64,000 bases of DNA, from NCBI GenBank assembly GCA_950295325.1, contig OX485804.1:27714001-27778000 (forward strand), given 5' to 3'. Under the pieces are notes generated by a model, which saw only the letters and a list, made by a program, of their open reading frames with translations, searched no databases and was not told the DNA's origin. The stretch is from Polytrichum commune. Its lineage: Eukaryota; Streptophyta; Polytrichopsida; Polytrichales; Polytrichaceae. Of this stretch, positions 1 through 64,000 are shown one piece after another; position 1 is the stretch's first letter, and every line of letters begins with the position of its first letter. The position numbers and the translations under genes are program-made.

Positions 1-1254
1 GAAAACATGTGGTACAATGAGATTGGGCTATCAGTGGAAGGTTTGTATTGTACCCTACTCTCATGTCTACATCACAAACTCGGCCACCAACTTGACCAAC
101 AAACTCCTCAAAGAAAACACCAAATATGTTAGATTATGAGTGCACATTGTAAGTATTGTGCATTTGAGAGTGCATAAATATGTATTGGTTGTTGAGAAGA
201 ATATGCCTATGAAGTATCTTTGAGTGCATTAGAAATTGGTAAATGTAACATTTCCTCAATCTTATCATCACTCGGTAGGATCTATGCAACATACATGCCC
301 ATGGTTCCAACTCTCCCCTTTAAAATAATTGTTCCCAAACACCTTCTAATGCTTCTAATACATTGACTTGTTTATTTTGTTTTAAAAAATTCACAATGAG
401 AAGTAACATGCTTGGAAATACAATATCAAGAGGAATCCATTGATACCCAACCTCGTGTTTAAATTATAAGTTTTTTAATCTTGTCAAAAAAAATTCAAAA
501 TTGATTAGAAGGATTCGTTTTGGAACCATGGGTCGTGATCTAGACAACCTACAAGTTTATTTCACCTCTAGGATAACTTATGAACTACCTTAGAATTCAT
601 AGTTCAGAAAATGCCTATAATACAAAAAACTTATTCAATACGTTTAGTACACTAAATAATCCCATTAGTGTGGTTGCACATTTGAATCTATAAATAATCA
701 ACGTGGGCTATTGTATTTGTCTACTTGTGGTGGAAATAAGGTCGGTATAAGACCCCCCGGGATCTTCCCCTAATATGGGTATGAGACTCCCAATCAACAC
801 TTTACGTAATATAGAATAATCTTCTTACATAGAAAATAACATGTAACAAAATAATCATCCACATCACTTTCTTATAAACACAATCCACGTGACCCACACT
901 AGTTGTAAACGAAGGATTTGGCGTGGGTTGAAATTTAAAGTGACCCACATTAATTTTAACAATGAACTAGTACGAGCTCTAGGGAGTTGTTGTGGCTCAC
1001 ACTAATAGGACCATTTACCATAGTTTCAAGCTTAGTTCTCTACACGACGTCCTTTTCCCATCCTTTACAAGTGCTACGCATTAATTTAATAATTTAAACA
1101 AGGAGTCATTCATCCCCACAAAAAACGCCGCAAGTGTAAAAAGAGCGAGCATGTGTAATAGTGTCAATCCTATATACAATCCTTCAAGGCTACCATACAT
1201 ATAGGATTTTGAGTACATAAACTCATCTACTGGAAAGGTGAAATAATGAAAGAA
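1..1254. other. Gene-free AT-rich stretch
   Basis: No open reading frame of useful length, no RNA gene and no clear repeat end was seen here on either strand. The sequence is AT-rich and resembles the decayed intergenic DNA found elsewhere in the window. Confidence 0.5.
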
Positions 1255-1900
1255 CTACACCGTTTATGCTATTAAGTGTCACATGTGTAATAGTGTCACT
1301 CACCTATATTGAGGCGTGCCCTAGGTTGCACTAATGATCAACAACTTCATCATTAGTGTCACCTTCATGACACTTGGCATTCAACTGCAGTTACTAATAT
1401 CTTGGCATGAATACATTCAATGATAATATGAGGTGTGTGCCTATGTTACATAATGGTCTACAAGTTAACTGAAGTGGACACAAATGACACTTGACATTAG
1501 CATGCTCGACTTCTTCTTGCATACTAAAATGTAAACACATGACATTTGCCATTAGTAAGATCGATAATATCTTCCCCTTGCATGCTAGAACAGAAATTTG
1601 TCATCTCAAATATCCCAACGTGGTCAGCAAAATATCATAACGTAAATACATTTTGACTTGAAAAGAAATACTTATGTTGACAATTAGTATCATATTGGCA
1701 ACTAACAGAGGTGACACTCTGAGACCTCTAAGGATCTAATTTAGGGTCTTCGCAAATAGTGTATGTGACACTTTGAGACATCTAGGCATTTAATTCAACG
1801 TCCTCTCAATTAATGTATGTGACACTTCGAAACCTCTAGGCATCTAATTCAAGGTCTTCGCAAATAGTATACGTGACACTAGATACCATAAACGGTGTAG
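1255..1900. mobile_element. Non-autonomous DNA transposon with CTACACCGTTTATG ends
   Basis: The first 14 bases (CTACACCGTTTATG) recur as a perfect inverted copy at 1887-1900, and the match continues with mismatches for about 34 bases. The interior contains several short phrases built on GTGTCAC and GACACTT. No transposase is encoded, so this is a non-autonomous element of about 650 bp. A second, diverged copy in opposite orientation lies at about 41,660-42,626, with similar interior phrases and a CCATAAACATTGTAGT end. I could not define a target-site duplication, so the superfamily is open. Confidence 0.6.
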
Positions 1901-2118
1901 TAGTATATAACTTGGTTGTTAGAATTCCTAGACACTTGACTCCAAGAATGACGTTAGTAAACCCAAAAATAGTCTAGTTGGGGGGGGGGGTGCAATTGAA
2001 AATGTATTGATCCTCAACCTATAGAGGACATGCTTTTACTAGAATTGCTTCATCCATGATGGATAAGCTTACCGATCTACTATCTACGGAATTGTTTGTT
2101 GGACGGAGAGCCTACGTC

Positions 2119-2182
2119 AACGGATGTACGTAATCATCTAGATGGATAATAACGGATGTACGTTTTCATCTGGATGGATAAT
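2119..2182. repeat. Two-unit 32-bp tandem repeat
   Basis: Two adjacent 32-bp units, 2119-2150 and 2151-2182, both begin AACGGATGTACGT and end GGATGGATAAT, with a few substitutions between them. Confidence 0.7.
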
Positions 2183-3259
2183 GGGAAGATAAAACAAACA
2201 TGCGGGGCACGCTCCAAAATGCACTTTGCAAGTCACCCACCAAAATGGAAAGCTCAAAATTGCATCAAATGCATTAAGAATCGAGCCCCCCCTTTCATCA
2301 TTCCATGAACAGCCAGCAATCAGATTCCCCTAACAAGCGACGATTCTTTATAACTCGGTTCATCTAAGGTAGATGGGTCTTAAATGGTTAGCTTTCTTTT
2401 CCAACTAGCCCACTTCTCCTAGTATGAGATGGTTGGCAAATCCATATATATCAAGGTGGTAGGCACTTTTCCTTATGATTTTTGGAGCTCAGATGAATAT
2501 CTATTCATAACTGAAGTGAAATTTATTGTGCTCATTAAATGGTCATGTGTGTTTTCCAATTATGTGGACGGTTGAGTTTAAAATGGTTAACATGTTTTGA
2601 GCAAGTAGTTTAACCTCTTTTGAATACGTTCTTTATTGTTGTCCACTCTTGAAATCACACATAACCGCATATGTGTCCGATTAAGATTAGCACCGTAGAG
2701 TGATACCTCCATTTTGACACAAAATGTTTATTCCCCCCTCAAATTTTGCCACGTGTCATGTTCACATTCACAGATAGATAGATAGAAACTCCAACCCCTT
2801 TTTACAAGGGGCCGGCGTGAATAAAGTGTCCGTTCATAATGCCAATGACCCGATGCCCACCGGACAAGGGGACATTGGGACAAATAGTTCACATTCACAA
2901 TGATCACTTGTATTTGACATGGGAACCACATTTCGGTGCATGTGAAGATGAAATAGGGAGCCCTCTATGGTAAATGAATTATGCACGTCTACCTAATGCA
3001 CACTTATCAACTATGTAACAATCATTGCTTCAAGCTTTCATCATTGGTGACCCTTGGAGTGATGATTAAGTTGAGGTAGACGTGTCTACCTCACTACATT
3101 AATAATTTGACACTTCAATTTGAGTGGTATGTAATTAGGTGCGGATGTAAGAATGAACATGCAATAAATACAATTGTTTTGAAGATATTTGGATTGCATG
3201 CTCCCAATAATATGCTACCATTCTAATCATAATTTCAACAATCGACATGATATATTGTT

Positions 3260-3302
3260 TTATGGCTTTTATGCTGGATGGATGAGAAGTACACTCATAT
3301 GC

Positions 3303-3343
<41 letters not shown>
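3260..3343. repeat. MITE end fused to a (CT)n microsatellite
   Basis: Bases 3260-3300 resemble the right end of the MITE family at 26,117 and 37,008 (ATGCTGGATGGATGAGA). They run directly into about 19 CT dinucleotides at 3305-3343. No left end was found nearby, so this is a truncated copy. Confidence 0.5.
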
Positions 3344-3345
<2 letters not shown>

Positions 3346-4816
3346 CTAATATGTGCAATTAGGTTGCCTTCATGATTAGGTTGCCTATTTACCTATGCAA
3401 GTTGCCTTGGGTCAAAACCAAATTACAAAAACTTATAACTATGTTCATTCATCCATATAGTAACTACAATAAAACTAAACTTTGGTTTTTATCATTGTGG
3501 TAACAAATATGCAAATCGATGTGGAATGTTGGTAAATTAGCATGGGGCAACCAAAATTCACATATCAATGTAACTTGTCAACATTGTAATACTCATCGCT
3601 TCAAGCCTTCATCATCAATGACCCTCGTAGTGATGATTAATACCAAGTTCACACCAAGGTTAGTCGTTGTTCATCGGCAACAAGATGAGCTCCTCTTGAA
3701 AGAGAAAATCCGTCTCTTTCCAGCATCTACGTACTGCTACCAGAAAGGATTTTTCGTCCTACTCACAATAACCTCACTAGATGTAAGATAATCCACTTTC
3801 GCTCATTCACTTCATTGCATACAAGACAAAAACTCTTATCAAGATGGAAACCCTCCCACTGATGTTGGCTAGTGGATGGTCCTAATGTGGACATGGTATA
3901 AGTTATGACTGTGTCATTGATTATGTGCTAGGTAAAGTAGGTAACTTTAAAAGTACAAACCACTGATTTCAATGCACCTTCCAAGATTGATCTCCATTAG
4001 TATTGTTCACGCGATACACTTCGCTAAGGCCTTCGCCACTTTGGTTCCCAACACATGGATGCATGGCAAAGAGCATGTGCACATGTTCCATTTTTTGTAT
4101 GCTGCTTTCACCATGTTCACCAGTTCCGAACTCCGTGGAGATAAGTGAAAGTGAAGCTTACGCCTTCATGTGCGAGGTCGAATTGAGTAAAGTGATGGTG
4201 CAGTAAATATTGTAACTTGCAACTTATTACTGTTGCACCTCTCAACCGTTTCACGAGAGCTGGATCACGAGACCGAGAACAGTGTAGGCCGGTTGGATTT
4301 TGTAAAAGCAAGGAACGCTGCTGCAACGCCACGAGGCAGTCTTGAGTATTTAGGAGTTCACATTGATCATCATTCAACCCTCATCAATCCATTCGTGGTC
4401 TCTCAGTGCTCCGAAAGTTCTGATCCGCATCCCTGCTGCAGACTGAACTCAACGAGAAGAGGGCCATCTCATTTGCTTATCTTTCCACCTTCAACTCTCG
4501 ATCTACTCACTCTGCTCCTCTCCAATATCCCCTGCCCTGCCTTGCCCTTATTTCAATTCCAAACAGATCATCCGCTACGGTCATCATCATCCCGTAGCTT
4601 TGTGATTAGTGAATCCATGCTCATTTTTGAATCCGATCTGTCGGAGGTAATGGTTTGTTGACCTGGGGGTCAGGATCAGCAAGCAGGCACATTTTTTCTG
4701 GTTTTTATTTTATTTTAATGTGAGATCCCATTAGAGGTCGCTCGCTTGGGATTGATAGTCGATTTGTACGTAGTGGGAGCTGCTTGAAGGGTCCTCGATC
4801 AACTACTGCTGCAGAG
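3344..4816. other. Upstream region of the WAT1-related gene
   Basis: No gene was recognised. Small open frames (for example 4233-4661, 142 residues) have no family resemblance and probably lie in promoter or 5' leader sequence of the WAT1-related gene that starts at 4817. No TATA box could be placed with confidence. Confidence 0.4.
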
Positions 4817-7800
4817 ATGAAGGCCGACGTCGGGTTGTTATCAGCCGATTCTGGTCGAGAGCTCCTTCTCCCTACCCGGTCTCCATCGGTGCGGGTGGGG
4901 AATGGGTACAGCGTGCGAGCTGTGCACTGCACTCTAGCTTTGGTGCAGCTGGGATATGCCGGCTATCAGATTCTCACCCGAGTGGCCCTTGTCAATGGCA
5001 TCGATCCCTTCGCCTTCTCCATCTATCGAAACATTCTTGCCTTCCTGCTGCTGGGGCCTGTGGCTTTCTTCGTTGAAAGGTATTACAACAGTTTTTACTT
5101 TATTTTCTTCTCTTACCTTCCTCTTCTCAAGATTATCTTCAATATAATGTATCTATGTCTGCTTTCCTCGCTCTTTTTGGCATTCTACACCTGCTGGGTT
5201 TAATTTCATCACTTTGCTGGTGCACGCTGGACAACTTGATCCATGCAGTATTAGATTGAAAGAGTGAGATGAGAAAGTGATAAAATGAGGCATAATTGTG
5301 AAAGCTGAATGTGCAATATTGACAGACATGGATTCATATCGAAAGATGGAGTTTCAATATAACGAATCCCTGCCTGCCTGCCTTGCTTTGTCCAGCTTCA
5401 CCCAAGTTTGTAGCTTAGATTGGCTGTAATGTACCGCGTAACACCTATTTTCAGCAACTTGAGTTGGCACTGAGATGGACGATCAGGTGAGTTAGTTGCT
5501 TAGCGTGAATCTGGATTAGAGTCGAGAGTGTGGTGGTTGCTTCTTATGGTCCTCACTCTGTCCCGAGGTAGGCTTGGCAGGTTTTATCACTCCGTGGTTG
5601 TACGCGCAGCTTGATCTCTGCAGTGTTATTCTTAGAGAATGAGAATTGTATGTTACTCATTTTCAGTAAGTAGACTTTTGGCACCGCCGAAAGGAACCGG
5701 AGTGAGTTAGTTGGATTGAAGGCAGTGAGGCTCGCAGTACAAATATGGCGGTGCTTCTAATGGTCCTTACCCTGTCTTGGGGCCTGGCAGGCTTCATGTG
5801 TCAATGATGTCCAGCTAATACTTGGCACGGTGGATCGTAGATCTGGGAAAGAGATCCGTGGTTGGTTGGTCGATATCAGCTTTGCCTGTGTCAGCTTAGC
5901 GAACATTATTGTGTCCTCAATTTTGAACTTTGTGGTTTAGTGGTATATATGTTATCCTTGTTTTTTTTGGTAATTATGATCGAATTAGAATACACTGCAA
6001 TTGTATCAGTTTCATCTATTTCGACTGTTCCATTCGAGTGCTTATTTACTACATGTGCGATGAGATATGTTGCCTTCCAAAATAGTTATATCAAAGTGAT
6101 CCACCTCCCTAATCACCAAAAATTGCATATGATTTGCGTCCTCATCTTCTCCGTGGAAAGCAAGGGTTATTACTGGAGCCTCAAGAATCTATTTCTAATC
6201 CACTTTCAGTCAAAGTTTCTGATAACTTGATGAATTGATTTGTCCCAATTCCAGGTAGATGACCTTGGTTGCAATGTTTTGAACGTGTGCAGGAATGTGA
6301 GGCCTAAAATGACGCTCAAAGTCTTAGTGGGATTGAATATGCTCTCTCTCACATCGTAAGCACTCGCACCCCTTGCCTCTCTTACTGCCAAGTTCTTGTA
6401 TTGGGAAGATCAACTGCCTGAAAATATGAACCTATCGAGTCCCATCAATCAATCGGGGAGTGAATTGTGATGATTTTGGTGGCGGTCATCCTTGCTGAGT
6501 AAAAAAAATAAAATCTTGCCTTTTTTTTCCCCTGTGCAGAATTGTGGGCTGCCAGCAACTGTTTCTGTTCGGATTATCACTGACTACACCCATGTTCGCG
6601 GCTGTTGCGCAAAACATGATCCCTGTCTTCACCTTCCTTCTGGCGGTCGCCTTCGGGTATGAAAAGCATATCTCTTTCAGATTACTCCACCCAAGGGATC
6701 TTTAAGTTCTGTCCCAATATCTAGGAAGCTTGCAGATGTGCCACTTTCATCAATGGTATTATCTACTTAGTTCCTGGATACAGAGGTGATGAATTTCAGG
6801 AAACTTTCAACATATCCAAGAATGTGTATACTAATTTGCGGAAGGTGTATGCCTTGCATGCAGTGTAGGTTATACCTTCCATTTGGGGATGCTTTGTAAA
6901 AAAAATGGTTTCAAAATCTAGGGATCTGGTAGATGTATCATTCTAACCTGCAGTTGTATCATCTGCATATCATCTATACAGTCCCAGATATTGGAACAGA
7001 GAAATGAGGGACTTCAGGGCCCTGGTCCACTCTTTTGTTCCTCTAAAAATGACTCCGCTGCCAACACATTAAAGCAGTGTCTAGTTTTCGATAGGTGCAT
7101 GCCTTGTAGAAAGCAAAGGTGCCTTCCACTCTCGCATGGATTGTTAAAAGAATAGTCCCAAAATGCAGGATCGTTGTGGACGTACTATTATTACCAGCAA
7201 CACATCTATCTCTGTTCTACATAGAGAACAGAGATGAGTAATTAACAAGGCTCTTTCTACACATTTATGCGGAGTCGAGGATACATTTCCTCTGACTGGG
7301 GGTAAAGTATGCCTTCCATTTTGCGGATGGCCACTACAGTTCTTCACCTCTGTCTAAAAATCTATGCGGTGGTAGATGTGTCACTTCCACCAATGGAATT
7401 ATCTACCCCTACCTTGGGGTGCCGGACAGAGGTGATAACCCTTTGACAATGAGTACCCTTTCATCATATCAAAGCAGTGGGTGCATGCCTTGGAACAAAA
7501 GTCAAGCTTTCCGTGTGCGGATGGTTCCATGGCAACCACAGGGGTTCTGAAGTCCATCACATCTGTATCAATATGTAGAGTTATGGTAGACGTGTCATTT
7601 GCAGTAGTGGGACCATCTACCTCTGCCTTAGATACTAGACGGAGACGAGGAACTTCAGGGCCCTTGTGTTCCCTCCATGACACTGCGTGCACAGGGAACT
7701 ATGAGAATGACTCCTTTCCTAACATACCAAAGCAATGAATGGGTGCATGCCTAGAAAAATGATAATTCCATATTGCGTTACCATTGTGGATGGTTTCATA

Positions 7801-9769
7801 GCTAATTAACGTGTACCATGGGTGCAGGTCGGAGGAGGTAAACATCAGGAAGAGAGATGGTTTAGCAAAGATTATTGGGGCCTTGATTTGTATCAGTGGG
7901 GCCGTAACCATGACTGTGTACAAAGGGAGCGCAGTTTTGGAAGGTAGGGCGTTGGAGCCAGAAGTCAATTTCACACAACCTCTCCAAATCCTGCGCACAT
8001 ATCTCCACCCTCGTCTCTTAACCTCCAATGTAGACAGATACTTGGACGCTAAAATCGATAATCACGTGCTGGGAGGACTCATTTTCCTTGTTAACACTTT
8101 CTCTTGGGCCGTTTACCTCAATATTCAGGTGGGTTAATACTTCCAATTTCTCTTCACAAAGCCTCCTTAAACTGGTCACTCAATCATGTCGAAATTGTAT
8201 GGCCATTTCAACCCTGCAGACAATTTTGGCTGCTGGATTGGTCTGGGAATTATCTCGTCTGGTTTGTAATTGATTGCGAATCATGGATTGGTGTTTTAGA
8301 ATTGGAGGTGTAAGATTAAATTTAATATTATCTTTTTTCTTTATATCATCACAGAGGCCCTCCCAATTGTGATGCAGGTTATTGAACCTAGGATGGTGTC
8401 TATATCCTGAGCACATAAATCAACCTCATGTATCACTCAATTAACAAGTGTCTGGTTAAGAGGAGTGACCACGTTCCTTGTACTTTGTTTAGACAGGAAG
8501 TGGATATGTTTGTATTCATCACGTGAAGCTGCTGAGAATTTAGGGTTTTGACACATAACTTACATTTTTGGGTATTTGAATTGGTGCAGCGACCAATAAT
8601 GCGTGTATACCCGGCGCTCTTGTCTGTGACCAGCTTCACATACATGTTCGGTTTCATTCAGCTGTCAATTATAGGCTTCATCTGTGAGGGATCGGTGCTT
8701 ATTTCCAAAATGCATCTGACAGCCTGGGACCAACTTGTTGCTGTTGTTTACACGGTGAGGAGTCGAAACTTGAGCAAAACTGCAGTGCATGTGATCGAAT
8801 GAATTCAACTGGGAAGGCAATTCTGATTTGGAAAATTGCAGGACCTTTCATCAGGAATTTCTATTTTTCTGTGGTGTGCACTTCGAGGCTTTCAGGTTGC
8901 TAATCAATGTCCATGTTAATGTTTTGTGCAGGGAGTCATAGCTTCATGTCTCTGTCTTTCACTTCAGTCTTGGTCTGTGCAAAAGGTGGGCGCTTTCATT
9001 GTGTCCCTCTACATGCCGGTTCAGATGCTCATGGTGGCTGCCATGGCTATTGTTATACTCGGCGATGCTCTCTACCTTGGAACGTAAGTCGATCGCCCTC
9101 ACTCTCCCTCTTCTCTTATCCCCTTGTCACACCCTACTTGAGCTCAAGCTCTAACTTGCAATCTTGGTAGGCTAAGGTAAAAGAAATTGAGCCTTTGTAT
9201 GTCCCCACTTTCTTGGATATTAACTTGAATCTGTACAATTTTGAAGTCCAATGTACACATGTCTAAACTTGAAGCTGGAAAAAAAATCCAAAGCAAGCAG
9301 AGGCCAAAGCATTTGCACAAAGTCCATAAGGATTTAGATTGCCACACAACTATGAGTCAAATCTCTAGCTTGCAAGGTTGGTGGGCCAAGCTCGAAGTAT
9401 TTACGAGCCCTTCCGTGTGGCGAAAGTCGAGCACCACTTTTCTGAGATTGGTGTTTTGCAAGACTGTATTTGTAAGATCCTCTCAGAGTGGGTACCTCCC
9501 TAGATGTGATGTACCGATTTTACAATCAATCTCAGGATCCGCTGAAAATTGCTATGACGGTGGCTGATGATGAGGATGTTGAAATGTTCAGGTTGCTGGG
9601 AGCCATATCAATTGTAGGAGGTTTCTACTTGGTGATTTACGGGCAGAGGATCGAGAGACGCAGGAAACGTGCAGCATTAGAGGCGGCAATGATGGAGCCA
9701 AGCCTCGTCAAAGTGGATATTGGGACCGACGAGAAGTTGATAGACTTAAAACACCCCCTCCTTTCCTAG
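4817..9769 (+). CDS. WAT1-related protein (EamA/DMT membrane transporter)
   Basis: Seven exons were rebuilt: 4817-5079, 6293-6355, 6540-6656, 7828-8128, 8590-8754, 8932-9083 and 9592-9769. All junctions are GT-AG and the frame is kept, giving 412 residues. The product matches the plant WAT1-related (nodulin-21/UMAMIT) group of the drug/metabolite transporter superfamily. Family members have about ten membrane helices in two EamA repeats; some move amino acids or auxin, so the substrate here is unknown. Seen directly: a hydrophilic N-terminus of about 35 residues, a first helix with QLGYAGYQILTRVAL, the segment SIYRNILAFLLLGPVAFF, the repeat-one phrase FAAVAQNMIPVFTFLLAV, a second repeat ending PVQMLMVAAMAIVILGDALY, and GGFYLVIYG as the last helix. 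The tail ends in a dileucine-like HPLLS, common in this family. The ATG at 4817 is the first Met in the exon 1 frame; an upstream in-frame TTG is not a likely start. Length is near the family norm. Confidence 0.92.
6731..7800. repeat. Degenerate tandem repeat filling intron 3 of the WAT1-related gene
   Basis: About five diverged units of roughly 200-240 bp start near 6731, 6929, 7172, 7370 and 7588. Recurring phrases are GGTAGATGTGTCA, a block near TATCATCTAC, ACAGAGGTGATGA, CTTCAGGGCCC and GTGCATGCCTTG. The array accounts for most of the intron (6657-7827). Confidence 0.7.
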
Positions 9770-11794
9770 ATGACCTCCTCCCAATGAATAAACTTTGAAT
9801 CCAGCTCAATGAAGCCATAGTTTAGATTATTACATGAGCCTGCTGTAAAAGGCAGATCAATTTTGCACTTATATGATTTTGAGTCTCTAGAATTGACAGG
9901 GACTTCCAATTTCCCAATTATAAGATAAGATAGATTAGGAACAGTTTTGGTCTGCTAAATAAATCCGCTGAAGCTGGGTACTGAGTTCTGCAGACTCCTG
10001 TACACTAGTATACGATATACTCCCAACTAAAAAACCACAAATATATACTGTCAATGTTTTCTTCGTCAAAGTTGGGCTTGATGATTTGGGTTTGCAGACT
10101 TTCTTTGAGAAACATCAAAGCACGCTGATGGTCCCTCACCCGACCCTACCAAACAGTGCGGGTGTTGTATAATAACGTGGGCTTCGAATCAGTGCTTTTT
10201 GTTGTCTCTGTCTGTAGGACAGAGACTATGCATCAACTTCTATGTTTTAAGAGCAAATTTCCTAACTACTTCATGGTCACACTTGGACGTTACGTGTCCC
10301 TTCTATTTTTGGTCCAGTTGATTTAACATGGATGATGCAAGCTTGGATACCTTGCGCAACTAACCAACTAATTCAACTATTAGTTAACTAGTTGCCTTTC
10401 GTAACTATAGTTGATCGTGATTGAACCTGTCAAAAAAAATTAGTTAATTATAGTTATATATCTAGTTGACTATAGTTGGTCCCTAGAATGTATTGAAAAA
10501 AATCTAATTGACTATAATTGATTATAGATACAACAAATAGCCATGGACTGGCATGAGCAAAGTGTACAGCTACAATTGTATTCTTTCATAAGAGGACAGA
10601 GCCTGACGGTTCTACTGTTTTCTTGTTAAAACCTCTGGCCTGTTTGGTTGGCGTTGGTCTATTTGCTTTCTATTTCCAAAAATACGAATTGAAAATAAAA
10701 CCTCGGGTTTGTCTCCTGGTTTCCCCGCCCAAACAGGCTGTCTGTGCTCGGCAAGTTTTCCTCCAAGGATCCTCTGCGGCGGCTAGTTGCCAGCTACTCA
10801 TAATCAACATATTGTGCACGACCGGGGGAGTTCATCGAAATTTTCTGTCTGTCTTTGTCGGGCGGGTCGCCTTTGTGTTCTCCTCCTGTCAGAGTTAAAT
10901 TGCTCTGAGCGGGTGGTGAATGAATCACCCGCTCCACAAGGGGGATTTACAACATTCCTCTTGGCACAGTTCCCTCTTGTGCGTGGGAAACATTTTAAGG
11001 ATTCCCTTCACAAGGGCGGAATGTTCACAGTGGGAAAACCATCACTGTTCACATGCGGGAATTTCCCAAATGCTCCTTGTGTCTCCTCGATGTCCATTGT
11101 GCTCACATTCGCTGTCTACACGATCAGATTTGCACCTGGAGCCTCAGCTCCTCAAGCAAACTACAGTTTGAATCTATTCAAGCTCAACTGGAGCCACCTG
11201 GAGAGGAAGATACGCCACTATTCCCTACACTGCAATTTAGAACACTGCATTGAGTATTCGAGCTCCTGCACGCGAACTATGAATGCAACCGTGACAAACA
11301 TTATCACAAACTCACTCAAGTTGAAACCAAATTCCTCATGTTTAGTTCTTTTGGCGCTGGCTAGGTTGGCCTCCTGTCTCAAAGAGGAAGGAAGGGAAAA
11401 AAAAAAAATTCCTCATGTTTGCAATCATCGCTCAGCTATGTCATTCTGAAAAGGCAAGTCAATAATTCGTCTCATGTGGAGACCACATATGTTTGAAAAG
11501 TAGATCAAGGTAAAAAAAAAATTGCTGGTTTTGAAACGGAGTTCGGTAGATCAAGGTAAAAGAATTTTGGTCTGAACATGTGTTTACCTTGAGCAGCTAC
11601 GTTGGTTGCAAGGTTGGTCCTTCTCTTATTGGGGAGCATTATGTCTTCAACTTTGATCCAAGTAAGGCTTCATTTCTTATTGGAGTTGAAAATGGACGTT
11701 TGAGGTATCAATTGGCATCATTAGTGCCAAGTTGATCGGTTGATGTCCCATAACCATGTACCCATGAGGCACGGTGATTAGTGCTGAGTTGATC
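9770..11794. other. Gene-free stretch after the WAT1-related gene
   Basis: This holds the 3' flank of the transporter gene, an AT-rich block with repeated ACTATAGTTG motifs (10,370-10,530), a short hAT-like MITE (10,638-10,738) and a 220-residue open frame at 10,787-11,449 that I do not accept as a gene. A small hairpin with arms GAGCGGGTG/CACCCGCTC lies near 10,907-10,934. Confidence 0.5.
10638..10738. mobile_element. Short hAT-like MITE
   Basis: The ends GCCTGTTTGG and CCCAAACAGGC are inverted copies about 100 bp apart. The CCTGTTTGG-type terminus resembles ends seen in small plant hAT-derived elements. A target duplication was not clear, so the superfamily is an inference. Confidence 0.45.
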
Positions 11795-12040
11795 GGCCGG
11801 GGATTCGTGGCACTCAAGTAAAATCATCTGTGCGGATGAAAAAAACACAGGAATCATCTAAATGGCTATTTTTGGGCAATCTGATTCCGGAAATAGAGTC
11901 AAAGGCCCCGAATTAGTCTAGTGACGTCACATTTGAATCAATCAACCCTCAACCCCATAGGGGGGCTTTTTTTATTGGAGCCACTTCATCCACGATATCT
12001 TGGATGGATGATTTTACTTGAGTGCCACGAATCCCCAGCC
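11795..12040. mobile_element. Mutator-like MITE with perfect 9-bp target duplication
   Basis: A 246-bp element has terminal inverted repeats of about 35 bp (from GGC[C/T]GGGGATTCGTGGCAC onward) that differ at a single base. It is flanked on both sides by the identical 9-mer GAGTTGATC (11,786-11,794 and 12,041-12,049). Nine-base target duplications are characteristic of Mutator-like transposons. No coding sequence is present, so movement would need a transposase elsewhere. The near-identical ends suggest a fairly recent insertion. Confidence 0.85.
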
Positions 12041-12852
12041 GAGTTGATCAGTTATGTCCCATAACAAACTTGAGGAGGCAGATGACTCACCGTCTACGTA
12101 CATGGCTCATCATCGCTCTCGTCTTGACTGTTATATACACCGTTTTGTCTAATTAAAGTCGAGGCATTTATTTCTAGCTGATAAAATAAGAGAGTTGCAT
12201 TTGTTTAGGAGGAGTAATAGCAGGGAATTCTTTTTCTTGTGGAGAGAAACAAACTCCAAAGAGAATGCCATTTTTTATTTTTATTTTTATTTTTTCTCAT
12301 GAATATAAAAATTGCAATAAAGTTAGGGTACCACATGGTCAGTCTATAGGTTAACTCATAACAACTCATCTGAATGCTAATGCTTGGCTATAATAGTTGT
12401 CAAAAACTCTTTTGAAGGTAATCAATCACAACCCGACACCACATAAACCTTCATTTTTTTCACCTACAACATATAAATCTCATTCATTTCAACATAACAT
12501 GACCCTAGTGAGTGGTTAAATGAACCTGATTGACATGGATGCCTCAACCTTAGTGTAGGTTACCATTCCAAGTTTCGTGTTGCTATAACTTTTTACCGAC
12601 ATTATGGGTTTTTTACCAACCAACTAATTTATACTCTATTCTTCGATGTGCATACTAATTACTTTTGTTATGTGGGTACAAATGATACTGATTAAAATGT
12701 TATAGCATTGCGTAACTCCAAGTGGTAACCCACACTAATTTAGACAGAATAGTGTAGTTTATTTAACCTCGCAGTTATGGTCACCAGCCAATGGGAGTTG
12801 TCGACAGTGGCTCCAGCTGCACTATGAAAAACCTGGGAGGAGTCCTTTTAGG

Positions 12853-12904
12853 ATAATAATAATACTAATACTAATAACAATTATTATTATTATTATTATT
12901 ATTA
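12853..12904. repeat. (AAT)n/(ATT)n palindromic microsatellite
   Basis: AAT-type triplets are followed by about eight ATT triplets, so the array can fold on itself. Confidence 0.8.
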
Positions 12905-13039
12905 CAGGTGGAAGCACACTGTTATTAAAACGTGGCATTAGGCAAAAAGCGGTCAAGATAATGTCAGATGGAGAAGGGCGTTAAACATGGGAACGCCAAC
13001 ATGATCCCTGCTCTTTGCTTATGACCATGGTTCCTTAGG

Positions 13040-13210
13040 ATGTTGGATGTGTCTAAATCCAACATAGCAAAAATTTGGACAACTATATTTGTGTGGTATA
13101 TGGTTAGGTGTGGATTTAAGATGGGGCACCAGATAAATGTGTTGAGAAGAGATTGAACTACATGTTCAAAATATACTCACCACTGTAGGTTCAATTGGCA
13201 ACATGATTGG
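13040..13210. repeat. Dispersed repeat (GGTTAGGTGTGGA family)
   Basis: The segment carries the phrases GTGTGGTATATGGTTAGGTG, TGTGTTGAGAAGAGATTG and ACTACATGTTCAAAATAT. Related copies are at about 15,880-16,060, 3,110-3,200, 55,570-55,730 and 59,460-59,540, with inverted fragments at about 2,570-2,680, 32,980-33,090 and 33,840-33,910. The shared length is 100-170 bp. I could not identify the ends or a coding source. Confidence 0.5.
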
Positions 13211-13308
13211 GGAGGATCTATATGAGCACATGATTCTTCAGTATGAGATCTCATAATGGAGAGGCAAATGGTTATGATGGGCACAATTTGCTTTTGCTTA
13301 TCATTTGC

Positions 13309-13646
13309 CACTACACTAAATATGATATTTAATGTTTGATACACTAAATACGAACGCATATACTAAATATCACTAACCCTATGAAAGTAAGTAATATTAA
13401 ATGTAAACTCAAACACTAAATATCAACTATGGTAATATGTGGAAGTTAAATGCACGAATTTAGTGTTAGTAAGGATATGGAAAAAAAAATAACAATGATA
13501 AAAGGAGAAGGGAGGCGGTGGTAGGAAGGTGGTGGCGCATTTATGTCTAACACTAATTATCAAAGAATTGCAAATTAGTGTTGAGCATGATAGGGTGGGA
13601 ACAACACTAAATATAATCAAACACTAAATATCATATTTAGTGTAGT
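13309..13646. mobile_element. MITE, ACTAAATAT-end family (variant copy)
   Basis: It begins CACTACACTAAATATGATAT and ends with the inverted counterpart ATATCATATTTAGTGTAGT. ACACTAAAT phrases are repeated inside. The ends match the copies at 29,607, 37,637, 43,516 and 57,967, but the interior differs from theirs. Confidence 0.65.
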
Positions 13647-16425
13647 TACATGTTTAGGATCAAGGTAGCCTTTGAAGTTTTCACAAAGTTGTTGGTGGAA
13701 AATGATTTCTCATATCTAGCCCCTCATTTCCATGGTATTTTATATGTATCACTTAGGTAATGTTATGATGTTATGTCAATTGCTCTAATAGATACAATAA
13801 CGATTCACACACACCTAGAGCACCCTATACAATTTCTACATTTTTCGCCAATGCCTCCCTAAGGCCTTTGAACCACATTGTCAATTGTACTCAAGTATTG
13901 TCCGAGCACTATGCAACATTTTGGACTGAACAACACTACAAGGTACCATGAACACACATGACATCTTGCAACGATGAGTGAATAGAAATAACAAATCCAA
14001 GGAAGCGAAATGCTCAAATGTTGTGGCTTCTATAAATGTTTCTAGAGACCGTCATAACTATGTTCGACTTACATGAAGACCAGCCATGAGCTGCAATTGG
14101 ATCTTGCATGCAATCCACCATTAGCTGGTTGAAGAACATGCACTTGAAGATCATAGATGTAAAGAAAAACATGCTACAAATTTCAATGCACAAAGTGATT
14201 ACTTGAAGAGCTTCATTGCACACAATCTTTGAGGCTTGGAAAATTTGGTAAATGGAGAGAACAACAACCAAAAACTTTTGCGGTACCAAGCAGCGTGTAG
14301 AGGATTGCATCGCAATTGGAGGGACAAAATTTTCAAGATGAAATCATAGTTTTTGGTCCTAATACATGACTAAATGGATGTAAGATAAAATAAATACAAG
14401 AAAAACAAACATTGCAAGGGTAGTTACACAAATGAACTTGGCAACTACTACTATAATGGGACAAATTCCCCTATCGCTCGTAAGAATCCTAACACATGGA
14501 CATGGTGATGGTGCCTATACCCATTACGGGACGACTTCCTAGCTTGGTGACTCCAATTACACTATCTTCTACGTGTGTTGTGTGCTAAGAACCATGGATG
14601 AAAGAGTTGTTTCAATGTCCACCCCACAATGCCATTTTTTTTTATGCACTATTACATGGAGGGTCCTAACGTATATAGTTATTGGATAATCTTAGTGGTA
14701 ACCAATCCAACAAAGTGAACACATTGACAGACCGAACACAAGTCCGGGGACCAATGGTGCTGGAAGTGGCACTTCCAAAAATAATTATTTGTAACTCGAC
14801 AACACAAGGAAGGCCAACAAGTATTTTGCTCTTTATTAAGACTAAAACATATATTCAAGGAAGTGGTGGTGGGATTCTTGATTGTGGGACATACACAAGG
14901 ATATAGATACAATTTTTGAGAAAGTGTTTGGAAGGTTCCATTGCATAGATATATATGTCCTTGTATCTTTGTTGAAAGCAATCAAGAATTCATAAATACT
15001 TGCTTTCATACCCAAATTTGTTCAAGAAGTTGCATGTTTTAAATCATATATCAAGGGTCATCACCATGATGGGAACTATGTGCTAATGTGATTGGGATCC
15101 AAGCATTTATTCACGTTTTATGTAGTTGACAACGGATGGTTTTTCATGAAATACAAGAATAAAGCAACTAACACCATATGATTGCCAGCTATGATGTCCA
15201 TTCAAATGTGCCGTGAAGATAGGGAGGGCATGCCATGTCTCTCAACTGGGGGCCTTGCACCCATGCCTTATAAATTTAGGTGGGGCAATGAAAGAGTAAA
15301 CATTGATGCAAGAATCCTTGAGAAAGAGGCTACAAGAGCGTTGGAGGCCACCACCAAACGTGTATTCGTTGTGAAGGATATAAAGAAGTATATAAAAGTT
15401 TGGGAACTAGACATGGAAAAATACAAATCATATACCCAGGATATGGTAGGTTGTGGATTATTGAAAATTTATTGTGGGAGAGTTAAAAAAATTCAACCCG
15501 TCACAACCCGCCACAAATTGGAGAAGGTGTTATGTTGAAGGTGGGATTGACACATTGGTTGGAGACAAAGACTAGATCCCTAAGGACAAGAAGGAGGCTG
15601 AGTATTGTGGACTAGCGAAAAAGACAAGCCCTATTCTATGTTGAATCTTTGGAGATATATCTTAGTAAGTGCTAAAATTCTTGAAGATTCAACTTTGTAC
15701 AAGAGTTTTGTTAGCCTTAAAGGACGAGAATGTGCATCACAACACATGTATGGGACTCACAACAATACTTGTTCATCGCAATCACAATCCACTCATCCAC
15801 AATAATGCAAAGAATGGTGCGCTTCAGCAATTCTAGTCCATATTTCACCTAGGTTGTCTAGAAATACCTAAATATGTGATCTAAATCTAAGATAGTGATA
15901 ATTTGGACGAAGATTATTGCGTGGTGTGTGGTTAAGTGTGGTTTTAAGAACGACACTAAATAAACATGTGTTCAATAGAGATTGGACTACGTGCTGAAAA
16001 TATGTCAACTATGCAGGATAGTCACATCATGGGGGTACCTATATAACCACTTAATGTGCATGGAGAACTTCACTTTGATATTGAAATAAGATATTCATGT
16101 GAACTCTAAAAAGTGTTAGCCAAATGGCTACGAACACAATTTGGAATTGCTAATCATCTTGCACTAAATCTATGTTTCATATCCCACGAGAAGTGAGTGC
16201 AGAGAGAGATGTATCCAAATAACACACGTCTACCTTAGAAATGTTGTGTTGTGTCCAAAAAGAAAAGAAAAGAAAAGAATCCCTGAATCGTGGCCGTTGG
16301 TGAGGGTGAGCGGTGATCTTGGCCGTCCAGAATTCTACCGAAGGACGGAGGTAGAGGAGCAGATTCTAAGCAAACTCGGCTCCCTCTTCGTTCGCCGTGC
16401 GAGTGTTGCAGCAATCTGATCAGCT
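13647..16425. other. Gene-free stretch before NDUFS6
   Basis: No recognisable gene. A 118-residue open frame at 15,182-15,538 has no family resemblance. A copy of the GGTTAGGTGTGGA dispersed repeat occupies about 15,880-16,060. Just before NDUFS6 there is a short AAAGA run (16,260-16,279). Confidence 0.5.
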
Positions 16426-19400
16426 ATGGCGAGATCCCAGCTGACCGCTCTCGCCCGGCGGGCATTCGCCATCTCCTCCCACCTCCCCCAAACCCTTGGG
16501 CCATCATCGCACCCTTCCCTCCATGCACCGGCTTTCCTTGCAGCAGCAGCAGCAGGGGGGGCGAGCAAGGGTGTTTGGAGTCGCACTTCTTGCCGTTCCA
16601 TGAGCGACGACCATACCGCGAAATGGATGCAAGTACGCATTTTCTCATCTCTTTAATATTATTTTATTTTATTTTGGATTCTGCATTATCACACTTGGAT
16701 CTCGCAGTTGGTTCTTGGTTCTCATTCTGGCTCTTGGATTCCTATTAAACCCTAATTGCATCGATGTGGCATGACGTACATTGCATCGAATTTCGTCAGT
16801 TTGTGGCCTTCGAGTGATATATATAGATTTCATTGTATTTCTCTTCCACGAATGCATGTTCGTATGACGTCTGTCTGAACCCTAACACAGGGGATGGATG
16901 ATCATCGTCGAGGAGAGAAAATTAGGGTTGTAAACTACTGACGCTTCTGTGCCTTGGGAGCTGTGAGAAGTTTTGGCTAGAAACTATGAGATTCTCGATA
17001 TTTTTCATTCCGGAGTAGGACGCTTGGATCTCGCACTTTGGTTCTTGGTTCTTGGTTCTTATTCTGGCACTTGGATTCTTGTGGAACCCTAATTTCATTG
17101 ATGTGGCATGGTTCGGATTACATCGAATTTAGTCCCTCAGTGGCTTTCGAGTGGTAAAAATTTCATTGTAATCCTAGTTCACGAATCTGTGTTTGTATGA
17201 CGGCTGATTGAATCCTAAGACAGGGGATAGGTGATCATGGTTGAGAGAAAATTAAGGTTGTTCACTACTGCATCCTAAGATAGGGGATAGGTGATTGTTG
17301 TTGAGAGAAAATTAAGGTTGTGTACTATTGCAGCTTCTGTGCCTTGGGAGCTCGTGAGAAGTTTTGGTTAGAAAATCTGAGATTCTTGATGCATAAAAGA
17401 AGAAATGGCTCGGATGGCAACATCGGTGTGTATTATGGTGTTGCTTTGTTTTTGAGTTGGTCTAACCCTACACGGAATTTGGAAACGGGCATCACGGGAA
17501 TTTGAGGACTTCGAAGACGACTGCTTCCTTTCAAAGGCAAGCGCCTCAAATGGTTTAACACGCACAACCCGGTCCACATCTATCTCCCGCAAGGGCAAGC
17601 CCGGAGGTTCCCACATGGTTGATTGAAATTATCAGTTCACCTGACACCCCTACTATGATTGGTTTGGTGGAGCATAGGTGGGAAGGTGTGTTGGAAATCA
17701 AGTGCTGGGAAGGGCACTCATTCAAAAACCATCCCGGCCTTTGGCGGCTTAATGTAGAGTCCCCATGCAAGCTAAGGCCCTGCCTTTAAGCCACCCTCCC
17801 TCAGTGCATAACATAACGATGAGGGTGTCTGGATATTGAAGTGGACTGGAGGGAATAGCACGACAATTTAATTTCAAATGACCACTGTGCTGATACTCCT
17901 TTACTCATATGTCAATTCTTTTCAAGTGAGAAGGATAAACATGTAGCCACGAGTGAGCCTTACATCCTCTACACCTCAACCAGCATTACGGTTTTTCTCA
18001 TGGTTATTCAATCCTATCATGCTCACTGAGTGTCCTCACTGCTGTTGCATAACCTACATTGGCGTGTAGGGTGCTGGTTCATGGATAATTATACCTTGAT
18101 TTCCTGCTCTAGCATAGTTCTGGATGTTGCTGCTAGGACATTTCTTGTTGATAAGACACCACCCTGCCATATATGTTTGTCAGGTACATTTGAGGACAAT
18201 TGTTTCTAGGGCCATAAATGCAAGTGGTATTCTTTCAAAACACTCTAGCCTGGCCATTTACTCTTTTGACGATGGTCTATTATGTGCTGTTCACCTTCTA
18301 TGGCCACTACCTGTAGTGAGAAGTGAGGACATCGTCGGTCTCTATTAAGTTGATCTTCAATATTCAACAAGTCAATCTATGCTAAGTGCGAGTTAGATTA
18401 TTCTGGCTTACGAAGCTCTGACTTCATCACTGAAGTAGGTTCTCCCAAAGTTCAAGAGGCGATTTAAACATTCTGCCACCTTATGGGCTCTGGAGTGGAA
18501 GTAAGATGGATTAAGCACACAGTTCAAACAAAACCTCTGTGTCTGCAGGAAAAGTTTTGCAGCACTGTTGGGTATTCTGTGCAGGTGTTAATAGGTTTGC
18601 AAAATAAGGCTATGCAGCAAATGAGTGATGTGGAAGAGCACATAATGAGTTCATGCTGATATTCATGAGATGTCTACACTGTGAGTGATAATTTTGTTGT
18701 GATTGAATGAAATTCAGAGTACAGACAAAAAGTCGCCAATGGAGCTGATTAATGAGGTGCCACCAATCACAGTTGATGCCCGTGTAGTTGCTTGTGAAGG
18801 AGGTACTCTGTCTTCACCTTCATTTGAATCTGATGTTGCAATCTACCGCAAGATTATTAATCACTTTTTTGTGTGGTGGTTTGCCTAGCTCTCATGTTAG
18901 CAATCAGGTTAGCGTTACCACATCACTAACAACAGCAATGTTAGTGATGAATGAACTTCTGTTGTTGAGCATGTTTCCATAGTGAATCTGAATAATTTTG
19001 GTGAATTTAACTGCAAATATGGACCAAATTTACCTATGACGAGAAGCATGCATATATTGCCATGGAAACCTACTGACTTGGAGAAACGCATCCAAATTCT
19101 GAAAATTCTAACGTTCCTATTCTTTTCAATTTGTAATGATAAAGAGCAAAGTGCACTTGGAATTCAGTGACTTTTTCTTAATGTTATTTGAAAATTTACC
19201 AGTCCCCACAAGGTGACCCTCCGTATTGAGGGCTTTTTGATGGTGACAAGAGTGCAACTCTTGGTCCTGTGGTTTAGGAGAATTTAAACATGCCAAATGA
19301 AACAAAAACACAGCTTTCTTAATATGTAGATAATGACAAAGAACACCAAGTGTATTATGTTCTGCTTGTAGCTATAACTTCATACATTCTACAAGCAGAA

Positions 19401-19617
19401 CACAAGTTCCTAGTTCATCTGTCCTCATCATAACTAGCACTTGGTGATGCCATGGTGGGGAAGAGGAAGCTTAATTTACTATCATTTGTATCTTGCAGGG
19501 ATGGACCCAGCCTTGGGTCACCCAATCGAGTATATAAGCCTTGATGGCAGAAGCCCTGCAGTGTGCAAGTATTGTGGTCTCAGATACGTGCAAGGAGATG
19601 CTCATGGGCACCATTGA
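16426..19617 (+). CDS. NDUFS6: NADH:ubiquinone oxidoreductase 13-kDa Fe-S subunit 6, mitochondrial
   Basis: Three exons (16,426-16,632, 18,718-18,802 and 19,499-19,617) give 136 residues. The protein is the small zinc-binding accessory subunit of the peripheral arm of respiratory complex I, needed for late assembly of the NADH-oxidising module. The N-terminus (MARSQLTALARRAFAIS...) is rich in Arg, Ser and Ala and poor in acidic residues, a typical mitochondrial presequence of about 55-60 residues. The mature part shows HTAKWMQ, the plant-typical SPMELINEVPPI, then VVACEGG, MDPALGHPIEYISLDG and AVCKYCGLRYVQ. The Cys of ACEG, the His of GHP and the two Cys of CKYC are the expected zinc ligands, and all are present. 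The protein ends GDAHGHH, close to the usual plant C-terminus. The ATG at 16,426 opens the presequence. Confidence 0.96.
16690..17390. repeat. Tandem duplication inside NDUFS6 intron 1
   Basis: About 320 bp at 16,690-17,010 is repeated at about 17,022-17,390. Shared phrases include CTTGGATCTCGCA, TTGGTTCTTGGTTCT, TGATGTGGCATG, GTGCCTTGGGAGCT and GAGAAGTTTTGG. The second unit contains an extra internal duplication of about 60 bp (ACAGGGGATAGGTGAT at 17,220 and a near copy at 17,279). Intron 1 spans 16,633-18,717. Confidence 0.8.
17494..17800 (-). mobile_element. 5S rRNA-derived SINE, copy A (inverted)
   Basis: Read on the minus strand, it starts GGGTGGCTTAAAGGC and passes through a decayed 5S-like head (CATGGGGACTCT, ATTAAGC, then TTGAATGAGTGCCCTTCCCA). 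It continues into a body shared with the copies at 37,244 and 51,825 (ACTTGATTTCC, CCAACCATGTGGGAACC-type phrase, GGGAGATAG) and ends near GCAGTCGTCTT. It lies in NDUFS6 intron 1. This is the oldest-looking copy. Confidence 0.65.
19358..19402. repeat. Perfect 14-bp inverted repeat
   Basis: TGTTCTGCTTGTAG is followed after 17 bases by its exact inverse CTACAAGCAGAACA. It lies in NDUFS6 intron 2, about 100 bp before the last exon. Function unknown. Confidence 0.6.
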
Positions 19618-22415
19618 GAAATTAAAATCTCTTCAAGGTTCTACATGATCACTTCTCTTTGTAGATCTGCTGGCTTGATATCTCAAACTCGTTATTGACA
19701 GTCAGAATCACCAACGAGAGTAGATGTTTCCTGAGTGGGCAAGCTTGCAAACTTTTGTGCTGGCCATTAAACCTGTCATTAGTGTTGCCAATACCAAAGT
19801 GGCTTCGATAGTTTTTGTAGGTGACAATATTCACAAGGTGTGTGAGTACTGGAAAGTGTATTTGTCTTGCACTCTGAATAAGTGTGGTGGGCATATAAAC
19901 TTGACTGCCTGCTGCTTTCCAACACCAAAACTTCTGCTAAGCAATCATACAAATCAGAGGCAACTCTAGGAGCACATAAGTTGCAGATTCTAAACTCCAA
20001 ATAGAAATTTTCTGCAATGTATGTGTTGTTTAGATGGAAATTAGATGGTTGGATTCTGCAGGCAAACATAAAATGTGCAAATATCTGGACTGCCCAACAT
20101 GGAATCAGTTCTTTGCATTCAGTTTTGCTCTCATTTCCTGATGATTTTGTATTTCAACTGTTTGCTGATCATGGAAGTTGTTTCATGAAAGTTCATGTCA
20201 TTGAGAGTCACTATAGCATTCCTTGGCCCTACGTGTTGGGTGATGAGCATTTGGTTTTGTAAGAAGCTGACACTGACCATACAGCTTACTAGATTGGGCA
20301 TGTGCCATCCTGGTCCGTTGCACCTATGCATATAAATTGATGGTTCCTGGCCATTCCCCCAATGTTCACCAATATGCCACTTAATAGTTGGTTGTTTTGG
20401 AACTTTTGATTGATGACTATGTCAATGTCCATGACGGTAACTTAAATTTAGAATTGTTGAATAGTTTTAAGAAGCATTGTTTTGAAGTTGCTCTTACATT
20501 TGAAGCATTCTAAGATTGAAAACTGTTAAATTTTGAATTTTTTTTAAGAATTGAGAAAAATCCCAGAAATAGGTGATGGATGCTTAAGGAAATTGTCTCA
20601 CAAGTCCAAAATTGTCTCATAAGTCCAAACATAAAAGATGTTACACCACTCCCCTATGAAATACAATTGATTTTAAAGTCTAGGAAGTTGAAAAGGCTCA
20701 TGGGATTGAAAGTACACCATGATGGTTTCAAACTAGCTAATTCTCTAGATTGGTGGAGTGTGGTAACCTCAGTGAGATATAGGCATATATCCACTTAGTG
20801 GTGCAATTGAAAGAATACATTATCAAATAGTGATGGAAACTTATCTTTGATATATAGGGGACATTCCAACGTGAGATGTACCTCATTTTTAACTACATTT
20901 TAGCAAAAGTGGCATAGTCTAGTATCTCTAGAGATAGGGATAGTTGATCATCATCCAATTTCAATGGCTAATCTATGGTTCGAGGTGTGGTAAGCAATAG
21001 TGATCTTGCATTGTGGTGTCATGGTTGCTTCAAATACAATTCACATTTGTATTTGAGAAAATCCTATTGACAAGCATGGTACATCACTTCATGAAATAAG
21101 AAACCATCAATTCATTATACAGACTAGAATTGATTCAGAAACAAATATGATATTATCTACATATAGTCTTGGATAAGCTATAAGTATTTTTATCACCATA
21201 ACAATACACTTACGCACTTGTCCTAAAATATGTTCCACTAGGAAATTGAACGAGAATTTATGTTGCAAGCAGGTGAACAAGTATCGACTTGGCACATGCA
21301 TGATATATGATTATCCTCCTCATTCTAACAGAACTAGACTAGAATTGAGATATAAAATATAGGTATATGTCGTTTTTTGGTACTTGTCTTATATACACCC
21401 TAATCTCCGTAATGACACATATTGTAATGTCATTTTTTCTTATATCTTGAAACCCTAGGAAACGGATATGCTTAGTTTAAATCTCATTGCTTGTTGTCAC
21501 ATTTCCCTCTCATATATCAAGGATTTTGACATTAAAGTAATCCATCAAAGAATTCAAAGCACACGCTTGCACGTATTATGTTGTCATTATGTTATGATTG
21601 CAATGTTGACTTTGTGTTATTCAACTATGTCACATGCTACACTAATTCTCTATTACCATGCAGGCATGTTAACAGTGCAGACGTTCTGTTTATCTCGTGC
21701 ACTTTAGTTAACAAAGTCGTAATATTAGGGAGAATGCTGTTGCTAGTCACATTTAGTTGTAAGCACATAGTCATGCATGTTATTTTAGATAAATAAGCAT
21801 AAATTTTGGCTCAACGTATGATTACGGAGTTTGACGACTCAGCAATCGAAGAAAGACATACTGTCAATGTAGCCAAAGATATTACACAGCCTGTTATATT
21901 CTAACCAGTTTGGGAATAGTTGCTTGCGCATTACAAGTTCCCCACATGCAAAGTTTTCCAAGCAGCACCTGCCTACTTGAATATTGTAAGATTTTTTTTG
22001 AACGGTACATGTCATTTGAGTAGAAATAGATGCCATTGTAAATTCATAGTTGCAACTGTGCAATTTGACACTTCCACGATAGAAACACATATCTTCACGG
22101 TCAGAATTCAATCAACGCAAGGCAGAATATGAGAGGAAAAAATCGCATAAATTGATATTATCTCTTGTGCATGGCACGATCGAACACTTCCAGACGCTGT
22201 TGCGCGCTTGGAAGGGACAGTGCCAGCAATCATCATTTACAAATCATTGCTTACCCTACTACCTCCCTCTTATTGACAATTCTAGTGTAACAAATTTTAT
22301 GAATGTGGGTACAAACAAAAATATCAAGCGAGGCATGATTCACAGCGCTTGTTAAAAAATCTGGAAGGTGACAATATAATCGCCTGTAAGGTGACAATCT
22401 TATATAGTTTCACGT
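19618..22415. other. Gene-free stretch between NDUFS6 and the pectinesterase
   Basis: The first few hundred bases are likely the 3' UTR and flank of NDUFS6. No gene is recognised after that. Part of 21,380-21,730 (phrases TTATATCTTGAAACCCTAGG and ATTGCAATGTTGACT) is repeated in a diverged form at 34,190-34,230 and 34,770-34,860, so this is dispersed-repeat DNA of unknown type. Confidence 0.45.
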
Positions 22416-25163
22416 TCAAAGCCAGTCCTTGCCATCGATGAAAGAAATGGTGGAGAAAGGCCGAGCTTGCTTAGATGTTAACTCCTTGGACCACTTCACA
22501 CGTTCCTTAGTTACAGCGCCGGGGCCGGAACACTTGTACTGTCCGTAGAACACAGTCCTGTCAAAAGAAACATCAGAATTAGGTACTAACATTTCACAAA
22601 TTCCCTAACCCTCCATCTCTGTCCAATTAAGATATATCAACCTTACAGGGTCACTTTTGAACACCTAAGGTCAAAATAAACACACACAATTAGGAAAGGT
22701 TTACATGATCATTGACACAGAAAGAGGATATACTTTGGCATCTCTATCCGCATTCTGAAACATTAACATAAGGTATATTGATGAGATCATTCCCAATCCG
22801 ATCCGACCCAATTGAGCAGAAGTGGTGAATTTCAAATAAACCTGTGATGGGTTGATAGCTTTGCAGAAAGTTAGCAGTAGCAGGTAGATATAAGTTTCAA
22901 ACTGTTGAAGAGTAGCAATTGGTTTTAGAGTAAAGGTTTGATGATCTTACTTCTGTCTGCTGGCTTCGCCCCAGTCGAACCATCCTTCGGGGAGGATGAT
23001 ATCCTCGAAGTAGGTCCTGATGTAGACGACGCGGGAGAAAGGTCCCCATGCACGTCCCAAGTAGATAGGACCAGTGCCACTAACGTGGCAGTTGAGGAAG
23101 GAATATCCGGAGGTGGAATTGCTCATCGATCGCTTCTGTGCGGTCAAGGAGCCGCTGTAGGGGTTGGCGATAGAGTTCAGGTTGCAGTTCTGCATTCATA
23201 ATCAAAATTTGGAGATTACGTTAAACTTCTTCATGGAGCCATATGATAAACTGGAAGAAAATGGCGATTGAGACTGGAAATCATCACAAAAATCCCAAGG
23301 TACCCATCCCCAAAATATACAGGGCATACAGAACAGCATACACAAGTTCATAGCCAAATCAACGGTTACCATCCCAAGTTCCATCAGGTTCGAACAAGTT
23401 TCTTCGTATTTCGTGATGACGAAATCTAGATAACCTCGGATCAGAAAAACAGTAAGAAAAAGAACTGTTTCGAGAGTTGGCAAACCCTCGACTTCATAGT
23501 TGAACGTTTGGCATACCTTGTATAATGACTGTCCGTCTCCGAAGATAAAGTCGATGGATCCCTGGATAAAGCATTTCTCAAAGTAATGGCGGCCGTTTTG
23601 ATCATAAAGGGTGTCCTGGGCTCCGTAGAAAGAGACGCGGTAGAAGGCAGCCATGTCTCCCTTGATGCGGAATGCAACAGCTTGCCTTCCGACAGCACCG
23701 CCGGGTGGGGCAGGAGCAGAGTTCTGCATAACAGCAACAAAAACATGAAGTCAGAGACTCATCCAAGCCAAAAGAACATAACGACAGCCATAGAAATTTA
23801 TCACAATGTCAACTATTTTTCTCTCTCCCTCACACTCTTTAATTGTAGAGTTGTAGTTACACATTATTCAACTTTAACCATTGACTTACCCTGAATGTCA
23901 GGTCCTTGGCAATGAAATGGTCGGCCTCAACAGCGGTGGAAGCGCTCCGGGAGGTTCCGTTTGCCATGGCAGCGGTGTCACCCCAGGAAAGGATGGTGTA
24001 CTTCTGTCCCGCACCTTGGAACGTGATAAAGTCCTTTGACTTGGGAACCATAATCTTCTCACTGCAGACTCTCAGACAAGACCATCACAGAATTGACCAT
24101 GTAAGTACATACAGAAAGGAACCACCAGTTCTCAACACAATTCCCAGACTCCATCACATAATTCACTCCAGGGCAGGAGTCACGCACAAACTGCACTCAT
24201 GTACGCATTCACCACCACAGGCTACGAGACAATAGTTGCTGAGTCGGGCAGCGTACACCATCACAAAAATTCACCTTGTAAGTGTACCGGGTAGGAACCT
24301 ACTGATAACAGATTCTGACACACTCGCAATAGTCACCTTTAAGTGCACAGGATAAGAATCACGAACATAGAACATTCAGGTCCACATTCAACTACAACAC
24401 CTACTACAGTGAAGGGGCTCATCGACAACACAGTCTATTAAGTAGTTGATCACTAAGTCATCTTCAAAGCGCACAGAGTGGAAACCAGAACCTACTACAA
24501 AACCTCAGGTTCTCAGACACTCATCTTGAAAATGATCTACAAGGTAGGAATTATACAAATATAGCACGTCGATCAGGTGCAGATCCAATACCTACTACAT
24601 TGCAGGGACTCATCAACACCTATCAGAGGTTGTAAGCTGATGACTACCAACTGGAATGGTAACATCATACGATCGAAGTGTGGAGGAAAAATGATAATGA
24701 AAAGAAAAGAGCTAAGAATGCAAGGTTAGAATTCGAAATGGGCTTACTAGTATATGCCAGCTGCGATCTTAATGCACACGCGCTTCTTGTTGTTGAGCTT
24801 GACGCTGTCGACAGCAGCTTGGATAGTCTTGAAGTCTCCTTTCCCATTCTTCTCGACCTCGATGGTCTTGCTGCACTTATTGCTCGACTTCTTGCTCGAT
24901 TTCTTCATCGACGTCGCAAACCCGGCGGGAAGGCTGTTGCTGCCAACCTCACTGGTTCTTCGCCCTTTAAGCGAAGCAGCATCCTTAGCATCCTGCTTCG
25001 CCTCCCAGTACGCCAACCACGCATCGTAATCTTGCTCCACAGCATTCTTCGCGTCCTGTTTCTCAGCATCAGTAATCCCCTGCACGCCCTGCACCGTGCA
25101 GGCCGCCAGGACGATCACCGCAATTACGGCGGCGAACACCACATAACTCCGTCGAGAAACCAT
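22416..25163 (-). CDS. Secreted pectinesterase (pectin methylesterase)
   Basis: Five exons on the minus strand (25,163-24,748, 24,061-23,890, 23,723-23,517, 23,189-22,951 and 22,557-22,416) give 391 residues. The enzyme removes methyl esters from cell-wall homogalacturonan, releasing methanol and stiffening or marking pectin for breakdown. [20 protein letters not shown] opens a clear signal peptide; an in-frame codon 18 bases upstream is not ATG. The catalytic right-handed beta-helix begins with [15 protein letters not shown] (about residue 109). The family's active-site pieces are all present: QAVAFR, the YGAQDTLYD segment with Gln and Asp, [10 protein letters not shown] with the catalytic Asp, and LGRAW with the substrate Arg. 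The C-terminus has the usual WFDWGE and [11 protein letters not shown]. Only about 80 residues lie between the signal peptide and the catalytic domain. They carry an acidic-to-lysine-rich stretch and no recognisable PMEI pro-domain, so this is a short-type enzyme. Confidence 0.95.
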
Positions 25164-25311
25164 TTTGCCGGTCCAAACCAAAGCCTTTCCCCTTCGAAGT
25201 TCAAACCTCCGACCTCGAGCCTGAAGTTCAGAACCTCAAACCTCAAAACCCAGTGCTCTGGGCCGGGTGGTTGAGGAGTTGTTGGTAGAGAAACAAGCCT
25301 TCTGGTGGCGA

Positions 25312-25318
25312 TTATATA
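25312..25318 (-). promoter_or_regulatory. Candidate TATA box of the pectinesterase gene
   Basis: On the minus strand the sequence reads CTATATAAT about 150 bp upstream of the pectinesterase ATG. With a start of transcription 25-35 bp further on, the 5' leader would be about 120 bp. Position and sequence fit a plant TATA box; there is no direct evidence of transcription. Confidence 0.45.
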
Positions 25319-26116
25319 GCTCAAATTGGTGCTGATGGACGAGGAGTCCCGAGTCCGTTTGCTTCCAAAAAAGGAAAAAATAAATTACAATTGTTAATAA
25401 ATGACGGCCGGTGAGATCGGGGACGCAGACCTGCACCTGGCAGGGGGACTTGCTTGGCGCGGTAGATTGTTCGGGCGTTAGCGAATGTCGTTTGGACACG
25501 AACGACGATGCACCGGCGAGGGGGTCGGAGCTTCTGCTCCAAATGCGGAGAAGGCAATTGCAGCAGGGCCGATGGGTTCGGAGCTTCGGTGGTGATGATG
25601 ATGGTGATGATGATGACGATGATCGAGTCCAGGATCGCGATGCATGATCATCGAGATCCGGCGAGAGTTTCCTACCCCCGAAATTCGAATCCCTCTGGTC
25701 CTGTTCCCACGATGCTTCCTCCTCTGTTAAGTTAGCCTTGAAGGCACCAGGAGCAGTCTTATTAATTATGCTTACTACTATTTAGCACTGTGACCACAAA
25801 TTCCTCCATTCAAATTGCCCACTCACTTGTCGAGTAAGTAGCACGATTCTTCCAACTTACTTAAGTCACCACATGCATGCAAGCCACTGGGAGAAAATGT
25901 CTGCAATTTTCACTGGGAGCTTTCGTGGGTCCCATTGCAAGTTACAAAATTACCTAGTAGCACCGTAACTCAGGCACCTAGGAAACACTTTAATGCACAT
26001 ACCCGGATGAAAAAGCATCGTTTTCGAAGAAGAAAAATGAGGATACACATTTCTTCTATTCTATTTACTGAATTAGTGACAGCACCGTGGTTAAGTTTGT
26101 GGTGGTGATTTAGGGA
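25319..26116. other. Gene-free stretch upstream of the pectinesterase
   Basis: Promoter flank with a GATGAT/GACGAT run near 25,596-25,624. Small open frames on both strands look like chance. Nothing else was recognised. Confidence 0.45.
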
Positions 26117-26334
26117 GGGAGAGAGAATTATCGTATACGGGCGCCCCTTTCATCCGTCCAAAATAAAAACTTGACCCCCTTATGGTTTTGTTGTCAATTC
26201 ATCTCTTCCGAATTCGGGGTTTTTAAAGCTTAATCCGGTGTCAAATCAACTCAAAAGATTATCCTCCCGACTGGACACTATTTCAGAGCTTTTATGTTGG
26301 ATGAATAAGAGGTACGATCATTCCCTTCCCTCTC
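26117..26334. mobile_element. MITE, GAGAGAATTATCGTATACG-end family, copy 1
   Basis: The left end GAGAGAATTATCGTATACGG and the region before CTTCCCTCTC at the right are inverted counterparts over about 40 bp, with mismatches. The same layout occurs at 37,008-37,242. The interiors share GGTGTCAAATCAACT-type sequence and a CTTTTATGTTGGATGAATA/ATGTCGGATGGATGA block. Non-autonomous; superfamily not determined. Confidence 0.65.
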
Positions 26335-29300
26335 TTCTGTGAATTGGGAAGCTCGCATTGAGAAAGTGGGTCGGAGAGTGGCTCTTAGCTAATCAATGCC
26401 ACTGATGATACTCCTTATGATAATCAACCGGGTTGATATTCACCTTCTTAATAAGTTAGTAAGTAGGTGAGGGTGCGTAATTCGATTCCGGTGGGGAGTC
26501 TGGTCGAAAAGCTCCTCAGAACTCAGGTTCTAGAACGAATAGCATTGATGAGTGGCAGCTCTGGGTTTGCTGTAAAGACACTGGGGCGGGGCGAGAATGG
26601 AGGAGGTTAAGTTCGAAGTGTGAAGGAGGAATGCTGTGCTGGATTGGCCAGGCCAGGCCAAGCCAAGCCAAGCAAAGCAAAATCTTGCACATTTTCCTGC
26701 TGTGCTTTTGGCCTACCTTACCAGCTCCAAATTCAGATTTGGGGCATGCACTTTCTTGCACTCGGTCTTTTGTACCGCCTGGCACTTCCTCCTCACCGGC
26801 TCCTTCCTTGAAGCACCCTCGTCATGCTGCTACGCCAACTGTTTTCCGGCGAGTAATTTCCCATGGCGAAAGAGAAAGAGATTCAGTTACCAACAATGTA
26901 CACTCTAAACTCCCTAGTATCACACCTGTGGCAACCAAAGTGCATGTTGTGTTAACATTAGATGCATGATAAATGGGAGTTAGTGTAGCATGTGACATTA
27001 TGGAATATTAATACAAAACGCAGCATTGTCATGGTGAAATTGACACGTGTAATGTTGAAATTGAATGTCGATAACTCAACATGGGGCAATCCAAGTGGAC
27101 TTATTGGCGTACACCTTTTCGTGCATGTTATTGTGACCCACTGTAATTTGATATACCATGATGGTCTTGGTCAATGTAACTTTTCTTGATCCATGCCATT
27201 TTGGGGTCCCTGAAATCTTATGTTAAAAACTAAGAACATGAATTTTTTTTAGATAACATGAAATGCTTCCAATTGGAAAAATATTATATCGATATCATTC
27301 CCAATAATTTTAATTTTTATAATATTTTATCAATCTATATTATAATATACATGTTTATTCATTTATAAGCCACCCTGATTTTCAATCCACACATAAAATA
27401 TAGTGGACCAAGGTGGTTCCTACTCGAGCTAACTTACAGTTGACATTAATAGGTGTGAAACATGACGTAATTTACTTGATAAAAATGATTCATACTCTTG
27501 GTTAAAAGTTATACCAATGCATAACTCAATTGGTGATCCACACTAGAACTAGGTGATAATGTTGTATGGAATTGATGTGAACAACCTTGCCACATGTTAT
27601 AGTATGTGTTCAACCTACCGAGTTGCGTTAGTGGCGAGGGAGGTATAGTAATTGCATGCCCTACTACAGTTGATGGCAAGGCAACATGTGTTTGTTACTG
27701 GATGTGGTGGTCATGTTATTGTGAGGGCATCAATTATGAATGATTTTGTGCCTCTTTGTATCTAATCATGTTTAGAGACATCAACAAATTTATTTGGTGT
27801 GACCGATACTAAGTGGTGGACAAGGCTAAAGGGAGGGTTGGTGTGTATCCACATAATTGCTCCTCTCAAGGGCCTTATTCCGCATAAAACCTTTTCGAAT
27901 TTTGGATGTAGCCTAGTGCAATTTGCAATTGAAGTGCTTGCACGAAAATATCTCATCAAATTTCACAACCATGGGTTTCCATAAATGAAATGCATATCCT
28001 TAACAAATAAAAATAGATGTCATGGGTTTATGGTTTGTGGGCCTATTGTGGGCACTTCCAACTTTATGTTTGACATTGTTCCTCATTGGATCATATCGGA
28101 ACTTGTCTTATCCATTAATCGATTGTGAATCACAAATTGTCATTATAATTCTTTTTTAAATGAAGTTGAGATGCAAAAGTTATCGAAGTGGAGAATATCT
28201 TTCTCCTTAAACCATCACATAGCCCCTCCCAAATGCATTCACTACCAATTCTAGAATGATGTCTATATTTTGAGCATAGGGTCCAAGATATCATTATAAT
28301 CTTATGTCTTTTTCATATTTGTACGTAGCATGTTCTTAGTTACAAGCATTGTAATAAAAACCACTAAAATATACATGTTCAATCAAGAGTATTGAGCACA
28401 TAAGTCCCCCCCATAATTTATTATGCCCTCCACTGTGCGTCCACCCCATGGCAAGCTTGTTAAGGGCAAGAAGGTGTATATAGACTGATAGAATGGCAAG
28501 CTACTTTCAAGATAATGAAAGTCACTACCTACCTAACCCAGCAAAGATACCTCACATTCATTCAACAAAAATATTGCAAAATATTATGTGGCTTGGAGGT
28601 TGCCTTTTATTTGTTGACTTTGAAAACATAATTAGCTGAAAAGACCCTAAATTGACATGACGAAACCACATTTGAAAATAATTAATTACAAGTTGTAGAA
28701 GCGGTGTTTTCAACATAATAACATGGATGAAAGTAACAATGCTTGTATGCAACAATTCCCTCTCATGTACTTTGGGAGGAAGAGAGAGATTCCACTTGCA
28801 TGTAAAGGTTGTTCGTTAACTACCACATCAGGCTCCTCGCCCTAGTGAGTGGATGGGATATTGCCTAGTGCCTTTCTATAGTTGGGTCCAAACATTGAAA
28901 CACATCCACTTCATTCATGGTCCAACACTTTGTTTATGAAGCTTGTCAATGATGTACACAACCTCTTCCCTGTGACAATTGCATTTGCAAATGCCCATTT
29001 CCTAATATGTAACACAATAACATCCTTTTTCACATTTTTATGACGACCGGTTAATGAAATCAACTGACCATACCAAGGGAGCACTTTAATTCAACGGTAT
29101 TCCACTTTGTTGGGTGGGAGGTCCCATGGTAAGCATGGGGCCTCCATGACTGAAAACGAATGCAAATCATGGTACTTTGCATGGTCTCAAACCTCAATGT
29201 AAACCCCAAGAGAGACCATTGGGCTCCATAATGCAAACCACGCGATAGATCAACAAATGACAAATGGTTGTGAGATTCAAGGCGCCTAGTACCTTACAAC

Positions 29301-29606
29301 TTGATGTTGAAGAAAATTGCTCCTAGAAACCCGGAAAATATTGTCCACTTCAACCATGAGGCAATGTGTGGGCTTCAATTCAGTAGAATCCTCGTCCAAG
29401 GAGATTGGCATGGGCCTTGGCCCAGGTATAAACCCAACTTGTTTCTCAACCACTCACAACTTTAAGAACCTCATTGTCAAACTCAAGATTGGACCGAAGC
29501 TTGAAGATTGGTTTTTAAAACTAGGAGTTGTATTCTCTTAAGTGAAAAATGATGGAAGATTGGTTTTTTAAACTAGGAAGAGTATAATCATGGGGAGATC
29601 TAACTA
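26335..29606. other. Gene-free AT-rich stretch
   Basis: No gene was recognised. A short GCCAAGCCAAGC-type run lies near 26,650-26,680. A foldback fragment near 26,900 (ACACTCTAAACTCC, then CAACCAAAGTGCATG) is repeated in inverted form at 35,727-35,798. The rest is decayed repeat-like DNA with only short open frames. Confidence 0.45.
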
Positions 29607-29946
29607 TTACACTAAATATGATATTTAGTGTCACCAATTCCAATTGTCTTGCTCAATACTGATTGTAAACCGCGGTATAGTGTCACCAACACTAAATGCT
29701 AACCCCACATTATTTGTCATTCCTTGTATAATTTTTTTTGGGGGTTGTAGATTTACAATGTTGCAATTACTGTCATTTACCAAGTGATTATTCATCCAAA
29801 TTTCAATCATCCATGACAATGTTTCATCACAAGTTGCTGACAAGAGAATGTAAGGTGTTGGCCAATGGATGAGCTCATCCATCATCCGAAAAGTTATTGT
29901 AGTGACATAAAATACCATATGACACTAAATATCATATTTAAGGTAG
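29607..29946. mobile_element. MITE, ACTAAATAT-end family, copy 2
   Basis: Starts ACACTAAATATGATATTTAG and ends with the inverted phrase GACACTAAATATCATATTTA. The interior (TTGCTCAATACTGATTGTAA, TTGTCATTCCTTGT, TTCAATCATCCATGACAAT) is shared with copies at 37,637, 43,516 and 57,967. Confidence 0.75.
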
Positions 29947-30334
29947 TTAAAGATGGCCCGGTGAAGTTTGAGAAATAACCGGTTCGAGTCCAAGACTTTA
30001 GCCAAATCACCAATCGCTTCGGAGGAACGTATCGAATATACCTTAAATAAATAAAGTAAGATTTGAAAGATATCAACATGTACCCGGTTGGACTTGGAAG
30101 CACTTGAATCTCGACTGATGTTACCCTAAACCTCCCCCAAACACTCATATGGACAAATAACCTTCTAAAACTCATGTACATAACATTCATATTCAGCCTA
30201 AATCCAAGTGCAAGAGACCCTAAATCGCGCATAATTCCTCATAAATACTTGGACCCACAAAGATCACGACAACTAGACTTGTGAAACGATGTTAGGCAGG
30301 ATGTAAGTTACCATACACAAACTTACTTGAATTA
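29947..30334. repeat. Diverged copy of the CGGTTGAGATCCTAG repeat
   Basis: The segment up to about 30,140 (ATAACCGGTTCGAGTCC near the start, GAATCTCGACTGATG near the end) resembles the inverted copy at 39,717-39,925, so it belongs to the repeat family clustered at 38.4-39.9 kb. Nothing was recognised in 30,141-30,334. Confidence 0.45.
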
Positions 30335-30845
30335 GGGCCACTTCACACATGAGACTGACAGCCCGTGACCATTACACTTCAAGCACTCTCATTGGTGGAA
30401 AAGGCGGTGCCGGTCCAAGTTTGCTACTTCACACTACGCTCGAGGGACCAACGGAGTATGTGAACGCAAGATGGATGTAAAGCCTACATGGACTCCTATA
30501 TGGCATCGAATGAATCATGTTTCATGGTCACTTGGACTATTTTCAAAAACCACCTCTTGGAGGTAAGTCTAACACAAAACCGGGAGACCATGACACTCCG
30601 AACGCTCATAACCGTTGATTTATTCTATTTTATCGTGTGTGATGAGGACCCACGTGAATAAAAATGCATTGAAATAGCATTTGGTTGAGGGCCCGGTCAC
30701 ATATGACTTCACGCTCCACTTGAGGGTCCGTGACTAGACTACATGACTTTGGAGGTGTGTTGAGACGGATTGCCTTTGGACACTTTTCTTTTGGGCTCTC
30801 ACAATCTCATGGTCACGGCTCTTGGCTCGTGTGTGAAGTGGGCCC
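30335..30845 (+). mobile_element. PIF/Harbinger-like MITE, left member of a head-to-head pair
   Basis: This 511-bp element begins GGGCCACTTCACACAT and ends with the inverted CGTGTGTGAAGTGGGCCC. TTA lies immediately on each side (30,332-30,334 and 30,846-30,848). Three-base TTA/TAA target duplications are typical of PIF/Harbinger elements. No transposase is encoded. A separate copy in the same orientation is at 61,366-61,845. Confidence 0.85.
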
Positions 30846-30848
30846 TTA

Positions 30849-31347
30849 GGGCCACTTCACACACGAGCCAAGAGCCGTGACCATGAACTTGTGAGAGTCC
30901 AAAAGAGAACATTCAAAGGCCGTCCCAAGACACCTCCAAAACCATGTAGTGTGGCCATGGATCCTCAAGTGTAATGTGAAGTCATATGGGACCGGGCCCT
31001 CAACCAAATGCTATTTCAACGAAATTCTATTCATGTAGATCCTCACACATGATAAGATTGAATAAATCAACGGTTGTGAGCATTCGGAGTGCCACGGTCT
31101 CCCCGTTTTGTGGTAGGCCTACCTCCAAGAGGTGGTTTTTGAAAATAGTCCAAGTGACCATGAAACATGATCCATTTGATGCCATGTAGGAGTCCATGTA
31201 GACTTTACATCCATCTTGCATTCACATGCTCCGTTGGTCCCTCAAGCGTAGTGTGAAGTGAACTTGGACCAGCTCCATCTTTTCCACCAATGAGAGTGCT
31301 TGAAGTGTAATGGTCACGGGCTCTCACTCTCGTGTGTGAAGTGGCCC
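30849..31347 (-). mobile_element. PIF/Harbinger-like MITE, right member of a head-to-head pair
   Basis: A 499-bp inverted copy of the element at 30,335-30,845, separated from it only by a shared TTA and followed by another TTA (31,348-31,350). Large blocks pair across the centre, for example CAAGCACTCTCATTGGTGGA with its inverse near 31,280. The two copies differ by scattered substitutions and small indels, so they look like two insertions and not a fresh duplication. Confidence 0.85.
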
Positions 31348-31350
31348 TTA

Positions 31351-34300
31351 TATTTATGGCCATCTCATGGAGGTGGCATGAACGTGAAGGTGAGGATGAA
31401 GGACAAACCAAACAATAAACGTTTCTCTCACCACCAGGTAAAGTATTCCTTATCAGGCCATATTTGCTGCCACTCCCAACGATCTACGTAACCTTTTACC
31501 CAAACGGCTCTAATTGTTGAAATGAGCAAACCACCTCAACTATCTCATGTCAAAAACACCGTGAGAGTCGGTGTCCGGGAACGATTTTCGGGCATAATCG
31601 GTCGAGGTCCTAGTGTTTCCAACTCCAGCCAGTTACATGTTGTGATCTTTCGGTGTTTCTTCACCACACTACACTAAATATACCAATCACTAAGGGTGGT
31701 ACTGATCCAAGTCACACGCACAACCTAGCCAAATCTCAAAGTCACCAAGGGTCCAAGGTGTTACCGAGTGACACTAAATTCCCAACCACAGTAAAATCTA
31801 TGCTCTTTTACCTTAAGTCTCAAGAAAGTTAATGCACGCCACGTGCTCGTCAGTGAATGGCGCCAAGTGCCTATACTCCTACGCCAAGTTCCGGTACTTT
31901 AAGTGAATAATGCCAAGTGTCAAGATGAACAATGTGTCCTACTTTTAGATCTAAGATCTTTTGGTGGCACTATTTTATAGCATAAAGGAATTCATCAGTA
32001 TCACCCTCACTAATCAATCAGTAACTAGCGGTCGGTTCTCCCCGTTTATTGGTGAGAATTTAGGTGGGCGATTATAACGCAATCAACACACGCACGAGCT
32101 GTGACTCCATAATCCGATTCTTAACTCATTCTTATGCATTAACTCAGTAACTTAACCAAACAAGGCATCGGTAAAATCGCACTACTACAACTGTGGCACA
32201 GGTGCAGGCCAAATTGAGGTACACCAAATTGTGGGTCACACCTACTCCAAATTAAGCAGCTTAAGTGCACGCTTTATTGAATAAATATAGGTGAGGAAGA
32301 AGAAGGCCGAGTCAAGTCCTCGCCCTAAATATATTTCGAGGGTTGGTGCATGAGGCCGCGAAAAGGAGCTTTTTAAGGCAGACGGCGGGGTTCACTGAGG
32401 AGTTATTTTAGAGTATATGAGGACGCTTCTGTTCTTTTTTTAGGGAAACGGGTTTAGGGTATATTACAAGAATATATTTATATATTTATATGTATAAAAG
32501 CAACGGATACATCGAATTCCGTACTGGGCTCTCATACACAGCTTGTACCTCGTGGGACGAGGGCTGTACATGGGCTCCTCTGGGTTTTGTGTCACAAAAA
32601 CATTTAGTCAACCATGCCCAAATATAACTTGGCATAGAGTAGTTGCTGGAGTGGTTGTTGCTGAGTCTCCTTTCCAAAACTCAAATTGCTCGAGGGAGAA
32701 GGAGCGTAAAGGATGTGGGTGCTGTTATTCGGTTCCTTATTCACGTTTTCCAACTGTTGCTGGTCAGATTTATATAACAAAACTCATGTTGTGTTAGCAA
32801 ATCCACGATGAAACATATGCAAAAACCGCAATGAATATCGGACCTCCTTTGCTTTAGTTATACTTATTGAAAGTGCATGTTTGTTGGTTTTTTTCATTGA
32901 ATACATAGGTCTTCATAATTGTGTTCATTATTAAGTGTATAATAATTTTAAATATTTGAAGACGTACGTAGTCTAATCTCGTTTAAACATGTGTCTTGAT
33001 GATATTTGTTCTTTGATCCCCACCGAACCGCATACCAATCAAATCTAGGGGTCCGACTAAGAATGTAACCGCATAGCCTCACATACCTTATATGAAAGTG
33101 TATGCTAGAGTGCCAAGATTGGAGTCCAGCTATGTTTCTATTTGCAAATCGCAATCACTGTATCTTGTGACATGTAGATTTTGGAGAGTCCTTCACTATG
33201 AAGGGTAGAAACTCTGTAGAGCATATATTCTGTGAAGTACCCCCTCCCCCCCCCCCCCAAAAAAAAAAAAACTTTTTTGACGACCAAAATCATGGCATTT
33301 GATAGGTGTTGAACAGTTGAAGACTTCAATATTGAACACTGCCGGTACGGTAGTCATGGTGTGGCACCCCGGTCCTGGGAGGTTAACATTGCCAATGAGA
33401 GTCACCACTCTGCCTCTGTGTTGTCATGGTAAAACTATAGTCGCGGTATGGGTAAGAAACTCAGATTTTTAAATCAAACTTGGCCAATTCCATGGCCCAC
33501 CCAACTCATCACGGTTGCTTACTAATGTTATGCATGAACTTTTGTTTAATATTTAATTTGTTTGAGACTTGGATGATTAAAATAGATGGGTCTTTAATGA
33601 CCACTTTTTCAACCAACCCACTTCTCCTTTGGGCATGAAACACGTGATTAGTACATGATTATTAGCAAAATCCAAATCAAGGCGGTACCCACTTCCCTTG
33701 TGAGTTTTAGAGCTCATGTGAATATCCTAATTCATTTTCAAAGTGGAGATTTTCATGCTCATCAAATAATCGTGTAGGTTTCACCAATTATGTTGACTAT
33801 CGAGCTTGAAACGTTAACGTATTTTGAGCATGAAATCCAATCTCTTTTGAACACATGTCTTCTTGATGTTCGTTCTTGAATCCACACCGAACCACATACC
33901 ATTGAATGAAAGATGTATGATTAAGATAAGTGACCGAATTAGGCACACCTACTTTAGTGAGCACTTCGTTTGGAATAACGGATATCTAGATGTTTCACCA
34001 TGTGGAGCTTGATTTTCAATTTCAATTTTTTTTATGTATCATCAATAGTTCATGCACTATTTGAAGGTACATAAATCTTGGCCACGATTGTGACCATGTG
34101 CAATGTTAAGTGTGAATTGTTTGAAGACAAGTTGATAACTTTATCATATAGTACACTCTAAACTCCATAGTATCAACCTTCTTAATGTCGTTCCTTCTCT
34201 TATATCTCGAAACCCTAGGGAACGTAGATTAAGGAACCAACCAAGATTGGGGCATGGTAAGGTTGTGACTGTGATTACAAGCTAGATTTAAGGAGACACA

Positions 34301-37007
34301 ATCATCTAGCGAGGTGGTTGTGGCTCCAGAAGGAGATGATAGTGGCGGGGTGGATTAATTGACTAGACTTGAGGAGTAGATGTGCACATATGACATGAAC
34401 CCTATGGTTAGGTTTACAAGTGAATTAGCCACCAAGAACAACTTGACAACAAATTGCAATAACATGTAATGAGATATAGGCTAGTCAAGGAAATGAGAGC
34501 AACAAGGTGGTCTGACTAGACTCAACAAATGGATGGGGAGATACAACTAGAACCCTCTGGTCATGATCCTAGGTGAGTTAATAACAAGGAGCTGCCTAGA
34601 AACCCGTCCATTGTTCCAACTAGGAGGTTCCTAATTGGCAATTGGTAAGGTCATGGCTGGACCTTAGAGTGATTTGGAGGTGAGCGCCAGGCTTAGGGCA
34701 AGAACCAAAGCTAAGGAATGACCCGCACAAAAGAGGAGCAAAGGAGGGTGAATCATCTTAACATGATTGTCATTATTGCAATGTTGACTATGTATCATTC
34801 CACAATGTCACGAGTTGCACTAATTATCTAGTATCATGCATCCATGTTAGAGTCGAATCATCTATTCCCAATCAAGACGTCATCATGAATCTATAGGGTA
34901 TGGGAATTTTGATCATGTTGGGATTGTTTTCAGTAATTTCTCTTAGGGGTGGTTAAAATAAGGTTCCACATTTCACGGCTTGGGCTTTTGTGCATAGAAG
35001 GACATGATTACTAGTTGTCGCGTTAATTAGAGCATGAGTTAGTGAGAATGTCCAAGTCTTAAGAACTAATCAGAAACAAATATTTCCAAAGAGCATGGGA
35101 TTGTAGGTCATAATCTAGACCCCCTTAAGGTATTTATTTTCACTTCTATGAAAGTTTTTAACATATACTTACAATCCGAAAGCAACTCCAAAAGAGTGTT
35201 TAAGAACTTAAAAACTCTTTAGGCTCAACTCTAAAATCCCAAATAGTTGTGGTGCTATAGAGAGGAAGAAGGATTGCATGCAATTTCTAGAATTGAAGAA
35301 GATCGCTCACAATCCGGTGACAATGGAAGAATACTTCGATGATGATTGACAACAATGCACACCCTTCCTAGCAACTTTTACACCAACAATTCTTAGTTTC
35401 TATGTCTCCAACTTTGGTTATTGTATCACCATGAAATTGATTATGTAATGACACATGTCCTTGGATTTGAGTGCTAAAGTGAGGAAGAATTCATCTCAAA
35501 ACAAACGGTTATGGCAAACTCTAGACATTGCTAATGTGTTCACGCCAACGTTTGGCCTCAAAAATTCACCATAATTTTCAATTTCAGGAATAAAATCACT
35601 AAAAAATTGGCAATCCTCCTAAATTCTATGTTCCTACACGAGAAGAATTTGCATTGCCTTATACTTCTCTAGATCTGGTGCATAAGCTCTTAAGTGATCG
35701 ATTATGGGTAGCTCTACCTTAACACTATAGAACTCCATAGTAACACATGCACTTTGGTTGCCACAAGTGTGATATTATGGAGTTTAGAGTGTATTTTTAC
35801 ATGTGCTTCGATATCATGTACCACTAGTGCATGTGTTTTATACAGTTTATGGATAGTTGTCTCATTGCGAGATTTTCCCAATATTAGACAACCTTGCTCC
35901 TTTGTATACATATATGTCAAAATTCCCAAACACTTCTACAACTGAAAATATAATTGATTTGATCTTAATCCAACCCACATGTAGTGTACAAAATTACAAT
36001 CATGCACTTCAATTTTATTTCATGTGGGCCATAATTGACATGGCTTGCAATTACCTGAACACGATGGGGCTTGGGAGTTAATATATAACTTGGAACACAC
36101 TTACATACTTAGGCCCCCCGTTACACTTGAGAGCTTGATAGCTTTAGCAAGAAAAAGTCTTCTTATTGGTGCACCTCTTACACACCCCTTGTTTACTCCA
36201 AATCCACTTTACACTAGAGTTATGCGTAAAGTCTTGGCATCAAACTCCCGTTGAGTTGGTTAGAACGTGAGTTTGAGAGCTTATGCATAAAGTCACCAAA
36301 CTTTCCTTAATATTTCAATTAACATACTCAAAGAGTGTTGTTAACTTTAAAATTGGTTTTCTAGCATGTTCTACTAGAATGGGTGGGCCAGGTTAGCCTT
36401 GTATAAGCAAATTTGGGATTTGGGGTGGCAAGTCCCATGGACATACCTTATTTTAGATCTTAATTTTTCTTTTCAAAGTTTTTGGGATGGCAAGAAGTCC
36501 AAACCCACAATTTCGTCCCTCTTTGAAAACTTTACCCATAGCTTTATTGAGCTTTTAATTTTCGAACTAGGTTCACAATGCTTAAATGACACCTTGATGG
36601 ATCCCATGTGGAACATCTACACCAACCTTATGATCATCTCAATCAAATCCCTAAGCTATCTCACGGAGGTTGTTGAGGAATGTGAAGCTTTAGAGCTCTC
36701 ATTTTGTGGGCTCGAAGCCATAAAATTGCAAGCATTGTTTGGCTCATATCGAATTCTCCTTGTTTGGTACCATTCTCATTCATGGACACTTCACTTTGAG
36801 CGTGGCCACTTTATGCTTACTCAAACTTATTGAGAGCTTCAAGATTAGTCAAGCTTATAGATTGAGCTTCCAAGGAAAGCTTGTCAAATCTAATCTTCAA
36901 ACCCCTCAAGTGTAAGTTTGAGCTCTATTGTAAAAGGGGTCTTAGTGCAACTTGGGGAACCTATATGGTTACTTGAGTCGGAATAATACTCAAATGGGTA
37001 ACCTTCG
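31351..37007. other. Gene-free stretch, about 5.7 kb
   Basis: No recognisable gene on either strand. Seen: a fragment of the CGGTTGAGATCCTAG repeat near 31,570-31,650; inverted fragments of the GGTTAGGTGTGGA repeat near 32,980-33,090 and 33,840-33,910; a poly-C then poly-A run at 33,241-33,271; and diverged copies of the 21.4-21.7 kb sequence near 34,190 and 34,770. A 144-residue open frame at 36,399-36,833 has no family resemblance. Confidence 0.45.
35727..35798. repeat. Small foldback element
   Basis: The two ends (ACACTATAGAACTCCATAGT and the TATGGAGTTTAGAGTGT side) are inverted counterparts of about 18 bp. An inverted relative lies near 26,898-26,955, and a lone end near 34,148. Probably a tiny non-autonomous DNA element. 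Confidence 0.5.
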
Positions 37008-37242
37008 GAGAGAGGGAATCATCGTATACGAGGGTACCTCTCATTCAACCAACATATAACACCTGAATAGTATGTAACTTGGAAGTTATTTTTTAAAGTT
37101 GATTTGACACCGGTTTTAGCTTCAAAGACTTCAAATTAGTTCATTCGAGGTCATTTGAGATGAATTGGCAACAAACCTATAGGGGGTCAAATTTTTATGT
37201 CGGATGGATGAGAGGTATGCTCGTATATAGTAATTCCCTCTA
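37008..37242. mobile_element. MITE, GAGAGAATTATCGTATACG-end family, copy 2
   Basis: Ends GAGAGGGAATCATCGTATAC and the right-end ACTCC-free segment before CCCTC are inverted counterparts over about 45 bp. It abuts a 5'-truncated SINE copy at 37,244, so one of the two probably inserted into or cut the other. Confidence 0.7.
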
Positions 37243-37243
37243 C

Positions 37244-37560
37244 ATGTGACCTTCCCAACACTTGATTTTTGGTGCCCCCTACTACTTGTGGTCCACCCAA
37301 TCATAGTGGGGGGCATCTGGGTGAACCAAACATTCTCAACCAACCATGTGGGAACCCATGGGCTTGTCATGGGGGACAATAGATATTAGCTAGCTTGTCC
37401 ATGCCCATTCAAGGTATTCACCTTCAAAAGAGGGGAGTAGTTGTTGGAGCCCCTCTAATTAATGTCCATTTCGGAACTACATATAGATTCAGACCATCTC
37501 AAAAATGAAGCAACACCATAAATCACACTAGAGGCAACATCTGAGTCGTCTTTCTTTCAT
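37244..37560 (+). mobile_element. 5S rRNA-derived SINE, copy B (5' truncated)
   Basis: The copy begins within the 5S-like head (ATGTGACCTTCCCAACACTT, equivalent to the C-box part). It runs through the shared body (CCACCCAATCATAGTGGGG, CAACCAACCATGTGGGAACC, CAAGGTATTCACCTTCAAAA) and ends at GAGTCGTCTTTCTTTC, as copy C does. The head is missing upstream, where the MITE at 37,008-37,242 abuts. Confidence 0.75.
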
Positions 37561-37636
37561 TACTTAAGAAGGAAGATAATCTTCATTGTGATAATAACCA
37601 AGACATTCCTATGAGCTCCAAAAATCATGAGAAAAG

Positions 37637-38035
37637 TGCACTAAATATTATATTTAGTGTCATATGGTATGTTGTGTCATGGTGGTAACTTTTCTAATAA
37701 CACTTCTTATGAGTAAGTTAACAAGTACTATCATCCCAACTTACTTCTAGTTCATCCAAATGCCAATTATTGAAACAAAGTTTGGTACATTCTGCAGCCT
37801 AACGTTTCTGTAATGAATTATTGTCACGGATGATTGAAATTTAGATGAAAAAAACACGTAGCAAGTGACAGTAATCGCAGCGTTATAAATTTACAATGCC
37901 CAATTTCGCTTTACTAAGGAATGACACATAATGCTAGGTTTACATTTAGTGTTGGTGACACTACACATGCAGTTTACAGTTTGTAGTGACCTAGACAAAT
38001 ACAATCGATGACACTAAATACAATACTAAGTGTAG
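37637..38035. mobile_element. MITE, ACTAAATAT-end family, copy 3
   Basis: It starts GCACTAAATATTATATTTAG and ends GACACTAAATACAATACTAA plus GTGTAG. Compared with copies 2 and 4 the interior runs in the opposite direction (ATGACTGAAA-type block reversed, TAACGTTTCTGTAATG added). Confidence 0.7.
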
Positions 38036-38453
38036 CTACAACCCCAATTCGGATTCGCGAACCACTTTGTACTAGTTACGTGCTTAGTATACTAGGAGAA
38101 GTGGGCTAGTCGGAGACCCCTCGGTAGCCATTTCAAACCCATCTACCCTTACGTCCAACTACCGTATGTCCTTGAAAGGCTGATCACACCGACCAATTCG
38201 GGGGCTGGGGCGAACCAACCCGTACATTGGTTCCTTGGAGGCAAGGGTTTAGACATCCAACAAAAAATGAGTGTATGGGTTGGTTTGCCCGAATCCAGTT
38301 ATAGCACCATCAGTCGGCATCTTTGGTTATCATAGTGTGACAAGCGGTGGGCCAACATCTATTTTTGTACACCTGACAATTTCATGGCTAGAACTGAACA
38401 TAATGTTTGGTGTGATCGGGCATGAGAGTTGAGACTCATGACTGGCACACTAG
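38036..38453. other. Unassigned spacer
   Basis: No gene, repeat end or RNA gene was recognised. Confidence 0.4.
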
Positions 38454-38941
38454 TGATCAGGGAGAATGCATGTTTGGGCATGCATAATCGGTTGAGATCC
38501 TGGTATTTGCAAGGCAAACTGCTTACATGTTGACATCCTCCAGTTTTCCTTTATTAAATTGGGGAATATTCTCTAAATGCCTCTAAAATGATCGGTAATT
38601 TTCCTGTAGTCTTGATGAACTTCAACTGGTTATTTCTCAAACTCATCCAGTTCACCTACAACTAACTGCCGCTTCTCCCTGATCATTGTGGCTGGCTAGT
38701 GGTTGGGGAGATTTTTGAGCATTCATAATCGGTTGAGATCCTAGTGTTTGCAAGTCCAACTAGTCACATATTGACATGCATCCTCCGGTTTTCCTTTATT
38801 AAATACGGGTATATTCTATAAATTCCTCTAAAATGATCCGTAATTCTCTTGCAGTCTTAAACTTCTTCAACCAGTTAATTCTCAAACTCAACCGGTTCAT
38901 CTGCAACTAACTGCCGCTTCTCCCTGATCATTGTGGTAGGT
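38454..38941 (+). repeat. Two-unit direct repeat of about 245 bp
   Basis: Units at about 38,454-38,699 and 38,700-38,941 share AATCGGTTGAGATCCT, CTCCTCTAAAATGATC-like text, TCAACCGGTTCATCTGCAAC-type text and CTGCCGCTTCTCCCTGATCA. An inverted third copy lies at 39,717-39,925. Confidence 0.75.
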
Positions 38942-39003
38942 GGACCACTGGGAGAGTCGACGACTCATACCAGGGCCACATCGAAATACTCAACAGCTCC
39001 AGT

Positions 39004-39175
39004 CACCAAAAAGCCCAGCCCTACGTATTCTCCGGAAATACAGGGCTGGGATTTCAGATGGCTGGAGCTACTGGTTGCAGGCTACCCGCCTGCTTCCAGC
39101 CACTCCAGTAGCTCCAACCATCTGAAATCCTAGCCATGTATTTCCGGAGAATACATAGGGCTGGGCTTTTTGGTG
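39004..39175. repeat. Long foldback hairpin (71-bp arms)
   Basis: The left arm 39,004-39,074 (starting CACCAAAAAGCCCAGCCC) pairs with the right arm 39,105-39,175 (ending GGGCTGGGCTTTTTGGTG) across a 30-base loop with few mismatches. Outer AGGGCCACA/TGTGGCCCT ends at 38,972 and 39,182 extend the symmetry after an unpaired segment on the left. It could be a foldback transposon or a source of a long double-stranded RNA hairpin; there is no evidence of transcription. Confidence 0.75.
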
Positions 39176-39182
39176 TGGCCCT

Positions 39183-39716
39183 AGTATCACTTCACTTCAC
39201 TTCACTACCGTGTTGTTATTATACAGAGTAGACAAAAAAACGTGCATGCAAAGGCAGCCGCAATGCCAGAATGAAGGGAAAACTCCAGGCTGGAGCTAGC
39301 TGAGGGATCAGGGGCTGTAGTTTGTACTGGGTTTGTCCTCCGTTCCCTCAGACAAAGTAAGACCTGTGCTCACAAAGATAAGGTACCTAACCTTATCTTC
39401 CCTTTGGCTTACCAGGTCCAGCCTCCCGCGGCCAAGGGCATACCTGCAAATTAGAATGCCCGAATTCTAATACTATCCGCTGCCATGGAGAATACTCGTA
39501 AACTTATGGAAAGTGAAAGCGCCTCTATTTATGAGCAGCCACCCGCACACACACAAGTTTGGAACAAGAGGGTTTCATTAAAAAGCCTGTCTTGGACTGG
39601 AGAGGTGAAACCGGATGTTTTGAAACTTGTGGTCATGTTGCATGTGCAAATGAGCTGCCGTTTTTATTAGTTTAGTGATATGTGTAAGGTTAGGTCTCAC
39701 GCACTTCGAAGCAACG
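39183..39716. other. Spacer between hairpin and inverted repeat
   Basis: Contains TCACT repeats (39,188-39,205) and a short perfect palindrome around AAGATAAGGTACC (39,377-39,401). No gene was accepted; a 61-residue open frame at 39,485 has no resemblance. Confidence 0.4.
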
Positions 39717-39925
39717 ACTGGGGAGAACCGGTAGTTAGTTGCAGATGAACCGGTTGAGTTTGAGGATTAAGTGGTTGAAGAAGTTCAAGACTGCAGGAGA
39801 ATTATCGATCATTTTTGAGGAATTTAGGGAATATACCTAAATTAATATAGAAAAATTGGAGGATGTCAGCATGTAACTGGACTAGGATCTCGACTGATTA
39901 TGCCCAAAAATCTCCCTGATCACTG
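39717..39925 (-). repeat. Inverted copy of the 245-bp repeat
   Basis: Read on the minus strand it follows the units at 38,454-38,941: GATCAGGGAGATTTTTGGGC, GTCGAGATCCTAGT, CTGCAGTCTTGAACTTCTTC, CGGTTCATCTGCAACTAACT. Related sequence is found at 29,947-30,140. Confidence 0.7.
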
Positions 39926-41309
39926 CTTTGGAGTCGATTAGTTTACAGATAAACTAGAGTGTTGATTTTAAGCGTGTATAACCTAGTTTTGCATTCTCAT
40001 TGGTTCCCAACATGGTGGGTTGTGTTGTCCCCCCCCCCCCAACCTTTTCAAGAGCTAGTAGTCTAGTGGGGAGGCAACTCCATGTTCCCAAGTGCTAGTT
40101 TATAGGAGTATCAACTATTTTGTTTAGCTCCCAAAATGCTAGGACGGTGGTGTCAGTGGGGGAAATTGGTTGTTTCAGAGCATGTGTGGCGTCCCCTTCA
40201 AGGGGGAGGTGTTTCTATGTTCCTACCTCCAACCATTCCTTGGGTGGGTTTTCAAGGTTTCCTGGAAAAACAAGCAAATTTGTTGAAGTGGCTACTAATG
40301 AAGGTTTGGTTTTCATGCATATAATGTGTCGGCTGTTAAGTTACAAGTGAAGGAGTTTCAACTTCTCCAATGTCAGCAAAGCTTTGGATGTATGGAATCT
40401 TCCATATGGAACATGGGAGTTGATATACGGGAGAGTAAACTTTGTTTGTCGTCAAACATGTAAGTTGGGATGTGATGGTCATCTCATTTACTCATATTGG
40501 ATGTTGCATGAGTGGATTGATTGAACCTTATGCTTTCATAAATGAAAATAATTAATATAGTTTCAACACTATGGAATATAACATGCAAGGTTTTGATGAT
40601 CAGATTATGTAAGTCAAATTCATTCCACACCAGCTTGATTTTGCAAGTCAAATTCATTTGCTCAAATCAAAGTCAATTTCTTCAGTTTGGGAATAGAGGG
40701 GCGGTTGACCCTCTTAATGCTTCAACTTCTGCTTATAGTGGTGTTGACCACCAATTCTCATACTCTAGGGGGGAATTAGTGGGGTGGGGTTAGGGGGTGT
40801 CACATTTTTGTCATCTAGTGGTTTTCGTTGACTTGTGCACTGAGTTGTTTCAAAGTTTCCGGTTCCATTTAGATACCACATGCAATAATCACAATAAGAT
40901 ATGGTTACATGAGTTAAGGTTAAGTAGTATTGGTGAATTTAGGCAAGAAGTTACACATTGGGGTGATTTTTCAATTCATCAAATTTACTTAACCCTAACT
41001 TGCCTCGCTATTGTTTTAATTATTGAACCTAGAATGATGTCCTTATTTTAAGCACATAGTTTTGGTGTCCATTCTTAATTACAAACCTTTTCATTAACCA
41101 CTCAAATGCAAGTGATTGCATAAGACTAGTATTTGATTAAGGTCCACATATTTTAAATTTATTTAGCAAACTAAGACTGATGTTTGACATGCTCCCAATT
41201 TCTTTTACATTCATTGAGCCTTGTCAAAGGCAACCTAAAAAGAAGGATGTATTGGTGGGTTATGTAGAGCACTAAAAAACCTCACCCTTTAATCAATATG
41301 ACTTATTGT
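39926..41309. other. Gene-free stretch
   Basis: Contains a poly-C run (40,030-40,040). Open frames of up to 84 residues lack any recognised domain. Nothing further. Confidence 0.4.
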
Positions 41310-41505
41310 ATAGAAGGGCCTACATGAATAATATGGTGATGAAATTGGCTGAGAGCCCAATTATGTTATGTCGTTACTCTACACTTGAAGGCATGTGAAA
41401 AAAATTCTTTATAATTTCAATTCTCTATGATATGGCTTTTTGGTGAGTTCCAAGAGCCCTCACAATTTCACGGTCACAACCCTTGCCCATAGTGTAAAGT
41501 GGCCC
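41310..41505 (+). mobile_element. Truncated PIF/Harbinger-like MITE fragment
   Basis: The right end (GTGTAAAGTGGCCC followed by TAA) and interior phrases (CACAATTTCACGGTCAC, ACACTTGAAGG, TGAGAGCCC) match the right half of the elements at 30,335 and 61,366. The left end is lost. Confidence 0.6.
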
Positions 41506-41659
41506 TAAGATTCACAAACATGAGCTCATGAAAATTGTGAGGGCTACTTAGTCCAAAATCACATTCAACAATTCATCATTCATTTGAGATTAAGACCTTT
41601 AGGAGTTTACGTACAACGATGTTTTAGAAAAAATTGAGTACATAACTTCTTCCTTGTTC

Positions 41660-42626
41660 ACTCCTTACACTATTTGCGAAGGGCCCGACTAGATGCCTAG
41701 AGGTCTCAAAGTGTCATGTCCGCCATTAATTGCCAATATGATATTATTTGTCAACTTAAGTGATTTTTCTAAGTGAAAAATCATTTACATTATGACGTTT
41801 AGCATAGATTGTTTTGTGCAATTATTGACCATACTAATGGCAAGTGTCATGTGAACACACTTTAGTAGGCAAGAGGAAGATATTCTTGAGCATATTAATG
41901 TCAAGTGTCTTTTGTGCATACTTTAGTCAACTTTGTAAATTGTTGTGGTACATAGGCATAAGGTAGACATACCAATTTCCAATAACTTAAGCAATTTTGC
42001 ATAAGTGTGGTACATGTGTGATAATGGAATGCTTTTTTACAAGCCTAGAGATTGATATCACGATGTCTCACAAAAAAGTCATAATTTATTTTGAAGTATT
42101 GAAATAATAGTAAATTTCAAAAAGGTGAGATTCTTTCCCAACCCATATTCACAACATAGGGTGACCTATTTTTAATGACGGGTAGACGAAAACTTGAATA
42201 CAATCAATGCTCTTTCCAAGGAACCCAAATCCATGCCCTTTTAACTTTTTCCATGATGATGAACTCCTCAATGGTTATAACTCCTCTCTCACTTGGTCAC
42301 TACCTATTTTCAACATTCCAAATTAGAAAATGATGGCCAAATGTGTGAAACTTCATAGCTTCAGGGTACCCTTTGTATCAAGATTTGGAGGGGGGGGGGG
42401 GGGGGGGGAGGTTTATCGGAAATGGGTCTATTTGCCATACACCTCATAAAACTTTTGAACATACTCATGCCAAGATATTAGTCAACACACTTGAAATGCC
42501 ACGTGTCATGAGGTGACATTGATGGTGAGGTTGTTGATCACTAGTGTAACCTAGCATACGCCTCAAAATAGGGCAAGTGACGCTATTACGCATGTGAGAC
42601 TAAAATTATACCATAAACATTGTAGT
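41660..42626. mobile_element. Diverged copy of the CTACACCGTTTATG-end element (inverted)
   Basis: Relative to 1255-1900 this copy is in the opposite orientation. It shares GATGCCTAGAGGTCTCAAAG, CATACTAATG(G)CAAGTGTC and ATGAGGTGACATTGATG-type phrases and finishes CCATAAACATTGTAGT. A run of about 20 G sits inside it at about 42,391-42,408. The left boundary is approximate. Confidence 0.55.
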
Positions 42627-43515
42627 GCTTGAAAACCTTAGGTCACAAATTTGGGCTTTGGATACAATGGCTGACTTGTAGAACAATCCTTAAGCTTTTT
42701 GCAAGAACAGATAGTCTATTCACTGTACAAGGAAGAGTCTGCTTACAATGTAATGTTGTCATGACACATTTAAAATCTCAAAACTGGAAATATAGTTCAT
42801 AGACTCAAAGTAATAAACATAATATTGTGTATAGAAGTCCTAAAAACACACCAGTACAGAATAGAGTTCAAACAATAAACCTAAACAAATGTTACAAAAA
42901 AGGATGCATATTCTTATGCAGGAATGAAAACTTGCAGGCCGGATAACAGTCTGTGTATTATTACTTTACACTTCAAACGCTTGTCAGTTCTTGTCGTCAA
43001 ATGTTATTTCAGAGTTGGCAAAATTATGATCACTTTAGATCAAATACTGAATGTCCCCAGGAGTGAGCTTAAACTAGATGTGTGCATCCCAGCCACTGCA
43101 AAGATCAAGCTTAGATCAAGGGTTGTTGGTTTTGATTTGAACCTCTGTGTACTTACAAGTCTCATCACATATTCAACTGCAAAAGAATCTCCGACATCCT
43201 CCACATCACTCACTCCGACATACTCCACAACACTCGCTCCAACATTCGGCGTTCTCACCCAAGAGTTTTGACCCAACAAGGGTTCCTATTGTTGAAAAAA
43301 TCCACTCTTATGCTTACATTTCTCATCACTTAAATCCTCATCACAGATTCAGCTCAAATGAAGCTCCGACATGCTGCATTCTCACCCAGGAATACAGACC
43401 CCAATCTGTGACTAAGGTGCCCATCCCAAGCTGGTATAATAACAATATGTACATACTTTTTACAGTTGAAAGTCACTGTCCCTCTCTAGCTGCTAGTACC
43501 AGGAGGCATAGTACA
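42627..43515. other. Unassigned spacer
   Basis: Open frames of up to 125 residues with low-complexity Ser/Thr/His content; a CTCCACATCACTCACTCCGA-type run (about 43,197-43,250) explains them. No gene was accepted. Confidence 0.4.
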
Positions 43516-43853
43516 CTACACTAAATATTGTATTTAGTGTCACCGATTCTATTTGCCTTGTTCAATACTAATTGTAAATCGCCCATGTAGTGTCAACAAC
43601 ACTAGATGTAAACCTACCATTGTTTGTCATTCCTTGTCAAAAAAATTGGGCATTATAAATTTACAATGTTGTAATTTAATGCCACTTGCTAAGTGAATTT
43701 TCATCCAAATTTCAATCACCCATGACAATATTTTACTACAGAAATGTTAGGATGCAGAATATCCTGTACTTGTAAAGTTGGGATGACAGTACTTGTAAAC
43801 TTATTCATAAGAAGTAAAATACCATATGACACTGAATACAATATTTAGTGTAG
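43516..43853. mobile_element. MITE, ACTAAATAT-end family, copy 4
   Basis: CTACACTAAATATTGTATTT at the left is the inverse of ACAATATTTAGTGTAG at the right. TACA flanks both sides (43,512-43,515 and 43,854-43,857) and may be the target duplication. The interior matches copy 2. Confidence 0.75.
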
Positions 43854-44184
43854 TACATTGCTCAAACAAGGTTTGAATGAACGCTTTATCCCTCAAAAGC
43901 TGAGAAAGCACTTATCAGCAACTACAACAGAGGGAGGACCCTCCATGGAAATGTAAATATGGCAAATCCAAAATAACCATACAAACACAAACAAGACCTT
44001 CAGACTGTTGCGCAGTGATCTGCATCAGAAAAAAATAATCCCTGACCAACATCATGAGGCCAGATTCGAATTTCTCCTTCCTGTTGACCATATTGACATG
44101 AAAAATCTGGTTCGGTGAAGCACACACCATCATAATCATGGATGGAGATGCTCACAGTGACTCCGGGACAGCATTTGTGAGGTT

Positions 44185-47100
44185 TTATTCTGCTTCACCC
44201 TTATAGTAGTGCTGGAAGATGCTGGAAAAATCCAAGCTGCTATGTCCAGCATTGCAAAGGATAGTGTACCTACAGCACAAGGCAGCAAGTGAATCTTGTT
44301 TGTCCTATTAGTGCAGGTGGAAAATTGAGATGGAAATAATTAATGTGGGCCACTCTAATTGTCTAGTAAGGGTGGAAGTATTGTAGGCCCAACACCCCAG
44401 GTATTCCAACCCACACCTTACATAAAATAAAATAGTCACCCACATCAATTTCACTAGAAAAACAACTAATGTGGCCCTTACTAAGTTTAAACTGGAGGTT
44501 TGACATGGGTTGAAAATTGATGTGGTCCACAACAATTCTCATTATGAGAATCAACGTGGGTTCTAGGGAAATTACTGTGCCCACACTAATATTTTGTGTA
44601 GAACCTGATCCCTCTCAATAACTAGGACCCTAAACCCTAAACCCTTCACATAAATGCTGACACAAGATGCTTAGTGATTGCAATCAGTAAATAAACCTGG
44701 TTTAGCGTTCTTTCACTAAGAAAAATTTGAAAGTGTTTGAATTCAGGAGTAGTCCCATACAGGACGAATGCAAGTGACAGTGTCAAACTAGATCAACTCA
44801 CATTTGTAAAACTTTCATCCCCAAAGGTGTTGCTGCACCAGATTCTTCTGCTGCTGCCAAAGCCAATCCCAAGTCCTTTACCTGTAATACATGAACCTTA
44901 GCTAAACTTGAACTACTCTGTCATCTGTACAATTGGAGAAACAGACCTCATACAACAACAACAACAACAACAGCTGAATAGACCAATTGGAAAAATCGGT
45001 AATGGGAAACATTATGAAAATATGTGAGTTCTGTGTACCATGAATTGGCAAGGGAAACCTCCTTTGTAATCCCTTGAGGCAGGTACGTTGGCCATAACAC
45101 CCGGCACAGGATTGTAGGTGTCACTGCAGGTCAAGCCTCAACATTTTGAAAAGGGTCGCATTAAAATCATCAATAACACCAACAAAAAGTAATGTGATTG
45201 CTGCATCAGTTTGCAGAGGATGTGCATGCATACCAATGTCGGTCTGGTGAACAGGTGAATGTATAGTATCGAGAGTCAACATAAATAAGGGTATCAAAGA
45301 ACCTATGTGCGGGCATCAAAATTGTAACATCAGACAAATATTGATGTGATATATACCGGTTAAAGAATCCCTGTATACCCAAGTTATTATTTGGCTCAAA
45401 ACCATTCTAAATTATATTGATACTAGGGGGATTTTGCCTAGGTATGAAGATTCTTGCATGGTTTATAGACCGGAATGGAATCGAAAACAAAAATACCGTC
45501 AAATACCCATACCCTACTGGTATTAAAAATGTGAAATCCTCATTTTAGATACCCGAATGGTATTAAAAGAAGACGATACGAGATCAACACTGATGCATAC
45601 CTGCTCCAACATCGCGCAGTCGAGGAGTTGAAGATGTTGGAAAGTGTTTTTGCATCAATCCCAAGCTGCTGCCCAAGTGCCAAAGCCTCCGCAACCCCTG
45701 CCATGCTGATGGATAAGGCCAGGTTGTTACACACCTTGGCAGCCTGCTTACATATCAAACACCATTTACATTGAGCACAAAAATCAAAGATTATTATCTT
45801 ATCAATGAGAACTTGCCAAAATTAGCTTCATAGCATTCTTAAGCATGTGAAAGGATGTTCACTTTCAGTTCTAGCTTCAGAAATCAATTTCTAAGAATCA
45901 AGGTCTTGATTGCATAGTCAAGTGGCAAGCTCTCATTTGTAGACACCTCATTATTGTCTATCTACAGACAAAGCCTTCTCCCCTCTACCAGTATTCAACT
46001 GAAGGACCTTGCCAAAAAGAATCTCACTGAGTGTATTCTCACCAAGATGCTTATCTAGGGAGAACGCCCACTACACCACTTAAAAATGCTATGGCTTGCT
46101 AATGGTGCTTAAAGATGAGAAGATTTTCATAACTTGCAAACATTGGCTCCATAGCATTCTTAAGAATGTGAAAAGGACGTTTTCTTTCTATTCTACCTTC
46201 AAAAATGAAATTTCAAAATAAATTTCCAAGGACAGTCAAGTGGCAAGCTCTCATTTGTCGACACCTCATTGTTACCTATCTTTAAACAAAGCCTTCTCCC
46301 ATCTACCAATATTCAACTTAAGGACCTTGCCAAAAGAGTCTCACTGAGTGCATACTCTCCAAGATGCTTATCTTGAGTGTCAATACCAGTTAGGAATGCT
46401 ATGTCTTGCTAATGGTGCTTAAAGATGAGAGGATTTTTATTCTGAAGAAACCCTCAGACAATTCACCACTTATTTAATATGGAAGGCACAGATTGAGAGC
46501 AAATAGAGGAGATTTCAGGATATGCGGATTGCCCTTACAGCACCATTGCCAGTGCCTCCACAATGCACCACCCTTGACCCCATTGCCTGAAGTAAGGGCC
46601 GAGCAGCCTCCACTCCCTCCGAAGGTCCCCCAACCTGCAGGCTAAACAGATTAGGGAAATGTAGCTAATAATTATTCCTCCAGTTTAATGCAGGCCTCAC
46701 CTGATATAGCTATAAATTTAGAGGCTGCAAGCACTCTGACTTTGTACATCTGATCATGACAATTTCTTCACAAGACCTGTATTCGACATTTTGGCCAATC
46801 TGTCCACTTCATCCACAAGTCCTTACACACAGCCTCTAAGGTTGATTTTTGAATGCATAACCAACTAAAAACCTGTAAGATGGACTGTAACTTACCCTAA
46901 ATGCCTTACTTGACATAGCTATAAATCTAGATACCTGCAACCACTTTGACTTGTACGTTTGATCATGACAATTTTTCACAGGATTGAATTTTAAATGGAC
47001 TCCCAACTAAGAATCTGTAAGATGGACTGTACCCTGAACCCTAAAACCAAGGGGAATTGAAAAAAAGTACCATAAATGTGAGAGTTGCAGCTTGCGCACC

Positions 47101-48609
47101 TACGACACCTCCAGAAACTGGTGCATCAAGCAACAGTGGTGCCACCCCAGCTCCAATCCTTTCTGCTTCACGAACAAACTACAACTAGGCAGACATGAGC
47201 ATCCACCAGCACCATCATCATCATCCATCATCATCATATGCATCACAACATTCAGTTCACTTCTATCAGTAGATAATGCCTGCATATGTTTTTGCAGAAC
47301 ATTGATTGATTGGGCTGCCAGAATATGTACTTGAGTGTGTGGAGAGCGTGCACTTTGCAACTTTTGTTGCGAGGGTGCGGCATGTAAGTGGGTCAATGGT
47401 GGATGCATCAATGAGTAGAGATGGACGTATTGCATTTGCAGATCCCAGTAACCCATGCGGTCCTGTGTAGACGTCCTCCACCTGTCATCAAAAGCAGTAC
47501 TCTCCAGATTAATTTAACATGTCCGGTATGACGGATCAAAGTAGTATTGATAGCTCCCTGTCCTTAACATCATCTTCTCAACCCAGAATTTTAGCACACA
47601 GCACATCAATAACAAAATTTAACCCATCAGACTTAGTTGGGAGCTGCATAACAAAGACGAACACCACTGAACCTCTTCGAAACGGGCAAGTATATCCAAA
47701 CTACACCCAATGCTCGGAGAATAGGTATCTAGCTGGAGAGGCAAGTTATTCCATAATGAAAATGCAAAAGACGTGATAGGGAATGAGAGGGTAGGCTTAA
47801 GCGACAGACACAAAGATAATAATGGGAAGGAGCATACATGAGGTGACGATGGCAGCATGGTGATGACCACGTCACTGGCTTCTGCCACTTCTCGAGGACT
47901 TTGGACTGTATTGGCCCCCTTTTCCGCAAAACTCCTCATCACAGCATTATTTCTGGGCAAAGGGCAACATGAACTAAATACATTAGCGACATGGAGGAAA
48001 TGTGAGGGCATTTAGTCCAAGTATGGGAGAGGGATGCGTTTTTCTGGACAATTACTTGCATTACAAGGTGAGATTAGAGAGGACATACTTTGTGTAATCA
48101 TTCAATGATGGAGAATCATGTGCATTCGGGCTTCTGTAGAGAAGTCACATACCTGTCATGGACGGTGAGCCGGTGGCCGGCTTTGAGAAGATTACTGGCC
48201 ATGTGGCCTCCCATGTTGCCCAGGCCGATAAACCCCACATCCTGCAACCCATCCCACCACATCAACAACCGTCACGTTTGATCTGAAGAATTCACCAATT
48301 CAGGAAGTAACAACACATGGCAAATCTCGTGTATCACATATATCATTACATCAAGTTCCCGCACTCCTAGTCTGCATCTCCAGATGCATCTGAATGGGTT
48401 ATCCCTGCAAATAATCTTGCTTAAAAAAAATGCAGAGATTTGCCCTTAACAAGTGTATGTCTTCCATCACGGTGCAAATTCAGGTTGTCGGGTTTTGTGT
48501 ACTTTTTCACCTGAATTATACCGTCCGAACTTGTTGAAGAAAGTTGGCGCCACATTGAAGACCCTACCATCCGCTTCGATCGAACCCACATTTTTCGCAG
48601 AAGCGCCAT
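44185..48609 (-). CDS. HIBADH: 3-Hydroxyisobutyrate dehydrogenase, mitochondrial
   Basis: Ten minus-strand exons: 48,609-48,511; 48,241-48,153; 47,952-47,838; 47,481-47,362; 47,178-47,071; 46,634-46,539; 45,743-45,601; 45,123-45,039; 44,881-44,802; 44,269-44,185. They encode 339 residues, the usual size. The enzyme oxidises 3-hydroxyisobutyrate to methylmalonate semialdehyde with NAD in mitochondrial valine breakdown. Exon 1 encodes a Met/Arg/Ser-rich presequence ([20 protein letters not shown]). Then come [18 protein letters not shown] (Rossmann GxGxxG), [21 protein letters not shown], the substrate-site DAPVSGG, and GTGNGAAAKVCNN with the catalytic Lys. [20 protein letters not shown] and [14 protein letters not shown] complete the C-terminal helical domain. 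The donor after exon 4 (GTTGCA) is weak but is the only one that keeps frame with exon 5. Substrate preference within the beta-hydroxyacid dehydrogenase family is inferred from similarity. Confidence 0.95.
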
Positions 48610-49536
48610 AGACACCCCCGGAGTCAATTTAAGAGCTCTGAAAAAAGAAAGGAAACTCCACAAACGTAGATTCACCCAATTCTCCAAAAGTCTGCAGGCT
48701 CCCCAAACAGATCCAAACTTATGTCTGCTTGAATCATCCAATACAAAACTCCAAAACTTTCAAGTGGTTAAGTTTCTGCGAAACTCGAAACCAAAAGGGT
48801 AGCACAATTCTAGAGAATGCACGCATGTGGAGTGCCACTTAGACTGCTCGTTTCAAATGCACCCATTACTCCCAAAAAAATCATCAGAATTTCTATGTAT
48901 TGGGTTTGCACCCATAACCTTCCTCGATCGAAGGAATTGCTGGGATGGATGCTGTCAACAAGCGCAAGCTGAGAGATTAGGAGTATTAAAGAGGAGATTT
49001 ATTGAGCAACAAAGGAGACAGGGTTGCACAGAAAAGATGGAGCCTGTTTGCTGATGACATCTACAACGATAGTAATCAAATTCAATTTAAAACCCAACAC
49101 AGACAGGAGCCAGAAGATTTAGTTAAGTTAGTACCAAACCTAATCCTTTCTAAGTAATTTGTGCACAGACTGACTGAATTGCGGCAGCTTCGAAGATTCA
49201 GAACTTGGCTCAACTCAAAATGGAGCAAGAATGCTGGCTCGCCTGGCCTGAAAGCTACAAATCTCATAATTTGCTAACTCCAATTCCTAACTTGCACACT
49301 TCAGATTCCAGATCAAAATCGAAATGCTCATAATGAGATCCTTAATTCGGTGAATCATGCTTCGGTGGACGGATGATGAGTCACGAGCCATGAGGCAAGG
49401 TCAGGAGGAGGTGGACATGGTGACTAGTCCAGCTCACCAGATTGTGGTGCCACGTTGGCGAGGGGATCTATCGGGAAGGGATCTATCTGGAAAGGATGAG
49501 GTCCAACTTCTCCCGGGAGGCAGGCTTGGCTTGGCC
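48610..49536. promoter_or_regulatory. Shared upstream region of two divergent genes
   Basis: About 930 bp separates the start codons of HIBADH (-) and the NYC1-like gene (+). Both promoters and 5' leaders must lie here. No TATA box was convincing. In-frame extension of the NYC1-like exon to an upstream ATG at 49,357 is possible, so part of this interval could be coding. Confidence 0.5.
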
Positions 49537-52500
49537 ATGGCCGTGGCGACCATGGGATCGCTCAATCTGGGCTCCCAGCTACTTGGCCTGCAAATTGGGT
49601 GGAAAAATCATCGACAACAAGGTCCCCCAAATTTCAGCAGAGTCATCATCACTTCCCATGTGAGCTGAATTTTTGTGAGCACGAATGGGGGGTTTGATGA
49701 TTTGTGTGTTTTCCTGGGAACTCTGAAGGTTGATCAATCTGCTGTCATAACATTCGTAAGTGATGTAGTGGGTTTACCCAACCCTAGACAAGTAACAGCT
49801 TGGAGAGTATAGTTACACTCGGTGTGATTCTATTATTTTTTGGCAAGATGTTTAAGTTGACAGCTGGTAGATGGGAAAAGGCTTCGTCCAAAGATATTAG
49901 GTAACAATTAGATTGGTGACGACTGATGAGGCCTTAATGCCACTTGACTGTGCTTGGCATTCTTAGATGTAATCACTGGACCTCGATTCTGGAAATTTAT
50001 TCGTGAAGCTAGAATCATAGAAAGAGATTGTCCTTCCACATTCTTAAGCCTGCTACGGTGATGCAGGTGAGAGCAAGAGTTGAAGACGAGAAGAAGAAGA
50101 ATGGGGTTGTGATTACCGGTGGCACAAAAGGGTTGGGATACTCGTTGGCTCGTGAATTCTTGGCTAGGGATGAGAAGGTTGTCATTTGTGGACGCAACAA
50201 GGATCGACTTCATGCTGCTGTGAATGCATTACAGGATGAGTATCATGGTGCAACCATCCATGGCATACAATGTGATGTGTCGAGTCCGTCTGATGTTGCT
50301 GCCTTGGCCTCATTTGCAGTGGAGGAACTTGGGACCGTCCATTTCTGGATAAACAATGCAGGTATGTTCTTATGTTCTTATGTTCTTACATGCATACCTA
50401 TGTGCTAAGGTTCCAGATCTTCGAATTCGTGAAGTTGAAAGAGCTCTCTTATAATCTTCAAACTTCTTCAGTGAGTAATGTATGTTGAAGAATCGATGAA
50501 TTCACAGATTCAAATTACTTCTCTTCTGAAGTGAACATGGAAGATAAATTGCACTTTTTGTTTTGCTGAAGAACTAGACAGTGCAGCGATTGATGGATGG
50601 GATAATAACTCATGAATTTTGTTAGAACATCCGTATTGTGTTTGTATCTGACATGCCTTACATACCACTTTGGGTTCAGAATCTTCGCATGGCCGAGGTT
50701 GAGGAAGCTTTAAGGTTAGAGCAACTCCTATGGTTTATTGTAAAATGATTCTCTCAATGATCGGCTTTCAAAGTTTTTTGGGCCAATACCTCATGCTCAT
50801 CCCACCCACAAAGCCTCTAAACCCCTCCCCACTCGCACGAATTCAGGTCAAGGGCACTTTAGCGGGTTGTTTCTCTCTCAATAATTGGTGGGCGAAAAAT
50901 TGTAGGATATGTATGGACTTTATGTGTGAGATGAGCATGCGATATTGGACCAACAAATTTTGAAAGCCGATTATTGAGAGAATCATTTTACAGTGAACCA
51001 TAGGAGTTATTCTAACCTTTAAGCTTCTTCAGTGAACAATGTATGTTGAACAGTCATTGAACTCGCAGATTCAAATGTACTTCTCTTCCCAAATGGACAT
51101 GGAAGATAGAATGCAAGTTTGGTTTTGCTGAAGAGCAAGAGAGTTCAAGGATTGTGGGTATAAATACATGAATAATCTATGTTAGGACATCAGTATGGTG
51201 TTTGTAGCTGAAATACCTGACAGCCTAACGGGAGCTAGACGAGTTTAAGAAGCAACTCAAAGAAGTGATAATTAAAGGTTACATTAAGTTGAGTAGATCA
51301 CCTATGGTGCACCCGTCCTCTTCGTGGAGAAGGAGGGCAAGTTGAGGATGTGCATCGACTAGCGGGCCTTGAATAAGGTAACCGGACTTGGTGAGATCTT
51401 CAAAAAGTTCATCACACAAATGGAATGCAGGGGAAGTCACAAGCAAGAAATTACTCGCCGATGTAGAAGCTACCGAGATAGTGAGGGTTAGCGGTACAAA
51501 TGTATTGGGGTCTCTCCTGTGCTGCAGAGAAGCCATTCGTCTCATGCGGCTACAAGAGCCCAGTCCCACGGCTATCTATCACATTTTCAACATGGGATTC
51601 TCACGATGGGGTGCCAATTTCACCAAGTCTGCGTGCACACACAAGATGACCAAAGTGGCCTTGACTCAGCTTACTCGTTCTCTCACCAAGGAGTTACAAG
51701 CAGCAGGTGCACATTTTCCACCCATTCATTTGCTTTATGATTCTCCACACTTTGTGAGGGGATTCAGAGTTTCATACAATGTGTGCTCATTGCTAAACCC
51801 TATACTTCTACCATCAGATATAATGGGTGGCTTAAACCCAAGGCCTTAACCCGGATCCCATGGGGACTCTGAGGTTAAGCTGCCTAAGGCCGAAATAGGA
51901 CTTGGATGGGTCACCTTTCTAGCGCTTTTGATTTCCAGTGCACCTTACCACCTATGATCCACCCAATCATTGTTGGGGTATCCGGGTGAATCGGATATTT
52001 TCAACCAACCATGTGGGAACCTAGGGGCTTTGCCCTTGGGGGAGATAGGGGCCGGCTGGCTTGTCCACACCCGTTCAAGGTGTTCACCTTCAAAAGGAGG
52101 CAATAGTCTTTGAGGGCACTCTAGTTTAGGGATTACATACAAACTTACACCAACTCAAAAATGGAGCTACACCATAATTTACGCCGGTGGCAACATCGGA
52201 GTCGTCTTTCTTTCTCTCATCGGCTATCAGCTTTTTTTGCATCACTGTTCTTCATGGTAGTAACAATGTTTTTTGTTTGCTTTACATTCTCCCCCCTGCA
52301 GGTCTAAGCAGCATAGGTGTGCACAATTTATCTCCAGGCATGGTTCTCACAGATTTATTATTGAAGGACTCGACACCAATTGCGCGCCGATTCTTCAACA
52401 CATTGGCTGAAGAGCCAGAGACTGTGGCAGCAGACTTAGCACCACGTATACTTTCAATCCAAGGAACAGGGCAGAGTATCGAATGTTTATCCCCCCCTTT

Positions 52501-52627
52501 GGCCTTTGTAAAAGTCGCCTTAGGATTTCCTCAGATTATCGCAGGTGGACGCTTCTTTGATAAGGAAGGGAACCGCGTGCAGGTCGATGGAAACCGGTAT
52601 CAAGAGAATGGTGTAAAGATTCTGTAA
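49537..52627 (+). CDS. NYC1/NOL-like short-chain dehydrogenase
   Basis: Four exons (49,537-49,659; 50,067-50,361; 51,431-51,706; 52,302-52,627) give 339 residues. The closest families I recognise are the chlorophyll(ide) b reductases NYC1 and NOL, plastid enzymes that start chlorophyll b breakdown by reducing it to 7-hydroxymethyl chlorophyll a. Seen: an N-terminus MAVATMGSLNLGSQLLG that could be a transit peptide, the nucleotide-binding VVITGGTKGLGYSLAREFL, CDVSSPSDV, WINNAG, TNVLGSLLCCREAIRLM, FNMGFS where NYC1/NOL have FN(M/I)DGAGS, and VHNLSPGMVLTDLLL. The usual YxxxK is HKMTK here: the Lys is kept but the tyrosine position is His. The C-terminus continues with the family-like RFFNTLAEEPETVAADLAPR and GGRFFDKEGN. 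An upstream in-frame ATG (49,357) would add 60 residues. It may be a distinct SDR clade with another substrate. Confidence 0.82.
50405..51215. repeat. Tandem duplication in intron 2 of the NYC1-like gene
   Basis: About 270 bp (CAGATCTTCGAATTCGTGAA ... CTTCTTCAGTGAGTAATG ... GAACATCCGTATTGTG) is repeated from about 50,678 as CAGAATCTTCGCATGGCCGA ... CTTCTTCAGTGAACAATG ... GGACATCAGTATGGTG. The second unit is interrupted by a MITE at 50,714-51,017. Confidence 0.75.
50714..51017. mobile_element. MITE with GGTTAGAGCAACTCCTATGG ends
   Basis: A 304-bp element with inverted ends of about 65 bp: GGTTAGAGCAACTCCTATGG at the left pairs with CCATAGGAGTTATTCTAACC at the right. TTTAA flanks both sides (50,709-50,713 and 51,018-51,022) and is the candidate target duplication. 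A partial relative lies near 54,260-54,330. Confidence 0.75.
51232..51383 (+). pseudogene. Ty3/gypsy reverse transcriptase fragment
   Basis: Conceptual translation shows ELDEFKKQLKEVIIKGYI, then after a one-base frame loss APVLFVEKEGKLRMCID, a TAG where Tyr is expected, and RALNKVT. This is the start of the gypsy-type reverse transcriptase domain (APVLFVKKKDG...RMCIDYRALNK in intact elements). It is only about 150 bp, frameshifted and stopped, so it is a dead fragment in intron 2 of the NYC1-like gene. Confidence 0.85.
51825..52214 (+). mobile_element. 5S rRNA-derived SINE, copy C (most complete)
   Basis: Bases 51,848-51,923 follow plant 5S rRNA closely: CCGGATCCCAT (51,851-51,861), GTTAAGC (51,874-51,880) and GGATGGGTCACCT (51,904-51,916) match the 5S CCGGATCCCAT, A-box GTTAAGC and C-box GGATGGGTGACCT in the same order and spacing. 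After the 5S-like head a body of about 290 bp (ATGATCCACCCAATCATTGT, CAACCAACCATGTGGGAACC, TGTTCACCTTCAAAAGG) ends GAGTCGTCTTTCTTTC. The same body follows in copies at 17,494 (-) and 37,244. It lies in intron 3 of the NYC1-like gene. Confidence 0.8.
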
Positions 52628-53478
52628 AGTAGGCTTGTTGAAGCATATCAAAGTCTGAAGATGAGTTGAATGCTAGTTCTTAGAGCATTTTCAACATGCG
52701 TAATTTTATTTTGCAGCATGCCAATTGTTCTCACCAGAACTCCAGTCAAGCTCTTGGGCCAATTGTTCACTGAATTCAGGATGAGTAGGTAGCCATAGTC
52801 ACCAGTAATGTAGACTAGGTGGCTCTTTTTCAGAAGAGATGTTCAACTGATTAAGCGTTGTAAGGGATGCCAACCATTAAAGACGCCTGATCTTATTTCC
52901 TACTTTCATGCAGGTCAAAACCATAGCCTAATTCTGATATTGAAGAGTTGCAGGACAATGTGGATCTCTTGCTTAAATTGTAGATGATTTCTTAATATCC
53001 TAGGATATGACTAGGCTTCCAAATTTGTCAAGTGGTCATTTATGATCTACATAAGTAGATGATCTATATAGATAAATAGTATGATAGATAGTTGTAGCAT
53101 CATTTTAAGGACTTGACTATGTAGAGAAGCAATTGTGAGAGCCACCCTAAGTTTTCTTCCAGCGTATATAAATGTATGTACAAGAGCCAAATGTTTTGAA
53201 ACTAAATGTGGCAGCGCGTGAAACAAGCAAAGAGAACTCAGCCTAGCACTTGTATAATATGTTATATCTGGAATGACACTCATAATGTAAAATTTACAAG
53301 TCCGCCATGTCAACAAACCACTGCATTTTGAGATCATCACGAGTAGAGTACTCCTTCGTCGAGGTGTTGTCACACCACCCTAGCTCTGATCTCAAGTGTG
53401 AATAGGACAGGAAGGAAAGGAAAGGCAATTAGTTATCACTAGGTAAGGTATTGTCAAATCGCAAGAAATAATTAAAAC
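52628..53478. other. Spacer between convergent NYC1-like and SPAG6 genes
   Basis: The two genes converge, so this contains both 3' ends. No further gene was found; a 108-residue minus-strand frame at 53,047 has no resemblance. Confidence 0.5.
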
Positions 53479-56400
53479 TCAAAACTTCCCGGAAGTGAGC
53501 TTTTGGAGGAGGATTTCAGAGTATCCGGGTGAATAGTAGTGCACAATCTCGATGGGATAGGCACTGTTTACGCTATCAATGAGTTCCTTAATCTCACTCC
53601 CTGCTTCCACGGCAATCTCTTGCATCTTTGCAAAACTGCCCGAGGTCACAAACAACGTCTTGGCATCTTGGTCATGTGGCACAACCTTGGCAATTTGTGA
53701 CAACACATACTTGAGAATGCCTTCGGGTAGCGGAGGACCCTGTGGCAGACCATGAACCAAAACTAGTCAGATATCTGTTATGAGTTGCATATGAGAGGAT
53801 GCTCAAAGAGGAGGTTGTGCACATTTTCCATGAGGTATGCAGGTGCTATTCGGTTACTTTTCTTCATCAGACACCTATATTTGAGTAGTGTGTGGTTTGG
53901 TCATTCAAGGAAATGTCTCAAGGTGCGCCATTCAAGAGGTCTCATGCAATTCAACCAGAGTTTTGGTCAAGAGTTTGTTGTGTGGATACGAGACTTCCAT
54001 GCTTGATAGGTTTTTGGTGCATGCTAGGAGTCGGTGTGGAGGTTTAAACGAAGAATATTCTATATTGGTTCATGGAGGTCCAAACTCAATTTAGCACCTC
54101 TTAACATATATGCAAAATGAGTTTGGCTCTCAATGAACCAATCTAGAATGTTTTTCATTCACACCTCCACACAAACTTTTAGCATGCACCGAAAACTTAT
54201 TGAACATAGAAGGTGTCATATGCAAAACAACCAACTCTCAATTTAAACACCAGTTGAATTCAAAAGGACGTCTCTAACATGGAGATAGTCATTTTACAAT
54301 GATAGGAGTTGTTCTATTGGTCATAGCAACAATGTTGTGATGTTAACTACACTTGAGGGCATTGGAGTCATTCTCTCGCGGCATTCAAGGAAACGTCTCA
54401 ATGTGCGTCATTCATCAAGAGGTTCCATGCAATTCAAAAGTGATTTCTTGGTTGAGCATAGGACATACTGCACATGTGAATTGCAATTTCATAGTTCGTA
54501 TGATTGCAATCCGGAGGGAATTAAGTTCGAAACCTACTTGCATAATGGAGTCAAGTGCCGGGAAGTGTGTGAGGCGATCACAGATGCCCTTGATGGCCTT
54601 CTTGCACTTTGTCTGCAAGTCTTCACTACTCGTCTTGGAGATGAAGCCATTCACCAACGCCGGCAGCACATCCTTCTCAGCCACCGCCTTCGCATGGTTG
54701 GGAGAGTGTCGCCCAATTTGGCCGAGCGACCAAGCACTCGCACTCTTGATATGGTCCTCGACTTCTGTTACAAGTGCATCCAAAAGTGGTGGAATTCCCT
54801 CCGAAGCTATCACTGTGAGAGCCAGCGTCTCGGAGAAGGCCGCGATGTAACCCAAAGCCATCACTCCTGCAAGGTACAAGGTATCCAATGAAATTGAATT
54901 AGCAAAATAGGCACCACTAGCATTTGAGTCCTATGCAATCGTCCCACGTCGATGAAAGAACAATGCAAATTTACCATTGTGCTAGATTTGCAAATTTTCT
55001 AGGTGCATAGGACAAGTTTCCAGTGATGTATGTCAACTCTTAGCTTATAGTAAGATATCTATGTATCATCATATGAGTCTTAAGTAACCATCATACGTTG
55101 GTGAAAGAGCAATACAAATCTACCACTATGACAGATTTGTGGATTTTGGAGCGACATAGGACGTGGTTTTCAGTGATGCAAGTCAATTGCCCATGACTTG
55201 AATGCTTGTAATGTATGTGAGACGATGATGACAAGAAAGATAATGATGTTCTACAATATTTTATTTGATGTTGATTGGATGAGTGTTGGACTTGAAGTCT
55301 TTTGAGACATGATTTAATGTTGCACTTTCTATACAAAGTATTTGTGAAGGTGGTACTTAGTAATTTTTCACTACAAGCGTACAAGTCTTGGGCAATTGAC
55401 CTACGTCATTAAGAAATCATCTTACGTCACTGAAAAATATACAAATCTACCACAGTGGTAAATTTGTATATTTCTTCTAGTGACGCGAGATGATTGCCGA
55501 GGATTCATATGCTTGTTGTGGTTTTAGGTTCGAAGTTTGTTGGTGTAAGGTATGCGGGTGTTATTTGGTTACATTTCCTAATTGGACACCTATATTTTGA
55601 TTGGTGTGTGGTTAAGTGAGTATCAAAAAACAAACACCATAAAAACACATGTTTAAAAGTTGTTGGACTACATCGTCAAATTTGATTAACTACTTTACAC
55701 TCGATTGTGAACACAATTGGGAGAACTTACGTGGGTCGGTTGGGAGGCAACTTGATGAGTAGTGAGAGTATGGCAGGTGGCAACTAATGTTATCTTTCTA
55801 ACTAAACTAGTAAGTAACATTGACAATATTTCATCTACACATGTCATTTGGCTTTCGGGTTTTATTTTTATTTTTTATGTGTATGTATAATATGTGTGCG
55901 TGTGTATGTGTATTCTTCATAACATTACTGAGCTGATGAGTGTGTTCATAGGCCTAACAAAAAAATTTGAGAACAAAGACTCCAAATGTCAAAATTCCAT
56001 TGCTTCAAATTGAATATGAAGTCAAGGTAGCTGAGCATTGTTTTCTTTTTTTTCATCGTCATTCTTATTCTCATCTTTATTTTCATTCTTGTCATCTGAG
56101 TGTCGGTGAAGATGGTGGGGAACATTAGACATAGACATCATATACAATGTTGGGAGAACAGAGGTTCTTTAACACTTTGCTCGACTGCAAATCCATAATG
56201 ACACAGTGTTGCTTCAACTCTGCACCCAGCTTTGAAAGCTGAAGTTCACTTCAAGTCAGAAAAAAGTCGATGAAAATGATGACTAACAAACCTGGCAGGC
56301 GCTCATTGCCAACGGTGTCACGGATATTCTCCACCAGAGCAGCCACTCCACCCGTGGCCACAACAAGCTGTGCGAGCTCTGGTGTGTGCTTACACACTTC

Positions 56401-59400
56401 ACGGACCACAGTGGCCGAATTGCGTCTCACCATGGGATCAGTGTCCCTCAACAACAAATAGATTTTCGGAAACACGTCGGCCGCCACTATCACCTGCAAC
56501 CTCAAATCCTCCCTCACATGTGATTTAAGAACGTCAAAGAATGCTACTGCCATTCCACGTACGCCAGCAACTTCAATTTTGTATGGCTTCATTAAACCTT
56601 AAAACGTCATCATATCAGGTTCGAGGGTTGTGTACAGTAATAAATTTACCGTACTAGCCTTTGTGTATATTCGCAATTTGGAAAAAAAATTGAAGGGTGG
56701 TTGAATACTAATCAAGTGCGACAGGGGCAAGTACCTCGGCTAGGTCCAGAGTGTGCTTTGCAATCTGTGCTAAGACAGCACAAACCTGCAGGCGCACGAG
56801 TATAAAATCAGGACGACATTGAATGTTGACTGCCAAGTTGCATCAAGTTACAACCCTGAAATTTTTCAACACACATTGCTGCATCGCTTGGGAGAAAGTG
56901 GCCACTGCACTTCTCAATAAATGGGAACAGCAGATATAATGAAAAACGTAAGTAGAGCATGTAAATTGAGTGTGAAACCTTCAAGCCCTAATAAGAGGAA
57001 AGGATATGACCCCACTCTCCCGTACGTTTCACCAATAATAAATATGCAGATTTCAAAATCTCAGACTCTCTTGTCAACAATATTTATATCTCAAATGGGA
57101 AGACCTTCAGTATCTTTAATAAGAATCGCCTTCATTAAGAAGAATACAAACAGAAATGGCTAGACTCACAAGCCCAAGTGGCGAGTACGAATTTAAAGCT
57201 TCATCTCAACATCCCCAGAATCAGTCGTGTGGGAATGTCTCAAGACATGGAGGACCAAAATGAAGTCTAGAGTGTCATAGTTTGTACCAGCGTTTGACTG
57301 GTGTCATCTTTTTTGATACCATTTGGATATCTATAATGACGATTTTCACATTTTTTTTTCTTTATTACCGATACTGTACGGGTATTTGAGGATTTTTTTT
57401 GTTCGACATCTTTCAAATCTAGGTATATATTATGCAAAAAAACCTTCATATCTGGGTAAACCCATCTCAGTATCAATATATATGATCAAGAATGGTAGTG
57501 TTGACCCAAATAATAACTCAGGCGACAAAGATTCTCTCGCCTTGGAATTCCCATCAAACTATCGATATACGAGGGTTATTACGATTTTGACACCTACGGG
57601 TAGGTCCTTTGATGCCATTATTGATATTGATTGTTGATACCATGCATTCACCTATACACAAGACCAACATCGATGTGTACGATTCTTCTTAGCACACATC
57701 GTTAATTCAAGATGGAAATCGTGGAGCGAAGCACGGACGAGAGAAACATGAGTGGGGAAGACGTCACCTCTCTCCTCAACTTGGCGTCCCCATGGCTCAC
57801 AAGAGGTGCAACAAATGGCACAGTGCCTGCATCCACAATTCCTTGAGCAAGCTCGGGAGTATGCTTCGCAATATCAGCCAACGTACAAGCGGCCGTACGT
57901 CGGAGTGATAGCTCAGGTTCCTGCAACCACACATGGCCAACAACGAGTACGCTAAACAAAATTTTTTGTAGTATCATATAGTATTTTATGTCACTGTGGT
58001 GATTTTTTGAATGACGCTTCTCATGAATAAGTTTACAAGTACTGTCGATGGATGATTGAAATTTCAATGAAGTCCACGCCAATTATTGAAACAAACTTTG
58101 GGTATATTCTGCATCCGGAACAATTGTGTAATGAAATATTGTCATAGACAATTCAAATTGGGTTGAATAATCACTTAGTAAGTGACAGTAAAATTATTGC
58201 AACATTGTGAATCTATAGTGCCCAATTCTCTTTACAAGGAATGACAAAGAATGCTAGGTTTACATTTAGTGTTTGATGACACTCTTCAGTCGGTTTACAT
58301 TTAGTGTTGAGCAAGACAAAAGGAATTGGTGACACTAAGCACAACATTTGGTGTGGTAACTTACGTTGAATTTGAAAACATCACAAAACAATGAGAATCT
58401 ATTGTAGCATGTAGTGTCCTTTCAATTTTCGGGCGATTTTTTTAGTATAACACATAGGCAGTACGTACTCTACCACATGTGGAGGGACTCAGAAAGGGCA
58501 GGGACTCTCCTCGGCAAATGGTCTCTTTATGTATAGCTTAGATAAGGTAGGGAGACAGTGCCAAAACCATCAGTTTAAGCATTTAGTGTGGACTATTATT
58601 ATATTATTAAATTCTAAATGACTCTCTTCATCAATGGAAAGGGGATTCCAACGCACCAAAATGTGCCTTACTTGAATAATTGTATGTAAAAGTTAGTTGT
58701 GTTGGTAGATGATTCAAAAGCATCGTCACAAAAAATTGTCAAGGTATGGTGGCGAGCATTCTCATTATCAACATGTACTTATCGTGCTAAATTTAGTGTG
58801 TTGGTTTTGAGCGAGATGATGGTTTCAGCATGTGCGCTTGTGTGTGAGAGAGAGACAAAGATGGGCATGGCTATGCACGTAAAATTATTTAACTCGGTCA
58901 TTGAGTTATCACTCCGTTTCTTAACATACACCCCTACTTGCTATCTACGCATCGGGGAGCTTACTTGGCTCAATCATTTTTGCCCCTTGGAGGTACCAAA
59001 CTCATTAATGTATTAGGTGCCTTAAAGATTTGCAAAGTTATGCTCAAAGTATACATGTAGCCACGAGATATGAGGACATGATTGACCGATGTTATATGCA
59101 AGCAATGACTAGAATGGGTGCATTCCTCTAGCACATCGTACCTTTTTTGATTTGCAGTGTTCAACTCCTACTTTGAGACATAGAAATGAGAGGTTCTACA
59201 TCATTTATTCCATGTGTGGACTTTGAAATAATGTGGATAATAAGTAGATTGGACGACATCAATTTTGAGAGGCCTTAAGATAGAATAGACCATGTAAAAT
59301 AGTGTTATTTTATCAACAAAATCACAAGTGGCATGATGTGTCACATGGCTTGGCATGATTCATGATTCATGAGGCCTTAAGAAAATGTGATCATGACAAG

Positions 59401-62070
59401 TGGTATACTGTGAAGCACACCAACGACAAAGGTAGTGCCACATGACACATGCACAAAAGACGAGTGTTATGACATTGGACTACATGCTAAAAAATTAGAC
59501 ATCATTCTAGGCTCAGTATTTAACACGATTGGGAGGTAAGGTGTGATCATTTGAGGGGAAACATAATACTCACTTTGACTTCTTATTATTTTTGCATCTC
59601 AAATGTGGTTTCTACATTTGATATGGCAATCTTTGTATCCCACAATTGCTACTTGAGTGAGTAGGATGGAAAATTCATGGATGAGTGCTCAAGCTAGATG
59701 GAAAAAAGAGTGATGTTCACATGAGAAAAGTTATGTACGCATGGATGGTAACTATACCAAATCATGACTCTTACCTAGAAACAAGCCCTATAAATTCTTT
59801 TCCCAAATGAACATGAGAGCCCATGGCCGGTTTTTGACACACTAGGTTTGCCTAATCAAAACTTCGAGAATTCGTAGCCGATACATAATTTTTTTCATAT
59901 GATGTCCAAAAAATACATGCTAAGGTGAGTTGAACCCCTCTTTCAATTACCAACAAGACCCAACAACATTTTATGTTAATTAATCTATTAATAGTACCTG
60001 AACTGCAAGCACCAAGAGGCTGACACCACCCGCATCGACCACAATTTGGGCGAGCTCTGCGGTGTGGCGCGCAATGTTGCTAAGGGCCCCAGCAGCCACT
60101 TCTTTCACTGCAGGGTCAAACTCCTCCAAGCACAAGATTAGGGGTTGGATGGACCCTGCATCCACCACTGCCTGGGCCAAGGCTGGGGAGTGCTTGGCTA
60201 TGGCTCTTACAACCCCAGCAGCAGCTTTCTTGTTGTACCTATTCTGCTCCCTGGAGCCATTTCCAATACACACATGTGGCAAAATCAATAGCTAAATAAC
60301 ATTCTCCATATCCTTTACCATGTTCACATTCTAATATCGGGGGGTGGGAGTATAGTGTCACAAAGCTATCTCCTACTTGTACCAATGGCATGCCCAATAA
60401 TAGCCTAAATATTTGATACATCAAGCCACTGACACGTGGCCATCGTAGGTCTCAAATTCAGATGGTAAAGCCCCCGAGATTTGCAATATGGCACAAGTCC
60501 AAGAATATTATGTAGTTGCTCGCATAGCTCACAAAACATATACCCTTTACTAACTACTATTAGGTTGGGACCGGTTGCTATAGATATAATTCCAACGGTA
60601 CTTGCAGAGCCTAAGAAATGTTTAGAGTACCTCATGTGGTCCCCATGAGGGTGCGTTGTACTAAACACGTACGACTATACGTAAGTGCACAAAAGGGATA
60701 TCAATTTGAACTTTGCCGTACTACGTAAACATATGTCACAAAAATTATAACTTGTAGTTATGTACAAGTATGGAGGACCTCTAAAAACAACACAAAATGC
60801 GGGTTTTGCATTCTACATATGATAGGGGGTTGATTGTTCTTTAAAAGGTATACTCATATACTTATGTTAATGACGGTACATAAAAATCATTTTCTCATGT
60901 TATACATATTTTCACTTGTATCATTAACATCGAAATTGTGCGTGTATTGCTTACTTCTACAAAAACAAACCTTGTATATATAGGTTTTTTTTAAAGTATA
61001 TTGCAAAAGCATGTGAATCTTGATTAAATGAAAGGCTCACCCCCGGGGATGTGGTCACTATAAAATGAATCTCTCAGTAATCAAATTTCAAAATTAAAAA
61101 AAAATGGTCAGGCGGGGTGGGGGGTGGGGGTGGGGGGAATATTGAATGCTCAACTCACACATCAACTCCATACAAGTCATAAATCTTCATCGCCCACTGT
61201 TTATTGAGAGGTAACCCTAATACAAAGTCCTTTATACGTATGAAGGGATTTAGACATATTGCCTTGCCTGTTGAATCGGTGGGCAAAAAGGATTTGGGGA
61301 ACATGTAGGCATGCTCAAAAACCTAGAGACATGCCAATTGTTGGGAGTCGGCATACATTGGTTAAGGGCCACTTCACACACAAGACTGAGAGCCCACGAC
61401 CATTACACTTCAAGCACTCTCATTGGTGGAAAAGGCGGAGCCGGTCCAAGTTCGCTTCACACTATGCTTGAGGGACCAACAGAGTAGGTGAATGCAAGAT
61501 GGATGTAAAGTCTACATGGACTCTTACATGGCATCGAATGGATCATGTTTCATGGTCACTTGGATTATTTTTGAAAACCACCTCTTGAAGGTAGGCCTAA
61601 CACAAAACCGGGAAACCATGGCACTCCGAACGCTCACAACCGTTGATTTATTCTATTTTACCATGTGTGAGGACCCACATGAATAGAAATTCATTGAAAT
61701 AGCATTTGGTTGAGGGCCCGGTCACACTACACTTGAGAGTCCGTGAGCACACTAGATGATTTTGGAGGTGTCTTGGGACGGCCATTGGACGCTTTCTTTT
61801 GGGCTCTCACAATTTCATGGTCATGGCTCGTGTGTGAAGCGGCCCTAAGACTAAGTTATTTCCAATGTCGGTGGAGTGTGTGTCTTACTTGAGGGAGTAG
61901 ACAAGCTGGATGAGGATGTTTTCGTGCACGATGGCTTCGGCCAGCTCCTCGCTGTAGCTAGCCAGCCTGCTGAGTGCCAACGAGGCCGTCTGCTGGATGT
62001 TGGGCACACAATCCAGTAACAAGGGCCGTAACAACGTCATCACCCCCGCATTATGCAGCACCTCCACATT
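53479..62070 (-). CDS. SPAG6: SPAG6/PF16 axonemal central-pair armadillo protein (5' exon missing)
   Basis: Seven minus-strand exons (62,070-61,889; 60,250-59,998; 57,920-57,768; 56,785-56,735; 56,493-56,292; 54,866-54,538; 53,739-53,479) give 476 residues in frame. The product is the conserved armadillo-repeat protein of the C1 central-pair microtubule, required for flagellar motility (PF16 in Chlamydomonas, SPAG6 in animals). Alignment is almost end to end: NVEVLHNAGVMTLLRPLLLD, NRYNKKAAAGVVRAIAKHSP, then repeats each carrying a (I/L)A(K/R)HTxELAQ phrase, GNERLPGVMALGYIAAFSE, SASAWSLGQIGRHSPNHA, SSEDLQTKCKKAIKGI and the signature tail IVHYYSPGYSEILLQ. Known orthologues have about 35 more residues before the first visible exon, so the initiator exon lies further right, probably beyond the window. 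Introns are long (up to about 2.1 kb) and filled with repeats. In a plant this protein is expected only where swimming sperm are made. Confidence 0.95.
54005..54201. mobile_element. MITE in SPAG6 intron (exons 54,538 / 53,739)
   Basis: About 197 bp with arms of about 65 bp: AGGTTTTTGGTGCATGCTAG at the left and AGCATGCACCGAAAACTTAT at the right, continuing into GTGTGGAGGT/ACCTCCACAC and TATATTGGTTCAT/ATGAACCAAT. Non-autonomous; superfamily unknown. Nearby, a phrase starting CATTCAAGGAAA at 53,902-53,975 is repeated at 54,382-54,457 in the same intron. Confidence 0.65.
54916..55510. repeat. Three diverged CAAATCTACCA repeats in a SPAG6 intron
   Basis: Units near 54,916-55,050, 55,070-55,200 and 55,380-55,510 share ACAAATCTACCA, TCAATTG and TACGT phrases and are partly self-complementary. 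The third contains AATATACAAATCTACCA facing TAAATTTGTATATT. A CACTACAAG end stands at 55,369. They look like small foldback elements. Confidence 0.5.
57967..58356. mobile_element. MITE, ACTAAATAT-end family, copy 5 (decayed)
   Basis: The interior matches copy 3 (TAAGTTTACAAGTACTGTC, GAACAATTGTGTAATG, GGTTTACATTTAGTGTT). The ends (ATCATATAGTATTTTATGTC and GACACTAAGCACAACATTTG) are diverged. It lies in the SPAG6 intron between exons 60,250-59,998 and 57,920-57,768. Confidence 0.65.
61111..61138 (+). repeat. G-rich tract with quadruplex potential
   Basis: Four or more runs of 4-6 G separated by single bases (GGGG-T-GGGGGG-T-GGGGG-T-GGGGGG) within a SPAG6 intron. On the SPAG6 RNA strand this would be C-rich, so any quadruplex would form in DNA. 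Confidence 0.55.
61366..61845 (+). mobile_element. PIF/Harbinger-like MITE, single copy
   Basis: A 480-bp element begins GGGCCACTTCACACACAAGA and ends CGTGTGTGAAGCGGCCC, flanked by TAA (61,363-61,365 and 61,846-61,848). It is a close relative of the pair at 30,335-31,347. It inserted only about 40 bp inside the intron from the donor of SPAG6 exon 62,070-61,889. Confidence 0.85.
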
Positions 62071-62982
62071 CTACACATAAACACACACACACACACACAC
62101 ATAAATACACATGAACACACACAAGAGAGAGAGAGACAGCCTCTCATAGTGAATGGACCCACAATCACATAGATTTGGCATCGGACATGACCATAACATT
62201 GTTCAACTTTGGGCCTTTGCATGACATGTGGGAATAATAGGTCATGGCATTGCCAATCCAATGACGTTATTCACTTGCTTGCTATCAACTGTTCCATTCT
62301 AATAGTATTTAGTGATAGTGTTCCACATTCTACACACACACACAAGATGGCCTCTCAGAGTGAATGGACCCACAATCACATAGATTTGGCATTGGACATG
62401 ACCATAACATTGTTCAACTTTGGGCCTTCGCATGACATGTGGGAATAATAGGTCATGGCATTGCCAATCCAATGACGTTATTCACTTGCTTGTTATCAAC
62501 TGTTTCATTCTAATAACATTTAGTGATAGTGTTCCACATTCTACACACACACACATAAGACGGCCTCTCAGGATGAATGGAACAACAATCACATAGGTTA
62601 ACATCCAACATGACCATAATATTATTCAACCATGGGCCAAGGGATCCCTTCACGTGGCATCCAAGAATAATAGGCATGGCATTGCCAATCCAATGACGTT
62701 ATTCACTTGCTATCAACCGTTCCGTTCTAATAATCTTTAGTGATAGTGTTCCACATTCTATACACACACACACACACACAAGACAGCCTCTCAAGATGAA
62801 TGAAACAACATTCACGTAGATTAACATCCGACATGACCATAACATTATTCAACCCTGGGCCGAGGGATCCCTTCACGTGGCATCCAAGAATAATAGGCAT
62901 GGCATTGCCAATCCAATAATGTTATTTACTTGCTATCAATTGTTCCATTCTAATAATCTTTAGTGATAGTGTTCCACGTTCT

Positions 62983-63013
<31 letters not shown>

Positions 63014-63203
63014 ATGGCCTCTTAGGATGAACAACAATCACGTAGATTAACATTGGACATGACCATAACATTGTTCAACCTTGGGCCAAGGGACCCCTTC
63101 GCGTGGCATCTCGAAATAGTATGCCATGGCAATGCCAACCCAATAACATTATTCAGTTGTATCAACCGTTTCGTTACAATAATATTCATTGACAATGTTC
63201 CAC
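62064..63203. repeat. Five-unit tandem array overlapping a SPAG6 splice acceptor
   Basis: Units of about 211-259 bp start near 62,064, 62,323, 62,534, 62,751 and 62,974 and end near 63,203. Each starts with CCACATTCTACACA (one CCACGTT variant), then an AC microsatellite, then ATGACCATAACATTGTTCAA-like text and TTTAGTGATAGTGTTCCACA. The first seven bases of unit 1 (62,064-62,070) are the first seven coding bases of the SPAG6 exon. On the minus strand every unit therefore has TGTGTAG|AATGTGG or a near copy. Confidence 0.85.
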
Positions 63204-64000
63204 CCGAGTTTATCGGGTTGAAACTCAGATCATAATGTTGGTAAGAGAATAACCTTGGTATAGTTCCCGAATAGTATCTGACTCATTCTAGGTCCCGCCC
63301 ACCCTCTGTACTTAGTTGGATAATGTCATGCCTCTTTAGACTAAACTTCATAAGTTCCACCGATTTCATCTCTTCGTAATTAGTGATTAAGTTGAACCAT
63401 TGGCAACCAACTTAGTCCCCTTTTGGCAAAATGGTGAGCATAACATTGTCATAACAATAGAGTTATCCATAAAGTCCCTCTCCTTGAGGGACAAAACTGT
63501 GGGTTCGATCCTTCTTTGAGAAACTTTCTATTAAGAGCTCATCAGCTCGTCTTGTAACGGAGCCTATTTTCAAAGTTGGGTGAAATGGTTGGGACCTCAA
63601 CTTTCCACCTCTCGAACTTTGAGAGAATTTTAAGATCTAAAATAGGGTATGTGCATGGGACTTGCCGTCCTAAATCCCAAGCCGGCCAATGCAAGACTAG
63701 CTTGGCCCCCACTCATCCTAGTAGGACAAACTAGAAAGTTGATTTCTAATAACCCAACACCACTCCTTCTATATGATCATTTAAGCATTGAGAAAACTTG
63801 GACGACTTTGCGTTAATCCTCAAAAACTCCAGGTTTGGGACGAAACCCTTGGTTTCATCTGCTTTACATTACCAATAACTCTAATGTTATGGAATTCCAA
63901 ATATTGTCTCATGTACCACTGTTTATAGTGATGGGAATTTGGTTGGATGCCAGAACCTACGAGTTAGGTTAATTTCAAGACAATGGAAACTGCCATGAGT
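63204..64000. other. Right edge, no exon found
   Basis: I looked on the minus strand for the missing N-terminal SPAG6 exon and saw none. A phrase GTGGGTTCGATCC (63,501-63,513) resembles a tRNA B box, but no tRNA cloverleaf follows. Otherwise nothing was recognised. Confidence 0.45.

Follow-up and report, generated by a model that had tools for sequence, protein, structure and literature searches.

A probable SINE3-type retroposon with a 5S rRNA-derived head in a Polytrichum-type moss

What kind of element is a short dispersed moss repeat whose 5' end resembles 5S rRNA? The question arises from a 64,000 nucleotide stretch of DNA, referred to here as the window, in which the initial annotation had recognized three copies of a repeat, the most complete with a 5S-like head, and had read them as a SINE3-type retroposon. 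Plant SINEs such as TS, Au, p-SINE1 and AngioS are derived from tRNAs. A 2022 review of land-plant transposable elements gives tRNAs as the source of plant SINEs and names no plant LINEs other than L1 and RTE (PMC9033089). Our analysis upholds the SINE3-type reading, and we consider it highly probable that the Polytrichum-type moss carries a non-autonomous, non-LTR retroposon of this type, ∼402 bp in length and derived from bryophyte 5S rRNA. The support consists of a 5' head that is collinear and similarly spaced with the 5S rRNA of the moss itself, a dispersed family in which copies share one body and are flanked by target-site duplications (TSDs) of variable length, and the lack of coding capacity, terminal inverted repeats (TIRs), long terminal repeats (LTRs) and a recognizable tRNA. 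By the usual definition, namely a 5S-derived promoter head and mobilization by a LINE, the family would be of SINE3 type, with both the LINE tail and the use of RNA polymerase III being putative.

That three dispersed copies share one body is borne out by alignment; c1 (51,825-52,213, plus strand), c3 (17,796-17,397, minus strand) and c2 (37,246-37,558, plus strand) align over one common body with sharp ends. The minus-strand copy had been placed correctly at 17,494-17,800 except that this interval is too short at the 3' end, the full copy covering 17,397-17,796. Copies c1 and c3 are full-length, with non-CpG divergences from the consensus of 6.2% and 20.7%, respectively. The 5S-derived head of c1 lies at 51,839-51,932 (positions 14-109 of the RF00001 model) and includes box A-like (51,873-51,888), IE-like (51,890-51,899) and box C-like (51,904-51,916) elements, all on the plus strand and positioned by comparison with 5S. 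At the 3' end (52,178-52,217) a hairpin region, TTTACGCCGGTGGCAACATCGGAGTC, is followed by a CTTT-type tail, and this part resembles the 3' end of a resident LINE. The left TSD of c1, CATCAGATAT (51,812-51,821), and the right one, CATCGGCTAT (52,218-52,227), are identical at 8 of 10 positions; the score of a longer stretch containing this duplication is reached by 1.4% of random pairs. For c3 the 5' duplication is TTATGCACTGAG (17,800-17,811, minus strand) and the 3' one TTATGCATCAAG (17,385-17,396, minus strand), with a score that is reached by 1.1% of random pairs. In a test of 46 copies, described below, the scores of c1 (6.0) and c3 (6.9) both fall below the threshold of 7, the latter just so. 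The site of c1 is apparently intronic, the surrounding gene being weakly called as similar to short-chain dehydrogenases from a Pfam match below cut-off and a downstream exon read by eye.

For the second plus-strand copy, listed at 37,244-37,560, no head had been noted, the head having been described for the most complete copy, c1, where it indeed stands. The head of c2 was overlooked because it is split by an insertion of 239 bp (37,007-37,245, plus strand) that is MITE-like, with TIRs that align over 49 columns and 9-bp flanks GTAACCTTC and GTGACCTTC which, we presume, fit a Mutator-like MITE. Upstream of the insertion the 3' part of the 5S head, from IE to box C, is found at 36,971-37,006 (plus strand) and includes GTCGGAATAATACTCAAATGGGTAACCTTC and CGGAATAATACTCAAATGGGTAACCTTC, while the sequence from box C on, comprising body and tail, resumes at 37,246; before 36,971 the head is too decayed to be placed well. 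No TSD was recognized for c2 when its 5' start was set at box C, 64% of random pairs reaching its score.

The claim that the c1 head matches 5S rRNA in order and spacing holds up well. The matching segments CCGGATCCCAT, GGTTAAGC and GGATGGGTcACCT are collinear with 5S, the local score against an angiosperm 5S sequence is 67 while none of 2,000 dinucleotide shuffles exceeds 35, and the head is the top-scoring site for angiosperm 5S in a scan of the window. Searched with Rfam, a 521-bp stretch that includes c1 gives a 5S match of 23 bits (E 0.022; gathering score 38), 5S is not listed for the whole window at E≤1, and of 20 of the 39 fetched copies described below one is listed at E≤0.5, with 27 bits and thus below gathering. 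Taken by itself c3 has no significant 5S match, either by Rfam or by local score, but it does align with the head of c1. In order to compare the family with the moss's own 5S genes we used as reference the 12 best RF00001 loci of the genome (29 matches listed, 47 scored of 15,430 candidates). Consensus positions 14-95 align with positions 14-96 of this reference with 67 of 83 columns identical and one gap, and the score of 99 exceeds both the 81 obtained with the angiosperm 5S and the highest value, 38, among 5,000 shuffles. Both the consensus and moss 5S have CCAAGGC upstream and GGCCGGAATAGTACT before box C. Consensus positions 1-13 are diverged yet collinear with 5S, so that collinearity extends from near 5S position 1, and blastn of the consensus matches 5S loci of the genome, mostly at 84% identity over 69 bp (range 80-89%, E mostly ∼2e-15). 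Judging from these alignments, it is highly probable that the SINE head (∼96 nt) arose from the 5S rRNA gene of the moss itself. The head is closer to moss 5S than to the angiosperm 5S, animal 5S lying outside the comparison, and an independent birth is therefore suggested. With its box A, IE and box C the head should carry an internal type 1 RNA polymerase III promoter.

The genome searched amounts to 407.8 Mb, nearly all of it in seven of the 64 contigs. All 40 of the scored matches to c1, the best of 2,155 candidates, span nearly the whole query, with identities of 78-81% except for the query itself. A consensus was built from 41 copies, i.e., 39 other fetched places together with c1 and c3; as scoring in each search was confined to the top 40 matches, this sample is biased to the better preserved copies. 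The element so defined begins with the 5S head of ∼96 nt, continues with a body of ∼270 nt and closes with a hairpin and a tail of (CTTT)n, the tail following GAGTCGTCTTTCTTTC and varying in length. Within the element, column agreement (as printed for the first and last 90 columns) is mostly 0.8-1.0, and lower at CpG-like sites, dropping at both ends to 0.27-0.74 in the flanks, where it is mostly below 0.55. The longest stop-free frame of the consensus is 63 amino acids. Position 172 carries TTTT, which could stop RNA polymerase III early. A search with the consensus gives a best full-length identity of 90%, with 91% for the body alone and 94% for the head alone, and at non-CpG sites the 41 copies diverge from the consensus by a median of 10.4% (range 6.2-20.7%). 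Given the median divergence and the best full-length identity the family is not young, and by these measures it looks old.

A genome-wide search had been proposed as a check for many copies, and there are well over a thousand dispersed copies in the moss genome. When up to 3 mismatches are allowed, 20-mers of the 5' end, mid-body and 3' end occur 1,126, 1,364 and 1,704 times in the whole genome, with reversed-pattern controls of 17, 21 and 24, respectively, and the same 20-mers recover 38, 38 and 36 of the 41 copies. The decrease in counts toward the 5' end fits 5' truncation. Copy density in flanking sequence, where 4 extra copies were found in 220 kb, extrapolates to ∼7,400 genome-wide and conflicts with the 20-mer counts; the latter miss diverged copies, and the numbers are too small for a choice between the estimates. 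Pattern scans of viral contigs and of genome contigs gave no match.

Target-site duplications were likewise to be expected, and they are found in the majority of copies. Among 46 distinct copies with enough flank, leaving aside short-flank copies, duplicates and partial copies (c2 and the L068, L052 and L010 pieces), scores of at least 7 are obtained for 28, as against 3.4% of permuted pairs, scores of at least 8 for 22 (1.0% of permuted pairs) and scores of at least 10 for 10 (0%). The remaining 18, c1 and c3 included, score below 7. In the 28 copies the best-scoring repeat stretches are 7 to 19 bp long, and perfect examples include TCCAGAAAGCAAA (L008) and TGGTACAGCAAC (L057). Together with the 3' end these features are consistent with a scheme in which RNA polymerase III would transcribe the SINE from its 5S-type promoter, as the box sequences suggest, and the reverse transcriptase of a putative partner LINE would recognize the 3' hairpin and tail. 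Target-primed reverse transcription, to which the TSDs and the tail point, would then copy the SINE RNA at a nicked target and leave duplications of ∼7-19 bp as well as some 5'-truncated copies.

Which LINE might have served as partner? The genome is rich in LINEs that carry an Exo_endo_phos_2 endonuclease (at least 150 matches, with 150 of 401 candidates scored). One family combining endonuclease (EN), reverse transcriptase (RT) and RNase H is represented by L094:1-5700 (G000:C4:10124401-10131900), with relatives L084, L086, L088 and L090-L092. The L094 frame, still open where the retrieved sequence begins, encodes 1,899 amino acids with endonuclease, RT, a PCIF1_WW match (E 3.6e-6, below the Pfam cut-off score) and RNase H, and the family is not obviously either L1 or RTE. 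In 13 copies the LINE 3' end reads mostly CATTCAYGCCGG, then a hairpin and a T-rich tract such as TTTTTCTTTTC, to be compared with AATTCACGCCGGTGGCAACATCGG, hairpin and (CTTT)n in the SINE. As to the matching LINE 3' tail that had been proposed as a check, the SINE end shows a likeness over ∼38 nt, with hairpin and T-rich tail, to one resident LINE family, and the partnership is plausible rather than proven. Scores of the 13 LINE ends against the SINE end range from 22 to 34 and are at least 28 for 10 of them, these ends being related to each other and not independent. None of 72 control pyrimidine tracts, each taken with 48 nt upstream, scores above 26, and none of 409 does with a looser tract rule; four segments with the motif CA[CT]GCCGG were left out of the set of 72, and the looser rule showed these to be LINE ends themselves. 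In plain shuffles of the first four LINE ends the observed score is reached by 11, 40 and 24 of 2,000 in three cases and by 1 of 2,000 for L094. On the basis of this likeness we regard the EN-RT-RNase H LINE as reasonably likely to be the partner of the SINE.

It is also possible, though we rate it clearly below even, that the same SINE was moved by another LINE, for example of L1 type, or by a relaxed poly-T mechanism, in which case the similar 3' ends would have arisen by convergence. The common stretch is short, the 13 ends count as fewer than 13 observations, shuffle support is modest for three of the four ends, and zf-RVT (L1-like) LINEs are present in the genome as well. Against convergence, ATTCAYGCCGGT, the hairpin and a T-rich tail are common to both elements at about equal distance from the end, and 10 of the 13 LINE ends reach scores of 28-34 that are attained by none of the 409 other tracts, the maximum there being 26. 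With the EN-RT-RNase H LINE as the candidate partner, the fuller proposal, to which we give only a little more credence than doubt, is that this would be the first 5S-derived SINE family of land plants, born in a moss from its own 5S and mobilized through its hairpin by a LINE that is neither L1 nor RTE. A second EN LINE family (L082, L093 and others) also occurs in the genome.

Plants do have a known element that contains 5S sequence, the Cassandra TRIM, which is widespread in land plants including ferns (PMC7215508, PMC10886601), and the moss copies could in principle be solo LTRs of such an element, moved by the integrase of an LTR retrotransposon. We consider this very unlikely. Cassandra, which shares with the moss family a borrowed 5S promoter in a plant, is an LTR retrotransposon with 5S within both LTRs, a primer binding site (PBS) and a polypurine tract (PPT), none of which is seen in the moss SINE; here the 5S block is at the 5' end rather than in mid-element, TSDs are variable in length and longer than 5 bp, and the copies end in (CTTT)n and do not have terminal TG...CA. 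The PBS TGGTATCAGAGC has 3 matches in the window at ≤2 mismatches as compared to 4.57 expected, which is not above chance. No second full copy is found within 1.5 kb of 30 copies with long flanks, where one head-only piece (L068) is seen, and the terminal direct-repeat score of the consensus is 13 (a raw score, with no shuffle comparison). TIRs were not found at the consensus ends, with a score of 10 against a shuffle mean of 11.4. Nothing in the flanks or at the consensus ends indicates that the copies are parts of a larger LTR or TIR element.

How regularly the head accompanies the body can be judged from a ranking by body only, in which 40 of 2,526 candidates were scored. Of the 40 top-ranked body matches, 37 retain a recognizable head and 3 (L118, L125, L126) are cut within the head, in keeping with the 5' and mid-body 20-mer counts and in conflict with a 5S-like block missing from most copies. 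Of these matches 27 are among 50 places that had been matched earlier from query position 1-3. For the other 13 we inspected 73 bases at the expected head site, the head being visible by eye in 10 and cut in 3; 12 of the 13 sites exceed all 300 shuffles, and L123 does not, though it reads GGGTGGCTTAATCCCAAGGC. Among the 40 top-scoring head matches, 24 do not coincide with any of the 50 places from the c1 and consensus searches, and near at least 5 of these 24 (C2:44288566, C2:39053695, C4:16255963, C5:41411298 and C1:25067002) a perfect body or tail 20-mer lies on the same strand. That isolated 5S pseudogenes were joined by chance to some other repeat, such as a DNA transposon or the body of a tRNA SINE, is likewise very unlikely, for although a head-only piece occurs once (L068:59-170) and those 24 heads fall outside the earlier places, the same head-body junction recurs in the 37 body matches, as the initial annotation had argued from the common body, at least 5 of the 24 heads have body or tail nearby, the TIR score is at chance, and ARAGORN finds no tRNA in the window, the consensus or the 41 copies, though degenerate tRNA heads could escape it.

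The L068 piece, ∼112 bp long, consists of the 5S part followed by TTTTGTTT and has a possible 9-bp TSD, TTTCCTAAA/TTTCCTGAA, read by eye; it might represent a short form or else a transcript that ended early. A separate head-only family, suspected from this piece and from the 24 heads, is not claimed because 5 of the 24 have body or tail nearby.

The moss family shares with animal SINE3 elements (zebrafish SINE3, AmnSINE1, OS-SINE1, HaSE3 of Lepidoptera and others) a 5S head with box A, IE and box C, a different body after the head and, putatively, a 3' end related to that of a LINE, which in the moss is a candidate partner; it differs from them in having a plant host. For the vertebrate families the LINE partners given are of CR1 type or RSg-1 (PMC3747384 Table 1); in the moss the candidate partner is a LINE with RNase H, and the element ends in (CTTT)n. 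The initial annotation had described SINE3 as known mainly from fish and some mammals; vertebrates are indeed among the reported hosts of 5S-derived SINEs but so are insects, and 5S-related SINEs are described from the fungus Aspergillus fumigatus (PMC5063351), short retroposons outside animals that we liken to the moss family by description and not by sequence. Plant SINEs derived from tRNAs resemble it in size, TSDs and, in some cases, T-rich 3' ends, and are distinguished by a tRNA head with A and B boxes, which ARAGORN does not find in the moss SINE. A search of the open-licence literature, with Repbase and most subscription papers lying outside it, found no report of a 5S-derived SINE from a moss or other plant. 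If our reading is true, plants join animals and a fungus as hosts in which SINEs have acquired a 5S promoter. An origin of Cassandra has been proposed in which a 5S SINE inserts into an LTR (PMC10886601), with capture from a 5S rDNA array as the rival proposal (PMC10853983); the first would need 5S SINEs in plants, and the moss family thus bears on it. The family also offers a testable SINE/LINE pair.

Elsewhere in the genome there are pairs of partial 5S matches in direct orientation (43-52 bits, ∼182 bp apart), at G000:C2:59433593-59433888 and G000:C7:14288127-14288425, which could be Cassandra-like LTR pairs or 5S fragments. Several further features of the window lie outside the SINE copies. 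A repeat with long inverted arms (30,327-31,351 and 61,358-61,832) is like PforCL1 of Polytrichum formosum; the PforCL1 forward primer matches exactly at 30,391 and 61,422, and has 2,040 occurrences in the genome as compared to 0 in a control, while the reverse primer site, at 61,789-61,807, has one mismatch. From these sites a product of 386 bp is expected in the window, as compared to the 398 bp reported for Polytrichum formosum (PMC6739443). Together with the PF16/SPAG6-like exon noted below, the primer sites make a moss of Polytrichum type, and not a flowering plant, almost certain as the host. Rfam lists the PforCL1-like palindrome as mir-2004, below the gathering score, and this listing is probably spurious. 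A dispersed family of four copies (29,608-29,831 and 43,517-43,771; 37,778-38,035 and 58,119-58,357 on the minus strand) lies near a palindrome, CACTAAATATNATATTTAGTGTCA, and a tandem repeat with units of 211-223 bp in about 4 copies occupies 62,134-63,203. On the minus strand at 54,415-54,930 is an exon like that of PF16/SPAG6, an axonemal central-pair protein that, among plants, would be expected solely in those whose sperm are flagellate, with an E-value of 4e-57 to a solved PF16 chain.
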